The notes under the pieces: model-generated
The model's database searches: none
The model's input: only the letters and a program-made list of their open reading frames with translations
Told to the model about the DNA's origin: nothing
In this document: piece after piece, positions 1-64,000 of the stretch
How positions within the stretch are numbered: the stretch's first letter is position 1
Layout of the letters: every line of letters begins with the position of its first letter
Program-made: the position numbers and the translations under genes
DNA from: Komagataeibacter sp. FNDCF1
GTDB lineage: Bacteria; Pseudomonadota; Alphaproteobacteria; Acetobacterales; Acetobacteraceae
DNA: 64,000 bases
Reading direction: 5' to 3'
Assembly (NCBI RefSeq): GCF_021295335.1
Contig: NZ_JAIWOT010000001.1
Location: 1,739,001 to 1,803,000, forward strand

Positions 1-1332
1 GCTTCGGCCAACTCCCCGCACCAAGCCTCCGGAAAACCTGGCTCCGACTGGTGGCGTCTCTTTCGCTCGCCCCGGCTGGATGACCTCGTCACCGAGGCAC
101 TCCGGAACAACTGGTCGATCCAGGCAGCCCAGGCCAACCTGCGCAAGGCGGCCGAGGGACTCCATGCCGCCCAGGGCAGCCTGATGCCCCAGATCGACGC
201 CACCGGTAGCGAGGGGCGACAGGAATACGGGGCAGCCCTGTTCGGTCCCTGGGCCTGGACCTTCCCGGCCTTCTCCGCCTACTCGGCCGGTCTCGATGTT
301 TCCTACGATCCCGATATTTTCGGTGGCAACCATCGGCTGGTGCAACTGGCCGGCGCACAGAAGGACGCCGAACGGGAGCGCCGTGATGTCACGATGCTCC
401 TGGTGGTCGGCGACACGGTCCTGACCGCCTTCGAAGCGGCCTCGACAGCAGACCAGATCACCGTGATCCGCAGCGTGATCGACACCGACAGGGACACGCT
501 CCGGCTGGCGACACTCGCCTGGCAGGCGGGCAGGAGGCCCCGGCTGGATGTCGTGACCGCCGAAGCACAACTGGCGCACGACCAGTCTCTCCTGCCACCG
601 CTGGTCAATGCCCATGAAGCCGCGCGAACGGCGCTGGCCGTCCTGACCGGCCATTCGCCCGCCAACTGGACCGCACCGACCTTGACCCTCGCGTATTTCA
701 GCCTCCCGCCTGACATCCCTGTGGTGGTGCCATCCGAACTTGTGCATGCCCGGCCGGACATCATCGGCGCCGAAGCCATGATGCGCGCGGCGAATGCCGA
801 AATCGGCGTCCGGACCGCCGACCTCTATCCGCGACTGACCCTCAGCGCGGCCGTCGCCGCCGAGGGGCTGATGGGCGGCCCCGCCGGCGCGGCATGGCGC
901 CTGATCGGCGGAGCTGCTCTGCCACTGTTCCATGGCGGCACCCTGATGGCCCGGAAAAAACAGGCGGAAGAGGATTACCGGATCGCTTTCGATCATTACC
1001 AGTCGGTAGTCATCAACGGCTTTCGCGAAGTCGCCGATGGCCTGAACGGCCTGAAGAACGCCTCGACGGAACTGGACAACCAGCGACAGGCCCTGACCTC
1101 GGCCGACGATGCGCTGACCTTGAGCCAGGCCGGGTATCAGGCGGGCCGGGAGACCATCCTCCAGCCGATCAACGCCCGACGGCTCGTTCTGCTCGCGCGC
1201 CAGAACACAGTGCGGGCACAGACCGAGATGTTCCGTCAGACGGTACGGATCATGGTGGCGACGGGCGGTGGCCTGGCCGACGTCCATGTCACACCCGATC
1301 AGTGGCGATCTGTCCGGCTCGCGGCGCGATGA
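1..1332 (+). CDS. RND efflux outer membrane factor, NodT/OprM type (5' end outside window)
   Basis: This protein forms the outer-membrane channel of a tripartite RND export system. The reading frame is open from base 1, so the start lies upstream; about 443 residues are visible against roughly 480-500 for a full NodT-type protein. The visible N-terminus (DWWRLF, LVTEAL, IQAAQANLRKA) matches the family's first helical repeat. A second repeat starts around HARPDIIGAEAMMRAANAEI and is followed by LYPRLTLSAAV, the usual duplicated architecture. The signal peptide and any lipobox are off the window. The stop overlaps an ATGA at 1329 that would start the next gene of an intact operon, but that frame stops after four codons, where the phage-like insertion begins. 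The partner adaptor and pump resume at 8.3 kb. Confidence 0.9.
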   Translation, partial: ASANSPHQASGKPGSDWWRLFRSPRLDDLVTEALRNNWSIQAAQANLRKAAEGLHAAQGSLMPQIDATGSEGRQEYGAALFGPWAWTFPAFSAYSAGLDVSYDPDIFGGNHRLVQLAGAQKDAERERRDVTMLLVVGDTVLTAFEAASTADQITVIRSVIDTDRDTLRLATLAWQAGRRPRLDVVTAEAQLAHDQSLLPPLVNAHEAARTALAVLTGHSPANWTAPTLTLAYFSLPPDIPVVVPSELVHARPDIIGAEAMMRAANAEIGVRTADLYPRLTLSAAVAAEGLMGGPAGAAWRLIGGAALPLFHGGTLMARKKQAEEDYRIAFDHYQSVVINGFREVADGLNGLKNASTELDNQRQALTSADDALTLSQAGYQAGRETILQPINARRLVLLARQNTVRAQTEMFRQTVRIMVATGGGLADVHVTPDQWRSVRLAAR

Positions 1333-1502
1333 CCGGCATCTGATGCACGTTCGGCCTCCAATGTCCGGACTTTCCAGCCCTTTAGGTACGTATATCCGCG
1401 TAGAACAATAACTTCGGGAGATATCTGTGCGACGCTTCTTCGTCCCCTGGCACCATGCCACCGCTCTCGCGGTTGTCACTGGACAGTAGGAACTGAACTT
1501 GG

Positions 1503-1601
1503 AGGTTATCCGGGATTATATGGGCCAGACCGGGATTTCGTGTTCCCGACGCCGGTTTCCTGCGGGGTCTGGCGATTGCGCGGTTAAGGTGTGGATAACT
1601 C
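1503..1601. other. Nested long-range stems (possible structured RNA)
   Basis: An outer stem pairs 1503-1511 with 1593-1601 (core GTTATCC/GGATAAC, one G-U). An inner stem pairs 1524-1531 with 1566-1573 (GCCAGACC/GGTCTGGC). Inside are a small GGGA/TCCC hairpin and a CCG/CGG hairpin. A multi-branch fold of this kind can occur by chance in GC-rich DNA, and no promoter was identified. Confidence 0.25.
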
Positions 1602-1692
1602 GCCATGACAGACAAAATGGAACATGGCGCGACCGATGGCGGGTTAAGACAGTTGAAATGGAACCAGCGGCTTGGGCGTTCTTACACTCTCT

Positions 1693-1717
1693 TAGAGGCT
1701 TCTAGGGGAAGCCTTAT
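1693..1717. other. Hairpin with 5-nt loop
   Basis: AGGCTTC (1696-1702) and GAAGCCT (1708-1714) flank the loop TAGGG. The stem extends outward to 1693/1717 with one G-U pair. The right arm also takes part in a competing palindrome at 1711-1725 (GCCTTAT-G-ATAAGGC), so two folds are mutually exclusive. Confidence 0.4.
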
Positions 1718-1938
1718 GATAAGGCCACGAATGGCGGATTATGGGGCTTAAGAGGGCGTTTGCATCATGATGATGATGCCTGATTGTTTAGGAAGCATGG
1801 CGGCTCAAATGGGCCGTTTCGCATTTGTCAGGTTTGCAATTGGTGCCAAAATCCAAAAAATAAATAATATACAACAAAAACATATAGTTATCTCGATTAG
1901 CGCGCAAACAGGTTTCGAAACGCAAATTTCAAAAAAAT

Positions 1939-1987
1939 GTAGATATATTCTATAATCCTCTGACATAAGCATGCCAGAGGAATCTAC
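1939..1987. other. Two-tier hairpin
   Basis: TCCTCTG (1956-1962) pairs with CAGAGGA (1975-1981) around a 12-nt loop containing GCATGC. Immediately outside, GTAGAT (1939-1944) pairs with ATCTAC (1982-1987), leaving an 11-nt bulge on the left side only. Confidence 0.35.
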
Positions 1988-2040
1988 GGAATAATGCCCC
2001 CTCATGAGCCATGCCATAATGTAAACAAAACACGAACATG

Positions 2041-2321
2041 CAAGTTGCAAAGAATGCAACTTGATCATAGTCTCGTTAAGCAAAGAAATGCCGCCGGAAG
2101 GGTTGTTGTGGCGCGAGGGTTCGCAACGGCTGCGAACCCTCTTCGCACTACAGTCGCAAGTTGGATTTGCAATCATTTCAAATCCACTGGTCTAGTATCG
2201 TCGATATGGAGACTTTCTGCGTGACGTTGGATGGTTTGCAACGGTTGCAAACCATCCCGGAGCAGAGACGCAGCACGATATACAACCGTAGGTCGTGGGT
2301 TTGCACAGCGTGCAAACCCAC
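2041..2321. repeat. Array of five related palindromes with 5-nt centres
   Basis: Five inverted repeats share one design, a 9-12 bp arm ending in (T/C)GCA, a centre of exactly 5 nt, then the complementary arm. They lie at 2041-2063 (loop AAGAA), 2115-2141 (ACGGC), 2162-2186 (ATCAT, one mismatch), 2229-2257 (ACGGT) and 2295-2321 (CAGCG). The arms follow a consensus near TGGGTTTGCA, and deviations are compensated on the other arm (for example GGTTCGCA with TGCGAACC). Centre-to-centre spacings are 76, 46, 69 and 65 bp. Preserved pairing with changing sequence suggests selection on folding, in RNA or single-stranded DNA. No protein family explains the array. Confidence 0.8.
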
Positions 2322-2392
2322 ATTTTCCTTGACGCCGAGAATCTTCCCTTTGTAGGGTGCGTGTCAGGGCGTAGAAACCCTTGCAGGCGGCA

Positions 2393-2431
2393 GGCGTCGC
2401 CCGGTAGCTTTTGCTATCACGACGCCATTTT
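2393..2431 (+). terminator. Rho-independent-type terminator
   Basis: GGCGTCG (2393-2399) pairs with CGACGCC (2420-2426). An inner GGTAGC/GCTATC hairpin has a TTTT loop, and ATTTTT follows on the plus strand. The position, just downstream of the palindrome array, would end a plus-strand transcript crossing that array. Confidence 0.5.
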
Positions 2432-2603
2432 TGTGTCCACGTTACGGGCATCATAGCGCGAGATACTTCGCCGGGAGGCGATGGCGTATGTCCAGGGCGA
2501 AAGCCTAAAGGTCATCGTGCCGTTCCTGCAGCGGTTTCTAACTCCCGGCGGCGCTCGTGGTGAGCGCTGCCAATGCCTTAGAAAGCATATGCAGGATATC
2601 ACC

Positions 2604-2885
2604 ATGCTTAAGATTGAGATTTGCCCAGAATACCCGCATCAGAGCCTTAGTAGCTGCACGTCCATGCTGGATATGCTGGCAGATATGTTTGCTGCTACCG
2701 AAGACCTGAATACCCTTGGTTCCAATGGTATTGCCGGTATCTGCATGACGCTGAATTCCATCAGTGAGGCCCTGTCCACCATCCGCGACACCATCGAGAG
2801 CGAACGGGATGGGCGCATCACAGGGAATGATGTTGCACCCTCGCTAACCCAACCCAGAAAACGCCGGTCTTCCGCCGCTGCGTGA
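2604..2885 (+). CDS. Small phage-region protein of unknown function
   Basis: This 93-residue protein starts MLKIEICPEY. The ATG at 2604 is preceded by AGGA about 8 bases upstream; the frame is open further up, but that upstream part overlaps hairpins and lacks a ribosome site. The body is a short helical-looking segment (SMLDMLADMFAAT, ICMTLNSISEALSTIRDTI) followed by a basic tail (QPRKRRSSAAA). No family was recognised. It is closed by a strong terminator and sits just before the Mu-type HTH gene, so a small accessory or regulatory role in the Mu-like element is possible but not shown. Confidence 0.55.
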   Translation: MLKIEICPEYPHQSLSSCTSMLDMLADMFAATEDLNTLGSNGIAGICMTLNSISEALSTIRDTIESERDGRITGNDVAPSLTQPRKRRSSAAA

Positions 2886-2900
2886 CAGCAAACATGACAG

Positions 2901-2932
2901 GGCGACCCGGCAGGCGGGTCGCCTTCTTTCTT
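2901..2932 (+). terminator. Rho-independent terminator
   Basis: GGCGACCCG (2901-2909) and CGGGTCGCC (2915-2923) form a perfect 9-bp stem with loop GCAGG, followed by TTCTTTCTT. It ends the small gene at 2604-2885. Confidence 0.85.
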
Positions 2933-2933
2933 G

Positions 2934-3530
2934 ATGGGTCTGGATATGGATTTTTTTGATCAGGACAGCTTTGATCTGGCAGCGGGCATATCCGCTGCGC
3001 AACTCGCCTGCATGCAGCGGCGCATCCGTTATCTTGAGGCCGCACTGGCACAGGTGACAGGGTGCAACGGGGCGCTTCGGGAATGGTTCTCGGCTGCTGA
3101 ACTTATCCGATATGGTCTGCCGGGGCTACCTGTAACAGCTTCGGGCCTGACCCGGCATGCACGGGCACATGAATGGGAATACCGTATTGCGCCGGGACCG
3201 CGCGGTGAACGGATGGAATACCATTTCACTTCCCTTCCTCAACGCGCATTTGACGAGATGCTGGCCCGGATATTGCGGAGTGCCGCACAGGTGCATGACA
3301 TGGCGGAACTCGTCCCCAACATTCCCCGCCCTGCACGGCCATCCAGTGACCGGCGGCGATCGGAACCGACGCCGCAATGGCTTCTGCCACTCATGCGGAT
3401 ATTGCGTCAGGAACCTATGCCCATAGGGCAAGCCGTCAAACTTCTGCCGCCGGATATCGCCACCGGCCACAGGCCAGATATTCAGGAAGTGGTGCAGAAA
3501 TTACGTGAGATAGGGTTATTGGCGGGGTAA
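2934..3530 (+). CDS. Mu-type HTH DNA-binding protein (MuA N-terminal/repressor-like)
   Basis: About residues 45-100 match the Mu-type winged DNA-binding domain found at the N-terminus of MuA transposase and in Mu repressors: REWFSAAEL, GLPGLPVTASG, a WEYRIAPGPRG wing and a final YHFTSLP. At 198 residues it lacks the DDE catalytic core of MuA, so it is a stand-alone regulator or transposase-derived protein. The N-terminus carries a short coiled-coil-like stretch (QLACMQRRIRYLEAALAQV). The C-terminal 60 residues look like a further small helical domain. ATG codons at 2934 and 2946 are both possible, and neither has a strong ribosome site. It may bind the element's end repeats; this is inference. 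Confidence 0.65.
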   Translation: MGLDMDFFDQDSFDLAAGISAAQLACMQRRIRYLEAALAQVTGCNGALREWFSAAELIRYGLPGLPVTASGLTRHARAHEWEYRIAPGPRGERMEYHFTSLPQRAFDEMLARILRSAAQVHDMAELVPNIPRPARPSSDRRRSEPTPQWLLPLMRILRQEPMPIGQAVKLLPPDIATGHRPDIQEVVQKLREIGLLAG

Positions 3531-3539
3531 ATGTAAGAA

Positions 3540-3934
3540 ATGAAATCAAAGAATATTCGCCTATTAACATATCTCGATATTGGCTCCATCCTTAATATGA
3601 AAATGAAAAAATACATAAAAAAAGGACTTCAACCAAAACATGGAGGCGACCGATCAAAATTACATGACAAAAAAAGACGCGATTTGCAGGATTTATGTCA
3701 ATAAAAATGGGTATGTCTGAAAGGTCTATCTATGATCATCTTAAAATATACAAAAAATTAGATAAACGCCCTCGTAAGATGCTCAAGAAAACATGGGTAG
3801 CCAATAATAGGAAGATTCTGGCCTACATTGCCAGCGCCCCACCGGACAGGCAGATGGCAATGGCCAAGATGATTCATGACCATCTAGACATAAAATCGCT
3901 GCCGGAACCTCTGGTTAAGATTATGGACGAATAA
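3540..3934 (+). pseudogene. ParB/KorB-like HTH gene with a frameshift
   Basis: The frame from ATG 3540 ends ...QPKHGGDRSK...LQDLCQ and stops near 3704. In another frame the sequence continues as MSIKMGMSERSIYDHLKIYK and ends in IASAPPDRQMAMAKMIHD. HGGDR, then GMSERSIYDHLKIY, then a Pro-Pro-Arg-Gln helix is the order seen in ParB/RepB-type HTH domains carried by some Mu-like phages. A single frameshift near 3690 would rejoin the halves. The second half could also be translated alone from ATG 3695 (79 residues). Base composition is AT-rich compared with the neighbours. Confidence 0.5.
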
Positions 3935-3958
3935 ACCCCAATCAACAGAAATAAACAT

Positions 3959-3989
3959 GGCGGATCGCTTGTCACGATCCGCCTTTTTT
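3959..3989 (+). terminator. Rho-independent terminator
   Basis: GGCGGATCG (3959-3967) and CGATCCGCC (3975-3983) with a 7-nt loop, followed by TTTTTT. It ends the ParB-like gene. Confidence 0.9.
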
Positions 3990-4037
3990 GTTTGATATAC
4001 TCGATCAACGCATGAGCATCGGGACAATCAACAGGCC

Positions 4038-4763
4038 ATGAGCAAGGGAAAACATAGCGCCTACCAGAACGAATTCATCCGTGACTTTATCGCGGCCAAT
4101 GTCCATCACATGACGATTGATGCGTTACGGAGCGGGCTACTTGGGGCATTCCCTGGACATGACATTCCATCCCGCTCGTCACTGGGGCGATATGTGGCAG
4201 CGCTTCCCAAAAAGTATCCCCGTCTTACCGAACGCCACCCGGCATTTCGTGATCATGCTGTCCGGGCGCTTGTCGATACCTGGAGCCAACAGCATATGAC
4301 GGTGGATGAAATAGGTGCCGCGCTGGCAGCGCAATATCCAGACAAAGAAATGCCGTCCCGTTCATCCTTATGGCGCTATCTGGCTGCCACGGGACGCACG
4401 GGAAAATGGGCAAATTGGTCCCGGCATCCGCAAGCCCAAGCATATTTGCATGATGCTGACCCAAGCCTGTCGATCAGGGAACTGCGAAAAGGTCTGTCGG
4501 CCGTGCTGCCTCCCGACAAGGTGCCGGAGCGGTCGGCAATCAGTCGGTGCCTACAAAAGGCAGGGGGCAAGAAAGAACGGGCCAATACCATTTCAGCCCA
4601 CGTGCGTGAACTGGTTGACGATATGGTTTATGCTTGTTCCATTGATACAATCAGGAAGGCGTTGACGGCTTCATTGCCTGACGCGATGGTTCCGTCACGT
4701 TCTGCCTTGGGCCGGTATGTGAAGAAGGTGCGTGACAGCCTGAAACAGGCGCATGCGGCCTGA
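4038..4763 (+). CDS. Protein of four tandem HTH-like repeats (PSRSALGRY motif)
   Basis: This 241-residue protein is made almost entirely of four diverged repeats of about 45-50 residues, at roughly 12-55, 68-116, 128-176 and 185-233. Each has a helix, a (S/T)(I/V)(D/R)xx(R/I)xxL element, a (F/Y/L)P step and then a signature: DIPSRSSLGRYV, EMPSRSSLWRYL, KVPERSAISRCL, MVPSRSALGRYV. The signature resembles the recognition helix of small phage HTH proteins such as the Mu Gp27/DUF3486 type, where one copy is usual. A multi-site or DNA-wrapping protein is possible. It has its own terminator and lies between the ParB-like gene and the Mor-type activator. No known four-repeat family was recognised. 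Confidence 0.65.
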   Translation: MSKGKHSAYQNEFIRDFIAANVHHMTIDALRSGLLGAFPGHDIPSRSSLGRYVAALPKKYPRLTERHPAFRDHAVRALVDTWSQQHMTVDEIGAALAAQYPDKEMPSRSSLWRYLAATGRTGKWANWSRHPQAQAYLHDADPSLSIRELRKGLSAVLPPDKVPERSAISRCLQKAGGKKERANTISAHVRELVDDMVYACSIDTIRKALTASLPDAMVPSRSALGRYVKKVRDSLKQAHAA

Positions 4764-4798
4764 CACTCATCCAGTCCGATTTTTATCCATGACCACTG

Positions 4799-4830
4799 CA
4801 ACCGGCATTATTCCAATGGCCGGTTTTTTT
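4799..4830 (+). terminator. Rho-independent terminator
   Basis: AACCGGC and GCCGGTT form a stem (about 4800-4825) with a 12-nt loop and a run of T residues. It ends the four-repeat gene. Confidence 0.85.
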
Positions 4831-4900
4831 GTCCCTACAGGCCGTTCTGGCGTTTTGGGGTATCCGACGTGGGAAGCGGCATTAAAACCGCTGTAGCCCC

Positions 4901-4954
4901 CTCTTAAAGCCTCTTATGAGTCTCTTAAAAACACATGCGCACCGCATGGGTGCG
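4901..4954 (+). promoter_or_regulatory. CTCTTA direct repeats and hairpin upstream of the Mor-type gene
   Basis: CTCTTA occurs at 4901-4906, 4911-4916 and 4922-4927, spaced 10 and 11 bp and therefore on one face of the helix. A CGCACC-GCATG-GGTGCG hairpin follows at 4938-4954. This lies about 100 bp ahead of the Mor-type activator gene and looks like a protein-binding control region. The bound factor is unknown. Confidence 0.4.
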
Positions 4955-5050
4955 AAGTATTCAGAATGTAGAAGACCATAGGGGCGACAAGTCGGACATG
5001 ACATACTTCTTGCGCTTGGTGTTCTATGCTGGAAGCAGAGAGGAGCACCC

Positions 5051-5449
5051 ATGCCTTCCAACATCACATCGCAAAAATGCCCCGATGTCCATGACCTGAC
5101 TGGCGCTGATTTTCTCGTCCGGCTTATCGGCTATGATGACACCGTGCGGCTTCTGGAGGAAGCCCGGGGTGAGCGGATATACATCCCCAAAAAAAGAATG
5201 CCGTCCAAAGGGCTTTGCGGCTTGCAGAAGATTTTAAGTCCCGGCTCCATTTCCGCGCTATCGGAAGTCCTGGGGGGAAATTACTACCGGGTGCCTTTTG
5301 CCCGCCGTTTCATGATTACCCACTATCATGACATGGGCATGAAGCCTGCTGATATCGTGCGACGCGTTGGCGTTACGCGGGCGTGGGTCGGAAAAGTCAT
5401 CCAGGGAGTAGAAAGAGGCAACCAGCGCCTTACGAAAAAGGCGGCGTGA
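5051..5449 (+). CDS. Mor/C-type transcription activator (Mu middle/late gene activator family)
   Basis: In Mu, Mor and C switch on middle and late genes by binding as dimers. The 132-residue length fits. The order of features also fits: an N-terminal dimerisation part with RIYIPKK, then GGNYYRVPF, then a C-terminal HTH (MGMKPADIVRRVGVTRAWVGKVI) and a basic tail. A good ribosome site (GAGGAG) lies 7 bases before ATG 5051. The stop is 3 bp from the head protease start, so the activator is co-transcribed with structural genes. In Mu these regulators lie far from the head genes, so this arrangement is compacted. Confidence 0.65.
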   Translation: MPSNITSQKCPDVHDLTGADFLVRLIGYDDTVRLLEEARGERIYIPKKRMPSKGLCGLQKILSPGSISALSEVLGGNYYRVPFARRFMITHYHDMGMKPADIVRRVGVTRAWVGKVIQGVERGNQRLTKKAA

Positions 5450-5452
5450 CGC

Positions 5453-6172
5453 ATGACGACCGCAACCCAACTCCTTGAACTGCCTGTTACCGGTAAGAAC
5501 GTACCGGACTGGATACACCTGGTCCCGGCTGGCACATTCACCGGAGAGGACGGGCGTGGCCCGTTCATCCTGTCGGACCCTGCCAGCGTTATCAGCCGGT
5601 CCCTTCCCGAAGGCGGCAGGCCCATTCCACTCGATTATAACCACGCGGCACACAACGCGGCGGCAACCGGCGCACCTGCTCCCGCCGCCGGATGGATCAC
5701 CCAGCTTGAGAGCCGCGAAAACGGCATCTGGGGCAAGGTGGAGTGGACCGCAAATGGCCGCAAGGCTGTGGCCGCGCGTGAATACCGCTTCATCTCTCCC
5801 GGCCTGCGCACGGACACGGGCAAGCATGTGACTGCGATCGTGAGCGCCGCCCTGTGCAATATGCCGAATTTTGGCGAACTGACCCACCTCAACACACGCG
5901 GAAAGCGGGAAGACGCAGCCGCCCCCGATGCACGGATGGAGCATTTTCTCGGGCGTATCTGCGAAATCCTGAAACTTCCCCCGACATCACATGACGAGCA
6001 GGCGCTTGATGCTGTCAGGAAACTGGCGTCATTCCGGCACAACCAGATACCGGGCAAGGCTGCCGATCCCAAGACGGACAGCGGGCCAGCGGGGCGCGCT
6101 TTCGAGGATAAATCCAACACCGAAGTCCGCATTGACCGCCTGATTGGCCTGACCAGCCCCGATATTCGATAA
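5453..6172 (+). CDS. Mu-like phage head maturation protease (gpI family)
   Basis: This is a scaffold/protease of the Mu gpI family, which cleaves the scaffold during prohead assembly. Visible family features are WIHLVPAGTFTGEDGRGPF near the start, IPLDYNHAA around residue 62, AAGWITQL, and REYRFISPGLR with the following valine-rich strand. The protein has 239 residues, while full Mu-type gpI proteins are about 350, so the C-terminal scaffold part may be shortened. The gene starts 3 bp after the activator and is followed after 21 bp by the major head gene, the usual I-T order. Confidence 0.8.
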   Translation: MTTATQLLELPVTGKNVPDWIHLVPAGTFTGEDGRGPFILSDPASVISRSLPEGGRPIPLDYNHAAHNAAATGAPAPAAGWITQLESRENGIWGKVEWTANGRKAVAAREYRFISPGLRTDTGKHVTAIVSAALCNMPNFGELTHLNTRGKREDAAAPDARMEHFLGRICEILKLPPTSHDEQALDAVRKLASFRHNQIPGKAADPKTDSGPAGRAFEDKSNTEVRIDRLIGLTSPDIR

Positions 6173-6193
6173 CCGCAAGGACAAACATCTTCA

Positions 6194-7225
6194 ATGATGA
6201 TCAATGACGCCAATCTTGGCACGTTTTTTACCCGGCTGAACATTGTCTTCAACAAGGCTCTGGTCAATGCGCAGTCTCACTACAGCGACATTTCCATGAT
6301 CGTGCCGAGTTCGACCGGCGCGGAATCCTATGCATGGCTCACCAACTTCCCCGGCCTTCGGGAGTGGGTCGGGCAGCGCGTCGTGACGCGGCTGGGATCG
6401 CGCCGGTTCGATATCGTCAACAAGACGTGGGAGAGCACGCTTTCCATCAGCCGCAATGATCTGGAAGATGACCAGTACGGCATCTATGCCCCGATTCTTC
6501 AAAACATGGCCTATATGGCTGCATCGCATCCTGATGAACTGATCTTTGCGCTCCTGGCTGAAGGCCTGGTCAATCGCTGTTATGATGGGGAGACATTCTT
6601 CAGCACGCAGCACCCGGTAGGCGTGAATGGCGCAAAGAAACCCACGCTTGTATCCAATGTGTTCGGGGCGGGAAACTGCGCACCATGGTTCCTGCTGGAT
6701 TGCTCCAGGCCGATGCGGCCCGTCATCTTCCTGTCCCGCAGGCCGGTGGAATTCGTGTCCAAGACGGATCTTACCGCCGGGAATGTCTTCTATAACAACG
6801 AATACGTGTTCGGCGCCAGCGCCCGCTACAATGTCGGGTATGGGCTGTGGCAGCTGGCCTACGCCTGCACGGACCCGCTGACCCCTTACAACTATGCCGT
6901 TGTCCGCGCCGCGATGATGAGCCAGAAATCGGATGAGGGGCGACCGCTGGGGATCAAGCCCACGCATCTGGTCACAACGCCGGGCAACGAAAACGCGGCC
7001 CTGCGCCTGCTGCGCTCCCAGACGATTGAAGCCACGACCAACGAATGGGCGAACACGGCGGAGCCGATCATTACCCAGTTCCTGCTTGGCGCGAAGAATG
7101 CCCAGGCGTCGTGGGGCAACATCTCCGACTTCCTGTCTCCTGCCACGACCTATGGAACAGGCGCGGGAACCACGGCGGACGGCAAGCCGCCTTCCATGGC
7201 GACATCAACCCCGACAGGCTCGTGA
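6194..7225 (+). CDS. Mu-like major head subunit (gpT family)
   Basis: This is the major capsid protein of Mu-like phages. The N-terminus MINDANLGTFF, the WLTNFPGLREWVGQR block and the SISRNDLEDDQYG segment are typical of the gpT family, as is the later THLVTTPGNENAALRLL. At 343 residues the length is in range. Two ATGs (6194, 6197) are usable; the first follows CGCAAGGAC at a fair distance. The last 40 residues are rich in Gly, Thr and Pro and may differ from the family end. The gene lies directly after the protease. Confidence 0.8.
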   Translation: MMINDANLGTFFTRLNIVFNKALVNAQSHYSDISMIVPSSTGAESYAWLTNFPGLREWVGQRVVTRLGSRRFDIVNKTWESTLSISRNDLEDDQYGIYAPILQNMAYMAASHPDELIFALLAEGLVNRCYDGETFFSTQHPVGVNGAKKPTLVSNVFGAGNCAPWFLLDCSRPMRPVIFLSRRPVEFVSKTDLTAGNVFYNNEYVFGASARYNVGYGLWQLAYACTDPLTPYNYAVVRAAMMSQKSDEGRPLGIKPTHLVTTPGNENAALRLLRSQTIEATTNEWANTAEPIITQFLLGAKNAQASWGNISDFLSPATTYGTGAGTTADGKPPSMATSTPTGS

Positions 7226-7228
7226 CCC

Positions 7229-7789
7229 ATGGCGCATGATCCTCTCTCGCCAGATGCGTTGCGCGCGGCAAGCCAGCGCATCCATGACGCCCATATGGCG
7301 GCGATCCGCGCCCATGACGGGGATACCTTCCACGTCCGGCGCGCCATGTGGGACAAGGTATCTCATGGTGGCGCGATAGGGGCTGCCATGCTGTGTCTGG
7401 TGGCTGCAAGCGGCACAGTCAGGATAATTGATCCCGCTACCGGGCATTGCGAAAATATGGCGGCGCTGGGGGCGTGGGGATCTGCTTCCCCCACGCCCAT
7501 AAAGGAGAATGGGAACCGGCATGTTCTGGACTGTCACGACCCATTGAGCAGGGCCAAGATGGCAGCGGCGGCAGAAACATTTGCGTCCGCCGTCATGCGG
7601 GCTGAAGCCAGTACGGACCGCAACCCGGAAGCCGCGCGACGTCTGGTATGGAACTGGGCACAGCGCGATCCCGAATTGCGCACGGCCATGCTGCGCCTGG
7701 GCACGTGTAAAAATGGCCCCGACGTGACGGTCGTGATGCCGGACGTATCCGGCCCCGTTGCGCAGCCAGGCGGGGAACGGCTGCATTAA
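7229..7789 (+). CDS. Phage hypothetical protein
   Basis: This 186-residue protein starts 3 bp after the head gene and is in the same transcription unit. No family was recognised. It is largely helical in appearance, with an alanine-rich centre (MAAAAETFASAVMRAEA) and a tryptophan-containing segment (RRLVWNWAQRDPELR). In Mu the gene after T encodes a small structural protein, so a head accessory role is plausible from position only. Confidence 0.5.
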   Translation: MAHDPLSPDALRAASQRIHDAHMAAIRAHDGDTFHVRRAMWDKVSHGGAIGAAMLCLVAASGTVRIIDPATGHCENMAALGAWGSASPTPIKENGNRHVLDCHDPLSRAKMAAAAETFASAVMRAEASTDRNPEAARRLVWNWAQRDPELRTAMLRLGTCKNGPDVTVVMPDVSGPVAQPGGERLH

Positions 7790-8297
7790 ACTTGTGAAAG
7801 CGCGTGTCGGTGGGGCCTCCCACAAGAACCCCATTCGATCCATCCCTGAACGGAATGTCCTTCGGCAGGGAGAATATCACCGTAGCCCCCGGCACGCATG
7901 ACAGGCGTACCAACGCAGAACAGCAACTTCAAGGGGAAAGAGCGGCACGCCGGTGGGGCCAGCCTTGAACCCCACATAGCGATCCCGTCACGGGGACGGT
8001 CCTACGGCAGGCTGAATTACACCGTGTCGCGACGTGCCATGACCTGTATATCCGATTGGCTGGCAGGTTGCATCAGGATTGTATCGCGCCAGCGGAAATA
8101 GGGCATTGCCGCCAAGCGCCCACCATCCCACTGTGTCAGGGATTTGCACACCATTGCCAGCCAGCCTGGCATGACTGATTGCAGCATGCTGTGGGATACG
8201 ATAGGTGGCTTAATTGTCGTTTCAGGGGGCGATTATCGGGCTATAAAACGGCCCTCATAAGGCGGGTTTAGCGGTCTCTACGGGGTTCCATTCCATG
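7790..8297. other. Gene-free stretch before the phage right end
   Basis: No credible coding frame, RNA gene or terminator was found in these 500 bases. The small frame at 7898-8101 has no family signal. This is probably leftover sequence of deleted late genes. Confidence 0.5.
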
Positions 8298-8331
8298 TGT
8301 CCCGCAGTTCCAAACCAACTGTCCCGCAACA
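8298..8331. other. Mu-like right end (transposase-binding repeats)
   Basis: TGTCCCGCA occurs at 8298-8306 and 8320-8328, two helical turns apart, and the element closes with ACA at 8331. Read inward the end begins TGTTGCGGGACA, the TGT...ACA layout of Mu-like ends. Adaptor coding sequence begins directly after 8331. Confidence 0.6.
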
Positions 8332-8334
8332 GCG

Positions 8335-9360
8335 GTGCTGATGTCCCTGCCCGCCGCCGGCAGGGCTGCGGATACTCCGGCGACGGCGGTATCCGTCTGG
8401 CCGGTCAGACCCGTCCCTTTCGCCGCCCATATCGAGACGATCGGTCAGGTCGAGCCGTTCCAGGGGGTAACACTCTCCCCCGAGATCGCCGGCCGGATCA
8501 CGGAACTGGATTTCGATTCCGGGGCGATCGTCCGGAAAGGCCAGCTGCTCCTGGTCCTCAATGACGCACCGGAACAGGGCGAGCTGATCCGCCAGAGCGG
8601 CGAACTGCAGGCGGCCGAAGCCGATCTCGCCCGCGCCCGCTCGCTTATCCGCACCGGCGTGGAGAGCCATGAGGATCTGGAAACAGCCACGGCGCGCTTC
8701 GAAGCCGCGAAAGGCAATGTCGCCAGAGTGCAGGCGGTGATCGACCAGAAGCATATCCGCGTGCCCTTCGACGGCTCCGTCGGGATCAGACGGGTCAATC
8801 TCGGCCAGTATCTGAATCCGGGTGATGCCATCGCCACGCTGACGTCCTACACCCGGATGAGGGTAAACTTCATCCTCGCCGAAGAGAACGCCGCCAGCGT
8901 GCAGATCGGGCAGACCGTCCACCTGGCGTTCGACACGACGCCGGGACAGGATTTCACCGCCACGGTCACCACCATCGACCCGCGCATCGATGGTTCGCAT
9001 ACGCTCTCCATTCAGGCCCTGCTCGACGCCCCGCCAGCCGACCTGCATCCGGGCACCTATGCCCATGTTTCCATTGCCGCGAAGGTGGCACAGCGCCTCG
9101 TGGTGCCGGAAACCGCCGTCACCTATACCGCCTACGGAGAGACGCTCTTCGTCGAGCATCCCTCCACCGATGGCCCCACCGTCGCCGCGACGGCTGTGCG
9201 CGCGGGCGACCGCCGTAACGGATGGGTGGTCATCGACGACGGGGTGAAGCCGGATGACCGCGTCGTCACCAGTGGTCAGAACCGCCTCGTCACCGGCATG
9301 AAGGTGCGCGAGATCCCGGAAGCCCTGCCTCTGGCCGGCCTGCGGGAGCTGGCACAATGA
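8335..9360 (+). CDS. RND efflux periplasmic adaptor, 5' end removed by phage insertion
   Basis: This is a membrane fusion protein linking the RND pump to the outer-membrane channel. The biotinyl/lipoyl half-motifs are visible (GRITELDFDSGAIVRKGQLL and VPFDGSVGIRRVNLGQYLN), with the coiled-coil hairpin between (about residues 75-140), followed by the beta-barrel domain. The visible N-terminus, VLMSLPAAGRAADTP, is the back half of a signal peptide. Bases before 8332 belong to the phage-like right end, so the start codon and first half of the signal are gone. The remaining starts are GTG 8335 and ATG 8341, without a clear ribosome site. Export to the periplasm is therefore doubtful. The stop overlaps the pump start (ATGA). 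Confidence 0.85.
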   Translation: MLMSLPAAGRAADTPATAVSVWPVRPVPFAAHIETIGQVEPFQGVTLSPEIAGRITELDFDSGAIVRKGQLLLVLNDAPEQGELIRQSGELQAAEADLARARSLIRTGVESHEDLETATARFEAAKGNVARVQAVIDQKHIRVPFDGSVGIRRVNLGQYLNPGDAIATLTSYTRMRVNFILAEENAASVQIGQTVHLAFDTTPGQDFTATVTTIDPRIDGSHTLSIQALLDAPPADLHPGTYAHVSIAAKVAQRLVVPETAVTYTAYGETLFVEHPSTDGPTVAATAVRAGDRRNGWVVIDDGVKPDDRVVTSGQNRLVTGMKVREIPEALPLAGLRELAQ

Positions 9361-12300
9361 GTTTTACTGATCGCTTCCTTCGGCGTCCGGTGCTCGCTAT
9401 CGTCGTGACGATCCTGATCATCCTGTTCGGCATCCGCGCGCTGGGCGGCATCTCGACCCGCCAGTATCCGACGCTGGAAACCTCGACGATCATGGTGACG
9501 ACCCGCTATCCGGGCGCGTCCTCCGATCTCATGCAGGGTTTTGTGACCCAGCCGATCAGCGAAGCCGTCGCCTCCGTCGAGGGGATCGACTACCTCTCCT
9601 CCTCCACCACGCAGGGCCTCAGCGTGGTGACGGTGCGCATGATGCTGAATTACGATTCCATGCGCGCCCTGACCGACGTGATGTCCAAGGTGAACGCGGT
9701 CAAATACCGGCTGCCGGAAGGCGCGTATGATCCGGTCATCAAACGCACCTCTGGCGGCTTCACCGCCGTCGCCTATATCGCCTTCGCCAGCACGACGCGG
9801 CCACTCTACGAGATTTCCGATTACATTCACCGCGTCGCGGCACCGATGCTCTCGGGGATCGATGGTGTGTCGGAGATCAGCTATTTCGGCGAGCAGCGCC
9901 TCTCCATGCGCCTGTGGCTCGATCCCGAAAAGCTGGCCGCGAACGGCATGACGGGTGAGGACGTCGCCCAGGCAGTCCGGCAGAACAATTTCCAGGCCGC
10001 ACCCGGCCGGATCCGGGGCGTCTATACGATCAGCAACATCAACCTCAACACGGACCTCAAAAGTGTCGAGGAATTCCGCGACATGGTCCTGCGCTCGGTC
10101 GGTGGCCGGGTCATCCGGGTCCGCGATATCGGGCGCGCGGAACTCGGACCGGACAATACCGACACTAGTTCCGAGGCCAGCACGCTGCGCCCGCCTCGCG
10201 GCAAACCAACGCCGCGACCCGCGATCTTCATCGGTCTTGAAGCCTCGCCGACCGGTAATCCGCTGACGATCATCGCGCGCCTCAACCAGATCATGCCCAA
10301 ACTCCGGGCCACATTGCCACCGGGGATCGATGTGCGCGTCCCCTACGAGACCGCGCATTTCATCCAGGCGTCGATCGACGAAGTCACCGAGACCTTCATC
10401 GAGGCACTGCTTATCGTCATCCTGGTGATCTATCTCTCCCTCGGCACCGTGCGGGCGGTGATCGTGCCGATCGCCACCATCCCGCTATCGATGCTCGGCG
10501 CGGTCGGGCTGATGTACACCTTCGGCTTCAGCCTGAACCTGCTCACCCTGCTGGCGATGGTTCTGTCGATCGGGCTGGTGGTCGACGACGCCATCGTGGT
10601 GATCGAGAACGTCCACCGCCATATCGAGGAGGGCAAATCGCCCTTCGACGCCGCCCTGCTCGGCGCGCGCGAGGTCGCCGGCCCGGTGATCGCGATGACC
10701 TTCACCCTCACAGCCGTTTATACCCCCATCGCCTTCATGGGCGGACTGACGGGCACGCTGTTCAAGGAATTCGCCCTGACGCTAGCCGGCGCCGTTGTCG
10801 TATCCGGCATCGTCGCCCTCACCCTCTCGCCGATCATGAGCGCGAAACTGCTGAAAGCGAAGGAGAAGGAAGGCTTCATGGAGCGAATGGCCGAGCATGT
10901 GTTCGGCTTCATGAACGCACGCTACGAGGCCGTTCTCGATTTCTCGCTGCACCATCGCTGGATCCCCCTCGGCTCGGCCGCCGTGATCTTCCTCCTGATC
11001 CCGGTGATGCTGCATGTCTCGCAGAGCGAGCTGGCGCCCAATGAAGACCAGGATCTGGTCCTGACAGCGGTGAAGGCGCCGCAATATGCCAACCTCCACT
11101 ATGTCGAGACCTACGCCCAGGCGCTCTACGACAAGATGGATGAAATCCCGGAAGGGCACAGCCATTGGATGATGAACGGCATTGAGGGGATCGCCAACAG
11201 CGTCGGTGGGGTCAATCTCGACGACTGGGGCGAGCGCCGACGCAATGCCGACCAGATCCAGATGGACCTCCAGCAGCGCGTGGCGGGCCTGCAAGGCACC
11301 AGCGTCTTCGTGTTCCAGCTCCCCTCCTTGCCCGGATCGACCGGTGGCCTGCCGGTCCAGATGGTCATCCGCAGTGATGACTCCTACCGCAACGTCTTCG
11401 GCGTCGTCTCCCATCTGCGGGAGGAAGCGCAGAAAAGCGGGCTGTTCGCAGTGGTGGACAGCGACCTCGCTTTCGACAACCCTGTGGTACGGGTCACGGT
11501 CGAGCGGACGAAGGCGAACGCCATGGGCATCCGCATGGAGCAGATCGGCGATGCCCTGAACGCCATGATCGGCGAGAACTACGTCAACCGTTTCGGCTAT
11601 TACGGCCGCTCCTATGACGTGATCCCGCAATCGATGCCAAGGGCGCGCCTCTCCCCCGACGCGCTGAAAACCTACTACGTCCGCGACAGGGACGGACATC
11701 AGGTGCCCCTGTCGGCGCTGGCGAGCATTCGCGTCGATGTCGAACCCAACCGCCTGCCACAGTTCGGCCAGCAGAACTCCGCCACGTTCCAGGCCATTCT
11801 CGCGAAGGGGGCCACGATGGGCGATGCGGTGGCCTTCCTCAAAGCACGGGCAGCGGAGTTTCCGGCCGGTTACAGCTACGACTGGCAGTCCGACGCGCGG
11901 CAATATGTGCAGGAAGGCAAGGCGCTGGTCTTTGCCTTCGCATTCGCGCTGATCGCGATCTATCTCGTCCTGTCTGTCCAGTACAACAGTTTTACCGATC
12001 CGGTCATCATCCTGATCAGCGTGCCGCTCTCGGTCTTTGGCGCCCTGATCCCGCTCGCCCTCGGCGTGACGACGCTGAATATCTACACCGAGATCGGGCT
12101 GATCACGCTGATCGGCCTCGTCAGCAAACACGGCATCCTGATGGTCGAGTTCGCCAACGAGCTTCTGCATCGCGACCATCTGGACCGGGTGACGGCGATC
12201 AGGACTGCGGCCGGCATTCGTTTCCGGCCGATCATCATGACCACCGGCGCGATGGTGGTGGGGCTGCTGCCGCTGGTCATGGCGTCGGGCGCCGGAGCCA

Positions 12301-12422
12301 ACAGCCGCTTCGGACTGGGCACGGTGATCGTCGTCGGCATGATCGTCGGCACGACCATGACGCTCTTCGTGCTGCCCTCGGTCTATACGGTGATCCGGCC
12401 GCGCCGTGGCAAGACGGTGTGA
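9357..12422 (+). CDS. RND efflux pump, hydrophobe/amphiphile efflux type
   Basis: This is an inner-membrane proton-driven exporter of about 1021 residues, full length for the AcrB/MexF class. The first transmembrane helix follows MSFTDRFLRRPVLAIVVTIL. The proton-relay pair is present in helix 4 (GLVVDDAIVVIENV, about residue 405). Two large periplasmic loops and the C-terminal helix set (GLITLIGLVSKHGILMVEF, then GLLPLVMASGAG) complete the internal duplication. It is translationally coupled to the adaptor by a 4-bp overlap. The specificity is not readable from the sequence, though the adaptor and pump resemble MexH/MexI-type systems. Confidence 0.93.
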   Translation: MSFTDRFLRRPVLAIVVTILIILFGIRALGGISTRQYPTLETSTIMVTTRYPGASSDLMQGFVTQPISEAVASVEGIDYLSSSTTQGLSVVTVRMMLNYDSMRALTDVMSKVNAVKYRLPEGAYDPVIKRTSGGFTAVAYIAFASTTRPLYEISDYIHRVAAPMLSGIDGVSEISYFGEQRLSMRLWLDPEKLAANGMTGEDVAQAVRQNNFQAAPGRIRGVYTISNINLNTDLKSVEEFRDMVLRSVGGRVIRVRDIGRAELGPDNTDTSSEASTLRPPRGKPTPRPAIFIGLEASPTGNPLTIIARLNQIMPKLRATLPPGIDVRVPYETAHFIQASIDEVTETFIEALLIVILVIYLSLGTVRAVIVPIATIPLSMLGAVGLMYTFGFSLNLLTLLAMVLSIGLVVDDAIVVIENVHRHIEEGKSPFDAALLGAREVAGPVIAMTFTLTAVYTPIAFMGGLTGTLFKEFALTLAGAVVVSGIVALTLSPIMSAKLLKAKEKEGFMERMAEHVFGFMNARYEAVLDFSLHHRWIPLGSAAVIFLLIPVMLHVSQSELAPNEDQDLVLTAVKAPQYANLHYVETYAQALYDKMDEIPEGHSHWMMNGIEGIANSVGGVNLDDWGERRRNADQIQMDLQQRVAGLQGTSVFVFQLPSLPGSTGGLPVQMVIRSDDSYRNVFGVVSHLREEAQKSGLFAVVDSDLAFDNPVVRVTVERTKANAMGIRMEQIGDALNAMIGENYVNRFGYYGRSYDVIPQSMPRARLSPDALKTYYVRDRDGHQVPLSALASIRVDVEPNRLPQFGQQNSATFQAILAKGATMGDAVAFLKARAAEFPAGYSYDWQSDARQYVQEGKALVFAFAFALIAIYLVLSVQYNSFTDPVIILISVPLSVFGALIPLALGVTTLNIYTEIGLITLIGLVSKHGILMVEFANELLHRDHLDRVTAIRTAAGIRFRPIIMTTGAMVVGLLPLVMASGAGANSRFGLGTVIVVGMIVGTTMTLFVLPSVYTVIRPRRGKTV

Positions 12423-12428
12423 CGGAGC

Positions 12429-13349
12429 ATGCGGCGCCCGCCCTTCGATCTGTGGCAACTGCTGTGCGTGCGGGCGATCGCCGAGCATGGCAGTATCCAC
12501 GGCGCGGCGCGTTTCCTGAACACCCGGCAGTCAGCCGTCAGCCGCTCCCTGCACAACCTGGAGGAGCGGCTTGATGTCAGGCTGTTCACCCGCTCCCCGG
12601 TCGGTGCCGCACCAACTGCGTTCGGCCAGGAATTCATCCGCTGGAGCCAGACGATCCTGGAGAATGTGGCCGGCATGAACGCCCGCGCACGGCGAACGGG
12701 CAAGGGCGAGAACGGCCAGATCTCCGTCGGCATCCAGACCTGCGTCCTGCCTGGAAGGCTTTCCGCCTTCACGGCGGAGTTCCGCACCACATATCCCGAT
12801 ATCGTCTTTCGTTATTCCGAGGGCACAGGCAAAAGGCTTTTGCGTCGCCTCCAGCACGGGCAGATCGATTTCGCGGTCGTCACCCGCCGCAATCTGGTCC
12901 CTGCGTTACGGGTCACGCCTCTGTGGAGCGACCGCATCGTAGCCGCGCTCCCCACCGGTCATCCTCTCGCGACACAACCGGAAGTGTCCTGGGCGGACCT
13001 GCGTCATGAAATATTCCTGATCGGACGAGACAACGCTGGTCAGGACTTCGAGACGCTCATCCAGCGCAAGCTCGGGGAGACAGATATCGGCCCGAAGATC
13101 CGGCGTCATGATATCGGCAGCAACAGGATCATAGCACTCGTCCAGAATTACGAAGGCATCGCCCTGCTTCCCGCCTCATGGCTGCCGCTGATCCGCGATC
13201 GGCATGGCCATGACATCGCGATCACGGAAATCCGCGACGCCGGCGGTTCCTCCCATCTGGAGTTCGGGATTGTCTGGCGACCCGACAATGAAAATCCCTG
13301 CGCCCGGAGCTTCGCCCGATATGTAGAAGCTCATCGTCCGTGGACATGA
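12429..13349 (+). CDS. LysR-family transcriptional regulator
   Basis: This regulator has an N-terminal HTH (FDLWQLLCVRAIAEHGSIHG, then QSAVSRSLHNLEERL) and a C-terminal effector-binding domain, 306 residues in all. It starts 6 bp after the RND pump stop. It is convergent with the DUF2274-type gene, leaving 2 bp between the two stops. LysR genes of this sort commonly sit beside trb clusters in alphaproteobacterial integrative elements, so it may regulate conjugation rather than the pump; this is inference from position. Confidence 0.85.
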   Translation: MRRPPFDLWQLLCVRAIAEHGSIHGAARFLNTRQSAVSRSLHNLEERLDVRLFTRSPVGAAPTAFGQEFIRWSQTILENVAGMNARARRTGKGENGQISVGIQTCVLPGRLSAFTAEFRTTYPDIVFRYSEGTGKRLLRRLQHGQIDFAVVTRRNLVPALRVTPLWSDRIVAALPTGHPLATQPEVSWADLRHEIFLIGRDNAGQDFETLIQRKLGETDIGPKIRRHDIGSNRIIALVQNYEGIALLPASWLPLIRDRHGHDIAITEIRDAGGSSHLEFGIVWRPDNENPCARSFARYVEAHRPWT

Positions 13350-13351
13350 GA

Positions 13352-13585
13352 CTACTTTTTCGGCGGTGCTGCTTTTACCTGCCTCCGTGCCCTAGCGAAC
13401 CCTTTGTCCGACATCATGAACTGCCGGAGCATGGGTGCGACCAGCCGGGCCGGGTCCATCGCCCCATCGTTGCCGGAAAAAAGTGCCGCATAGGCCAGCA
13501 GATCGCGATGGATATCGGGAGGTAACACCACGGTCATTTTCACCGGTTTCTCGTCGGGGATTTCCGTGATCTTCAGCTCTGTCAT
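13352..13585 (-). CDS. DUF2274-type small protein of trb clusters
   Basis: This 77-residue protein starts MTELKITEIPDEKPVKMTVV and has a DIHRDLLAYAALF core. Small proteins of this kind regularly follow trbI in alphaproteobacterial conjugation clusters; the function is unknown. The start overlaps the trbI stop (ATGA), so it is translationally coupled. A longer frame upstream is only the shadow of trbI. Confidence 0.75.
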   Translation of the reverse strand: MTELKITEIPDEKPVKMTVVLPPDIHRDLLAYAALFSGNDGAMDPARLVAPMLRQFMMSDKGFARARRQVKAAPPKK

Positions 13586-14763
13586 CTTGGATTTCCTCCA
13601 TTCTGATAGGGTTTGAGCAACAGATCGCGACTGAGAATGACTGTGAACGGCAGCCCCGGCCGGTCGGTAAGCGTCGGCTGCACGTTCAGGCTGCGATCGA
13701 TCAGGCGGTTGCCCACCATGGAGAAGCCGTTGCTGGCACCGCTGCGGATGGCCTGGGCGAGATTGTTTTCGCTCTGGCTGGTACCCGCCTCTGACCCCAC
13801 GCTGAGCAGGGTCGTCACCAGGGCGGCTTTGAAAAGCTGGCCCCAATGATTGTCGACCTCGTCGGACAACCCGGCCTGGCCGATAGCGTCCGCGCCCGGC
13901 AGTTTCTCCAGCACGAGGCTCTCGCCATCGGGGAAGATCAGGCGCGTCCAGATAATCTGGGTCCGCTGCTGTCCGAAGGAGACGCTGCTGTTATAGGCCC
14001 CGAACAGTGTGCTGCCCTGCGGGATCAGGAGATAACGGCCGGTCGGGCTGTCATAGACGTTCTGGGTGACATGCCCCACGATCTGCCCCGGCAGGTCGGA
14101 GCTGATCTTCGTGTTCAGCGCACCCGCGATCACGGTGCCCGCCTGGAGGACGTAGGGCGAGACCAGCGGCATGATGCGATCGGGGCTGGTTGTCGCGCGA
14201 TCCGGCTGCCCTTCCAGAAAGGCAAGGTTTCCGGCCTGTGGTCCGGCCGTGGTGGACGCCGGCCCCTGAGTGGCAGGAGCGCCCGGCGCGGGCGGCATCG
14301 CCTGTTCGCTGGCACGGTCACGTTCCCCCGTCTGCACGAACAGCCGACTCGCGATCGCCGCCTCGACCTCTTGCGCGGCGCGGTGGTCTTCGGTGCCGGC
14401 GGCCACCTTCCCCTGCCCTTGCGCATGCAGGATGGCGCGTCCGAGATCACCGGGCAGCGCGGGACCAAGCTTCGGCACGTCCTTGCCGATATAATCGGAG
14501 GGCAGCCCCGCCAGTCCATCGGCTGAGGGACGGACATCGGTGTCCTGCGCTGTAGGCGTGGACGGCGCCCGATGGCTTGCCTGAAGGGCGTAACCCAGCG
14601 CGAAGGCCACCGCGACCATGCCGACCCCGCCCGGCGACCAGACCACGGTGCGCGACAGACGTACTACGCGCGGCCGATCGGCCCGCAGGCGCAGATCGGG
14701 TGGGGGGAGTGACTCACGCGCAGCACCTGCAGAGTTTCCGGCTGTCGGCGCCTGCCCGGTCAT
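13582..14763 (-). CDS. trbI: Conjugal transfer protein TrbI (VirB10-like)
   Basis: This is the core-complex protein that spans the inner membrane and reaches the outer membrane of the type IV secretion channel. It has 393 residues. A single N-terminal membrane segment is visible around residues 45-62 (GGVGMVAVAFALGYALQ), followed by a proline/alanine-rich periplasmic linker and a conserved VirB10 C-terminal domain (VLQAGTVIAGALNTKISSDL, RYLLIPQGSTLFGAYNS). It overlaps trbG by 4 bp upstream. Confidence 0.92.
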   Translation of the reverse strand: MTGQAPTAGNSAGAARESLPPPDLRLRADRPRVVRLSRTVVWSPGGVGMVAVAFALGYALQASHRAPSTPTAQDTDVRPSADGLAGLPSDYIGKDVPKLGPALPGDLGRAILHAQGQGKVAAGTEDHRAAQEVEAAIASRLFVQTGERDRASEQAMPPAPGAPATQGPASTTAGPQAGNLAFLEGQPDRATTSPDRIMPLVSPYVLQAGTVIAGALNTKISSDLPGQIVGHVTQNVYDSPTGRYLLIPQGSTLFGAYNSSVSFGQQRTQIIWTRLIFPDGESLVLEKLPGADAIGQAGLSDEVDNHWGQLFKAALVTTLLSVGSEAGTSQSENNLAQAIRSGASNGFSMVGNRLIDRSLNVQPTLTDRPGLPFTVILSRDLLLKPYQNGGNPR

Positions 14764-15761
14764 GACGGCCGCCCGTCGGTGCGGACGATGCGCACACGCT
14801 GCTCGGAATGCTTATCACCCAGCCGCAGTTCGGCGGCGGCAAACAGGCGGTCCACGATCATCCAGTTCTGACGGACCCGGTAATTGACCAGTTCCGGGCC
14901 ACCATCCGCCCCCAGCACGAACAGCGGCGGCAGTTCGCCCTGCCCTATGCCGGCCGGAAAGGCGATATAGACCTTGTGACCATCATCGAAGGCCCTGCCG
15001 GGCAGCCAGGGCGGTGTACCCCCTTTCACCGGCTGGATAGCATAACGGAAATTCAGCGCGTTCAGGTCCAGCCCCACATCCACCGGGGCAGCGTCATCGG
15101 CCGCACTGTCCTGCCGGTGCAGGGCAATCAGGTCATCCTCGGGATAATCCCACGACACCGACGCCATATACGTGGCGGGCGTGGAGCGCAGTTCCGCCAG
15201 ATAGGTCCGGCGATCCGTATTGACGATCAGATTGGTGGTGAGATCGGGACGTGTCGGCTTCACCAGAATGTGGATGCGTTTTGTCCCTCCTGCCCCGCTC
15301 TCGGTATCGCCGATGATCCAGCGGACCGTATCCCCAGCGGCCACCGGCCCGGTGCCCACCAGCTTTTCACCCTGCTGGAGCATGATGTCGGTGATCTCGC
15401 CCGGCGAAGTGTAAACCTGATAAAGCGCGCCCGGACTGTAGGGGTAGACCTGCACCGCATTGATGAACCCGGCCCGCGTGGGCTGGATGCGGGCCGCCAG
15501 ATTGGCCTGTGTGACCCGTGCTGTCGGATCGACCGCCTCAGGCGCAGGGTGGACGCGCCGCGCTGACGGCAGCGGCTTCAGTTGCCCAGGCAGGGGAAGC
15601 GCTTTCACGACCTCCACCACTCGCACCGGTTTCGGCGGGTCCGGCAGAGGTGTCGCCTGCGCGGCGTCATCGTAGTGAATGACAGGCGGATGGTAGTGCC
15701 GCGCGCAGCCCGCCAGGGGCAGGATCAGCAGCGGGAGAACACGAAGAGCGCGACAGATCAT
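14760..15761 (-). CDS. trbG: Conjugal transfer protein TrbG (VirB9-like)
   Basis: This is the outer-membrane-side core protein of the mating channel. Of 333 residues, the N-terminus is a lipoprotein-type signal (LLILPLAGCARHYHPP; lipobox LAGC). A VirB9 domain follows, including VYPYSPGALYQVYTSPGEIT and a C-terminal segment with VNYRVRQNWMIVDRLFAAAELRLG. It is coupled by 4-bp overlaps to trbF upstream and trbI downstream. Confidence 0.92.
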   Translation of the reverse strand: MICRALRVLPLLILPLAGCARHYHPPVIHYDDAAQATPLPDPPKPVRVVEVVKALPLPGQLKPLPSARRVHPAPEAVDPTARVTQANLAARIQPTRAGFINAVQVYPYSPGALYQVYTSPGEITDIMLQQGEKLVGTGPVAAGDTVRWIIGDTESGAGGTKRIHILVKPTRPDLTTNLIVNTDRRTYLAELRSTPATYMASVSWDYPEDDLIALHRQDSAADDAAPVDVGLDLNALNFRYAIQPVKGGTPPWLPGRAFDDGHKVYIAFPAGIGQGELPPLFVLGADGGPELVNYRVRQNWMIVDRLFAAAELRLGDKHSEQRVRIVRTDGRPS

Positions 15762-16444
15762 TGGTCAAGTTCCTTCGACCAGTTGATAGCGGAGACGTAG
15801 ATTCCGAGGGGATTTTTCCTCAGATGGTCGGCGTCACGCGGTGTTCGCAGAACGACCGAGACGATCGCGGTCCAGCGCTCGGTGCCGGTGAAAGCGCCAT
15901 CGCGGTAATGGCGCTCGGTCCAGGCAACCCGGAAGCTACCGGGCGAGGCACGGATGACCGAGGCGATGTCCACCTCGACCTGCTCACGCCCGATGCGCGA
16001 GAACGGATCGTTGAGACGGGCATAATCGTTCAGGGCAACCGCGCCGGAAACGCTGGTGAAATCATAGGCGCGCAGCCAGTTGTGCCGGACCACCACGGCA
16101 TCGGAGGACAGGCCACGGACATCACCAATAAACTGCGCCAGATACCAGGCAATCTGCGGATCGGTGGGCGTATAACCCGCCGTTGCGGGCGCCACGACCT
16201 GCGCCTGCCCCAGCCGGGCCACCTGCACCACCCACGGCGTGATGGTGCCGCGTGCGGACTGCCAGACCAGTCCAGCCCCGAGGCCGGCGGACAGGACCAG
16301 GGAGCCAAAGGCCATGAGCCGCCAGTTGCGGGCCTGGATGCGGGCAGAGCCGATCCGTTCATCCCACGCCTGCGCTGCCTTTTGATACGGTGTCACGGGT
16401 TCGGGCGTGGTCCCGTAGCGTGTGGTCGAGCGACGGAACATCAT
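15758..16444 (-). CDS. trbF: Conjugal transfer protein TrbF (VirB8-like)
   Basis: This is the inner-membrane assembly factor of the type IV secretion system. The 228 residues comprise a short cytoplasmic tail, one membrane helix (LMAFGSLVLSAGLGAGLVW, about residues 43-62) and a periplasmic VirB8 domain with YLAQFIGDVRGLSSD and a final YVSAINWSKEL. It overlaps trbL and trbG by 4 bp. Confidence 0.92.
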   Translation of the reverse strand: MMFRRSTTRYGTTPEPVTPYQKAAQAWDERIGSARIQARNWRLMAFGSLVLSAGLGAGLVWQSARGTITPWVVQVARLGQAQVVAPATAGYTPTDPQIAWYLAQFIGDVRGLSSDAVVVRHNWLRAYDFTSVSGAVALNDYARLNDPFSRIGREQVEVDIASVIRASPGSFRVAWTERHYRDGAFTGTERWTAIVSVVLRTPRDADHLRKNPLGIYVSAINWSKELDQ

Positions 16445-17889
16445 TCTTTCTCCGAGAGATCGATGGAGGTGGACCCGCCGCCGCCGTCGGCGGAGCGGAT
16501 GATGTGGGCGGCCTCGGCGGCATGGGTCGCAGCATTTCGGCGCTTCATTTTCTGAGCCCAGCGGGGCGGCTCACCGGAACCGCCACCCTCTCCACCAGAC
16601 GGACCTTCACCGGTAGGGCCGCCTCCCGAGGGACCGCCACCAGCCGGACCACCGGCTCCGGAATTGCCGCCGCCTGGCCCAGCACCTGGGTCACGACCGC
16701 CACCGCCAGTCCCACCCCCAGCGTCGTTTCCACCCATCCCGCGTTCGGCCCACCGTCCACCGGCGGCGTAGCTTTCCCTGAGGGAGGAGCCTGCACGCGA
16801 GGCCGCGCCTTTGACGGCATTCGCGACGTTTCCGCCGACGGCCCGGCCCATGCCGCCGATCCCGGCGGCCATGCTGCCCGCGCCGCCAGACGCGCCGGCG
16901 GCCCCTGCCGAATAGGCGGACGTGGCTGCCCCGGCGATCGCGGCCCCTCCCCGCGCGGCGGCAGCCGTGGCGCCGAGGGCTGCGGCGCCACCGGAGGCAA
17001 CAGCCCCGACACCGGCCACAGCAGCAGCGCCCATCGCGCCCACGGCCATACCAGTGCCGACAGCCGCACCCGCGCCAAGCTGCGGCGCGCCGGAGATCAG
17101 CCCGTTGGCGATGCTGCCGCCATAGATGGACAGACCAACAATCGACACCGATGCCAGCACGACCGAGACCGCCTGACCGATGGTCGGCACGGCATCGCCA
17201 TAGGACGTGTTGAACTGCCTGAACAGGACGGAGGCAATGGCGCTGATCACCGCCAGCACCATCACCTTCACGCCCGATGACACGACATTGCCCAGCACCT
17301 TCTCGGCCAGGAAGGCCGTGCGGTTGAACAGCGCGAAGGGGATCAGCACGAAACCGGCGAGGCTGGTCAGCTTGAACTCGATCAGGGCCACGAAAAGCTG
17401 CACGGCCAGAATAAAGAACGCCGCCAGCACGATCAGCCAGGACAGGCAGAGCACGAAGATCTGGATGAAATTCGTAAAGAAGGCGACCGGGCCGAGGAGA
17501 TTATGGACCGAGTCAAGTAAGGGCTGAGCCGCATCGAAACCGGTCGCGGCCAGCCGACCGGGACGGAGGAAATCCGACAATGTCAGATTGCCGCCCCCGG
17601 CCTTCAGGCCCATGGCGGCGAAACTGTCGAACACCACCTTTGCAAGATGGTCGAAATTGTTGATCAGGAAATCGAAGAACCCGATATAGAGCGTCTTCTT
17701 CACCAGCCGCTGGATGATGTCCTCATCCGCCGCCCAGGCCCAGAACAAGCCGGCAAGAGCAATGTCCAGCACAGACAACGACCCTGCCAGTGAGATGACG
17801 TTTCCTTTCAGAAGGCCGAAGCCACTGTCGATCGTGGTCGTGAAGGTATTGAGGAAAGTGTCGATAACCCCGACATCGTTCGTGGCCAT
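16441..17889 (-). CDS. trbL: Conjugal transfer protein TrbL (VirB6-like)
   Basis: This is a polytopic inner-membrane channel component. It has 482 residues with about six hydrophobic helices between residues 25 and 260, then a long low-complexity Gly/Ala/Pro-rich tail from about residue 265 to the end, which is common in TrbL. No trbK (entry exclusion) gene is visible between trbJ and trbL, where it usually lies; only 5 bp separate them. Confidence 0.92.
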   Translation of the reverse strand: MATNDVGVIDTFLNTFTTTIDSGFGLLKGNVISLAGSLSVLDIALAGLFWAWAADEDIIQRLVKKTLYIGFFDFLINNFDHLAKVVFDSFAAMGLKAGGGNLTLSDFLRPGRLAATGFDAAQPLLDSVHNLLGPVAFFTNFIQIFVLCLSWLIVLAAFFILAVQLFVALIEFKLTSLAGFVLIPFALFNRTAFLAEKVLGNVVSSGVKVMVLAVISAIASVLFRQFNTSYGDAVPTIGQAVSVVLASVSIVGLSIYGGSIANGLISGAPQLGAGAAVGTGMAVGAMGAAAVAGVGAVASGGAAALGATAAAARGGAAIAGAATSAYSAGAAGASGGAGSMAAGIGGMGRAVGGNVANAVKGAASRAGSSLRESYAAGGRWAERGMGGNDAGGGTGGGGRDPGAGPGGGNSGAGGPAGGGPSGGGPTGEGPSGGEGGGSGEPPRWAQKMKRRNAATHAAEAAHIIRSADGGGGSTSIDLSEKE

Positions 17890-17894
17890 GACCG

Positions 17895-18698
17895 TCAGTT
17901 CCCACTGCCGCCGAACATGGACACCGTTCCCGGCACATAGGCGTCACGCCGCGAGAAATGCTGATACTGGGCATCACTTTCTGCTTCCGTCGCGGCATCG
18001 CGCGCCTGTTGCAGCGCCGTGGCCCGGCCGTTGGCGGCCAGTTCCGCCTGGATGTCGGATAGCTGCCGGGATTGCAGGGCCAGAAGCTGGTTTCCGGCCT
18101 GCGCGGCCTGCAACGCCCCGGTTGACGTCTGGCTGGCCGAGACCAGTTGCGTCATGGCCGAGCTATCGCTCGGGATGTTTCCCACCACACGGGCCTGGAG
18201 CTTCATGGCATCCTCGAACCCGCCCACGGAATTCTGCCAGCGTGTCTGCGCCTGGCTGAACATGGCGCTATCGGACATGCCCGACGAGACTGAGGTGTAT
18301 GACTGCTGGTACTGCTGTTCGACGGACTGGACGCTGTAGGCGATGTTCTGCGCCTGCGCGAGCAACGCCGTGGTCTGGGAAACCGTTGACTGCAACGTCG
18401 ACAATGTGGAGAGCGGGAGGCTTGCAAGATTGCGCCCCTGATTGACCAGCATCTGCGCCTGATTGGCGAGCGACGTGATCTGGTTGTCGATCTGCTGGAG
18501 CGTCCGCGCCGCGATCAGCACGTTCTCGACATGGTTCGCTCCGTCATACACCGCCCATTGCGCTTGAGCGGGTCGTGAGAGATCGAACGTTGCGCCGAAC
18601 ACCAGCGTGACAGAAGCGACAAGAGCCGTGCGATGGGAATGTTTTTCTCTCGCACGCGCGAAAAATTCGGTCGAAAACCGTAAAAGTTTTTCCGTCAT
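17895..18698 (-). CDS. trbJ: Conjugal transfer protein TrbJ (VirB5-like)
   Basis: This is a periplasmic or pilus-tip component. The start at 18698 overlaps the trbE stop (ATGA) and gives 267 residues; longer frames upstream are shadows of trbE. The signal peptide ends near SRPAQAQWAV. The mature part is helical and glutamine-rich (LQQIDNQITSLANQAQMLVN, YSVQSVEQQYQQSY), typical of TrbJ. Confidence 0.9.
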   Translation of the reverse strand: MTEKLLRFSTEFFARAREKHSHRTALVASVTLVFGATFDLSRPAQAQWAVYDGANHVENVLIAARTLQQIDNQITSLANQAQMLVNQGRNLASLPLSTLSTLQSTVSQTTALLAQAQNIAYSVQSVEQQYQQSYTSVSSGMSDSAMFSQAQTRWQNSVGGFEDAMKLQARVVGNIPSDSSAMTQLVSASQTSTGALQAAQAGNQLLALQSRQLSDIQAELAANGRATALQQARDAATEAESDAQYQHFSRRDAYVPGTVSMFGGSGN

Positions 18699-21139
18699 GG
18701 CACGTCTTCCGATCCGCGATCGTGGCGCAGAAGGTCCGCCGCCCATGACACGCCACGCGCGTCAAACCACGCAGGGAGAAAACCGTCCCGCCCGTGTTCC
18801 GCCAAAACCGCATCAATCAGTCTGTGGTCGTCCTTGCCGGATGCGGCGCAGAGGGCGAGTGCGACAGGCCCCAGTCCCAGTTCGAACAGCCGATTGCCGC
18901 GCTGGGTCTGGCAGTAATACTCCCGCTTCGAGGCCGCGCGGGCGATGATGGCGATCTGTCGGTCGTTGAGACCAAAATCGCGGTAGATGGCCGCGATCTG
19001 CGGCTCGATCGCCCGCTCATTGGGCAGGAAGATCCGCGTCGGGCAGCTTTCAACCACAGCCGGCGCAATGCGGGAATTGGCGATGTCCGACAGACTTTGC
19101 GTTGCGAAAATCACCGACGCATTCTTCTTGCGCAGGGTCTTGAGCCATTCACGAAGCTGCCCCGCGAAGTCGCCATCATCCAGAACGAGCCAGCCCTCAT
19201 CAATGACCAGAAGGGTCGGACGTCCATCCAGACGGCCTTCGATACGATGGAACAGATAGGACAGCACAGACGACGCCGCGCCCGAGCCGATCAACCCCTC
19301 GGTTTCGAACACCACCACATCGGCATCACCCAGTCGCTCAGCGTCCGCATCCAGCAATCGGCCATAGGGACCGCCGATGCAGTACGGCGCCAATGCCTGT
19401 TTCAGTGCGTTGGACTGGAGAAGTGCCACCAGACCGGAGATCGTGCGTTCATGGTCGGGCGATGACGCGAGGGAATTCAGGGCCGACCAGAGATGGGCTT
19501 TGACGTCCGGCGTCAGCGCCACGCCCTCGCCGACAAGGATCTGCCCCAGCCATTCGGTAGCCCACTTGCGTTCGTCGGCATCGTCAACCCGTGCCAGCGG
19601 CTGGAGGGCGACGGGCGCGGTTTCTGTATTCCCGTCCGTCAGGCCACCGCCGAGGTCATGCCAGTCCCCGCCCATCGCCAGCGTTGCCGCACGCATGGAC
19701 CCGCCAAAATCGAAGGCGAAAATCTGTGAACCCACGTAGCGGCGGAACTGGAGCGCCACCAATGCCAGCAGGACAGATTTTCCCGCTCCAGTCGGCCCCG
19801 CGATCAAAGTATGACCAACATCGCCGACATGAAGCGAAAACCGGAATGGTGTGGCTCCAGCGGTTTTGCCATAAAAGAGCGGTGCTGCCCTGAAATGCCC
19901 GTCCTGCTCCGGCCCTGCCCACACGGCGGAAAGCGGGATCATGTGCGCCAGGTTCAACGTCGAAACCGGGGGCTGACGGACATTGGCGTAGACATGACCG
20001 GGCAAAGAACCCAGCCACGCTTCCACCGCATTGAGGCTTTCCGCCATGCAGGTGAAGTCCCGACCCTGAATGATCTTTTCGACCAGCCGCAATTTTTCGG
20101 CGGCAATCGACGCGGAGCCGTCCCAGACCGTGATAGTGGCAGTGATATAGGTCTGCCCCACGTCATCGGCACCGAGGGACTGCAAGGCCAGATCGGCATC
20201 CGCTGCCTTGTTGGCAGCATCGTTGTCCACGAGGACCGACGCCTCATTGGTCATCACTTCCCGGACAATGGCCGCAATGCTCTTGCGCTTTGCAAACCAC
20301 TGGCGGCGGATCTTCGTCAGAACCTTGGTGGCGTCGGTCTTGTCGAGCAGGATGGCGCGGGTGGACCAGCGATAGGGCATGGCCAACCGGTTCAGGTCAT
20401 CCAGGATTCCGGGAAAGGTCCGGGACGGGAAGCCCGTGATGGTCAGGGTCTTGAGGAAGGCATCGCCGAGCTTCGGTTCCAGACCGCCCGAGAGCGGCTG
20501 GTCCACCAGCAGCGCATCCAGATGCATGGGAATTTCTGGCACCCTGACGCGCTGGTTCCGTGTCGAAATGGTGGAATGGAGATACGTCAGCGTTTTGCCG
20601 TCATTGAGCCATGCCGCTTCAGGCATGAACCCGTCCAGCAGGGCAAGCATCCGATCCGTGCGGTCCACGAACGTATGGAGCATGCCATGCGGGTCCGGCC
20701 CTTCGCGCTCCCGGCCTTCATACAGAAACCGCTCGGCACGGCCTGACGATTCGGCCGGTGGCAGCCAGACGAGCGTCAGGAAATACCGGCTCTCGAAATG
20801 CGCGCCCTCGTCCTCGAACTGCTCCCGGCGTTCCAGATCCACCATCTGACTGGCAGCATCGGGAAAATCGCTCTCGGGATAGAGCGTGGCCGGGACGCGC
20901 TGTGCTTCCACGAACACGGCCCAGCCTGATCCCAGACGGCGCAGGGCATTGTTCAACCTCCCGGTCACACCCACCAGTTCGGCAGGGGGGGCACTGTCCA
21001 GATCCGGTCCCCGAATTTTTGCCGTACGCTGGAAGGAACCGTCCTTGTTCAGGACAACGCCTTTCTCCACGAGCGCCGCCCATGGCAGAAAATCGGACAG
21101 AAGGGCGGCACGGCTGCGATATTCGCCAAGGGACATCAT
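18695..21139 (-). CDS. trbE: Conjugal transfer ATPase TrbE (VirB4-like)
   Basis: This is the cytoplasmic ATPase that powers assembly of the mating channel. The start at 21139 (MMSLGEYRSR) has GGAGGG upstream and gives 814 residues, normal for TrbE; the longer frame upstream overlaps trbD and is not used. Walker A is GPTGAGKSVLL and Walker B lies in PTLLVIDEGWLVLDD. A later RRAAxxR-like stretch near the C-terminus reads IARAASKREYYCQT. It is coupled to trbJ by a 4-bp overlap. Confidence 0.95.
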   Translation of the reverse strand: MMSLGEYRSRAALLSDFLPWAALVEKGVVLNKDGSFQRTAKIRGPDLDSAPPAELVGVTGRLNNALRRLGSGWAVFVEAQRVPATLYPESDFPDAASQMVDLERREQFEDEGAHFESRYFLTLVWLPPAESSGRAERFLYEGREREGPDPHGMLHTFVDRTDRMLALLDGFMPEAAWLNDGKTLTYLHSTISTRNQRVRVPEIPMHLDALLVDQPLSGGLEPKLGDAFLKTLTITGFPSRTFPGILDDLNRLAMPYRWSTRAILLDKTDATKVLTKIRRQWFAKRKSIAAIVREVMTNEASVLVDNDAANKAADADLALQSLGADDVGQTYITATITVWDGSASIAAEKLRLVEKIIQGRDFTCMAESLNAVEAWLGSLPGHVYANVRQPPVSTLNLAHMIPLSAVWAGPEQDGHFRAAPLFYGKTAGATPFRFSLHVGDVGHTLIAGPTGAGKSVLLALVALQFRRYVGSQIFAFDFGGSMRAATLAMGGDWHDLGGGLTDGNTETAPVALQPLARVDDADERKWATEWLGQILVGEGVALTPDVKAHLWSALNSLASSPDHERTISGLVALLQSNALKQALAPYCIGGPYGRLLDADAERLGDADVVVFETEGLIGSGAASSVLSYLFHRIEGRLDGRPTLLVIDEGWLVLDDGDFAGQLREWLKTLRKKNASVIFATQSLSDIANSRIAPAVVESCPTRIFLPNERAIEPQIAAIYRDFGLNDRQIAIIARAASKREYYCQTQRGNRLFELGLGPVALALCAASGKDDHRLIDAVLAEHGRDGFLPAWFDARGVSWAADLLRHDRGSEDVP

Positions 21140-21152
21140 CGCGCTGCCCTCC

Positions 21153-21431
21153 CTACGCCCGGAGCCAGGCGGGGTAGCGCAGATGCCGCCGCCCCACCTC
21201 GACGAACAGCGGATCGCGTTTCGCTCCCCAGACCGCGAGCGTGTGCCCGATGATCCAGAACACCGCTCCGACCAGCCACAGGCGCAGCCCCAGCGAGATC
21301 GCAGCCCCGAGCGTACCGTTGGCGATCGCCAGCGTACGGGGTGCGCCACCCAACAGGATCGGATCGGTCAGAGAGCGATGCACCGGGACATGAAAACCCG
21401 ACACCGCATCATCGTCATATCCAGCGGCCAT
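21153..21431 (-). CDS. trbD: Conjugal transfer protein TrbD (VirB3-like)
   Basis: This is a small inner-membrane protein of 92 residues. It starts MAAGYDDDAVSGFHVPVHRS, has one hydrophobic region of about 30 residues in the middle (GLRLWLVGAVFWIIGHTL) and ends RRHLRYPAWL, the typical TrbD layout. The start overlaps the trbC stop by 1 bp within ATGA spacing. Confidence 0.9.
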   Translation of the reverse strand: MAAGYDDDAVSGFHVPVHRSLTDPILLGGAPRTLAIANGTLGAAISLGLRLWLVGAVFWIIGHTLAVWGAKRDPLFVEVGRRHLRYPAWLRA

Positions 21432-21763
21432 CAGATCAATGCTCCACCCGAGAAGGAGAAGAACGACAGAAAGAAGGAGCTGGCCGCAAAAGCGATGGAC
21501 AGGCCGAAGACGATCTGGATCAGGCGGCGGAAGCCGCCGGATGTTTCGCCAAAGGCCAGCGTCAGGCCGGTCACGGTGATGATGATCACCGACACGATAC
21601 GCGCCACCGGTCCCTGCACGGATTCCAGTATCTGGTTGAGCGGTTCCTCCCACGGCATGTCCGACCCAGACGCGAGGGCCGAGGAGCACCATGCGATGGA
21701 CAGAAGCAGCATGGCGGAAAGGACAGGCGCGTGCCGACGCACGCGGAACAGCGTGAGATTCAT
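21431..21763 (-). CDS. trbC: Conjugal transfer protein TrbC (VirB2-like pilin)
   Basis: This is the pilin precursor of the conjugative pilus. The start at 21763 (MNLTLFRVRR) overlaps the trbB stop by 4 bp and gives 110 residues. A long signal peptide ends near SSALASGSDMPW, and two hydrophobic helices follow (ARIVSVIIITVTGLTLAF; IVFGLSIAFAASSFFLSFF), as in TrbC/VirB2. Confidence 0.9.
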   Translation of the reverse strand: MNLTLFRVRRHAPVLSAMLLLSIAWCSSALASGSDMPWEEPLNQILESVQGPVARIVSVIIITVTGLTLAFGETSGGFRRLIQIVFGLSIAFAASSFFLSFFSFSGGALI

Positions 21764-22324
21764 TGGGGTTCTCCCGAATGCTGGAAGGGATGGATGCAAT
21801 AAGCACCTGTGGCGGGGTCAAGCCCATCCACGGTGGCGAGTTCGGACAACCGGCGCTGCGTGCCCCGCCCGGACAGAACAGCGATCAGGTCGATCGTCTC
21901 GGCGATCAGCGCGCGCGGCACCGTGACGACGACTTCCTGGATCAACTGCTCCATGCGGTGCAGCGCGCCGATCGCGGTGCCGGCATGCAGCGTGCCAATC
22001 CCACCCGGATGGCCGGTACCCCACGCCTTGAGCAGATCCAGTGCCTCGGGACCACGCACCTCGCCAATCGGAATCCGGTCGGGCCGCAGGCGCAGGGCCG
22101 AGCGCACCAGCACGGACAGGGTGACGATGCCGTCGCGGGTGCGCAGGCACACGAGGTTGGGTGCCGCGCATTGCAGTTCGCGCGTATCCTCGATCAGCAC
22201 GACGCGATCGCCGGTTTTCGCAACCTCGGCCAGCAGGGCATTGACCAGTGTGGTCTTACCGGTGGATGTGCCGCCCGCGACGAGGATATTTTTACGCTCT
22301 ACAACAGCGCGGCGCAGAAACGCC
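21760..22324 (-). pseudogene. trbB: Conjugal transfer ATPase TrbB (VirB11-like), 5' part lost to IS66
   Basis: The ATPase core is present: Walker A GGTSTGKTT, LIEDTRELQC, GEVRGPEALDLLKAWGTGH and GTLHAGTAIGALHRMEQLI. Only about 188 of roughly 320 residues remain. At 22325 the sequence switches to the IS66 end, so the N-terminal domain is missing. The open frame runs 45 codons into the IS, but that is IS-derived sequence. The loss should inactivate mating-pair formation unless another trbB is present. Confidence 0.9.
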
Positions 22325-22354
22325 GTAACCATCCGGCGAGAGACGCGGGCGTGA

Positions 22355-23965
22355 TCAGGCAGCGACGTTATTCTCGCCTTGAGCAATGGGTTTCCAATGC
22401 CAGGGCAGGAGTTCATGGAGGCGTGGGTTGGGAGTGTCGTTGATGCGGGCGAGCACATCGGCGAGCCATGCCTGAGGATCGACCTCGTTCAGGCGGCAGG
22501 TGACGACGAGGGAATACATGGCGGCGGCTCTTTCACCGCCACGATCGGAGCCGGCGAACAGCCAGGCTTTTCTCCCCAGTGCGATACCCCGGATTGCGCG
22601 TTCCGCCGCGTTATTCGTCAGACAGATCCGACCGTCTTCCAGAAATACCGTGAATGTATCGCCCCGTCTGAGAATATAGTTCATTGCCTGGGCGATGGGG
22701 TTTTTGGACGACATGCGCCGGCAGGTATCGCGCATCCAGTCGAGCAACTCCTCGACCAGCGGGGCGATGCTCTCCTTGCGGATCTCCAGCCGATGTGCGG
22801 CGGAGCTGCCGTTGATCGCGCGTTCGGCGTCGAATATGGCGTCGATCCGGCGCACGGCCTCTATGGCGAGTGGCGCCTTGTCCTTTTCGGCAATCTTGAA
22901 CAGTCCCCGGCGTCCATGCGCCCAGCAGCCGGCCGGAACAACAGGCGCGGGCTGGCGTCCCGGCTTTGCCAGGTGGGTGTATCCGCCATAGGCGTCTGAT
23001 TGCAGGATTCCGGTCCAGCCGGTGAGATGGTCGGCCGGATGTTCACCTTTGCGGTCTCGGGAGTAGCGGAACCACACGGCTGGGGGCGCGAGGCCGCCAA
23101 ATGGGGCATCGTCGCGCACGTAATTCCACAACCGTCCGGTCACGGTGCGCCCCCTGGCCAGCACGGGCACTGTGGTATCGTCCGCATGCAGACGCCGGGC
23201 TGCCAGCACATGTGCCCGGATCAGCGCGGTAAGGGGCGCCAGCGTCGCCGTGCAGGCCCCCACCCAGTCGGCCAGCGTCGAGGTATCGAGATCGATCCCC
23301 TCACGGGCAAATGCGGCGCTCTGCCGGTTCAGCGGCAGATGCTGCAGGAACTTGTCGCACAGGATGCCCGCAAGCAGCTTTGGCCCGGCCCGTCCGCGCG
23401 CGATCGGGTGGAAAGGTGCCGGGGGCTGGATGATGTTCTCGCAGTCGCGGCAGGTGAATTTCTCGCGTATCGTCTGAATCACCTTGAACTGGCGCGGGAT
23501 CACCTCCAGCGTCTCGGTGACGCTCTCCCCCAGTTTGCTCAGGCGCTCGCCGCCACAGCACGGGCAATGTGTCGGCACGGGGATGACGACCCGTTCGCGC
23601 GGGAGATCGGCGCGCAACGGCTGGCGACCGTGATTGCGCCGGGGCGCTGTCGCCCGCACGGCAGGATCCGGAGCGTTTTCCGGCGCATCCTCGGCGTGCG
23701 CCGTCTCCAGATCTTCCAGTTCGAGTTCGAACTGGGCCAGCAGACGGCGCCCCCGCTCCGATGAGGCCCCGAAACGGTCCTGGCGCATCCGCGCAATGAG
23801 GTGCTTGAGATGGGCGATCTGCGCCTCGGCGCTGATCGCTCGGGTTTCAGCGGCAGTGGCCCGGGTTTCGGCAGAAGACGCCCGGAATTCGGCGACCTGA
23901 GCGCGCGCCTCGACCGCGGCAAGTGCCGCGCGCAGGGCCATCATCTCGTCCGTGTCTCCCGTCAT
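22355..23965 (-). CDS. tnpC: IS66 transposase TnpC
   Basis: This is the DDE transposase of IS66. It has an N-terminal leucine-zipper-like coiled coil with heptads of Ala/Arg/Glu, a zinc-binding CPCCGG motif, and IQPPAPFHPIARGRAGP, followed by the catalytic core (LHADDTTVPVLARG, FAGSDRGGERAA). The frame also permits a start 18 bases earlier at 23983; MTGDTDEMM was chosen because copy 2 of the element starts the same way. It appears intact. Confidence 0.93.
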   Translation of the reverse strand: MTGDTDEMMALRAALAAVEARAQVAEFRASSAETRATAAETRAISAEAQIAHLKHLIARMRQDRFGASSERGRRLLAQFELELEDLETAHAEDAPENAPDPAVRATAPRRNHGRQPLRADLPRERVVIPVPTHCPCCGGERLSKLGESVTETLEVIPRQFKVIQTIREKFTCRDCENIIQPPAPFHPIARGRAGPKLLAGILCDKFLQHLPLNRQSAAFAREGIDLDTSTLADWVGACTATLAPLTALIRAHVLAARRLHADDTTVPVLARGRTVTGRLWNYVRDDAPFGGLAPPAVWFRYSRDRKGEHPADHLTGWTGILQSDAYGGYTHLAKPGRQPAPVVPAGCWAHGRRGLFKIAEKDKAPLAIEAVRRIDAIFDAERAINGSSAAHRLEIRKESIAPLVEELLDWMRDTCRRMSSKNPIAQAMNYILRRGDTFTVFLEDGRICLTNNAAERAIRGIALGRKAWLFAGSDRGGERAAAMYSLVVTCRLNEVDPQAWLADVLARINDTPNPRLHELLPWHWKPIAQGENNVAA

Positions 23966-24030
23966 GAAGACAGTTGACCACATGGGCGCTCAAAAGAGTA
24001 CCAGTATATGCTGATCTGGCGCAGTTTTTA

Positions 24031-24378
24031 TTATCCCGCCAGTTCGGGTCTCCAGGTTTTCTGCGGGTTTCTCCAGTCGATCCCTTCCAGCAGGCAACTT
24101 AATTGTGACGGGGAAAGATGGATCACCCCGTCCCTGGCCGAGGGCCAGAGGAAATGCCCACGCTCGATCCGCTTCGCATATAATGACAGGCCTACGCCAT
24201 CGTGCCAGATCAGTTTCACCAGGTCGCCGCGCTTTCCCCTGAAGACATAAACGTCGCCGGCGAAAGGATCACGACCCAGCGTTTCCTGGACTTTCAGGGC
24301 CAGCCCGGGCATCCCGAGGCGCATATCGGTCACGCCGGCCGCCAGCCATATCCTCAGCGTGGAGGGAAGCGGAATCAT
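24031..24378 (-). CDS. tnpB: IS66 accessory protein TnpB
   Basis: This is the 115-residue accessory protein of IS66 elements: MIPLPSTLRIWLAAGVTDMR, DVYVFRGKRGDLVKLIWHDG and LYAKRIERGHFLWP are diagnostic. It overlaps tnpA by 4 bp. The precise role in transposition is unknown for the family. Confidence 0.93.
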   Translation of the reverse strand: MIPLPSTLRIWLAAGVTDMRLGMPGLALKVQETLGRDPFAGDVYVFRGKRGDLVKLIWHDGVGLSLYAKRIERGHFLWPSARDGVIHLSPSQLSCLLEGIDWRNPQKTWRPELAG

Positions 24379-24857
24379 GACCGCAGCGCGCCCACAATCT
24401 CACGCAGACGATCAGCGGACAGCCCCGTGTCGAATTCGAGCCGCACACCGTCCGGAAAGACCACGCTGACCGCTCGGCCAGGCGGCGTTCCCTGTTCGCT
24501 TCGACGCTCCAATGCCTGCGGCTGAGGTGCCGGAGCCACCATGACAGGCACGAACGATGTTCCGCCCTGCGCTTTGGCCCGGGCCTCTCGCCGCCACCGA
24601 AACACCAGGCTTGGATGAACACCATACTGTGCAGCCACCTCCCTTACGGGGCGCCGGCTCTCGTAGGACGCGATGACCACGCGCGCGCGAAATTCAGGGG
24701 CGTGCCAGCGGCGGCGATCTGAAACGATCTCGATCCGCGAGGCTTCCGCCAGCCTGTCTCGCTCTCCTGCCTCCATACCGCTCCCTTGGAGCCTCTCTGC
24801 GGTACTACCTGCGACACTCGCAGGTAGTACCGCGTCTCTATCTCTTGAATCGCTCAT
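24375..24857 (-). CDS. tnpA: IS66 accessory protein TnpA (HTH)
   Basis: This 160-residue protein has an HTH resembling IS3 OrfA (RRWHAPEFRARVVIASYE, REVAAQYGVHPSLVFRWRRE). It is the first gene of the IS66 operon and overlaps tnpB. A CTGCGAGTGTCGCAG-type palindrome lies in its N-terminal coding part (about 24800-24830). Confidence 0.9.
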   Translation of the reverse strand: MSDSRDRDAVLPASVAGSTAERLQGSGMEAGERDRLAEASRIEIVSDRRRWHAPEFRARVVIASYESRRPVREVAAQYGVHPSLVFRWRREARAKAQGGTSFVPVMVAPAPQPQALERRSEQGTPPGRAVSVVFPDGVRLEFDTGLSADRLREIVGALRS

Positions 24858-25150
24858 GATTCATAGCTGAACCAGAATAGAAATATTCAGCAAGGCGGCA
24901 GTCGCCGGGTGCTTACCCACATCCTGCAGGACATGTGGGATAAATGGGTTCTGCTCGCCGCCCTGGGCAGCATCTGCTGCCTGATGCGCGGAACCGTGGG
25001 GGATGTCGCCAGCCAGCCAGCAGGTCAGGCCTTTGCGCATGGCCGGACTTGCGCCAATGGCTCATGATCGTGGCGCGATGCGTGGGAAACGTGTCATTCC
25101 AGGGGGAGAAGATCTCTCCGCCACGTCCTGTTTCAGGCAGGACTGGCAGC

Positions 25151-25298
25151 GGCCTGCCATAATCCAGTTCTGAAAGCTGTTGCCAGGCGCATGAAGGAGC
25201 GGGGTAAGCCACATAAACTGGTGATCGTCGCTATCGCACGGTGTCTCATCACAATCGCCAACGCCGTCCTCAAAAACAGGCCTGCCATGGCGCATTAG
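25151..25298 (+). pseudogene. IS110-family transposase, C-terminal remnant
   Basis: About 48 codons on the plus strand read CHNPVLKAVARRMKERGKPH and then KLVIVAIARCLITIANAVL up to TAG at 25296. This is the usual IS110/IS1111 transposase C-terminus. The upstream part is gone or unrecognisable. The preceding bases 24917-25150 show nothing else that can be supported. Confidence 0.6.
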
Positions 25299-25389
25299 CT
25301 CCGCCGCTTAAACACAGTTGCTAGGAATATCGCGAGAACGTCTAACTGTTGAACTTTAGAAAGTTTGAACAAAGAGGACAGTCTGCCAT

Positions 25390-25695
25390 TCAAATCAGGT
25401 CTTGTAACTGCTTCAAAAAAGCTGCGATGTTCGCCTCATCGCGCTTGTAATAGGTCCAGGGGCCTATGCGCTGCGATGTGACAAGTTTGGCGCGTTGCAG
25501 CGCTGTCAGATACAGCGAAATGGTTGACTGAGACAGACCGGCCCGCTCCTGTATGATGCTCACGCAGACACCTACCTGTTCAGGATCAACTTCCTGTTCA
25601 GGGTAATTCTTGCGAGGGTCCTTGAGCTTCGCCAAGATTGCCAGCCGGGCGGGGTTGTCCAGGGCCTTCAGTGCGTCGTTGATATCGATACTCAT
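25390..25695 (-). CDS. ArsR-family winged-helix regulator
   Basis: This is a small ArsR/SmtB-type repressor of about 101 residues. It has an N-terminal helix (DALKALDNPARLAILAKL) and the HTH ERAGLSQSTISLYLTALQRA, then a wing with SQRIGPWTYYKRDE. One cysteine (GVCVSI) lies just before the recognition helix, and there is no clear metal-binding CxC. The start at 25695 (MSIDIND) was chosen over the longer frame. Upstream of it, at about 25722-25735, is an AATAT-AGCA-ATATT palindrome suggesting autoregulation. It lies downstream of the Old Yellow Enzyme gene on the same strand, a common pairing. Confidence 0.85.
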   Translation of the reverse strand: MSIDINDALKALDNPARLAILAKLKDPRKNYPEQEVDPEQVGVCVSIIQERAGLSQSTISLYLTALQRAKLVTSQRIGPWTYYKRDEANIAAFLKQLQDLI

Positions 25696-25813
25696 GATCC
25701 TCCATATAGCGAGAAATTCCAATATAGCAATATTTCGCTGCCTGTTGGATGGACCTAATTACGCTGGAAGCGTCAGAAGCCGTGTCCAGATGTCTGGACA
25801 CGGCCTGAAGCGC

Positions 25814-26938
25814 CTAACGCTGATAGGTGGGATAGTCAGTATATCCTTTGGCGGTGCCGCCATACATGGTCTTCGGATCTACTGGATTGAGTGGCCAGCC
25901 ATGAGCGATGCGCTCCGGCAAATCGGGGTTTGCGATGAAGGGCCGGCCGAAGGCAATCAGATCGCCCAAGCCTGCCTTGACCACGCGCACGCCACGCTCG
26001 GGAGTGTACCTGCCGGCATAAAGAACCCGGCCGCTGAAGTTTTTCCGTATGTCCGCACGGAAGGATTCAGGCAGTTCGGGCGCGTTATTCCAATCCGCCT
26101 CGGCAATCGAGACGTAAGCGATCCCAATTTTTTCGAGAACCTTTATGGCCTCGATGTAGGTCGTGTGGGGGTCTTCCTCGACAAGACCAAGATAGACGCG
26201 GTCCTCGTCGGTGGTGGCGAACAGGGGAGAAAAGCGAACTCCCATGCGCTCTTTACCAACGACATCGGCAACCGCCTGCGTCACTTCGGCCAGGAATCTC
26301 AGTCGGTTTTCCAGTGAGCCGCCATATTCATCCTCGCGCTGATTGGTGTGGGTAGAAATGAACTGGTTTATCAGATAGCCGTTCGCGCTGTGGATCTCCA
26401 CGCCGTCAAAGCCTGCATCGAGAGCATTGCGCGCGGCCTGGGCATAGAGCTGGACCAGTTCCTTGACCTCTGCGGTGGTCAGGGCGCGCGGTGCCGACGG
26501 TAGTGTGAGAGCGCCCTGGCCCGGGCCGGTTTCAACGAACACTCTGACATTGTCGGCCGGGATCGCCGATGGCGCGACCGGAGCGGCGCCACCAGGCTGT
26601 AGGGAGGTATGAGATACGCGCCCCACATGCCATAATTGCAAGAAGATGGTTCCCCCTTCGGCGTGAACGGCATCGGTTACCTTGCGCCAGCCCTCGACCT
26701 GTTCGGGACTGTAGATGCCGGGTGTCCACGCATATCCCTGCCCACGCGGTTCGATCTGTGTCCCCTCGGTCACCATGAACCCTGCACTGGAGCGTTGGCG
26801 GTAGTAGGTCGCCATCAGATCATTGGGGATGTTTCCCGGCTGGGAGCTGCGAGAACGTGTGAGCGGGGGGAGAACGATCCGATTTCTGAGGGTATACGGA
26901 CCCAGGGTCAGACTGTCGAAGAGAACCGAGTTCTGCAT
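25814..26938 (-). CDS. Old Yellow Enzyme family NADH:flavin oxidoreductase (alkene reductase)
   Basis: This is an FMN-dependent reductase of activated C=C bonds, for example in quinones, enones or nitro-compounds. At 374 residues it has FDSLTLGPYTLRNRIVLPPL at the start, LQLWHVGRVSH, DGVEIHSANGYLINQF and DEYGGSLENRLRFLAEV, all typical of the NemA/OYE class, and ends near DYPTYQR. It is a likely target of the adjacent ArsR regulator. The natural substrate is not readable from sequence. Confidence 0.92.
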   Translation of the reverse strand: MQNSVLFDSLTLGPYTLRNRIVLPPLTRSRSSQPGNIPNDLMATYYRQRSSAGFMVTEGTQIEPRGQGYAWTPGIYSPEQVEGWRKVTDAVHAEGGTIFLQLWHVGRVSHTSLQPGGAAPVAPSAIPADNVRVFVETGPGQGALTLPSAPRALTTAEVKELVQLYAQAARNALDAGFDGVEIHSANGYLINQFISTHTNQREDEYGGSLENRLRFLAEVTQAVADVVGKERMGVRFSPLFATTDEDRVYLGLVEEDPHTTYIEAIKVLEKIGIAYVSIAEADWNNAPELPESFRADIRKNFSGRVLYAGRYTPERGVRVVKAGLGDLIAFGRPFIANPDLPERIAHGWPLNPVDPKTMYGGTAKGYTDYPTYQR

Positions 26939-26948
26939 TTTGCGAATC

Positions 26949-26972
26949 CTAGATATTGAGAAACATCAATTT
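26949..26972. promoter_or_regulatory. Operator-like inverted repeat upstream of the Old Yellow Enzyme gene
   Basis: ATATTGA-GAAACA-TCAATTTAT lies 10-35 bases upstream of the gene's start. The left part, CTAGATATTGA (26949-26959), recurs exactly on the opposite strand at 27204-27214. The AT-rich dyad fits an ArsR-type operator; the binding protein is inferred from the neighbouring ArsR gene. Confidence 0.4.
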
Positions 26973-27006
26973 ATGAGGGCATGAAAGGCCTCATATCCAC
27001 TCGGGA

Positions 27007-27144
27007 TCAGAACAGTCCGGCAGAAGCCTCGTTGAGCCGGCTGCGGGCATCAAGCGCTAATTTTTGGGTTTCGCGTTCAATGCCTGACCTTTTGTAACCA
27101 CCGAAGCGCTCGGCGTCGGTATCGAGCTGATTGGCAAACTTCAC
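27007..27144 (-). CDS. 45-residue small ORF with aldehyde-dehydrogenase-like motif
   Basis: A GTG start at 27144 has a strong ribosome site (AAGGAGA) at good spacing. The product contains ERFGGYKRSGIERE, close to the conserved C-terminal FGGxKxSGxGRE of aldehyde dehydrogenases, and ends RLNEASAGLF. It is either the relic of a dehydrogenase C-terminus fused to a new start or a genuine small protein. It sits between the Old Yellow Enzyme and O-methyltransferase genes. Confidence 0.35.
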   Translation of the reverse strand: MKFANQLDTDAERFGGYKRSGIERETQKLALDARSRLNEASAGLF

Positions 27145-27179
27145 CGGGCGTCTCCTTCTGTGGGTGAGTGACGCTGCCA

Positions 27180-27214
27180 AACATAACTATGCATCGAGAT
27201 ATGTCAATATCTAG
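27180..27214 (-). promoter_or_regulatory. Promoter with overlapping palindrome
   Basis: On the minus strand TTGACA is followed after about 16 bases by TATGTT. The -35 box sits in the palindrome AGATAT-TGAC-ATATCT and next to the CTAGATATTGA copy at 27204-27214. It would drive the small ORF and the Old Yellow Enzyme gene, with repression by the ArsR protein as a plausible model. Confidence 0.4.
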
Positions 27215-27250
27215 GTTTTAAGATTTAATCTGGCTGCTCTCCGTGCGACA

Positions 27251-27946
27251 TCACCCGACCCTGACAGCGAACCCATTGCCTCGGCCTTCGTCCAGCGGCA
27301 GCGTCTGGGACAAATATCCATTCGTCGGGTTGTTCAGGTAAGCGATGTAGTCCGGATCAAACGCATTTTCGCCGAAGATCGCTGCGCCGGGTGCCAGCCG
27401 GGGTTCGATCAGTTTCAGAACTGGCAGATAGAGCGAGAACGCACCGTCGAGTAGGAGAAGATCAACCGGTCCATCAATATCGCGGAGCGTTTCAAGCGCA
27501 TCGCCTTCACGAATATCCACCAGATCAGCTAAGCCTGCTGCATCAAGATTTGCCCGCGCCTGTGCCACCTTGGTGCGTTCCATTTCGCTACCGATCAACT
27601 GCCCGCCACCATTATCACGAAGGGCCGTGGCCAGATAAATGGTCGAGATTCCCATCGACGTGCCGAATTCTACGACCCGACGGGCTTTGCAGGCTCGTGT
27701 CATCATGTAGAGAAACTGACCGTAGCGCGGCGAGACGGCGAGAAAATTGTCGGCATAGTCGTGATAGACGCTCCGATAGTCGGCTCTTTCTTGGGCAAGT
27801 AGTTCTGCCATCACCTGTTCAGCCGATGTTTCCGGTGCGTTAAAGCGCGCCATCATGGTTTCCATGAGTTCGCGGTCGGACGTTTCTGCATTCCTGTGCA
27901 GCGTTTCCAGGAGGGTAATGACTGGGCTAGTGGTCAATGTGTTCAC
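27251..27946 (-). CDS. O-methyltransferase (class I, SAM-dependent)
   Basis: This is a 231-residue caffeoyl-CoA/catechol-type O-methyltransferase. The SAM-binding motif I is VVEFGTSMGISTIYLA. The acidic motif is IGSEMERTKVAQARANLDAAG, and the metal/catalytic region is DLLLLDGAFSLYLPVLKLIE, with a serine-leucine where many relatives have an aspartate-containing loop. It ends LDEGRGNGFAVRVG. It is divergent from the AraC-type gene, so that regulator may control it. The methyl acceptor is unknown. Confidence 0.85.
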   Translation of the reverse strand: MNTLTTSPVITLLETLHRNAETSDRELMETMMARFNAPETSAEQVMAELLAQERADYRSVYHDYADNFLAVSPRYGQFLYMMTRACKARRVVEFGTSMGISTIYLATALRDNGGGQLIGSEMERTKVAQARANLDAAGLADLVDIREGDALETLRDIDGPVDLLLLDGAFSLYLPVLKLIEPRLAPGAAIFGENAFDPDYIAYLNNPTNGYLSQTLPLDEGRGNGFAVRVG

Positions 27947-28096
27947 GGGGCGTCCTTTCGCAGATGTCAGGATCTTGAAAATCTTGATTGATTGTCTGCT
28001 CAGGAATAGCCCTGCATGGATATGGCGTCATTCAGATATCAGGTCAGATTATTATTCAATCTTGCCAAACTGATCCTTGCCGTCAAAAATACGTCT

Positions 28097-28903
28097 ATGC
28101 CCATGCTGAACGAATTGTCGAAGACGGAAGACTGGATCGAACCGGATGACGTTCCCCGGGCGATCGTAACCTACGGTTATGCGGCCGGGCAGGCTGAGAG
28201 CATGGAACTGGACTTTCACAGTCATGCCAAAAGCCAGATTATGCTGGTGCAACGCGGCGCGCTTACCTGCGAAGGGGATAGCGGATTATGGGTTGTTCCG
28301 CCGCGTAGTGCCATCTGGATACCAGGCGGGGCACGCCATGCCATCAGGATAAGCGGTGCGCTTGAGGGATATAATGCATTCATTGATCCCGCGCTTGGTC
28401 CTCCCTTGCCTGAAACCTGCTGTGCGGTCGCCGTAACGCCGCTGCTTCGCGAGTTGCTGGTTCGGGCATCCGAACTGCCACTCTACTATGAAGAAAACGG
28501 CGCAAACTCACGCCTGCTGGACGTGCTTCTTGATGAACTTGCACGGGCCAGGATCGAGGATCTTCATCTTCCCATGCCTGTCGACAGGCGTCTTCGAGGG
28601 ATTGTCAGCATGATGACCGGGGCGCCAGGTGAGCGGAAAACGCTCGATACCTGGGCCAGACAGGCCGGAGTCAGCGAGCGCACCCTGTCGCGCCTGATCA
28701 GCCAGGAGACCGGCATGAGTTTCGGACGCTGGCGGCAGCAGTTGAACGTCATGCTTGCTGTTCAATGGCTGGCAGATGGTGCGACGATCCAGCAGGTTGC
28801 GGGGCATCTAGGCTATGAGAGTGTACCGAGTTTCGTGACGATGTTCCGCAAAGTGCTGGGTATGTCTCCGGGACGTTATATGGCCGAGCGATATTCTGGA
28901 TAA
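28097..28903 (+). CDS. AraC-family transcriptional regulator with cupin domain
   Basis: The N-terminal cupin sensor contains DFHSHAKSQIMLVQRGALTC and WVVPPRSAIWIPGGARHAI. The C-terminal double HTH contains DTWARQAGVSERTLSRLISQ and VAGHLGYESVPSFVTMFRKV, ending LGMSPGRYM. The ATG at 28097 or 28103 fits the family start better than the longer frame from 28016. It is transcribed divergently from the O-methyltransferase and is convergent with the TetR gene, 4 bp away. Confidence 0.88.
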   Translation: MPMLNELSKTEDWIEPDDVPRAIVTYGYAAGQAESMELDFHSHAKSQIMLVQRGALTCEGDSGLWVVPPRSAIWIPGGARHAIRISGALEGYNAFIDPALGPPLPETCCAVAVTPLLRELLVRASELPLYYEENGANSRLLDVLLDELARARIEDLHLPMPVDRRLRGIVSMMTGAPGERKTLDTWARQAGVSERTLSRLISQETGMSFGRWRQQLNVMLAVQWLADGATIQQVAGHLGYESVPSFVTMFRKVLGMSPGRYMAERYSG

Positions 28904-28907
28904 TGGA

Positions 28908-29573
28908 TCAGCGTGTCTTTATTGAATTTCCGGCCATTTGTTTTCTCTGGCAGGGACCAAGTCGGGCGGAAAGATAGAGCCGATTCATGCGGCGCAGTTC
29001 ATCCGGAGCACCAGGTGTTGTCGGAGCGTCCTTCAGGGTCATACCCAGCATGACTTTCATATTGTTCAGGACAACCGCCGCAATATCGCCGGCCGTTTGC
29101 TCGTGCAGTCCGGGCGCGCACACCCGCAGGGCGGCCGAAATACCGGCCAGAGCCTGTTGGCGTGACCGGTCTCGGATTTCCGTCCGGTCAGTATGCGCTT
29201 CCATCAGCGCCGGAAGGGATTTTACACGCGGATAAAGCACCGCGAGCAGGTCAATCAGGATATCAGCCAGTTCTTCCGGTGAAAGATCTGCTGCCCGCTT
29301 TGCCAGCGCTTCATATTCGTCATGCACGATAGCCATGTGGTGCTGCAAAAGTGCTTCCCCGACGGCCTCCTTGTTGGGGAAGAAACGGTAGAGCGAACCG
29401 ATCTTTGCGCCGGCCCTGCTGGCGATCTCCGCCATTGTGGTGGCTTCATAGCCATGCTCCGCCATGAGATCGGACGCAGCCGCCAGCAGTTCCGCCACTC
29501 TCTGCCGACCGACTGCACGGCGCGGCTGAAGCGGCGCCCGCTTTTTGCTTGACGAAGTTGAGTCCGTGCTCAA
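28908..29573 (-). CDS. TetR-family transcriptional repressor
   Basis: This is a repressor with an N-terminal HTH (GYEATTMAEIASRAGAKIGS, LYRFFPNKEAVGEALLQHH) and a variable helical ligand domain, about 221 residues. The frame opens with TTG at 29573 behind a GGGG-type site; a basic lead (SKKRAPLQPRRAVGRQ) precedes the HTH. It is divergent from the isochorismatase-like gene and overlaps a candidate operator at its start, so autoregulation together with control of the neighbour is likely. Confidence 0.85.
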   Translation of the reverse strand: MSTDSTSSSKKRAPLQPRRAVGRQRVAELLAAASDLMAEHGYEATTMAEIASRAGAKIGSLYRFFPNKEAVGEALLQHHMAIVHDEYEALAKRAADLSPEELADILIDLLAVLYPRVKSLPALMEAHTDRTEIRDRSRQQALAGISAALRVCAPGLHEQTAGDIAAVVLNNMKVMLGMTLKDAPTTPGAPDELRRMNRLYLSARLGPCQRKQMAGNSIKTR

Positions 29574-29591
29574 ATATTACCCCAGTTTGAG
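29569..29591. promoter_or_regulatory. TetR operator candidate
   Basis: CTCAAA (29569-29574) and TTTGAG (29586-29591) are inverted with an 11-bp centre, with partial matches outside (GTG/TGC). The site overlaps the TetR start and lies upstream of the divergent hydrolase gene. Confidence 0.45.
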
Positions 29592-29671
29592 TGCTTCCTC
29601 AATTTCTATCAACTCCGCGCTCAGCGGACAACGAGTCCGTAAAACATATGAGCAAACAGGGAAGAACCGTC

Positions 29672-30241
29672 ATGATTTCTCTTTCAGCGCCCCGGACTGC
29701 CCTGATCCTGATTGATCTCCAGAAAGGTATTGTCGATCGCACGCTGGCTCCCTTTACAGGAGAGGCGGTTGTCGAGCGCTCCAAAAAGCTTGCATCCCGG
29801 TTTCGGGCCGCAGGCTCGCCCGTCATTCTGGTTAATGTCGCCTTTGCTCCCGATTTCGCCGATGCCGTGCATACCGAGGTCGATCGTCCTTTTGCGCCGC
29901 CCCCGGGCGGATTTGCCCCTGACTGGACCGAACTGGTCGAGGGGCTGGCCGAGCCGACAGACCTGCTTGTCACAAAGAAACAGTGGGGTGCCTTCTATGG
30001 AACCGATCTGGATCTTCAGCTTCGGCGGCGCGGAATCACGACGATCGTACTGGGTGGTATCGCAACAAATATGGGTGTCGAGTCCACAGCCCGCGCCGCA
30101 CATGAGCACGGTTACGGCGTGGTGATCGCAGAAGATCTGACATCCACTTTCGCTGAAGAAATGCAGCGCTTTGCCTGTGACCACGTTTTCCCGATGCTTG
30201 GCCGCGTTACGACCAGTGACTCCATCACTCTGGAATCCTGA
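29672..30241 (+). CDS. Isochorismatase-like cysteine hydrolase
   Basis: This 189-residue hydrolase has the family's catalytic triad context: ALILIDLQKGIVD (Asp), VTKKQWGAFYGTDLD (Lys), and GGIATNMGVESTARAA, where the nucleophile cysteine of isochorismatase-like hydrolases is usually found. Here that loop reads IATNMGVE, so the Cys appears replaced by Thr or Asn, as in true isochorismatases that lack it. The start at 29672 has AGGGAAG upstream. The stop TGA is the last codon before an IS1031-type element, so the gene is complete. It is divergent from the TetR gene. Confidence 0.82.
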   Translation: MISLSAPRTALILIDLQKGIVDRTLAPFTGEAVVERSKKLASRFRAAGSPVILVNVAFAPDFADAVHTEVDRPFAPPPGGFAPDWTELVEGLAEPTDLLVTKKQWGAFYGTDLDLQLRRRGITTIVLGGIATNMGVESTARAAHEHGYGVVIAEDLTSTFAEEMQRFACDHVFPMLGRVTTSDSITLES

Positions 30242-31171
30242 GAGCCCGATCCGAAAGTTTTTCAACCCTGACAATGCCTTGCTGTCCGTCGTGTGAGCAT
30301 TCGGATCGAGGCGATCAATGTCCATGCGGTTGAGGAAGCAATGGATTGTTCCCAATCTTTGGCGAGCCGCCTGCACCGTCCCAGCCATGCGAATGTCCGT
30401 TCCACCACCCAGCGACGCGGCAGGATCTGAAAGCCCTTCGTCGTATCGGACCGCCTGATGATTTCGAGGGTCCATTTTCCCATGGCGGCGAGCGCGTTTC
30501 GCAATTTGTCGCCAGCATAACCGCCATCAGCAAAGATGTGGCGCAGCCAGGGAAAGCGCCTGCGTATCGCTGCCAGGACATCAACGGCCCCATCACGGTC
30601 CTGGATGTCGGCGGCATGAACGAGGAGAAAGATCAGGAAGCCGCAGGTATCCGTCACGATATGGCGCTTGCGGCCCTTGACCTTTTTCCCCGCGTCATAG
30701 CCTGAAATCCCGCCACTTTCCGTGGTTTTCACCGACTGGCTGTCAATCACGCCTGCGCTCGGAGAGGCGTCACGCCCCTCGATCTCGCGCAGGCTCATGA
30801 CCAGCACCGTATTCATGGCCTCGAATACTCCGGCATCACGCCAGGCGTAAAAATAGCGCCTGACGGTCGAGACCGGCGGAAAGCATTTCGGCAGCAGACG
30901 CCACGCGCACCCGGCCGAGGCTATGTAGAGCATCGCGTTGACCACCTCGCGCATATCCGTCGTGCGCGGACGACCGCCCCGTTTCGCAGGGGGCACAAAT
31001 GGCATGATCAAAGTCCACTCCCCGTCCGTCATGTCCGATGGATATCGCAAGCCTTCCCGGCTATACTCGCGCCGGGCAATACCAGTCCATGTCACCATTC
31101 ACTCCATCTCTTCGCAAAGACGGATGAATCACAACAGGCTGGTATTGTTCAAAAACTTTCGGATCGGGCTC
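30242..31171 (-). mobile_element. IS5-family element, IS1031 type, copy 1
   Basis: This element is 930 bp with inverted repeats GAGCCCGATCCGAAAGTTTT at each end. The 3-bp flanks are TGA (left, the hydrolase stop) and TAA (right), so no duplication is preserved. It is nearly identical to copy 2, in the opposite orientation, 410 bp away. Confidence 0.92.
30262..31098 (-). CDS. IS1031-type transposase (IS5 family), copy 1
   Basis: This is a DDE transposase of 278 residues and looks intact. SPSAGVIDSQSVKTTESGG carries the first Asp. HIFADGGYAGDKL carries the second, and RRWVVERTFAWLGRCRRLAK holds the Glu, with the IS5-type Y/R spacing. It differs from copy 2 by a handful of residues. Confidence 0.95.
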   Translation of the reverse strand: MVTWTGIARREYSREGLRYPSDMTDGEWTLIMPFVPPAKRGGRPRTTDMREVVNAMLYIASAGCAWRLLPKCFPPVSTVRRYFYAWRDAGVFEAMNTVLVMSLREIEGRDASPSAGVIDSQSVKTTESGGISGYDAGKKVKGRKRHIVTDTCGFLIFLLVHAADIQDRDGAVDVLAAIRRRFPWLRHIFADGGYAGDKLRNALAAMGKWTLEIIRRSDTTKGFQILPRRWVVERTFAWLGRCRRLAKDWEQSIASSTAWTLIASIRMLTRRTARHCQG

Positions 31172-31581
31172 TAAGGTGCGGCAAAGGACTTTTGCCAAAA
31201 TTGACATGGTGGCAACGCGCCATCCGTCCTACCGGAGAGTCAGTGAACTTCCACGCTATGCGATCTCGCCTACCGACCCCTCCAATCCGGAATCCAGAGG
31301 TCGATGCGAGCCTACATGTCAGTGAGGTTCGTCTATGAACGACAGGAGAATCAAGTGAATCAGTCTGCGCAGTCAACTGTTTCGCCGAGCCAGACGGACG
31401 TGCCCCGGACCGGCTCTCCACGCCCGCGCGTCGGCCTTGTGGGATTAGGCCATATGGGTTCCGCGTTTGCCCAGAATCTGGTGAGTTGCGGCTACCAGAC
31501 GGTTGTTTTCGATCGCAATGCAACCAAACGGGACGCATGCGCAGGTGCACAACCGGTTGACTCCCTTGCCGGACTGTCTCA

Positions 31582-32511
31582 GAGCCCGATCCGAAAGTTT
31601 TTGAACAATACCAGCCTGTTGTGATTCATCCGTCTTTGCGAAGAGATGGAGTGAATGGTGACATGGACTGGTATTGCCCGACGTGAACATAGCCGGGAAG
31701 GAATGCGATATCCATCGGATACGACGGACGAGGAGTGGGCTCTGATCATGCCATTTATACCCCCGGCGAAACGGGGTGGTCGCCCCCGCACGACGGATAT
31801 GCGCGAGGTGGTCAACGCGATGCTCTACATAGCCTCGGCCGGGTGTGCGTGGCGTTTGCTGCCGAAATGCTTTCCGCCGGTCTCAACCGTCAGGCGCTAT
31901 TTTTACGCCTGGCGTGATGCCGGATTGTTCGAAGTCATGAATACGGTCCTGGTCATGAGCCTGCGCGAGATTGAGGGGCGTGAAGCCTCTCCAAGCGCGG
32001 GCGTGATTGATAGCCAGTCGGTAAAAACCACGGAAAGCGGCGGGCTTTCGGGCTATGACGCGGGTAAGAAGGTCAAGGGCCGCAAGCGCCATATCGTGAC
32101 GGACACCTGCGGCTTCCTGATCTTTCTCCTCGTTCATGCCGCCGACATCCAGGACCGTGATGGGGCGGTTGATGTTCTGGCGGCAATACGCAGGCGCTTT
32201 CCCTGGCTGCGCCACATCTTTGCTGATGGCGGCTATGCTGGCAACAAATTGCGATCCGCGCTCGCCTCCATGGGAAAATGGACGGTCGAAATCATCAGGC
32301 GGTCCGATACGGCGAAGGGCTTTCAGATCCTGCCGCGCCGCTGGGTGGTTGAACGGACATTCGCCTGGCTGGGACGGTGCAGGCGGCTCGCCAAAGATTG
32401 GGAAAAGTCCATTGCTTCCTCAACCGCATGGACATTGATCGCCTCGATCCGCATGCTCACACGACGGACAGCAAGGCATTGTCAAGCTTGAAAAACTTTC
32501 GGATCGGGCTC
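31582..32511 (+). mobile_element. IS5-family element, IS1031 type, copy 2
   Basis: This element is 930 bp with the same terminal repeats as copy 1, flanked by a perfect 3-bp TCA duplication (31579-31581 and 32512-32514). The length and duplication match IS1031-type elements of acetic acid bacteria. Confidence 0.95.
31655..32491 (+). CDS. IS1031-type transposase (IS5 family), copy 2
   Basis: This 278-residue DDE transposase is intact, with VIDSQSVKTTESGGLSGYDA, HIFADGGYAGNKL and RRWVVERTFAWLGRCRR. It interrupts the beta-hydroxyacid dehydrogenase gene in the same orientation. Confidence 0.95.
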   Translation: MVTWTGIARREHSREGMRYPSDTTDEEWALIMPFIPPAKRGGRPRTTDMREVVNAMLYIASAGCAWRLLPKCFPPVSTVRRYFYAWRDAGLFEVMNTVLVMSLREIEGREASPSAGVIDSQSVKTTESGGLSGYDAGKKVKGRKRHIVTDTCGFLIFLLVHAADIQDRDGAVDVLAAIRRRFPWLRHIFADGGYAGNKLRSALASMGKWTVEIIRRSDTAKGFQILPRRWVVERTFAWLGRCRRLAKDWEKSIASSTAWTLIASIRMLTRRTARHCQA

Positions 32512-33322
32512 TCAGTGCGACATTATCTTCTCTTCGTTGCCTAACGACGCTGCTCTCTCTTCTGTGACCGAAGGCCATTCCGGCCTGATCACCGTCATGA
32601 AGAAAGGGGCTGTTCACGTCTCGACGAGCACGGTCAGTCCCACGATCGCAAGGCATCTGGCGGGCCTGCATCAAAGTAGTGGTCAGGGTTACGTTGCCTC
32701 TCCCGTGCTTGGCAATCCTGACCTCGCGAAGGCGCGGAAAGTGTTCTTCATGGTCGCAGGCCCTGCCGATCACGTCGCCTCGGCAGTTCCTGTCATACAA
32801 AACCTGGGTCAGCATATCTTCCTGATGGGGGATGACCCTGGTCATGCCAACCTGATGAAATTGGCTGCAAACGTGATGATTGCAACTACTTTGGAAAGCA
32901 TGGGAGAAACCCTGGCACTTCTCCGCAAGGGCGGCATTTCCGCTGAACTCGGTTTCGACGTTCTGACGAACTCACTTTTTGATTCGAAAGTCCATAAGGC
33001 CTACGGCGGAAAAATCCTGCACGAACGCTACCGTCCCGCCGGAATGGTCGTACCGCTGGCGCTCAAGGATATGCGCCTCGCCTTAACCGAGGCCGAACAC
33101 GCCACAACCCCCATGCCTTTTGCAAGCCTCGTGCGAGACCGCATGGTCGCAATGATGGCACGAGGTTGGGAAACGCTCGATTGGTCAGCCCTGGGGCTCC
33201 TTGCGTCCCGGGACGCCGGGCTGCCTTCAGATCCCGGACTTTCTGACCTCTTCTAGTAGTTACAGATTCTAGTTACAGACGGCCAACTTCCAGCCGTAAC
33301 TTGCCCGAAAGGAAATAATTTG

Positions 33323-34381
33323 ATGCCTACTCAAAACCAGAATGATCCGCTGAGCAGCCCGGCCCGTCGCTCCATCCTCGCGCTTGGCGGCGGCGTCGCG
33401 GCAGTCGGACTGGCAGCATCTACACTCAATACAGCTTCAGCATCCGAACGCCCGGTCGCGGAACCGGTCAGCGGGCTCTACCCTGTCCCGCCGCCTGAAA
33501 AAACGGCAGGGCCGATAAAACCGGCTCGCGGCACAAACCTGACCGGCAAAGTTGCCGTCGTTACAGGCGCAGCTCGCGGTATAGGTCGCGCCATCGCAGT
33601 TGAGTTCGCAGCCAATGGCGCAGACGTCATCGCACTGGATATCGCGGGGCCAGTGAGCCCGACAGCCGATGCTGCCCCCGCAACAAAAACCGAACTGGAG
33701 GAAACGGTAGCGCAGATTCGCGCTTATGGGCGCCGGGGCGAGGCGATCGTTGCCGACATTCGTAAGATCAAGCAACTCCGCTCGGCGGCCGACCATATTG
33801 AACGGACCTACGGAAAAATCGACTGCGTCGTCGCGAATGCGGCTATCCAGGGGTGGAAACCCCTGCTTGAAATGGCTGACAACGACTGGGAGGATCAAAT
33901 CCAGAACAACCTTACCGGTACGGCCAATACCGTGCGTGCGTTCGCACCAAAAATGGTGGCACGGAAATATGGACGACTGATTCTTCTTTCTTCCATGCAA
34001 GGCCGGATGGGCACGATGAGCGGTGCATCCTACTCGGCGTCTAAGTGGGGTATCCTTGGCCTGATGAAGTCGGCGGCACTGGAGCTTGGGCGTTACAATA
34101 TAACATGCAATGCTATTCTTCCGGGCCTGGTTGGAACTGCGCTCACTTATAACGAACAAAGATTCCGGGCCGCGATAGCGCAGTCAAATAAGGCAGTTTC
34201 GCCGTATCCTACCGCTCAGGAAACGTGGGACGCCCGTGCGCCGACCGTTCCCCTTGGCGTAGGCTGGCTCCAGCCTGAAGATATCTCGCCTATGGCCGTA
34301 TTTTTGGCATCGGACGCAGCCGCACTTGTGACCGGCGCAGAAATGGCAGTTACCGGGGGAGACGCTGCAAAAGTAAGCTAG
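33323..34381 (+). CDS. Short-chain dehydrogenase/reductase with export-like leader
   Basis: This is an NAD(P)-dependent SDR of 352 residues. The nucleotide motif TGAARGIG is at about 81-88, NAA appears in VVANAAIQGW, and the catalytic Ser-Tyr-Lys is in SGASYSASKWG. The first 45 residues (ARRSILALGGGVAAVGLAA, then TASASERP) look like a twin-arginine-type signal, unusual for a cytoplasmic SDR family. AAAGGA lies ahead of ATG 33323. It is convergent with the LysR gene downstream. Confidence 0.88.
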   Translation: MPTQNQNDPLSSPARRSILALGGGVAAVGLAASTLNTASASERPVAEPVSGLYPVPPPEKTAGPIKPARGTNLTGKVAVVTGAARGIGRAIAVEFAANGADVIALDIAGPVSPTADAAPATKTELEETVAQIRAYGRRGEAIVADIRKIKQLRSAADHIERTYGKIDCVVANAAIQGWKPLLEMADNDWEDQIQNNLTGTANTVRAFAPKMVARKYGRLILLSSMQGRMGTMSGASYSASKWGILGLMKSAALELGRYNITCNAILPGLVGTALTYNEQRFRAAIAQSNKAVSPYPTAQETWDARAPTVPLGVGWLQPEDISPMAVFLASDAAALVTGAEMAVTGGDAAKVS

Positions 34382-34434
34382 TGCAGACCGGCTGGGCGGT
34401 TCCGAGTATTGGGTGCCGCCCATTAATACCCATC

Positions 34435-35367
34435 TCACCCGAGAGAGTCTTTAAGTTGGCGCGCCATGAAATTGATGAAACTTTTTACTTTCGGCGCAAC
34501 AACTTTCTTGGGGGGATAAACTGCCCAGATGGCCCGTTCCGCTCCCGGGGCTAGAACCCACTCGAATTGCTCGAGAACCCGTACGAGTTTTCCTGCTTTT
34601 ATGTCTTCCCCAATCAGCCAGCTTGGCAAAAGTGCCAGACCAATCTCGCTCAAAGTCGCTTCAAGAAGAGCTTCGGAATCATTTGCTTTCACAGCCCCGC
34701 TCACGGACAGCTTTTCGAACTGAGCCTCTGGCTTGCCACAAGGCCTAAAATACCATGCACTTCCTGCCTGGACGGTAAAAAACAGGCAACTATGATTTGT
34801 CAGATCCCCAGGACAGACAGGCAAACCTGCGCGTTTTATATAACTAGGGGCAGCGACAAGAATGCGTGACTGACCAGCCAGCCGCTTTGCGACAAGGGTA
34901 GAATCAGGGAGCGCACCAATACGGATCGCAACATCGGTACCGCTTTCTATTAGATCAACCGTGGCATCCGTTAATGTTGCGTCAATGCGGATTTCCGGGA
35001 ACGATGTCAGAAAGGCCGACATATGTGGCATCACATGCCGTCGGCCGAAAGCGGCAGGGACATTTATGCGTAATATGCCTCGCGGCGAAGAATTGTGTAA
35101 GGTTACTTCTTCGCGGGCGATATCCAGGTCACCAAGGATACGACTGGCCCGTTCCTGCAACAAGGCGCCGGCCTCGGTCAGATGGAGACCACGTGTCGTA
35201 CGATTGAATAACGCGACGTCGAGGTCCGCCTCCAGCCGGGAAATATGGCGTGATACCGTGGATACCTCCATGCCCTGTTCAGCGGCGACCCCCGAGAAGC
35301 TCCCAATCTGGGCAGACCGAAGGAAGACCCGCAACGCAGTAAAATAGTCCACAACCCGCTTCCCCAA
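34435..35367 (-). CDS. LysR-family transcriptional regulator
   Basis: This is a 310-residue regulator of the CrgA-like subgroup. The N-terminal HTH is LRSAQIGSFSGVAAEQGMEV, then STVSRHISRLEADLDVALFN. The effector domain includes GILRINVPAAFGRRHVMP and DVAIRIGALPDSTLVAKRL. It may control the SDR and dehydrogenase genes; only proximity supports this. Confidence 0.88.
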   Translation of the reverse strand: MGKRVVDYFTALRVFLRSAQIGSFSGVAAEQGMEVSTVSRHISRLEADLDVALFNRTTRGLHLTEAGALLQERASRILGDLDIAREEVTLHNSSPRGILRINVPAAFGRRHVMPHMSAFLTSFPEIRIDATLTDATVDLIESGTDVAIRIGALPDSTLVAKRLAGQSRILVAAPSYIKRAGLPVCPGDLTNHSCLFFTVQAGSAWYFRPCGKPEAQFEKLSVSGAVKANDSEALLEATLSEIGLALLPSWLIGEDIKAGKLVRVLEQFEWVLAPGAERAIWAVYPPKKVVAPKVKSFINFMARQLKDSLG

Positions 35368-35868
35368 GAGATAACAGGTTCTTTCATATCGACATATAAG
35401 GGGGCCTTACAATCACGTGTCCCCAAAATGGAGAGCAAGGATAACAAAATCAGCATTTTACTGCCATAGCGACGGAACCTGCCAGAGGCGTTTGACGCTT
35501 ACCTGAATAGTCTGTTGCAACACCGAACACCATAGCGCCCGTCGTGTGAAAAATACGCGGGATGGTCGAGAACTGCTCATGGCACGATGGGACATGCCCA
35601 CTCGGCCGGGATACCTGAAAGGTCACAGGGGAGAACGGGACGTGACCAATATCCGCAATCCCGCATTGACCTGATGGAAGCGTTGTGAAGATGTGGCGCA
35701 TCATGGCTTGGTGCCGCTCACGGCCTTTCCCGAACCGGAGCGCCTGCCGGATGGGACCAGGAGACCCGTCTGATTTGTTCGTAGCGACGGCGCACCTCGC
35801 GCTCTTTTCGCAGAAACGGGTGTTGGTGGACGTTAGTGCGTAAGGACGAAGGCTCCCATAGCAAGCAG
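35368..35868. other. Gene-free stretch before the IS630 block
   Basis: No supported gene. An 84-residue minus-strand frame (35450-35704) lacks a recognisable family and could be a decayed gene fragment. Confidence 0.4.
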
Positions 35869-36941
35869 CTAGTTACCTGAATCTGAAGTTCGGCTCATTG
35901 TCTTGTGACAAAAGCGTTTCACTGAGGCGAGAATCTGGTCGGCTGATTTGACCCACCGATACGGCCTTGGATTTTCGTTATGTGCGTCGATAAAAGTTGT
36001 GATGTCGGCTTCGAGTGCGGTTGTTAACCGATGCACGCCGCGTTGGAGTTGCTTGCGCGTCAGTTCGGCGAACCAGCGCTCTACCTGATTGATCCAGGAA
36101 GCCGAGGTGGGCGGCGTGCGAGCCACGTCTTGATCATGGACGTTTTATGCGTGGCGTAATTGTCCATCACAAGATGAACATCCAGGTCACCAGGGATCTC
36201 AGCGTCGATACATTTCAGGAAGTCCAGAAATTCCGTGGTACGATGACGTTTATAGCATTTGCCGATCACCGCACCTGTTGCGATGTCGAGGGCTGCAAAC
36301 AGCGACGTCGTACCGTTCCGGAGATAGGTATGGGTACGTCGTTCCGGCACGCCCGGTACCATGGGCAGGACGGGCTGTTCGCGGTCCAGCGCCTGGATCT
36401 GGGATTTCTCGTCGACACACAGCACGATCGCACGGTTCGGCGGCGACATGTAAAGGCCGACAATATCCCGAACCTTGTCGACAAATAGCGGGTCCGTCGA
36501 CAGTTTGAAGGTTTCGGCCCGATGCGGTTGCAGGCCGAAGGCGCTCCAGATCCGGCGGATGGTCGTATGCGACAGGCGGATCTCGGCAGCCATGGAACGG
36601 ATCGACCAGTGCGTCGCGTCTTTGGGCGTTGTGTTCAGCGTGCGCTCGATAACCTGCGTAACTTGCGCATCCGACACCGTGCGGGGCCGGCCGGCCCGAT
36701 ATTCGTCGGTCAGGCCTTCGATGCCATCTTCGACAAACCGCCGCCGCCATTTGCCGACGGTGTGCTCATGCACTCCCAGGCGTGCAGCAACTTCCTTGCT
36801 CTGCAAGCCTTCGGCACAGAGCAGAAACATCCGGCAGCGATCCGACAACGACCGTGGTGCCTTGTGACGCTGGACTTGCCCTTCAAGAAACGTCCGCGCC
36901 TGCGGACTCAGCGCCACCTGACCTGCCTGTCGTCCTGCCAT
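35869..36941 (-). pseudogene. IS630 transposase, copy A, frameshifted by a 25-bp deletion
   Basis: The N-terminal HTH ([18 protein letters not shown]) and the DDE core ([32 protein letters not shown]) are intact. After WLARRP the frame is lost compared with copy B, which continues [20 protein letters not shown]. The rest lies in another frame (36126 to 35869). The stop codon TAG is formed with the TA target. Confidence 0.88.
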
Positions 36942-37005
36942 CGTTATGCTCCCGTCAGTGCGACAGGAATATCATATAAGGATGCTTATTTCAGTTCCAG
37001 GTGAC
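35872..37005 (-). mobile_element. IS630-family element, copy A (defective)
   Basis: The ends read TAGTTACCTGAATCTGAAG (left) and TTCAGTTCCAGGTGACTA (right) at TA targets. It is 25 bp shorter than copy B at 37857-39015, with which it is otherwise nearly identical, and it lies in the opposite orientation. Confidence 0.85.
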
Positions 37006-37008
37006 TAG

Positions 37009-37853
37009 ACTCAGGACCTATTAATTTATTGAACTGAGCGAGAGGTTGTGATTCACAGGCTTACCGATGGAGGTGAGGCTATGAGTGACGTGTTTTTGCT
37101 GTCTGAGAGCCAGATGGAGCGGATTGAGCCATTTTTTCCTCTGGTGCACGGAGTGCCACGCGTGAATGACCGTCGTGTTCTGAGTGGGATCGTTTATGTG
37201 ATCCGCAACGGCCTTCAGTGGAAAGACGCCCCGAAAGCGTATGGTCTGCACAAGGCTTTGTATAATCGCTTCATCCGGTGGAGCCGCCTGGGTGTCTTTG
37301 AGCGGATCTTCGTCGCCCTGACAGAACAGGCTGGCCGTTCGAAGCGCCTGATGATCGATGCGACACATCTCAAGGCGCACCGGACATCGGCGTCCCTGCT
37401 CAAAAAAGGGCTTTTCCCCGCCATATCGGGCGGACAAAAGGTGGACTGAACTCAAAACTCCATGCCGTGTGCGATGGTCAGGGTCGGCCTGTTCGCCTGC
37501 ATCTGACAGCAGGTCAGGTCAGTGACTTCAAGGGCGCAGACGTGCTGCTGGCAGATCTCTCCGACGAGACAGAAGAAGTCATCGGGGACAGAGGCTATGA
37601 CAGCAACCGGATCAGGTTATCGCTTGCAGAACGGAATATCACTGCCTGCATTCCCCCGAAAAAGAACCGGAAATCAAAGCCGCCTTACAACTGGCATCTG
37701 TATAAAAAGCGCCATCTGATCGAAAACATGTTCGCAAGGCTGAAAGACTGGCGACGTGTTGCAACCAGATACGATCGCTGCGCTCATACATTCATGTCTG
37801 CAATCCACATCGCAGCAAGCTTCATCTTCTATCTCAAAGAATGAGTCCTGAGC
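37009..37853 (+). mobile_element. IS5-family (IS427 group) element between two IS630 copies
   Basis: This 845-bp element has ends ACTCAGGAC and GTCCTGAGC (inverted, one difference) and is flanked by CTAG at 37005-37008 and 37854-37857. The CTAG is the junction of the two facing IS630 ends: without this element the flanks read ...CAGGTGACTAGTCACCTG..., a perfect palindrome. Confidence 0.88.
37081..37844 (+). CDS. IS427-group transposase, two frames joined by a slippery A-run
   Basis: The first frame (MSDVFLLSESQMERIEPFFP, then LMIDATHLKAHRTSASLLKK) ends at 37449. The second frame (LHAVCDGQGRPVRLHLTAGQ, VIGDRGYDSNRI, HLIENMFARLKDWRRVATRY) ends at 37844. CAAAAAAGGG near 37400 is a typical programmed frameshift site of this group, so the gene may be functional rather than broken. 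GGAGGTGAG precedes ATG 37081. Confidence 0.85.
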
Positions 37854-37856
37854 CTA

Positions 37857-39015
37857 GTCACCTGGAACTGAAATAAGCATCATTATATGATATTCCTGTC
37901 GCACTGACGGGAGCAGAACGATGGCGGGACGACAGGCAGGTCAGGTAGTACTGCGTCCGCAGGCGCGGACGTTTCTTGAAGGGCAGGTCCGGCGTCACAA
38001 GGCGCCGCGGTCATTGTCGGATCGCTGCCGGATGGTTCTGCTCTGCGCCGAAGGCTTGCAGAGCAAGGAAGTCGCTGCACGCCTGGGGGTACATGAGCAC
38101 ACCGTCGGCAAATGGCGGCGGCGGTTTGTCGAAGATGGCATTGAAGGCCTGACCGACGAATATCGTGCCGGCCGGCCCCGCACGGTGTCGGACGCGCAGG
38201 TTACGCAGGTCATCGAGCGCACGCTGAACACAACGCCCAAAGACGCGACGCACTGGTCGATCCGTTCCATGGCTGCCGAGATCGGCCTGTCGCATACGAC
38301 CATCCGCCGGATCTGGAGCGCCTTCGGTCTGCAGCCGCATCGGGCCGAAACCTTCAAACTGTCGACGGACCCGCTATTTGTCGACAAGGTTCGGGATATT
38401 GTCGGTCTTTACATGTCGCCACCGAACCGTGCGATCGTGCTGTGCGTCGACGAGAAATCCCAGATCCAGGCGCTGGACCGCGAACAGCCAGTCCTGCCTA
38501 TGGCACCGGGCGTGCCGGAACGACGTACCCATACCTATCTCCGGAACGGCACGACGTCGCTGTTTGCAGCCCTCGACATCGCAACAGGTGCGGTGATCGG
38601 CAAATGCTACAAACGTCATCGTACCACGGAATTTCTGGACTTCCTGAAATGTATCGACGCTGAGATCCCTGCTGGCCTGGATGTTCATCTCGTGATGGAC
38701 AACTACGCCACGCATAAAACGACCACGATCAAGACATGGCTCGCACGCCGCCCGCATTGGCATGTTCACTTCACACCCACCTCGGCTTCCTGGATCAATC
38801 AGGTAGAGCGCTGGTTCGCCGAACTGACGCGCAAGCAACTCCAACGCGGCGTGCATCGGTCAACAACTGAACTCGAAGCCGACATCACAACTTTTATCGA
38901 CGCACATAACGAAAATCCCAAGCCGTATCGGTGGGTCAAATCAGCCGACCAGATCCTCGCCTCGGTGAAGCGCTTTTGTCACAAGACAATGAACCGAACT
39001 TCAGATTCAGGTGAC
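37857..39015 (+). mobile_element. IS630-family element, copy B
   Basis: This 1159-bp element is bounded by TA (37855-37856 and 39016-39017) with inverted ends GTCACCTG...CAGGTGAC. It faces copy A head to head. On its right it has replaced the 5' part of a LysR gene. Confidence 0.88.
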
Positions 39016-39018
39016 TAG
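37921..39018 (+). CDS. IS630-family transposase, copy B
   Basis: This intact transposase has 365 residues. A double HTH lies at residues about 30-150 ([20 protein letters not shown], then [20 protein letters not shown]). The DDE core has [23 protein letters not shown] and [20 protein letters not shown]. The stop TAG is completed by the TA target at 39016. Confidence 0.93.
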
Positions 39019-39021
39019 GAC

Positions 39022-39260
39022 TGGCGCATCGGCATCCTGAACTTGATCTCAGCCTGTCATTTACGGATCGCCATCCCGATCTCGTGGCAGAAGGTATCGA
39101 TATGGCCGTCCGGCTGGGATATCCCGGCAACAGCGCTACGCTGAGCGGTCGCAGGCTGGCCACGCAGCAACCCTTTTTGTATGCATCGCCTGACTATCTT
39201 GATCGCAGGGGAACCCCCGAGACCGTTGGCGATCTTGCCCGGCACGACTGCCTTCTGTTT
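39022..39260 (+). pseudogene. LysR-family regulator, middle fragment
   Basis: The frame reads HPELDLSLSFTDRHPDLVAE, then GIDMAVRLGYPGNSATLSG, RRLATQQPFLYASPDYLDRR and ARHDCLLF. This is the start of a LysR effector domain. The HTH part is missing where IS630 copy B ends. The gene is cut at 39260 by IS66 copy 2 and resumes at 44843. Confidence 0.8.
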
Positions 39261-40420
39261 GTAATCATCCGGCGAGAGACGCGGGCGTATTCAGGCGGCG
39301 ATGGTATTGTGGACCTGCTGGTGGGCTTTCCAGTGCCAGGGCAGGAGTTCATGGAGGCGTGGATTGGGAATGTCATTGATCCGTGCCAGGACATCAGCGA
39401 GCCATGCATGGGGATCGACATCGTTCAGGCGCGCGGTGACGATCAGGGAATACATGGCGGCGGCGCGCTCTCCGCCACGATCGGACCCGGCGAACAACCA
39501 GGCTTTCCTGCCCAGGGCGATGCCGCGCAGGGCGCGTTCTGCTGCATTGTTTGAGAGGCAGATCCGGCCGTCAGTGAGGAATCGTGTGAATGTATCGGCA
39601 CGTCTGAGAAAATAGTTCATGGCGTGGGCAACGGGATTTTTGGTCGACATGCGCCGGCAACACTCCCGCATCCAGTCGAACAGATCGTCGACCAGAGGGG
39701 CTATGTCTGTTTGACGGACTGCCAGCCGATGTTCTGGGGGCGTACCGTTGATGGTGCGCTCGGCTTGGAATATGGCGTCGATCCTGCCTACTGCCTCTAT
39801 GGCGAGGGGCGCCTTGTCCCTCTCGGCGATTTTGAACAGCCCTCTGCGTCCGTGGGCCCAGCATCCGGCGGAGACAACCGGCGCGGGTTGGCGTCCCGGT
39901 TTCGCCAGAGTATTATAACCCGCATAGGCGTCTGACTGCAGAATGCCGGTCCAGCCGGTGAGATGGTCCGTGGGATGTTCGCCCTTGCGGTCCCGGGAAT
40001 ACCGGAACCAGACGGCTGGCGGTGCTGGCCCACCAAATGGACCATCATCACGCACATAATTCCACAATCGTCCGGTGACTGTCCGGCCTTTCGCCAGAAC
40101 CGGCACGGTGGTGTCGTCCGCGTGCAGGCGTTGTGCCGCCAGCACATGCGCCCGGATCAGCGTAGTCAGGGGGGCCAGCGTCGCGGTGCAGGCTCCCACC
40201 CAGTCAGCCAGCGTTGATGTGTCGAGATCGATCCCTTCGCGGGCAAAGGCATCGCTCTGGCGGTTCAGAGGCAGATGCTGCAGGAACTTGTCGCACAGGA
40301 TGGTCGACAGCAGCCATGGGCCGGCGCGTCCGCGCGCGATCGGATGGAAGGGGGCGGGTGGCTGGGTGATGCTCTCGCAGTCCCGGCAGGTGAACTTCTC
40401 CCGCACCGTCTGTATGACCT

Positions 40421-40760
40421 TATGTGGACGGCCGGTTCGATGCAATGGATCACATTTGTTATCTCTCTGCGTTTCCCTAAATCTTGTTTTCTCGGTGGAA
40501 TGCATCGCTGCTCGCAGGATGCGGGGATCCGGTCAGGTGCGCCCTTATGTCCGGCCTATTTGTGCGACGTTCTTCGCTGGCCATTATGGGTGTGCGCTTG
40601 CGTGTCAGGCACCAATCTTGAAAACGTGCTCGATGGCACATGTCATACAACGGTATCGCCTGAACTGTTCCTGAATTACAGTCTTCCCATCACGCTGGTC
40701 AGTGCATTCTGCCGGATCTACCGGGGCGAACCCCGGCATCCATCGTCTTGGCAGCGCATG
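40421..40760 (-). ncRNA. Candidate bridge (seeker) RNA region of IS110 element 1
   Basis: These 340 non-coding bases lie downstream of the transposase, where IS1111-group elements encode their structured guide RNA. Just past the stop, 40721-40736 forms a CCGGGG/CCCCGG hairpin with a TTCG loop on the transcribed strand. TGAACTG (40661-40667) matches the target's right flank (41871-41877), a 7-base match that may be chance. Confidence 0.35.
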
Positions 40761-41792
40761 TCAGATTACAGCGACATTGCGGCCGGCCGGACGATAGATC
40801 TCTTTGCGCGACAGCAGAGCCCAGACGATCCGGGCCAGTTTGTTGGCAAGTGCGACGGTTGCAAGACGTGTTGGGCGACGCTCCAGAAGCTTGCAAAGCC
40901 ATGCCCCTGCGGCGCCTGTCCATTTCTGCGCGCGGAAGGACATGGATGTCGCCCCCAGAACGAGCAGCTTCCTTATTTCCCGGTTGCCCGTTTTCGTAAT
41001 CCTGCCCAGCCGGACCTTTCCGCCGGACGAGTGCTGGCGCGGCACAAGTCCAAGCCAGGCCGCGAAGTGCCGCGCACTTTCGAAAGTGTCGATATCCGTG
41101 ACAGATGCCACGATCAAGGACGCGGTCATCGGGCCGATGCCGGGTATTGTCAAAAGACGACGGGCATCTTCGTCCTGCCTGGCGTGCGCCTGGATTCGCC
41201 TTTCCAGGCATCCGATGCTTTCACTCAACTTTCCATATTGTTCGAAGAGCAAAATGACGGTCTGCTTCATGACGTCGGGCAAACCGGGTGATGTCTCGAT
41301 TTTCGCCAGAAGATCGGGCAGGCGACTGTTTCCCAACGGCACGATCAAGCCGAATTCCGCTGCGAGCGCGCGCAACGCATTGACCAGCATCGTCTGCTGT
41401 TTGACCAATAGTGTGCGCGTTGAGTGTAACGAGAGCAGACTTTGCTGTTCTTCGTTTTTGATCGGGACGAAGCGCGTGTCGGGATGGAGTGCCGCAAGAC
41501 AGATGGCTGCGGCGTCAACAGCGTCGTTTTTCTTGCCACGTTTGACGAACGGCTTGACCATGTCCGGCGGAATAAGTTTCACGTCATGACCCGCATCGCG
41601 GATGACGCGCGCCCAATGATGCGATGTGCCGCAAGCTTCGAGCACGACCTGACACCGCTCGAGTTTCCCGAAGAATGAGGCAACCTCGCTGCGCCCGAGC
41701 TTTCGCTTGAGAAGACATTTTCCGTTTGCATCTGTGCCGTGCGCCTGAAAAACGGACTTGGCGATATCCAGGCCGATCATGGTAATTTTCAT
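40761..41792 (-). CDS. IS110-family transposase (IS1111 group), element 1
   Basis: This 343-residue DEDD-type recombinase starts MKITMIGLDIAKSVFQAHG at 41792. The RuvC-like N-terminal part has VVLEACGTSHHWARV and KNDAVDAAAICLA. The C-terminal Tnp20 part has LLTIPGIGPMTASLIVA, with the catalytic serine region near WLGLVPRQHSSGGK, and RKLLVLGA. Intact. Confidence 0.93.
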   Translation of the reverse strand: MKITMIGLDIAKSVFQAHGTDANGKCLLKRKLGRSEVASFFGKLERCQVVLEACGTSHHWARVIRDAGHDVKLIPPDMVKPFVKRGKKNDAVDAAAICLAALHPDTRFVPIKNEEQQSLLSLHSTRTLLVKQQTMLVNALRALAAEFGLIVPLGNSRLPDLLAKIETSPGLPDVMKQTVILLFEQYGKLSESIGCLERRIQAHARQDEDARRLLTIPGIGPMTASLIVASVTDIDTFESARHFAAWLGLVPRQHSSGGKVRLGRITKTGNREIRKLLVLGATSMSFRAQKWTGAAGAWLCKLLERRPTRLATVALANKLARIVWALLSRKEIYRPAGRNVAVI

Positions 41793-42605
41793 CCGGGCGG
41801 TCTCCTCTGAATGGTCATTCCGACCCCAGCATGGCACATTGATGCCGCATGGGGGCCGTCCACCCCATCTTGAACTGGCGCGGGATCACCTCCAGCGTCT
41901 CGGTGACGCTCTCCCCCAGTTTGCTCAGACGATCGCTGCCACAGCACGGACACTGTGTCGGTGCGGGGATGACGACCCGCTCGCGCGGCAGATCGGCACG
42001 CAGGGGCTGGCGCCCCCGGTTGCTCCTGGGTGCTGTCGCGCGGACGGCGGGATCCGCCGCATTTTCGGGCGCGTCCTCGGCGAGTGTCGTCTCCAGCTCT
42101 TCCAGTTCGAGTTCGAGCTGGGCCAGCAGGCGGCGCCCCCGCTCCGACGAGGCGCCGAAACGGTCCTGGCGCATCCGCGCGATAAGATGTTTGAGATGGG
42201 CAATCTGCGCTTCGGCGCTGGCCGCGCGCGATTCTGCATCAGTGGCCCGGAGTTCGGCGACCTGGGCACGCGCCTCGGCAGCGGCAAGTGCTGCGCGCAA
42301 GGCGATGATGTCGTCCGTATCTCCCGTCATGAAGGCAGTTGATCACATGGGCGCTCAAAAGGGTACCAGTATATGCTGACCTGGCGCAGTTTTTATTATC
42401 CCGCCAGTTCAGGTCTCCATGTTTTCTGCGGATTGCGCCAGTCCACACCCTCCAGCAGACAAGTCAATTGTGACGGGGAGAGATGGATCGCTCCGTCCTT
42501 TGCCGAAGGCCACAGGAAATGCCCGCGCTCGATCCGCTTCGCATATAAGGAAAGGCCGATCCCATCGTGCCAGATCAGTTTCACCAGGTCGCCGCGTCGG
42601 CCCCT

Positions 42606-42910
42606 CACATGAGGAGTTTCACGTCAATGGCCACTTTCACTGCGAGATCATTTTTTCTTCTCCGTGTTTTGGATCCATGGTCTGAGCCTGTTTAACGACT
42701 ACCGGCGCGATGCCGCACCTGTAGAACCTCACATCCGGTCGCCGCTCGCGCGCGGCAGCACCACTATCCCGCATTCGGGGCAAAGGCTCAGGAGAACGGG
42801 ACCATTCTGAAAGGTCGGCATTGCAAGCCATGGGGCCGATCGGTCCGTTCACCTGGATCCACAGGACTGATCAGGTCCTGGGGATGGGGTTTATGTCTGT
42901 GGTGTTTCCA
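42606..42910 (-). ncRNA. Candidate bridge (seeker) RNA region of IS110 element 2
   Basis: About 305 non-coding bases lie between the transposase stop and the element end, the position of the guide RNA in IS1111-like elements. The sequence is rich in short inverted repeats (for example GGATCCATGG, CCATGGGGCCGATCGG). No fold was computed. Confidence 0.3.
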
Positions 42911-44077
42911 TCAGCGGGACGCCGGATGCGCGCCATCGATAACGACACCACTCGTGACATATTTCCAGAGCGCAACAAGAAGCTTGCGGGCCAGGGCAAC
43001 GATCGCCGTTTTGCGGCTCCGGTTACTTCTTGCGCCCACGTGTTCATGGAACCACTGCGCCAGCGCGGTGTCAGGCTGGTAGCGGAGCCACAGCCAGGCA
43101 AGCTGGATCATGGCCGTGCGCAGGCGCGGATTACCGGATTTCGAGACGCCTTGTTCACGGTCGATCGATCCGCTTTTCCACGGCGAAGGCGCCAGACCGG
43201 CATAAGCCGCGACCTGCCGCCTGTTGTCGAAATGCCGGAACAGTCCTTCCTGCGTCAGAACGGTGGCAAACTCGGCGCCAATCCCTCTGAGACCCTGCAA
43301 CAGGACAACTGGCGAACATTGATTGTTGTCATTCACTTTTGCCAATTCGTCCCGTTCGCTCTCAACCATTTTAATCTGTTCCATGAGAAGTTCGATGCGG
43401 TCCAGTTCTCGTCCGATCTGCGCCTTGAGATGCTTCGGCAAGGGATGACCATCGCCCGTTCGCAACTCGTCGAGACAGGCACGCCGATCCCGTCGCAGCG
43501 GCCGGTAACCTCGAATGCCCTGGCTCAGCAGCAGGCCCTGGACGCGGTTGATATGCCGCGTGCGCTCGCCCACCAGAACCTTACGCTCCCGACTGAGACG
43601 TCGGCGGTCTTCCTCTTCCCGTGATGGAGGGCGGACCATTGAGCAGACCCGTGCCTCTCCGCGTTTGAACGCCAGCAGCGTACGGACCAGCATCTCCCCG
43701 TCGATACGATCCGTCTTTGCACGCCGGTGCTTGCGGGGAACTGCGATCGACGCCGCATCGACGACATGGCTCTCGATCCAGTCCTCCTGCTTCAAGGCTC
43801 TATCGATCCAGAATCCATCCAATCCGGCTTCCTGAATCACCACAAGCGGAAAAAGTCTTCCTTCCCGAGCGCGGGCCTTGTCACGAAGACTAGTGAAACA
43901 GCCGAACAGGCCCGCAATATCGCCACCTTGAACCGAGTGGCGCGACATCTTCTCGCTTCCGGGTGAGAGCGATGTGACCAGCCAACTCGATTTTCCAAGT
44001 TCCAGTGAAACGAAGATCGCGCCAAGATCAACGCGGATAGCGACCGGGGTCGTGGGATGATCAGATGCCTCGAGCAT
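42911..44077 (-). CDS. IS110-family transposase, element 2
   Basis: This 388-residue protein has VAIRVDLGAIFVSLELGKSS at the N-terminus and RKHRRAKTDRIDGEMLVRT (DEDD motif). The C-terminal part has LQGLRGIGAEFATVLTQEGL and YAGLAPSPWKSGSIDREQGV with the family's serine region. It appears intact. Confidence 0.92.
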   Translation of the reverse strand: MLEASDHPTTPVAIRVDLGAIFVSLELGKSSWLVTSLSPGSEKMSRHSVQGGDIAGLFGCFTSLRDKARAREGRLFPLVVIQEAGLDGFWIDRALKQEDWIESHVVDAASIAVPRKHRRAKTDRIDGEMLVRTLLAFKRGEARVCSMVRPPSREEEDRRRLSRERKVLVGERTRHINRVQGLLLSQGIRGYRPLRRDRRACLDELRTGDGHPLPKHLKAQIGRELDRIELLMEQIKMVESERDELAKVNDNNQCSPVVLLQGLRGIGAEFATVLTQEGLFRHFDNRRQVAAYAGLAPSPWKSGSIDREQGVSKSGNPRLRTAMIQLAWLWLRYQPDTALAQWFHEHVGARSNRSRKTAIVALARKLLVALWKYVTSGVVIDGAHPASR

Positions 44078-44286
44078 GGTTCTGCCCTCCAGAGAGTTTC
44101 AGCAAGCACACTCTGACACGGCGCGGCTCGCTATCCACTCCTCATGGAATCTGAAGGCATAGACGTCACCCGCGAAAGGGTCACGACCCAGTGCTTCCTG
44201 GACCTTCAACGCCAGCCCGGGCATCCCCAGGCGCATATCGGTTACACCGGCCGCCAGCCATATCCTCAGCGTGGAAGGAAGCGGGA

Positions 44287-44775
44287 TCATGACCGCAGTG
44301 CGCCCACAATCTCACGCAGACGATCAGCGGACAGCCCTGTGTCGAACTCCAGCCGCACACCGTCCGGAAAGACCAGGCTGACGGCTCGGCCGGACAGCGT
44401 TCCCTGTTCTCTCCGACGCTCCAATGGCGGCGGCTCGGGGACCGGGGCCACCATGACAGGTATGAACGATGTCCCGCCTTTGGCCTGCGCTTTGGCCCGA
44501 GCCTCTCGCCGCCAGCGAAACACCAGACTTGGATGGATCCCATACTGTGCAGCCACCTCCCTTATGGGGCGTCGGCTCTCGTAGGACGCGATGACCACTC
44601 GCGCGCGAAATTCAGGGGCGTGCCAGCGGCGGCGATCCGAAACGATCTCGATCCGCGAGGCGCCCGCCAGCCTGTCCCGCTCGCCTGTCTCTCTACCGCT
44701 CCTTTGGAGCCTCTCTGCGGTACTACCTGCGACACTCGCAGGTAGTACCGTGTCCCTATCTCTTAAATCGCTCAT
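44287..44775 (-). CDS. tnpA: IS66 accessory protein TnpA, copy 2
   Basis: This 162-residue HTH protein is close to copy 1, with one small in-frame insertion (AQAK). It is intact although the operon downstream is broken. Confidence 0.9.
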   Translation of the reverse strand: MSDLRDRDTVLPASVAGSTAERLQRSGRETGERDRLAGASRIEIVSDRRRWHAPEFRARVVIASYESRRPIREVAAQYGIHPSLVFRWRREARAKAQAKGGTSFIPVMVAPVPEPPPLERRREQGTLSGRAVSLVFPDGVRLEFDTGLSADRLREIVGALRS

Positions 44776-44842
44776 GCTTCATAGCTGAACCAGACCAGAA
44801 GTATTCAGCAAGGCGTCAGTCGCCGGAAGCTTACTTCTGTTT

Positions 44843-45176
44843 GCCCGTCACGGCCAGTTGCTGCCCTGGCATCTGACGGACGCCAGCATAGGCCTGCTGC
44901 AGGCGGTTACATCCCGCCCCCGTCACGTCATCAGTCATGGCGACGGTCCGCGACGCAGCGTTAGCGGGAAGCGGCCTTACGTGGCTTGCAACATGGCTGG
45001 TTGAGCCAGATCTGCAGGTCGGACGGCTCAGCGCCATTCTTATTCCCAGCGCGCTGCAGAAGTTGAACGTCCATGTCCTGTGGCCGAAATCCCGAACGCT
45101 CTCCCCCCGGATACGGGCAAGCGTGGATGCGCTGGTCAGAACATTTCAGCCGATCCCCCCACGGGATCAACTCTGA
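44843..45176 (+). pseudogene. LysR-family regulator, C-terminal fragment
   Basis: After the duplicated TTCTGTTT the frame continues ARHGQLLPWHLTDASI and VTSRPRHVISHGDG. A frameshift near 44945 then leads into DAALAGSGLTWLATWLVEPD, LQVGRLSAILIP and KLNVHVLWPKSRTLSPRIRA. Together with 39022-39260 this is one LysR gene. It is convergent with the oxidoreductase gene, overlapping by 10 bp. Confidence 0.8.
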
Positions 45177-46192
45177 TCACCGGGAATGTTCACCAGGATT
45201 TTCCCTTTCAGCTTCCCTTGCATAAAAGATGACAGATCACGTGGCAGATCCTCAAAGGAAGTCACGGTCGCGGGCTGAAGATCCAGAGCGCCGATCCGAA
45301 CGGCTTCCAGCAACTCCGTTCCCGCGCTGCGCCAGTCGCGCCAGTCTGCTGCTGTTCCGTAATTATGAATGGAATTAAGTGCAACTTCATGAAGGGACAC
45401 TGCTGTCGTGAACGCCGGAAGCGGTGCGGTTTCAATCCGGTCCTGGATACAGACCAGATGGCCATTATAGCCAATCAGGTCGGCCAGCGTACGGGCATAG
45501 CTCCCGCTGGTGGTGTCGAACGCCGCAAACAGGCGCCGTGGACCAAGTGCCGCAGCAAGCTTTGTGCGCCATGAGGCGTCGCGGTAATCGAAGGCGCCGC
45601 TTATCCCCAGTCCCAGCAAATGGTCATGGTGAGCAGGCCCTGCCGTCACCCAGACGCGCCAGCCCCGTCTGACCGCTAGTTGCGCGAGAATAAGCGACAC
45701 CGATCCTCCTGCGCCCGTCACCAGAACATCGCGATCCAGTAGTGCAGGCACCTTCCAGATCGCCTGCCATGCCGTGAGGCCAGGACACGGCACACTGGCG
45801 GCCTGCGCCTCACTCAGTCCATCCGGCACCGGCAGGACGCTGCCTGCCTTCAGCACGGTACGTTGCGCGAAACTTCCGTCCCTTCCCAGCCCCTGATGAT
45901 AGGCCACACGCAGTCCGACAGGCAGGGTGACGCCAGCCCCGACCGCGACAATCCGGCCTACGCCGTACATACCGGGCACATGGCCGGACTTCCAGGTAGG
46001 GTGCCCATGCCGGATGATTTTCCAGTCGACGGGATTGAAAGCTGCCATGGTATTGGCAACGATGATCTCACCAGCGGCTACCGGTTCAATCTGTTTCTCC
46101 ACACGCTGCAATCGATCTGGATCTCCGGGTCCGTCCCAGACCCAGGCATCGTAGCGACCAGATTGGCTTTCTGTATCCGTCATGCTTTCCAT
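45167..46192 (-). CDS. Quinone-oxidoreductase-like medium-chain dehydrogenase
   Basis: This is an NADPH-dependent MDR enzyme of the zinc-free quinone reductase/zeta-crystallin class, about 341 residues. The GroES-like half has NTMAAFNPVDWKIIRHGH and GHVPGMYGVGRIVAVGAGV. The Rossmann motif is VLVTGAGGSVSLILAQLAV. It ends GKLKGKILVNIPG. No structural zinc cysteines are seen. It was probably the target of the broken LysR gene next to it. Confidence 0.87.
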   Translation of the reverse strand: MESMTDTESQSGRYDAWVWDGPGDPDRLQRVEKQIEPVAAGEIIVANTMAAFNPVDWKIIRHGHPTWKSGHVPGMYGVGRIVAVGAGVTLPVGLRVAYHQGLGRDGSFAQRTVLKAGSVLPVPDGLSEAQAASVPCPGLTAWQAIWKVPALLDRDVLVTGAGGSVSLILAQLAVRRGWRVWVTAGPAHHDHLLGLGISGAFDYRDASWRTKLAAALGPRRLFAAFDTTSGSYARTLADLIGYNGHLVCIQDRIETAPLPAFTTAVSLHEVALNSIHNYGTAADWRDWRSAGTELLEAVRIGALDLQPATVTSFEDLPRDLSSFMQGKLKGKILVNIPGDQS

Positions 46193-46317
46193 CCATTCTT
46201 TACCCTGTGATCGGAAACTACGGTGTGCTTTCTTACCTACAGGCTAGAGCGGTCCAGATGACCATATTCCCTGACTCTATCCTTCCTCATCTCACATTTT
46301 CTGAACTGATGGGCCTT

Positions 46318-46480
46318 TTACTCTAAGAGCAGGTTACGCACGGGCACTCTACCGGCCATACGCTGATAGCCTTCCGGAACGGGATAGTGCTGGTCGCCGC
46401 TGTCACACACAGAACGCAGTCGTAGAGGATGCGTGGGCCCCGCAGCAGGCGCTCGAAATCCACAACGGCATCGAAGGCCT
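46318..46480 (-). pseudogene. SGNH/GDSL hydrolase, C-terminal fragment
   Basis: The minus-strand frame reads AFDAVVDFERLLRGPTHPLR, then SVCDSGDQHYPVPEGYQRMA and ends LLLE at 46318. The catalytic Asp-x-x-His block of SGNH hydrolases is usually SGDHLHPxxxGY; here it is SGDQHYPVPEGY. The rest of the gene is missing where IS1182 copy 1 begins. Confidence 0.6.
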
Positions 46481-46482
46481 AG

Positions 46483-47931
46483 CAGCCTGTCGGGTTGGGC
46501 ATTTTGCGGCTGATAACGCCGAGGCTGACCCGGCTTATGCTGCCTGAAGCCGTGCCATTCTTTTGCAGTTGTATGCGAGAGCGACGAGGGTCCATTCAGT
46601 CGTGACTTTTGCAAGGCCACGCAGACTGAATCTTCTGAAGCCCATGATGCTTTTGATAATTCCAAAGACCGGTTCAACGGTCTGTTTTCGTAGTCTGTAA
46701 ATATTTCCGGCTTTTGTGGTTTCCAGTTTTTTCTTCATGGCAAGCCGCCAGGGTTCGGTGATCCGGCGCGGTTCCCTGTCTTCAGGAGGTGGCCGGAAGT
46801 CATAAGGCCTGCGGGCGCAGGGCCGTCCGATGGCGACCAGCGGATCGATGCCTTTTTTCCGCAGGTCCCGGACCGCCTGCCCGCTGGCGTAACCGGTGTC
46901 GGCGAGCACTGTCTTTGGGAGACCGATCGTGTGTTCCATCGACAGCACGGTGCTGGCAAAGGATGGCGCGTCCGCTGACGTGGCGACAACGTCGGTTGTC
47001 ACGATCAGCTGACTGCCTTCGGCGCAGACCACGGCCTGGGCATTGTAAGCCTGCCGGAACTCGTGGGCGTCCGAACGCCGCATGAGGCGGCTGTCGGGAT
47101 CGGTCAGACTGATCTGCCGGTCGGGTGGCGGTTCATCATCCGGCGGTTTCGGCGCCCTGCCACGACGCCCTGTTTTCGCATCATAAGCGGCTTTCTTCTT
47201 CTCGTATGCCGGTCGCGCCGCCTCGGCCTGCGCTTTCGCATCTGCTTCCAGCCGGGCGCAGGCTTCGTCCAGCTTCGCTTTCAGTGTTTCCCGTCGGGCA
47301 AGCTCTTCTGGCAGGGCCTGCGGATCTCTGTCTGTGGCATCTGCGTGCTCCGCCTGGTCCATCAGTTTCGCGATATCCACCGCCAGCTGTTCGCGCAGTG
47401 CCCTGATCCGGTCGTAGCGCAGGGAACGGTATTTCGAAGCGTCGGCATCAATTTTCGTGCCGTCAATCGATACGACACCCAGACGCAGCAGACCCGTCTC
47501 GCGCGCCAGAAGCAGGACCTGCGCAAATGCAGCTTCAATGGCTGTCCGGTTCGTCCGGCGGAAGGTCGCAATCGTATCATGATCCGGATGCAGGTTCGCC
47601 GCCACGAAGCGTACCCCGATGTCGCGATATGTCGCCCGCTCGATCCGGCGTGAGGAAAACAACCCGTTCGCATAGCTGAAGATCAGAAGGGCCAGCATCA
47701 GGCGCGGATGATACTGCGCCTTGCCTCCCGTGCGCACTGGCACGCAGAACGCACTCATCGGAACCCGCTCAACAGCTGCGACAATGAAATGCGCCATATC
47801 GTCAGCCGGAAGCCACGACGTCAGATCAGGCGGCAGAAGATACGGCTGGGATCGGTCAAACGGGATGAAGCGGCTCATCGCGACACTCTACAGCCTTACC
47901 CCTTCACAGGGTACCCCAACCCGACAGGCTG
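46483..47931 (-). mobile_element. IS1182-family element, copy 1
   Basis: This 1449-bp element has ends CAGCCTGTCGGGTTGGG and CCCAACCCGACAGGCTG, flanked by the 4-bp palindromic target CTAG (46479-46482 and 47932-47935). The right CTAG is also the end of the neighbouring IS427 remnant. Confidence 0.92.
46535..47878 (-). CDS. IS1182-family transposase, copy 1
   Basis: This intact protein has 447 residues. PFDRSQPYLLPPDLTSWLPA is at the start. The DDE core has VSIDGTKIDADASKYRSL (Asp) and VLADTGYASGQAVRDLRKKG (Asp). EPVFGIIKSIMGFRRFSLRG carries the Glu. A long charged helical insert (KAKLDEACARLEADAKAQAE) lies in the middle, as usual for the family. Confidence 0.94.
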   Translation of the reverse strand: MSRFIPFDRSQPYLLPPDLTSWLPADDMAHFIVAAVERVPMSAFCVPVRTGGKAQYHPRLMLALLIFSYANGLFSSRRIERATYRDIGVRFVAANLHPDHDTIATFRRTNRTAIEAAFAQVLLLARETGLLRLGVVSIDGTKIDADASKYRSLRYDRIRALREQLAVDIAKLMDQAEHADATDRDPQALPEELARRETLKAKLDEACARLEADAKAQAEAARPAYEKKKAAYDAKTGRRGRAPKPPDDEPPPDRQISLTDPDSRLMRRSDAHEFRQAYNAQAVVCAEGSQLIVTTDVVATSADAPSFASTVLSMEHTIGLPKTVLADTGYASGQAVRDLRKKGIDPLVAIGRPCARRPYDFRPPPEDREPRRITEPWRLAMKKKLETTKAGNIYRLRKQTVEPVFGIIKSIMGFRRFSLRGLAKVTTEWTLVALAYNCKRMARLQAA

Positions 47932-47935
47932 CTAG

Positions 47936-48560
47936 AGCGTGTCGTCAGTTAATTCCGATGATGGCGGAAACGAGTTGCACTGCTGCGAGGAATGTTGACT
48001 TCAGCTTGTCGTAGCGTGTTGCAATGCCTCTGAACTGCTTCAGCCTGGCGAAGAAACGTTCAATGATGTTTCTGTTTTTGTAGAGATGGGAGCTGATTTT
48101 CCGTGGATCGCGTCGGTTTTTCCTTGAAGGGATAACCGGTGCGATCTGCCGTTCTTCGATCTTTTCGATAAGCGGATCGGGGTCATAAGCCTTGTCGGCG
48201 ATAAAGGCTGCAGGGTCGACTTCATCCAGCAGGGGGTCTGCTTCCGTGATGTCCGCTCTCTGCCCGGGCGTCAGGGACAGCGCAACCGCCTTTCCTGCGG
48301 CATCGACAATGACGTGGATTTTCGAAGTCAGTCCGCCACGGGACCGCCCGATGGCCTGATCCGCGCCCCTTTTTTACGGGCATCCGCACTGTGCTGGTGA
48401 GCCCGGACAATCGTGCTGTCGATCATCATGTATTCGTTGTCACGATCGGCGGCCAGATGCCGGAAAATCCGTTCGATTACGCCGCCTTCGCACCAGCGAC
48501 GCAGTCGCCGGTGGATGTTTTTTCAGTCACCAAAACGGACAGGAGGGTAGGCCAGCCATC
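47936..48560 (-). pseudogene. IS5-family (IS427 group) remnant
   Basis: Read on the minus strand: WCEGGVIERIFRHLAADRDN, then YMMIDSTIVRAHQHSADARK, a CGTAAAAAAGGG slippery site, then GLTSKIHVIVDAAGKAVALS, FIADKAYDPDPLIEKI and NIIERFFARLKQFRGIATRY, ending AAVQLVSAIIGIN at 47945. The 5' part has an in-frame stop and no recognisable IS end, so the copy is truncated. Confidence 0.8.
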
Positions 48561-49411
48561 CGGTCGGTATCGGCTAATCGCGGCCGCATGGATTGCCGTG
48601 GCACTGAAATAATATACATATATTTATGTTAAATAGCGACTGCTGCCAGCAGAAACAGGCTTGTCCTGAAAAGAGCATCTTTTCTGCTCTTTGAGAATAT
48701 CTTTTATTATCAATGGAAAACATGATGGGACTATCCTTGTTCAGATGGATCGCTATACCCGTCTGTCCACGCTCTGCAGGGTGGAAATTTGCCGAATATC
48801 CTGCCATTCAATGCGCGGAATTGGGCATTATCAACGATAGTTTCGATTCATATCACATTTAATCGCTCAATATGGAATTTACATAATCCACGATATGGGC
48901 ACTATCAATTTGTGGCTCTCTGTGGTTTAACATATTTAATTGGTGTTTATGGTTGGTTTTGGGTTTATGCACTATGCATAATGGTTGTTTTCGTTTGCCA
49001 TTCAGATGGCCGTCCCAGGCGTATGGATATCCTGCTGAGACTAACGCCCTTCCCGTAGGGCTGCATCTGATAGCACAGCATCATCCGGTTTTCATGCAGA
49101 ACGTCCATAGCGTTTTGTCCGGCCATAACCAGGCATGTGCTGATACTATTTCCCATCCGGGTGTCCGCTGCGTAGATCAGAACGGGCAGAGCGCAGGATA
49201 CGTTATGGAAAAGGCGCAATCTGGTCTGAACTGTGTGACAATGTGATCAATGTCGACAATTTAGTTGCCGCACGCTGACTTCCTGAAAAAATCCTTTGTA
49301 AAAATAGCACTTTAGAAAAAATCAAAAAACTTCTTGAGACGTTTCCCGCCACTGGGGAAAGTCATCTCGTCAACCCGGATGAAGTGTTTCTTAACAGGAG
49401 TTGCAAATAAC
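48561..49411. promoter_or_regulatory. Long intergenic region ahead of the OsmC/cyanate locus
   Basis: No gene is supported; small frames at 48789-49058 and 48953-49246 lack family signals. A 13-bp direct repeat TGGGCA(T/C)TATCAA occurs at 48822-48834 and 48896-48908. TGTGTGACA (49232-49240) and TGTCGACA (49251-49258) are further possible activator sites. No clear -24/-12 promoter was found. GGAG at 49397-49400 serves the OsmC gene. Confidence 0.35.
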
Positions 49412-49954
49412 ATGTCCGATACAAAAACTGTTTCCACCTATCTGCGTCCCATCGACCGGACCGGACTGCTGGGTTTTGCAGAAAAAGGGCGCAACAACCC
49501 CGATAACTTCGGCACGAACAAGGTCCATACCGTGTGCGAAGGCCAGTACCGCACGCTCAGCTATGTCGGGCAGCATGCCCCGGTAGTGGTGGATGAACCG
49601 CTTCATCTGTTTGGCCAGAACACGGCCCCGGCCCCGGGTGAGATCGTCCTATCCGCACTGGGCGGCTGCCTGGCTGTCGGCATTACGGCGGTTGCCACAT
49701 ACCGGGAAGTAAAGCTGAGCAAGCTGGAACTCTGGCTGGAAGGCGACATTAGCAATACGGCGGCATGGGGTGCCGGTGGGGCTGAGCGCAAGCCCGAGGA
49801 AATGGGCTTCCAGCGCATTCGCGTAAAAGTGGCGGTGGAAGGCGATGCCCCGCGTGAGGCACTGGATGCCATCGTGCAGCATGCCAATTATTTCTCCCCC
49901 GTTGCCAATACGATGCGCAATCCCGTTCCCATGACGATCAGCCTTGCAGACTGA
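49412..49954 (+). CDS. OsmC-family protein lacking the second active cysteine
   Basis: This 180-residue OsmC/Ohr-fold protein has the core (GEIVLSALGGCLAVGITAVA) with the first cysteine at Cys86. The position normally holding the second cysteine (CPV in thiol peroxidases) reads NYFSPVANT, with Ser162. A canonical two-cysteine peroxidase mechanism is therefore not possible; binding of, or transfer to, a small electrophile is an alternative. Cys42 is elsewhere in the fold. The start at 49412 follows AGGAG. It is the first gene of the cyanate-linked run and ends 42 bp before the flavoenzyme. Confidence 0.85.
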   Translation: MSDTKTVSTYLRPIDRTGLLGFAEKGRNNPDNFGTNKVHTVCEGQYRTLSYVGQHAPVVVDEPLHLFGQNTAPAPGEIVLSALGGCLAVGITAVATYREVKLSKLELWLEGDISNTAAWGAGGAERKPEEMGFQRIRVKVAVEGDAPREALDAIVQHANYFSPVANTMRNPVPMTISLAD

Positions 49955-49996
49955 GTTTTATGGCACCGCATGCCGGTAAAAGGAGACCGTCTTTCC

Positions 49997-51118
49997 ATGT
50001 CAGCCCGGAACATGACACAGGCCGTTCAGGCGGATACGTCTCTTCTCCAGCGCGTTGACGAGATCGCACGGGGGCCGCTGGCTGCAATCGTGACGGATAT
50101 TGACCTGAACGGTCATTATCCGCTCGAAATCCTGCGCACGCTGGGGGAAGCGGGGGCGCTGGCCCCCCATCTCCAGCGCAATGGGGCGGATTTTGGCCTG
50201 GCCATTCAGGCCATGGCCACCGTCAGCCGCCAGTGTGGTGCAACCGGCTTCCTTATGTGGTGCCACATGGTCTGTGGCCTTTATCTCGAAAAAGCGCCCG
50301 ATAGCGCACTCAATATGGAACTGCTGTCCACCCATGCCCTTGGGCACAGCTTTGGCGGCACGGCGCTGTCCAACCCCATGAAGGCCCTGGCCGGGATCGA
50401 GCGCATGGCGCTTGAAGCCACGCCGGCGCCGGGTGGCTATCGTGTCAGCGGGGTGCTGCCGTGGGTTAGTCATATCGCGCCGGGGCAGTATTGTGGCGCC
50501 ATGGCCCGGATAGACGGACAGAAAGGGCGCGAGATCCTGTTCCTGCTCCGTTTCGATGGACAGGCGACGCTTCGCCCCTGCCCCCATTTTTCCGGGATGG
50601 AAGGCACGAGTACATGGAGCATCCGTCTCGATGATTACTTCCTGCCCGCGCACGATGTCATTGCCGTGCCGGCCCAGCCGCTGGTCAGCGTCATAAAGGC
50701 GCCCTTCATCCTGCTACAGGCCGGCATGGCGGCCGGTGTCGTGCAGGGATGCATTGATTCCATGCTGGAGGTTGAACCCCAGCTTGGCCATGTCAACCGC
50801 TTCCTCGAAGACCGGCCGGACACCATGCAGGCCGAACTGGATGCCTTTACACAACGTGCCCTGAAACTGGCGCGTACACCGGCCGAGACGGACCCATCAT
50901 ACCTGCTGGATGTGCTGGACGTGCGGGCCCATGGCTCCGAACTGGCGCTGCGCGCGTCGCAGTCTGCCCTGCTGCATCAGGGGGCACGGGGGTATCTGAG
51001 CACTGCCGCCCCGCAGCGCCGGGTCCGGGAAGCGCAGTTCGTGGCAATCGTAACCCCCGCGATCAAGCACTTGCGTCTGGAAATGGCGCGGCTCATGACG
51101 GAGGAACTGCCCGCATGA
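49997..51118 (+). CDS. Acyl-CoA-dehydrogenase-like flavoenzyme
   Basis: This protein has the acyl-CoA dehydrogenase fold and is about 373 residues, from ATG 49997 behind AAAGGAG. The N-terminal helical domain has [20 protein letters not shown] and [20 protein letters not shown]. The middle beta domain has [19 protein letters not shown], and the C-terminal helical domain includes [20 protein letters not shown]. The usual catalytic Glu region of true dehydrogenases is not recognisable, so it may be a flavin-dependent monooxygenase or desulfurase-type relative (DszC/SfnB-like). Its stop overlaps the rubredoxin reductase start, which suggests the two work as a pair. Confidence 0.8.
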
Positions 51119-52443
51119 TTCCCTACCGCAAATTCATCTGTCGGGTCTGTGGCTGGATCTATGACGAAGCCTTGGGGGACGCCGATGGCGGCCTGCCGCC
51201 CGGAACGCGGTTTGATGATATCCCCGATGACTGGGCATGTCCCCTGTGTGGCGTGACCAAGGCAGATTTCGAACCCTATGTCCTGCCGGCTGCCGCCGTT
51301 ACGGCCGGGACGACGCCCGACATATCCGTTACTGCCCGCAGCGTATGGGACGCCGTGATCGTAGGGGGCGGCACGGCAGGCTGGGCGGTGGCCGAGCGCC
51401 TGCGCGCCCTGAGTCCGTCCGCACGGATCGCACTGGTCACCGGGTGCGCGGGTGACCTATACGCCAAGCCCCAGTTGTCCGTGGCGTTGTCACGCAATCT
51501 GGATGCAACCAGCCTGTGCCAGGGTCAGGGTGCGGATACGGCCGCAGGCATGGGGATCACGCTGATGGGCGGGACCTTCGCCTCCGGCATCGATCCGCAC
51601 GCACACCGGCTGCGCACCACGCGGGGCACGCTGCGATATGGCGCGCTGGTTCTGGCGCAGGGCGCGCAGCCCGTGCGCGTACCCAGCCTGCCGGCGGATC
51701 TGGTGTGGCGGGTCAATTCCCTGTCGGCTTGGCTAAGGCTGCGCCGGAGCATTGGCGACACGCCACGGCGCATCGTGCTGGTTGGCGCTGGGCTGGTCGG
51801 ATGCGAACTGGCGGAAGATGCGGCCAAGGCCGGGCACACGGTCACGCTGATCGGTCGCGGCCCCTATCCGCTGGATGGTCTTGTGCCGCCCGCGGCGGGA
51901 CGGCGTCTTGGCGCACGGCTGGAGCATGCCGGGATTCATGTCATGAACGATACTTTCGTTCATAACGTTACGAAATCAGAACGTACGGTGGGGGTAAATG
52001 TTGTGACATCAGGCCACCCTGCCCTGTGTGAAGCCGATATCGTAATTGCCGCCATCGGGCTGGAAACCAACCTGCATCTGGCCCATACGGCGGGGCTGGA
52101 TACGGATAACGGCATTGTGGTTGAACCGGCAACGCTGCGTACCAGCCAGACCGATATCTATGCATTGGGTGACTGCATCAGCATCCACGGCCAGCCCTGT
52201 CGCTATATCGGCCCGATTGCCGCGCAGGCGGATACGATTGCGCACGAAATCCTGGGGCTGCGCCATGCGGGGTATGCCCACCAGCCGCCGAAAGTGCGGC
52301 TGAAAAGCAGGGTGGCCCCGCTGGAACTGACCGGCACGCCCGACCCGGCCGCGCCATGGGAAGTCGTGACGGACACGACCGAACGCCTTGTCATGCAACA
52401 ACGCCGTGGCAGCGCCACGACAGCGCGGCTGGAGGTATCGTGA
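51115..52443 (+). CDS. Rubredoxin-FAD-dependent NAD(P)H reductase fusion
   Basis: The first 55 residues are a complete rubredoxin ([10 protein letters not shown] and [11 protein letters not shown]; iron ligands Cys9, Cys12, Cys42, Cys45). From about residue 80 a pyridine-nucleotide-disulfide-type reductase follows, with an FAD motif ([16 protein letters not shown]), an NAD(P) motif ([16 protein letters not shown]) and a C-terminal FAD motif (TDIYALGDC). The fusion delivers electrons from NAD(P)H through FAD to rubredoxin on one chain. It overlaps both neighbours (ATGA upstream, TGATG downstream), so it is tightly coupled to the flavoenzyme and the transporter. Confidence 0.9.
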
Positions 52444-53720
52444 TGAGCGGATTTTCCTTCCTGCGCCCACCGCGCGCCACCCTGCTGCAGTGCGCCCCCG
52501 CTGTTCCGGCCGGGGCGGTGTGCGGCTGCGGTGCCGTACATGCCCCGCCCGCGCGTATTGGCCGCCGGGCGGTGCTGGGCGCGCTGGCAGCGGGAACGGT
52601 GCTGGGCAGCCTGCCGTCCCCGCTGCGTGCGGCAGTGCCGGCAGGCCCGCTGGAACGGGCCGATGTCACCATCGGGTTTGTCCCGATTTCCTGCGCCGCA
52701 CCGCTGATCATGGCGGAAGCGCGGGGCTTCTTCATACAGGAAGGATTACGGGTACAACTGCAGAAAACGGCAAACTGGGCGCTGGTCCGCGACCGGCTGC
52801 TCGATGGTCACCTGAATGCATCTCACCTGCTTTCGCCCATGCCGCTGGCGCTTTCGCTCGGGCTGGGCGGCAATGCGCCGCATGCCGTGCGCGTGGCCAG
52901 CATGCAGAATCTTAACGGGCAGGCCATCACCCTTGCCCTGCGCCATCATGACCGGCGCGATCCGCGGCAGTGGAAGGGAATGACCTTCGCCATCCCGTTT
53001 GAGTTTTCCATGCACAACCTGCTGTTGCGCGCCTATCTGGCGCGGCACGGGCTGGACCCGGACCATGACGTGACCCTGCGCGTGACCGCCCCGCCAGACA
53101 TGGTCGCCAACCTGCGGGCCGGCAATATTGACGGTTTCCTGGGGCCAGAGCCCTTCAACCAGCGCGCGGTCATCGAGGAAGTGGGCTTCATACATATCCT
53201 GACAGCGGAGATATGGGACGGCCACCCGTGCTGTGCCTTCGGCATGACGGCGGCATTCATGGACGCCAGCCCCAATACCGCCGCCGCCCTGCAGCGCGCG
53301 ATGATCCGCGCCGCCGATTTCATGCAGCAGCCTGACAACCGCGCGCAGGCCGCACGGATCATGGCCCAGCCGCGTTACCTGAATCAGCCCGAACTGGTCA
53401 TTCGCCAGAGCCTGACTGGGCATTACGCCGATGGCCTCGGCGTGGTGCGCGACAATCCGCGTCGGGCGGCCTATTCGCCCTACCCCTATCCGTCCATGGC
53501 GGTATGGATCATGTCGCAGTTTGAACGGTGGGGATACCTGAAGGGGCCGGTGGACTACCGCGACGTGGCCCAGCAGGTCTTCCTGATCGATACGGTCAGG
53601 CAGCAGGCGCAGGCCATGAACCTCCCCCAGCCTGCGGATGGGGGCAACAACTGGCCCTCCTTCAATATCATGGGACAGCATTTCGATCCTGACCATCCGT
53701 CTTTCTTCAATCAGGGATAG
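52443..53720 (+). CDS. ABC transporter substrate-binding protein, NrtA/CynA type
   Basis: This is a periplasmic binding protein of the nitrate/cyanate family, 425 residues. A twin-arginine signal (ARIGRRAVLGALAAGTVLGS) sits about 45 residues in, behind a cysteine-containing N-terminal stretch (QCAPAVPAGAVCGCG) that is unusual. The mature part has ADVTIGFVPISCAAPLIMAE, HNLLLRAYLARHGLDP and NIDGFLGPEPFNQRA, all typical of NrtA/CynA/SsuA-like proteins. The ligand cannot be told, but the adjacent cyanase favours cyanate or a precursor. Confidence 0.88.
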   Translation: MSGFSFLRPPRATLLQCAPAVPAGAVCGCGAVHAPPARIGRRAVLGALAAGTVLGSLPSPLRAAVPAGPLERADVTIGFVPISCAAPLIMAEARGFFIQEGLRVQLQKTANWALVRDRLLDGHLNASHLLSPMPLALSLGLGGNAPHAVRVASMQNLNGQAITLALRHHDRRDPRQWKGMTFAIPFEFSMHNLLLRAYLARHGLDPDHDVTLRVTAPPDMVANLRAGNIDGFLGPEPFNQRAVIEEVGFIHILTAEIWDGHPCCAFGMTAAFMDASPNTAAALQRAMIRAADFMQQPDNRAQAARIMAQPRYLNQPELVIRQSLTGHYADGLGVVRDNPRRAAYSPYPYPSMAVWIMSQFERWGYLKGPVDYRDVAQQVFLIDTVRQQAQAMNLPQPADGGNNWPSFNIMGQHFDPDHPSFFNQG

Positions 53721-53725
53721 CCGCC

Positions 53726-54586
53726 ATGATTTCAGTAGAAAGCCGTCGGGCCTTTTTCCTTTTCCTTGCCCTTTTCGCGGGGCTGTTGCTGGTCTGGCAG
53801 CTTTCCACCGCGTCCGCACCCGAACGGTCTCCATACGGTATCCCGCAGGGCAATGCGGAATACCAGATGCTGATGGGCCACGCCCCGGGTACGACCCAGA
53901 CCCGGGAAGGCTTTCCCGGCCCGGCCCGCTTTGTCGCATCCGCCCTGCAGGCCCTGCACGCGCCGTTTCATAATAATGGCCCCAGTGACCGGGGCATTGG
54001 CTGGCAGGTTGGCGCGTCCCTGCTGCGTGTTGCGATCGGATACGGGCTGGCGGTTGTGGTTGCAGTGCCGTTGGGGTTCCTGATCGGGCTGCGTCCCGTC
54101 ATCCGCCGCGCGGTTGACCCGTTTATCCAGATCCTGCGCCCGATTTCGCCTCTGGCATGGATGCCGCTTGCGCTTTACACGATCCGCAATGCAGAAGGCT
54201 GCGGCATTTTTGTCATCTTCATCTGTTCCCTGTGGCCCATTGTACTCAACACGGCCTTTGGTGTCGGCAGCGTGCGCCGGGAATGGCTGAATGTCGCCCG
54301 CACGCTGGAAGTCGGCTGGGCGCGCAGGGTGCTGTTCGTCCTGCTGCCGGCGGCGGCACCGACCATCATTACCGGCATGCGGATCGGGCTGGGGATCGCG
54401 TGGCTTGCCATTGTCGCGGCCGAGATGCTGGTGGGCAGTTCGGGCATTGGCTACTTCGTGTGGAACCAGTGGAACAACCTGTCCCTTTCCAACGTGCTGC
54501 TGGCGGTCCTGCTGATCGGTTTTACGGGCATGGTGCTGGACGGCGCGCTGGCGGCCCTGCAGAGGAGCGTGACCTATGCCGAATGA
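53726..54586 (+). CDS. ABC transporter permease, NrtB/CynB type
   Basis: This inner-membrane permease has 286 residues and about six hydrophobic helices. The EAA loop is VARTLEVGWARRVLFVLLPA followed by AAPTIITGMRIGLGIAW, as in nitrate/taurine/cyanate permeases. It starts 5 bp after the binding protein and overlaps the ATPase start by 11 bp. Confidence 0.9.
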   Translation: MISVESRRAFFLFLALFAGLLLVWQLSTASAPERSPYGIPQGNAEYQMLMGHAPGTTQTREGFPGPARFVASALQALHAPFHNNGPSDRGIGWQVGASLLRVAIGYGLAVVVAVPLGFLIGLRPVIRRAVDPFIQILRPISPLAWMPLALYTIRNAEGCGIFVIFICSLWPIVLNTAFGVGSVRREWLNVARTLEVGWARRVLFVLLPAAAPTIITGMRIGLGIAWLAIVAAEMLVGSSGIGYFVWNQWNNLSLSNVLLAVLLIGFTGMVLDGALAALQRSVTYAE

Positions 54587-55415
54587 TAACGCATTGGCAC
54601 CAACCACCATGGCCCATGACACATCCCGGCCGCTGGTTGAGGTCTCCATGCTGGAAAAACGGTATGGCAATAGCGGACCACCGGTATTTTCCGATGTGTC
54701 GTTCACGATCCAGCCCGGTGAATTCGTCTGCCTGATCGGCCATTCGGGATGCGGCAAAAGCTCCATACTCAATATCCTGGCAGGGCTGGAACAGCCGTCC
54801 GGTGGCACGGTCATCATGGATGGGTGCGAGATCAATGGCCCGGGTCTGGAGCGTGGTGTCGTCTTTCAGGGCCATGCCCTGCTGCCGTGGCTCAGTGCGG
54901 TGCAGAACGTGGCCTTTGCCGTACGGTCGCGCTTTCCCACCCTCTCACGTACCGAAATAAAGGAAAAGGCCGAATACTACCTGCATCTGGTCGGCCTGCG
55001 GAACGCGCTGGACAAGAAGCCGGCCGAACTGTCGGGCGGCATGCGCCAGCGCGTGGGGATTGCCCGCGCCTTTTGCACGCAACCCCGCATGCTGCTGATG
55101 GATGAACCCTTTGGCGCACTGGATGCCCTGACACGCGGGTTGATCCAGGAGGAACTTCTCCAGATCTGCGCCCGCACGCAGCAGACCGTCTTCATGATCA
55201 CGCATGATGTTGATGAAGCGATCCTGCTGGCGGAACGTGTTTTACTGATGAGCAACGGGCCTGATGCCCGTCTGGCGGAAAGCATCGACAACCCGTTGCC
55301 CCGCACCCGGACACGGGAAAGCATGCATCATGAAACCGGGTTTTACGATCTGCGCAACCACCTTGTCGACTTTCTGGTCCGCCGCTCCGCGCTGGTCAGC
55401 AAGGGCGAAAACTGA
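54576..55415 (+). CDS. ABC transporter ATP-binding protein, NrtD/CynD type
   Basis: This 279-residue ATPase has Walker A GHSGCGKSS (55-63), signature LSGGMRQR (152-159) and Walker B RMLLMDEPFGALDALTR, with a H-loop in MITHDVDEAILLAERV. The relationship is to the nitrate/sulfonate/cyanate group. It ends 20 bp before cyanase. Confidence 0.92.
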   Translation: MPNDNALAPTTMAHDTSRPLVEVSMLEKRYGNSGPPVFSDVSFTIQPGEFVCLIGHSGCGKSSILNILAGLEQPSGGTVIMDGCEINGPGLERGVVFQGHALLPWLSAVQNVAFAVRSRFPTLSRTEIKEKAEYYLHLVGLRNALDKKPAELSGGMRQRVGIARAFCTQPRMLLMDEPFGALDALTRGLIQEELLQICARTQQTVFMITHDVDEAILLAERVLLMSNGPDARLAESIDNPLPRTRTRESMHHETGFYDLRNHLVDFLVRRSALVSKGEN

Positions 55416-55435
55416 CGTCATGAAAGGAAATGACC

Positions 55436-55891
55436 ATGCCTGTATTCGAAAGCCGTGAAGAGGTCACGCATGCCATCATTGCCGCGCGCGTGGCCAGAGG
55501 CATCCGCTGGGCGGATGTAGCAACGGCCGTGGGCCGGAGCAAGGAATGGACCACGGCGGCCTGTTTTGGCCAGATGACCTTCAGCAAAGGAGAGGCCGAG
55601 GCCCTTGTCGCATTGCTTGACCTTGATCCCTCAGCCCTGGCGTGGCTGCAGACCGTGCCCTACAAGGGCACGCTGGGCGGCGGCGCGCCGGATGATCCGC
55701 TGCTGTACCGCTGGTATGAAATGATCAGCGTCTATGGTCCCGCCATCAAGGAACTGATCCATGAGGAGTTCGGGGACGGGATCATGAGCGCCATTGACTT
55801 CAAGATGCATATCGAACGCGAACCCGATCCGGCGGGTGACCGGGTCCATGTGAATATTTCCGGAAAATTCCTGCCTTACAAAAAATACTGA
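55436..55891 (+). CDS. cynS: Cyanase (cyanate hydratase)
   Basis: This enzyme converts cyanate plus bicarbonate to ammonia and carbon dioxide (via carbamate). The 151 residues comprise an N-terminal HTH-like domain and a C-terminal catalytic domain with DDPLLYRWYEMISVYGPAIK and FGDGIMSAIDF. The three catalytic residues known from the E. coli enzyme are conserved (here Arg92, Glu95, Ser118). The ATG at 55436 is preferred over 55430 because AAAGGA is better placed. As the last gene of the run it detoxifies, or draws nitrogen from, cyanate entering through or made by its neighbours. Confidence 0.96.
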   Translation: MPVFESREEVTHAIIAARVARGIRWADVATAVGRSKEWTTAACFGQMTFSKGEAEALVALLDLDPSALAWLQTVPYKGTLGGGAPDDPLLYRWYEMISVYGPAIKELIHEEFGDGIMSAIDFKMHIEREPDPAGDRVHVNISGKFLPYKKY

Positions 55892-55930
55892 CAGTATTAT
55901 CCGGGCGGAATTCAATATTCTGCCCATACT
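55892..55930 (+). terminator. Hairpin after cynS
   Basis: GGGCGGAAT (55903-55911) pairs with ATTCTGCCC (55917-55925) with a 5-nt loop, and AGTAT/ATACT adds an outer stem. The T-run is absent, so it may be a transcript-stabilising hairpin or a weak terminator. Confidence 0.4.
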
Positions 55931-55965
55931 ATAAAATAACAGAAAATAAAATTATCGTCCCAGGA

Positions 55966-55982
55966 CGGTACGGTTTCTTGCG
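55966..55982 (+). promoter_or_regulatory. Sigma-54-like promoter candidate for the porin gene
   Basis: CGGTACG-N5-TTGCG resembles the -24/-12 consensus TGGCACG-N4-TTGC but with one extra base in the spacer. It lies about 40 bp upstream of the porin start. The nearby sigma-54-type activator makes it worth noting; the spacer length argues against full activity. Confidence 0.25.
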
Positions 55983-57332
55983 CTCTTTACGGTCCGACAT
56001 CGTAACAAGGAGTACAGACCATGTCGCATGCCTACAGGACTCTTCTTCCCGCACAGGCGCAGTTGTTCACAAAGGCTGCCGCCCTGTCCATCACGCTTGC
56101 AGGTCTGGGCTCATCGGGCGCATACGGGGCGGCCCCGGTCACGGACCTTACGCGCGGCGGCCTGCCCCCACCCAATACGGCGCGACTGGTGCCAAAGGTC
56201 ATAACGACCCCGCCTGCACAGGGTGCGCCACAGGTTAAAAAGACCGTACCCATGCCTGCCTGGCTGGGCCGGTTTACCGCAGCCAATGGCGCGGCATCCG
56301 GCTTCGGTACGGTTGGCCCATACGGGCAGGCCCGCTGGGCCGAGGACTGGAGCTTTCTTGCCCATGAACCCGCCGATGTCCGGCGCAGGGACTGGTTCAA
56401 CCGCCTGAAATACGTGCGGCTGAATGACAGTGGCTCCATCTGGGTCAGTTTCAGCGGGGAAGAACGCCTACGCTATGTGTTTGAAAACCAGCCGGCACTG
56501 GGCAAGGCCGGGGTGACGGATGCTAGAGCATAATCCGATCAGTCTGGTTCATATCCAGCGGCGGTGAAGCACGCAGCGGCCTGGCGATGAGAGATATCGT
56601 CAATTGCTTCACAGACGGTATTTTGAAGAGCGTCGAGGGTTCGCGGTGCCACCCGTCTGATCCACGCCTTCATTTTGGCGAAGATGTTTTCGATCGGGTT
56701 GAAATCAGGACTGTAGGGCGGCAGGAACAACAACCTGGCGCCGACTGCCTCCACAGCCTCGCGGGCAACGGCTCCTTTATGGGCGGGCAGATTGTCCAGA
56801 ATGACGACGTCTCCCGGCGACAGGGTTGGAACGAGCACCTTGCGGGTATAGGCGGCAAACCATTCGCCGGTCATTGGGCCGTCCAGCATCATCGGTGCTG
56901 TCATGCCGGAGAGGCGCAGCCCGCCGATGAACGTCGTGGTTTTCCAGTGCCCGTGGGGCACGGACATCCGACAGCGCGTGCCCCGTTGTGACCGCCCCCG
57001 CAGGCGGGCCATCTTCGTTGAGACGGCTGTTTCGTCGATGAAGATCAGACGGGCCGGATCAAGGTCAGGCTGACTGTCAAACCAGGCCTCGCGCCGCTGT
57101 GCGACGTCGGGCCGTGTCTGCTCGCTGGCGTGCGCCGTTTTTTTTGATGGTCATGTCGTGACGGTCGAGACAGCGCCAGATCGTGCTCGGCGCAAAGCGG
57201 ACACCGTGTTCCGCTGCAAGTGTCTCCGCCAGTTCGACAAGGGAAATATCGGCCTTTGTTTCAATCGCGGCCAGCAGGAAGGCTGACCACGCTTCAATCC
57301 GGTGAGAACGGCGATCACCGCCCTGTTTAATA

Positions 57333-58490
57333 CCAAGGGCTATTGTCTCTGACTCATCTGTGAAGTGACGCGAAGGGCCTGTTCTGATTCTGTTGTGAGA
57401 GGGAGGATCGGGAATGGCTGGTGCGATTGCTTTACGGACGGATTATACGGCTTCTGCGTTACGACGTCTGGCTTCTCGTACGCGGGATGCGAATGTTGCA
57501 CGGCGCCTTTTGTCTCTGGCTGCGGTGCGCGATGGTGCCAGCCGTGGCGAAGCGGCGCGGATCGGCGGCATGGACCGGCAAACCCTGCGGGACTGGGTGC
57601 ACCGGTTCAATGCTACGGGGCCGGATGGTTTGCGGGACCAATGGCGCAACGGGTCGGTCTGCCGCCTGACAGCGGACCAACTGGCAGAATTATCGGCGCT
57701 GGTCACGACAGGGCCTGACCGTGCCCGGGACGGTGTGGTGCGCTGGCGTCGGGTCGATCTTCAGCGGGTCATCGAAGAGCGTTTTGGCGTCTCCTATCAC
57801 GAACGCCATGTCTCCACCCTGCTGAAGCGGCTTGGGTTCAGCCACGTCAGCGCGCGTCCGCGTCACCCCGGACAGGATCCATCCGTCATGGACGCGTTTA
57901 AAAAAACTTCCCCACGATCCTGAGCGCCCACACCGGACATCTGCCCAAGGGCAGGCGGATTGAACTCTGGTTTCAGGACGAGGCCCGCATCGGGCAGAAG
58001 AACGGCCTTGTCCGACAATGGGCGCGGCGTGGCACCCGACCACGCCAGCCGGCCGACCAGCGCTACGAGAATGCCTGGCTGTTCGGGGCGATCTGCCCGG
58101 CACTTGGCAAGGCGGCAGGCCTGGTGCTGCCGTTTACCGGCACGGCCAGCATGCAACTGCATATCGAGGAAATCTCACGCTGCGTCGCACGCGGCGCCCA
58201 TGCCGTCGTCCTGCTCGATCGTGCCGGCTGGCATACGACACCCAAACTCAGACTGCCGCGCAACGTCAGCCTGGTCTTCCTGCCGTCCCGCGCGCCCGAA
58301 CTGAACCCGGTCGAGAATATCTGGCAGTTCCTCCGCGCCAACTGGCTGTCCAACACCGTGTTCAGTGGCATCGAACACATCATCGAAGCCGCATGCACCG
58401 CATGGAACAACCTCACCGCCCTGCCACAGACCATCCGATCCATCGGTCTCAGAAACTGGGCTCATATAGGTCAAAGGTGATAGCCCTTGG
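57333..58490 (+). mobile_element. IS630-family element D
   Basis: The inverted ends CCAAGGGCTAT and ATAGCCCTTGG lie at TA (57331-57332 and 58491-58492), inside the transposase gene of element C. It is a different IS630 lineage from C. Confidence 0.88.
57414..58480 (+). CDS. IS630-family transposase of element D, with frameshift site
   Basis: The first frame holds the HTH domains (GASRGEAARIGGMDRQTLRD, YHERHVSTLLKRLGFSHVSA) and ends at 57923. The next frame carries LPKGRRIELWFQDEARIGQK (first Asp), HAVVLLDRAGWHTTPKL and SRAPELNPVENIWQFLRANW. The switch falls at GTTTAAAAAAACTTCC near 57900, a plausible programmed frameshift. Confidence 0.85.
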
Positions 58491-59955
58491 TATAAGCGCA
58501 TGGTCACGACCGCTGGCCTGCCACTCAGCAACCCAGCGGATAACGCTCGACGAAGACACACCAAAACGAACCGCCGCCGCACGACGGGTCATGCCAGAGG
58601 CAACAGCCGCAATCGTGCGGCGGCGAAGGTCAGCAGACAGGGCTCGGGTCATACGGGTCGGCCTCCATACCGGCACATAGTATGAATCAGATTTCGACCA
58701 GTAGGGGAATCTTAAAATGAACCTATTAGATCGGATTATGCTCTAGTCGTGTTCTGCTGCGCAACCAGTACGGGGCCGACCTGCATCTGGGGTCGCATGT
58801 CCGTATCTATGCCGAACTGCTTGATGCCGTGGCCGGCGGGTCGAATACATACGGCTACCAGACCGGCCTGCAACGTGAACGGCTGGACATGCAGCAGGGC
58901 TTTGTCGAACTGCGGGGCCACTTCCTCGGCGCGCATATGGGGGTCATGGGAGGGCGGCAGCTGTTCCTTGATGCACCGGTCATGATGCAGTCCGCGCGTG
59001 ATATCCCCAACGTGCAGCAGACATGGGACGGCTTTCGTGGTTATGCGTTATGGAAGAACTTTCGGGTAGACATCTTTGATTTCTTCCAGACGAACAAACA
59101 GCCGGTTGGCATATTTTCCAATGGTACGAACTATTCCGGCCGATTGTACGGCGCCTATGCGTCCGGCGCGCTTCCCGCCTTCCAGTTCATGGGGCAACGC
59201 TCCCAGCTTTACCTTGATGCGTTCTTCATGGGCTACCTGTATGGCAGTCCGCTGGCATCAGTCCCCACGGCATCGGTTGGTGGTGCCACGGCGGGCACGA
59301 CGCGCCGGGATGGCATCGGCGGGCGGCTGTGGGGCAAGGTTGGCCCGTTTAGCGTGAATCTTGACGGCATTTATCAAGGTGGCTCGTTCCATCCCGTCAA
59401 TAATGGCGCACACCGGCGGGTGGATGCCTATGCGGTCAATGGCGGCATCAATTACACCATTCCCAAGGTTCCGGGCGCACCAACCTTCGGCGTGCAGGCG
59501 GATCTGTTCTCGGGTGGGAATTACAACCAGACATCGGGATCGGTAGGAACGTTTGGCACGCCCTATTTCCCGCTTCCCTACTATAATGACGTGACCATGA
59601 CCCTGAACAACCAGAACCTGGTCGGGGTTGGCCCGGTCATGACCTATGCGGTGGCGAAAAAGGTCTCGCTGCGGCTGCATGCGCCGTTCTTCTGGCGTGA
59701 TAGCACGCAGGACGCGCTGTACGGGATCGGGCGCGTCTATACTCCGCGCGACGGGCTGCACGGGGGATATGTGGGTGCCATACCACAGTTCCAGGTCAGT
59801 TGGTCCTTTGCCCCGCACTGGGTCTGGACGCATGATATTGCCGGTATCCTGGCCTCCCGTGGCGTGCGCGCGGCAGGGCTGCATTCAGGCGCCTATTACA
59901 TGCAGACCATGCAGTTCGTATTCTGACTGACAGAAGCGCTCTGTCCCTGTAGGCT

Positions 59956-60012
59956 ACCATCTGGCTGCCAGCGTCCCCTCGCGGGCTGCCAGCCAGATGG
60001 TTCCTTTTCCTT
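59956..60012 (+). terminator. Rho-independent terminator after the porin gene
   Basis: ACCATCTGGCTG (59956-59967) pairs perfectly with CAGCCAGATGGT (59990-60001). Additional inner pairing and TCCTTTTCCTT follow. It separates the porin from the activator gene. Confidence 0.8.
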
Positions 60013-60031
60013 ATCAGGCTTGCTGGCACAT

Positions 60032-61594
60032 ATGTCCGGTTCCGACACCCACGATGGTTTCCCTGCCGAGTTCTGGCGTTCACAGGAAATCCTGCTGCTC
60101 AAGAACGTCATGGCCCTTGTGGGCCGGGGGCTTGATCTTGATGGCGTGCTGCGTGAGGTCGTGCACCTGCTCTCGGAACTGCTGGGGCTCAACCGCGCGC
60201 GCATCATCCTCAAGGACCCGGAAGGGGATACCTACCGCATCCGCCATGCCTATGGCCTGACAACAGCCGAGATTACACGCGGTGTCTACCGGCTGGGCGA
60301 GGGCATAACGGGGGCGGCACTGAAGAACCGGCATCTGATTATCGTGCAGGATATCGACAAGGAACCCCTTTTCCTTGGCCGTGCCGTCCTGCGTGAGCAC
60401 CTGCCACCGGAAAAGGTGGCTTTCATCGCCATGCCCATTGACCTGGGACACAACCGGGTCGGCCTGATCGCGTGCCACAGGCTGCGACACCGGAACAGGA
60501 ACCTGTCCGATGACATCATGATCCTGCAGATCATATCCACCCTTATCGGCCAGTTGATGAAACTGGGCGATACGGTGGAAGAACAGACGCGCGCCCTGCA
60601 CGAGCATAACCAGTTGCTGGAAAATGCGCTGGAAAACGCCACCATGCGGTATGGCATCATTGGCACTTCACCTGCCCTGCTGAAGGCGATTACCGAGCTT
60701 GAAGGCGTATCGCACGCGTCATCCAGCGTGCTGCTGTGCGGGGCTGCGGGAACGGGCAAGGAACTGTTTGCGCGCGCGCTGCATATGGCCAGTCCCCGTC
60801 GCGCGCAGCCCTTTGTGCGTGTCAACTGCGCCGCCATTCCCGAAAACGCATTTGAAACCGAGCTTTTCGGCCACGAACGCGGGGCTTTTCCTGGGGCAAG
60901 GGCACGTCGGCTGGGGCAGCTTGAACAGGCGCATACCGGGACGCTTTTCCTTGATGAAGTTGGTGAACTTCCCTTGGCCATACAGGGCCGGCTGCTGCAC
61001 GTGTTCGAGCAGGGCACATTATCGCGCGCCGGTACGGCGCTTTCGCGCAGGATCGACATCCGCATTGTCAGCGCGACCAGCCAGAACTTGCGCAAGCGTG
61101 TCGAGACGGGGCTGTTCCGCTATGATCTGTTCTACCATCTTAATGTCATACCCATCACGTTGCCGACCCTTGCCGCCCGCAGGGAGGACATTCCCCTGCT
61201 GTGCAGCCATTTCCTCAGCCAATTCAACCAGCGGCATGAACGTAACATCAGCCTGTCCCGGTCTGCAGTCGAACTGCTGACAGAACAGGACTGGCCGGGT
61301 CATATCCGCCAGCTTGCCAATGTTATTGAACGTGTCGTGCTGCTCGCGCCACAACCGGTCATCACGGCACGGGAACTGCGCGCCTTCCTGCATGACATTA
61401 CGCAGCCGGTTCCATTGCAGCCACTACAGGGCGAACGTGCATATCGGCCGTATCTTTCCGCTTCTTCCCATTCCAAGGAAGAACTGCTGCATGCGCTCAG
61501 GCTGAATGGCGGCAACAAGTCACGCACCGCGCAGCAGTTGGGCATGACGGCACGGCAGCTTCATTATCGTTTGAAGTTGTTTGATGTTGTCTAG
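60032..61594 (+). CDS. Sigma-54-type activator (GAF-AAA+-Fis), NifA-like, variant GAFTGA loop
   Basis: This is an enhancer-binding activator of about 520 residues. The GAF sensor domain spans residues about 20-170. The AAA+ domain has Walker A GAAGTGKE, ELFGHERGAFPGARARRLGQ, Walker B GTLFLDEVGEL and DIRIVSATSQNLRKRVETGL. The C-terminal Fis HTH is ALRLNGGNKSRTAQQLGMTA followed by RQLHYRLKLF. The sigma-54-contacting loop reads GAFPGA instead of GAFTGA. ATG 60032 is preferred over TTG 60020. The stop TAG is part of the CTAG target of an IS1182, so the native end may be a few residues longer. It probably controls the porin and the cyanate run. Confidence 0.88.
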   Translation: MSGSDTHDGFPAEFWRSQEILLLKNVMALVGRGLDLDGVLREVVHLLSELLGLNRARIILKDPEGDTYRIRHAYGLTTAEITRGVYRLGEGITGAALKNRHLIIVQDIDKEPLFLGRAVLREHLPPEKVAFIAMPIDLGHNRVGLIACHRLRHRNRNLSDDIMILQIISTLIGQLMKLGDTVEEQTRALHEHNQLLENALENATMRYGIIGTSPALLKAITELEGVSHASSSVLLCGAAGTGKELFARALHMASPRRAQPFVRVNCAAIPENAFETELFGHERGAFPGARARRLGQLEQAHTGTLFLDEVGELPLAIQGRLLHVFEQGTLSRAGTALSRRIDIRIVSATSQNLRKRVETGLFRYDLFYHLNVIPITLPTLAARREDIPLLCSHFLSQFNQRHERNISLSRSAVELLTEQDWPGHIRQLANVIERVVLLAPQPVITARELRAFLHDITQPVPLQPLQGERAYRPYLSASSHSKEELLHALRLNGGNKSRTAQQLGMTARQLHYRLKLFDVV

Positions 61595-63043
61595 CAGCCT
61601 GTCGGGTTGGGCATTTTGCGGCTGATAACGCCGAGGCAGACCCGGCTTATGCTGCGTGAAGCCGAGCCATTCTTTTGCAGTTGTATGCGAGAGCGACGAG
61701 TGTCCATTCGGTCGTAACTTTTGCAAGGCTGCGCAGACTGAATCTTCTGAACCCCATGATGCTTTTGATAATTCCAAAGACCGGTTCAACGGTCTGTTTT
61801 CGTAGTCTGTAAACATCTCCGGCTTCTGTGGTTTCCAGCCTGTCCTTCATGGCTAGCCGCCAGGGTTCGGTTATCCGGCGTGGCTCCTTGTTTTCAGGAG
61901 GTGGCCGGAAATCATATGGCCTGCGGGCGCGAGGCCGTCCGATGGCGACCAGCGGATCGATGCCTTTTTTCCGCAGGTCCCGGACTGCCTGCCCGTTGGG
62001 GTAACCGGTGTCGGCGAGCACTGTCTTTGGGAGACCGATCGTGTTTTCCATCGACAGCACCGTGCTGGTAAAGGACGGCGCGTCCGCTGACGTGGCGACA
62101 ACGCCGGTTGTCACGATCAGCTGGCTGCCTTCAGCGCAGACCACAGCCTGAGCATTGTAAGCCTGCCGGAACTCATGGGCGTCCGAACGCCGCATGAGGC
62201 GGCTGTCCGGATCAGTCAGGCTGATCTGTCTCTCGGGTGGAGGTTCATCATCGGGCGGTTTCGGCGCCCGGCCGCGACGCCCTGTTTTTGCGTCATAGAC
62301 GGCTTTCTTTTTCTCGTATGCCGGTCGCGCCGCCTCGGCCTGAGCCTTCGCGTCAGATTCCAGCCGGGCGCAGGCTTCATCCAGCTTCGCTTTCAGCGTT
62401 TCCCGGCGGGCAAGTTCTTCCGGCAATGCCTGCGGATCACTGTCTGTGGCGTCCGCGTGCTCCGCCTGTTCCATCAGTTTCGCGATATCCACCCCCAACT
62501 GTTCACGCAGGGCCCTGATCCGGTCGTAGCGCAGGGAGCGGTATTTCGAGGCGTCGGCATCAATCTTCGTGCCGTCGATCGACACCACACCCAGACGCAG
62601 CAGGCCCGTCTCGCGCGCCAGAAGCAGGACCTGCGCAAATGCAGCTTCAATGGCCGTCCGGTTCGTTCGGCGAAAGGCGGCAATCGTGTCGTGATCCGGA
62701 TGCAGGTTCGCCGCCACGAAGCGCACCCCGATGTCACGATATGTCGCCCGCTCGATCCGCCGTGAGGAAAAAATCCCGTTCGCGTAACTGAAAATCAGAA
62801 GAGCCAGCATCAGCCGCGGATGATACTGCGCCTTGCCACCCGTGCGCACCGGCACGCAGAACGCGGTCATCGGAACCCGCTCAACAGCGGCAACAATGAA
62901 ATGCGCCATATCGTCAGCCGGAAGCCACGACTTCAAATCAGGCGGCAGAAGATACGGCTGAGACCGGTCAAACGGGATAAAGCTACTCATCTCATAACCT
63001 TACAACCGCCCCCCTTCACAGGGTACCCCAACCCGACAGGCTG
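61595..63043 (-). mobile_element. IS1182-family element, copy 2
   Basis: This 1449-bp element has the same ends as copy 1, flanked by CTAG (61591-61594 and 63044-63047). The left CTAG supplies the stop codon of the activator gene; the right CTAG abuts an IS630 end. Confidence 0.92.
61647..62990 (-). CDS. IS1182-family transposase, copy 2
   Basis: This 447-residue protein is close to copy 1, with scattered substitutions (for example DTGYPNGQAVRDLRKKG for DTGYASGQAVRDLRKKG). The catalytic Asp, Asp and Glu blocks are kept and it appears intact. Confidence 0.94.
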   Translation of the reverse strand: MSSFIPFDRSQPYLLPPDLKSWLPADDMAHFIVAAVERVPMTAFCVPVRTGGKAQYHPRLMLALLIFSYANGIFSSRRIERATYRDIGVRFVAANLHPDHDTIAAFRRTNRTAIEAAFAQVLLLARETGLLRLGVVSIDGTKIDADASKYRSLRYDRIRALREQLGVDIAKLMEQAEHADATDSDPQALPEELARRETLKAKLDEACARLESDAKAQAEAARPAYEKKKAVYDAKTGRRGRAPKPPDDEPPPERQISLTDPDSRLMRRSDAHEFRQAYNAQAVVCAEGSQLIVTTGVVATSADAPSFTSTVLSMENTIGLPKTVLADTGYPNGQAVRDLRKKGIDPLVAIGRPRARRPYDFRPPPENKEPRRITEPWRLAMKDRLETTEAGDVYRLRKQTVEPVFGIIKSIMGFRRFSLRSLAKVTTEWTLVALAYNCKRMARLHAA

Positions 63044-63047
63044 CTAG

Positions 63048-64000
63048 AGCGTTTTCTTTTCAATCTGGTTCATATCCAGCGGCGGTGAAGAAGTTGGCGC
63101 ATTCTGTGGGTGTGAACAGATCGATGAGAGAACCGATCCTGTCCCACAGAGCGTCGCGTGTGCGTTCGGCGGCGCGGCGCAGATGGGCCTTGAGTTTTGA
63201 GAAGGCCATCTCGATCGGGTTGAAGTCAGGGCTGTAGGGCGGCAGAAACAGGAGAGTTGCACCAGCGGTCTCGATTGCTGCCTGCACGGCCGCTCCCTTG
63301 TGGGAGCCGAGATTGTCCATCACGACCACATCGCCCGGTCGCAGGTCCGGCACGAGGACACGCTCGACATAGATCTGGAAGCTCCGGCCGTTGATCGGCC
63401 CGTCCAGCACCATCGGTGCGACCAGGCCGGTCAGCCTCAGGCCCGCGATGAAGGTGGTTGTTTTCCAGTGCCCATGGGGAACGGCCGAGCGCAGCCGCTG
63501 GCCGCGCGGGGCACGACCGTAGCGTCGTGCCATGTTGGTCGACGCCCAGGTCTCATCAATGAACACAAGGCGATCGGGATCGAGATCGGGCTGAGCGTCG
63601 AACCAGTCCTGCCGACGCTTCAGGACGTCCGGTCGGTCTTGCTCTGCCGCATGGGCTGTCTTTTTTTCCATGTGATCCGGTGCCGGGCACAGAAGCGCCA
63701 CAGCGTGCCGACGCTAAAATGATGCCCTTCTTCAGCCAGTTGCGCCCGGATTTCGACCAGCGTCAGGTCATCCTTCTCGTCGATCAGGGCGCGAATACGC
63801 GCGGCCTGCGCCTCGATCCGGCCTGAGAGGCGATCACCGCCTCGCGGCTTCGGCGTGACACTCCCGGTCTCTCGGGCCAGGGTACACCAACGGATCGCAC
63901 TGGCTGGACTGACACCAAACCGTTCGGCGGCCTGGCGGCGGGACAGGCCACCGGACACGGCTGCTACAACACGTTCACGAAGATCCAGAGACAGCGTACG
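63048..64000 (-). mobile_element. IS630-family element E (runs off the window)
   Basis: It starts at a TA within the CTAG shared with IS1182 copy 2, with the end GAGCGTTTTCTTTTC followed by CTGGTTCATATCCAGCGG, which is shared with element C. The other end is beyond the window. Confidence 0.85.
63060..64000 (-). CDS. IS630-family transposase of element E, two frames (5' end outside window)
   Basis: The upstream frame (from beyond 64000 to 63620) has the [23 protein letters not shown] and [20 protein letters not shown]. The downstream frame (about 63701-63060) has the DDE core: [32 protein letters not shown] and [20 protein letters not shown]. They overlap at a run of A residues (ATGGAAAAAAAGAC, about 63660-63672), a likely frameshift site. 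Confidence 0.87.

Follow-up and report, generated by a model that had tools for sequence, protein, structure and literature searches.

Which compound is processed by an operon that joins a cyanase gene to a flavoenzyme of the acyl-CoA dehydrogenase fold, and what is made from it? The locus that raises this question lies in a window of 64,000 nucleotides, the whole stretch of DNA that was analyzed, from Komagataeibacter sp. FNDCF1. A first-pass annotation had suggested a pathway that acts on a small imported C-N compound and releases cyanate. We propose that the operon may encode an oxidative route not yet described, which would split thiocyanate (SCN-) into cyanate and sulfane sulfur; judged on sequence, the chances of this proposal are about even.

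Gene content and junctions

The operon is real and conserved. Pfam and NCBIfam matches confirmed the gene placements and identities of the first-pass annotation (Table 1), with the class of the regulator and the integrity of the porin gene treated separately below. The translational coupling that it described was also found: the flavoenzyme and reductase genes share an ATGA at 51115-51118, the reductase and binding-protein genes meet in a TGATG at 52441-52445, and the permease and ATPase genes overlap by 11 bp (54576-54586). As in the canonical cynABDS operon, an NrtA/CynA-type ABC transporter adjoins cynS, and the window's cyanase passes both curated model cut-offs. The operon differs from cynABDS in adding genes for OsmC, the flavoenzyme, the rubredoxin reductase and a GAF-AAA regulator.

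Table 1. Features of the operon in the window
Feature	Position	Strand	Evidence
OsmC-like protein gene	49412..49954	+	PF02566 2e-18; ATG start
Acyl-CoA-dehydrogenase-fold flavoenzyme, proposed catalytic subunit	49970..51118	+	PF02771, 24.5 bits vs cut-off 22.9
Fusion of rubredoxin with an NAD(P)H:rubredoxin-reductase-like part, putative electron partner for the flavoenzyme	51115..52443	+	PF00301 6.7e-22, PF07992 3e-42
NrtA/CynA-type substrate-binding protein, twin-arginine-like signal	52443..53720	+	PF13379 1.4e-77; TGATG junction; tree
ABC permease, NtrB type	53726..54586	+	TIGR01183 over cut-off
ABC ATPase, NtrCD type	54576..55415	+	TIGR01184 over cut-off
Cyanase gene cynS	55430..55891	+	TIGR00673 163 bits vs 113; NF002773 207 vs 150
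Alginate_exp-type porin gene, 5' part, interrupted	56021..56522	+	blastn to intact frame of L049
IS630-like insertion with second IS630-like element nested at 57330-58493	56523..58746	.	Terminal inverted repeats I1, I2; PF13358 / PF13592
Porin gene, 3' part	58747..59926	+	PF13372 4.2e-23 on 58829-59926
GAF-AAA+-Fis regulator, NifA-like build, degenerate GAFTGA (GAFPGA)	60020..61594	+	PF00158, PF01590, PF02954

Active site and relatives of the flavoenzyme

The flavoenzyme has the acyl-CoA dehydrogenase fold, and its matches among the 50 listed in the fold search are dehydrogenases. It falls under every curated cut-off of the named NCBI acyl-CoA dehydrogenase families, with NF049984 the best at 29 bits versus 600. 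Acyl-CoA dehydrogenases have their catalytic Glu at either the MCAD-type or the IVD-type position. In the alignment, T362 stands at the MCAD-type position and V361 aligns with the residue preceding that Glu; at the IVD-type site, DYERVVL aligns with KAPFILL and there is no acid. Residues I360 to A364 are invariant in 38 aligned rows, as are T362 and P363 in a separate 16-row alignment. Other conserved residues are D45, C89, H122, E144, C204, E211, H274, N276 and H336. The flavoenzyme and reductase genes are joined by an in-frame ATGA/GTGA start-stop overlap in 78/78 relatives drawn from the best 80 of at least 582 places, and all four rubredoxin Cys are kept in 78/78 relatives of the fusion protein.

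The 3-sulfinopropionyl-CoA desulfinase (5af7, 5ahs), which acts on a CoA thioester, is outranked by 47 other entries and thus shows no special kinship with the flavoenzyme. A flavoprotein monooxygenase of the XiaF or Rv3094c type was set aside only tentatively, these two being weak sequence matches that are absent from the 50 fold matches listed; the dehydrogenase fold matches lend nothing to an oxygenase reading. Among the records seen, family members are annotated merely as acyl-CoA dehydrogenase. A 40% relative also occurs in a record of Neisseria gonorrhoeae; among the open frames listed from 5 to 20 kb of that locus, none beside it looked like OsmC, cyanase or a transporter, and the record was given no weight. 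Viral contigs gave no match to six flavoenzyme patterns.

Linkage of the flavoenzyme gene to cynS

Named loci were the best 80 of at least 582 confirmed places, chosen by similarity to the flavoenzyme alignment, and 46 of the 80 have at least 8 kb on each side (full-flank loci). In the tblastn counts, a gene was scored wherever it lay within the fetched locus, whichever its strand. Within this best 80 of at least 582, the 46 full-flank loci carry OsmC in 46 cases, the reductase in 46 and cynS in 36, and cynS lies on the strand of the flavoenzyme at 35 of those 36. These cynS figures vary with the search, since blastp against open frames gave 40/80 and 31/46 and the tblastn recount 48/80 and 36/46. 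In the same best 80 of at least 582, any of rhodanese, persulfide dioxygenase and TauE occurs at 25/46 full-flank loci, cynS together with a sulfur gene at 20/46, and OsmC, flavoenzyme and reductase without cynS or sulfur genes at 5/46 (21/80 when all are counted, many on short contigs). The same gene order was found in named Alpha-, Beta- and Gammaproteobacteria. The flavoenzyme has different neighbors in a set of betaproteobacterial MAGs, and a distant branch in the window's family comprises 18 loci without the reductase (rhodanese at 17, OsmC at 17, both at 16).

Two draws from the phylum gave identical genome lists and were taken as a single set of 299 genomes, of which 16, or roughly 1 in 20, had the flavoenzyme. 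Cyanase genes were found in 13/16 genomes with the flavoenzyme versus 42/283 without it (Fisher, 2.8e-8), where the 16 include the window's own genome and five from one genus, and weaker flavoenzyme matches (E 1e-57 to 1e-44) were left uncounted. At the genus level, cynS occurs in 8/11 flavoenzyme genera versus 30/170 others (2e-4). The two genes lie within about 10.5 kb of each other in 10/13 genomes having both, with eight of those ten one-stranded. Chance adjacency of the flavoenzyme and cyn genes was rejected on this draw and on the control cynS loci below, and there is strong support for a link of the flavoenzyme with cyanase. The first-pass annotation had named two outcomes that would undo its proposal, namely that the genes do not co-occur elsewhere or that the flavoenzyme is an ordinary acyl-CoA dehydrogenase. 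Neither was seen; the genes co-occur in other genomes, and the enzyme is without the catalytic acids of that class.

Sulfur genes and transporters at related loci

Rhodanese or persulfide dioxygenase genes were found at 11/15 flavoenzyme loci versus 0/40 control cynS loci (1.1e-8), the 15 including L206, which is below the 200-bit flavoenzyme threshold. The controls come from genomes in which no strong flavoenzyme match was found, and were obtained from 56 cynS places by removing 14 in flavoenzyme genomes, G420 (a contig-edge piece) and G371 (a short fragment with a stop). The persulfide dioxygenase at flavoenzyme loci corresponds to the dioxygenase half of Blh (E 5.6e-112), below a cut-off that was set for the two-part protein, and the TauE/SafE exporter genes of the relatives match PF01925. 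Genes for rhodanese, persulfide dioxygenase and TauE are all absent from the window's own operon; its genome has a homologue of persulfide dioxygenase at another site. The flavoenzyme is thus specifically linked to cyanase and to sulfane-sulfur genes, a tie that is firm whatever the substrate and that further separates these loci from canonical cynABDS operons.

The partner genes of the relatives (rhodanese, persulfide dioxygenase and a TauE/SafE exporter), taken together with the cyanase link, point to a substrate that probably contains sulfur and gives rise to cyanate. Thiocyanate, already among the candidates of the first-pass annotation, is the best fit to such a substrate, and the formamides listed with it are consequently unlikely. 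The cyanate-releasing pathway suggested there retains its link between flavoenzyme and cyanase, but the compound is probably sulfur-bearing, and its import is less clearly the task of the window's transporter. In a tree of binding proteins that included 6 control loci (L238, whose matches are weak and distant from cynS, was excluded), the NrtA-type proteins of flavoenzyme loci are interspersed with their counterparts from plain cyn operons. Cyanate uptake could therefore be an independent module, and the window's NrtA-type transporter may import cyanate itself.

A second clade in the tree holds 15 rows from 13 loci, all of them flavoenzyme loci, and its members are SsuA-like by best NCBIfam match, under the cut-off, in 5/5 scanned. 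Loci of Marinobacter and Amphritea combine an SsuA-like binding protein with the same core and cynS, which indicates that the cynS link survives exchange of the transporter.

Proposed pathway

We infer thiocyanate as the substrate, along with the direction of electron flow and the role of OsmC. The flavoenzyme would attack SCN- and exchange electrons via the rubredoxin-reductase fusion. The single reactive cysteine of OsmC would then accept the sulfur or repair a thiol or peroxide by-product, a step that might be shared elsewhere by rhodanese or an AhpD-like CxxC protein. Where present, persulfide dioxygenase and the TauE/SafE exporter would yield sulfite from the sulfur and clear it from the cell, and cyanase would convert cyanate to ammonium and CO2, supplying the cell with nitrogen in addition to the sulfur from the pathway.

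In this OsmC, C86 (numbered from the ATG start) is present in 78/78 relatives, and C42, the sole other cysteine, in 19/78. The protein shares the OsmC domain PF02566 with OsmC/Ohr thiol peroxidases, and its GGCL cysteine aligns with solved OsmC-like proteins. It differs in having a single conserved cysteine, where excerpts of one study describe a two-cysteine mechanism for those peroxidases (PMC5157978). The one-cysteine form is not peculiar to the operon, since the nearest solved structure, the uncharacterized protein 2opl, aligns over the same SPV..NT stretch. An OsmC of Candidatus Pelagibacter under sulfur limitation stands in another gene context, according to excerpts of its report (PMC5069961).

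Alternative explanations

The alternative that survives best treats OsmC, flavoenzyme, reductase, rhodanese and persulfide dioxygenase as an organosulfur desulfurization module, fed with a substrate other than thiocyanate by SsuA-like transporters, alongside which cynABDS is often docked. The tree is consistent with this, both in the intermixing of NrtA-type proteins with plain cyn operons and in an SsuA-like clade drawn solely from flavoenzyme loci, and rhodanese occurs with no cynS in reach at L043, L045 and L023-L030 (some of them short). A parallel is also offered by Rhodococcus erythropolis MI2, in which, by the excerpted account of its growth on 4,4'-dithiodibutyric acid, an OsmC-like protein, a metallo-beta-lactamase/rhodanese protein and a rhodanese were more abundant, with a putative sulfite exporter gene close by (PMC5157978). 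That cluster is likened to the present loci by description; the same excerpts list no cyanase among the described genes, and place the raised acyl-CoA dehydrogenase in a different cluster. Against this module, sulfur genes are missing from all 40 control cynS loci, and the cynS link is kept both where an SsuA-like transporter is present and cynS follows the reductase gene (L041, L069, L078 and L086) and where no such transporter matches within 9 kb (L034, L035 and L038). We consider it unlikely, though deserving of serious attention.

A cyanide monooxygenase that makes cyanate has long been proposed but, according to one paper, not demonstrated by experiment (PMC11049912). Were the flavoenzyme this enzyme, rhodanese and cyanase would represent two disposal routes, both of which fit, and a reductase-fed flavoenzyme could carry out the oxygenation. 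However, the persulfide dioxygenase and TauE genes imply disposal of sulfane sulfur, which cyanide does not contain; the fold neighbors of the flavoenzyme are dehydrogenases; and an anion importer would be superfluous, as HCN requires none. This reading is improbable. We think it very improbable that a sulfur-free small C-N compound (formamide-like, nitro or N-hydroxy) is oxidized or reduced to cyanate: the cynS coupling and the lack of a dedicated sulfur gene in the window's operon agree with it, but the sulfane-sulfur genes at 11/15 flavoenzyme loci versus 0/40 controls do not. Finally, an ordinary acyl-CoA dehydrogenase that, along with stress proteins, happens to adjoin a cyn operon is suggested by the fold and the weak family matches and was rejected as hardly credible, because the acid is absent from both known catalytic positions, the reductase coupling is found in 78/78 relatives (from the best 80 of at least 582 places) and the neighborhood is kept across three classes.

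Relation to known thiocyanate pathways

Should thiocyanate be the substrate, the operon may represent a third route of thiocyanate breakdown, in which heterotrophs obtain nitrogen and sulfur through a flavin/rubredoxin desulfurase of the acyl-CoA dehydrogenase fold with a one-cysteine OsmC acceptor; we offer this broader claim tentatively, at somewhat below even chances. The TcDH cyanate pathway of Thioalkalivibrio resembles it in the proposed conversion of SCN- to cyanate and zero-valent sulfur followed by cyanase (PMC5328954, PMC5778177), but TcDH is described as a copper enzyme that passes electrons to cytochrome c, and the operon here encodes a flavoprotein with a rubredoxin partner. The thiocyanate hydrolase (COS) pathway would likewise free nitrogen and sulfur from SCN-; NHase_alpha (PF02979), the type of the hydrolase gamma subunit, had no match in the window's genome (G000). 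Methylorubrum thiocyanatum carries the locus, with no cynS found on the part fetched, and its type description names growth on thiocyanate in the title. It was dropped as proof of a thiocyanate role because the same genome has a thiocyanate hydrolase (TIGR03887 over cut-off).

None of the titles or abstract openings listed in PMC searches describes the gene set; most subscription papers lie outside that collection. If the thiocyanate proposal is true, ordinary proteobacteria would possess widespread, testable genes for making cyanate oxidatively, which could help to trace and treat effluents from mining and coking. A function would also be suggested for the OsmC partner and for a flavoenzyme family that is annotated, in the records seen, simply as acyl-CoA dehydrogenase. 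Even with another substrate, the tie between flavoenzyme, cyanase and sulfane-sulfur genes demands explanation.

Regulator and porin genes

The regulator had been called a sigma-54 activator, and its build agrees with that name (PF01590, PF00158 and PF02954, for GAF, AAA+ and a Fis-type HTH). The remaining evidence does not: its motif reads GAFPGA, where 51/58 aligned rows have GAFTGA, and Sigma54_DBD (PF04552) had 0 matches in the window's genome, in a search that gave matches in 3/19 genomes of the genus and 4/14 control genomes. A -24/-12 consensus match precedes osmC in 51/79 sequences examined, with none in the window or in the 7 other acetic acid bacteria sequences. On these three grounds the label was discarded for the window's strain, where a sigma-54 activator is unlikely, and the Komagataeibacter operon has apparently escaped from control by sigma-54.

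A porin-like gene does begin at 56021, as first reported, but it is broken by two IS630-like elements, one nested in the other, at 56523-58746. The first fragment has no Pfam family match, and PF13372 falls in the second. At the matching place in Komagataeibacter intermedius (L049), blastn located a 561-residue open frame.

Cyanase and sulfur genes accompany the flavoenzyme

In one draw of 299 genomes from the phylum, with the flavoenzyme counted at E below 1e-100 and a weaker second group of matches (E 1e-57 to 1e-44) left out of the count, the flavoenzyme was present in 16 genomes and cyanase in 55. Cyanase was found in 13 of the 16 flavoenzyme genomes, which include the window's own and five from one genus, compared with 42 of the 283 others (Fisher, 2.8e-8); counted by genus, the figures were 8/11 with the flavoenzyme and 30/170 without it (2e-4). 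In 10 of these 13 genomes the two genes are no more than about 10.5 kb apart, and in 8 of the 10 they share a strand.

A collection-wide scan supplied the best 80 of at least 582 matches as named loci; these belong to Alpha-, Beta- and Gammaproteobacteria, and neighbors were counted by tblastn at the 46 that are flanked by 8 kb or more in both directions. OsmC and the rubredoxin reductase were found at all 46, the binding protein at 42, the GAF-AAA regulator at 40 and cynS at 36, while 25 loci have at least one of the sulfur genes (rhodanese, persulfide dioxygenase, TauE/SafE); cynS and a sulfur gene occur together at 20 loci, and neither occurs at 5. Most neighbors share the strand of the flavoenzyme (cynS 35/36, OsmC 44/46, rhodanese 8/8, persulfide dioxygenase 18/20, TauE 11/13), and the flavoenzyme and reductase genes overlap in frame at all 78 loci with both, by ATGA (73) or GTGA (5). 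The persulfide dioxygenase matches the dioxygenase part of Blh at E 5.6e-112, its 375 bits falling below the cut-off of 625 set for the two-part protein, and TauE matches PF01925. Eighteen loci of the window's family (L021-L038) form a more distant branch, in which no reductase was found within 9 kb; there, a two-domain rhodanese is present at 17/18, OsmC at 17/18 (one contig begins inside the flavoenzyme gene), both at 16/18, and cynS at 8/18, some of the contigs being cut. On Moraxella osloensis pNP7-5, the OsmC slot before the flavoenzyme is filled by a CxxC-containing protein of the AhpD/carboxymuconolactone-decarboxylase family.

Outside the window, a rhodanese accompanies the flavoenzyme at 9 of 15 places and a persulfide dioxygenase at 2 others; by the same thresholds, neither of these genes, nor TauE, was found around 40 cyanase genes from genomes that lack a strong flavoenzyme match. 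With rhodanese or persulfide dioxygenase at 11/15 against 0/40 (1.1e-8), the sulfur genes therefore accompany the flavoenzyme and not cyanase in general.

Proposed substrate and transport

The gene linkage itself is observed, and from it we infer a reaction in which a substrate with sulfur and a C-N unit would yield cyanate and sulfane sulfur; most simply, this substrate would be thiocyanate. The known cyanate route of thiocyanate works through a copper dehydrogenase with cytochrome c (PMC5778177, PMC5328954), whereas the proposed route would be a flavin/rubredoxin version.

Counting against this reading are OsmC-flavoenzyme-reductase loci without cynS and sulfur genes, chiefly in betaproteobacterial MAGs mostly labelled Alcaligenaceae (L065, L079, L084, L101 and others), which instead have a malate/lactate-dehydrogenase-family (Ldh_2) gene (12 loci), a serine beta-lactamase-like hydrolase and a cupin, and perhaps perform the same chemistry on another substrate. 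An isocitrate/isopropylmalate-dehydrogenase-like gene was also recognized there by eye. The Methylorubrum thiocyanatum genome (L128, G299:C24) likewise counts against the proposed route, as it carries a thiocyanate hydrolase too; the gamma subunit gene adjoins a nitrile-hydratase-beta-like gene. That the enzyme acts on some other organosulfur substrate, with the cyn module docked to it, seems to us rather unlikely; that it is a cyanide monooxygenase, an activity whose experimental demonstration is still lacking according to section 3.5 of PMC11049912, we consider improbable.

The transporters bear on the imported compound. In a tree with 6 control loci but without L238 (whose weak binding-protein matches are about 8 kb away from cynS), the NrtA-type binding proteins encoded near the flavoenzyme intermingle with those of plain cyn operons, and a second clade (15 rows, 13 loci) contains flavoenzyme loci only. 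For all five second-clade members scanned, the best match is the sulfonate-type SsuA family, with scores of 85-108 bits that stay below its cut-off of 163.5; the window's binding protein scores 64 bits with the same model. Marinobacter, Amphritea and Alloalcanivorax have an SsuA-like transporter alongside the core and cynS, and the compound is therefore probably a small sulfur anion. The window's NrtA-type transporter may import either such an anion or cyanate itself. Its binding protein, P0004, has cysteines C56-x-C58 shortly before a twin-arginine signal, and these, like C113, C292 and C293, are conserved in 45/45 relatives. A distant flavoenzyme relative (28%) lies beside DUF4242 and an ABC transporter on the plasmid Synechococcus elongatus pANL, whose other genes include cysteine synthase and serine acetyltransferase.

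Regulator and sigma-54

A -24/-12 sigma-54-like site precedes osmC in 51 of 79 sequences examined, compared with 0.4% of shuffles and 1/75 on the opposite strand, but in none of 8 acetic acid bacteria, window included (two nearly identical). Of 58 regulator rows, 51 have an unaltered GAFTGA; one exception is Azoarcus (GAFSGA), and the other six are acetic acid bacteria (the window and loci L049, L050, L051, L052 and L053), with GAFPGA, GAFPTA, GAFVGA or GAFQGA. A sigma-54 domain match was found in 0/4 Komagataeibacter-type carriers versus 3/15 other genomes of the genus; sigma-54 is present in Acetobacter carriers, and Gluconacetobacter sacchari has only a fragment with a stop. On these grounds, the regulator is probably out of sigma-54 control in the window's family. 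In Komagataeibacter-type carriers it resembles an enhancer-binding protein outliving its sigma factor.

State and surroundings of the window operon

The window lies at G000:C1:1739001-1803000 of a 3.74-Mb genome. Over 7,118 bases, its operon matches a contig of Komagataeibacter europaeus LMG 18890 at 99.9% DNA identity, and the host therefore probably belongs to this species or a very close relative. The gene list and junctions of the first-pass annotation were all confirmed, with two corrections: the porin gene is broken, and the activator reads GAFPGA in place of GAFTGA. An unbroken counterpart of the porin, a 561-residue open frame, occupies the same place in K. intermedius TF2. Because the porin is broken, the regulator changed and insertion sequences lie on both sides, the pathway may not be running well in the window strain itself.

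Coordinates of features in the window and in two plasmid loci
Feature	Position	Context	Terminal inverted repeats
DDE_Tnp_1/DUF772 copy	46479-47940	before operon
P0004 gene	52356-53720	binding protein
Outer IS630-like element	56523-58746	splits porin gene	30 and 31 bases (both elements)
Inner IS630-like element	57330-58493	nested in outer element
Regulator gene	60020-61594	GAF-AAA
DDE_Tnp_1/DUF772 copy	61591-63052	after operon
M. osloensis pNP7-5	L042:11181-11732	AhpD-family gene
S. elongatus pANL neighborhood	L046:11827-15850	flavoenzyme relative

In the window's family, a flavoenzyme relative (E 1e-30 or better) was found in 20 genomes out of 299, the window's own among them. An Acetobacter ascendens plasmid, typed as conjugative (PLSDB), has the same nine genes with the porin gene unbroken. 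Within the genus, the flavoenzyme locus is present in 4/19 genomes, and in the window the two DDE_Tnp_1/DUF772 copies, 91.7% identical and in the same orientation, give the operon a composite-transposon-like layout.
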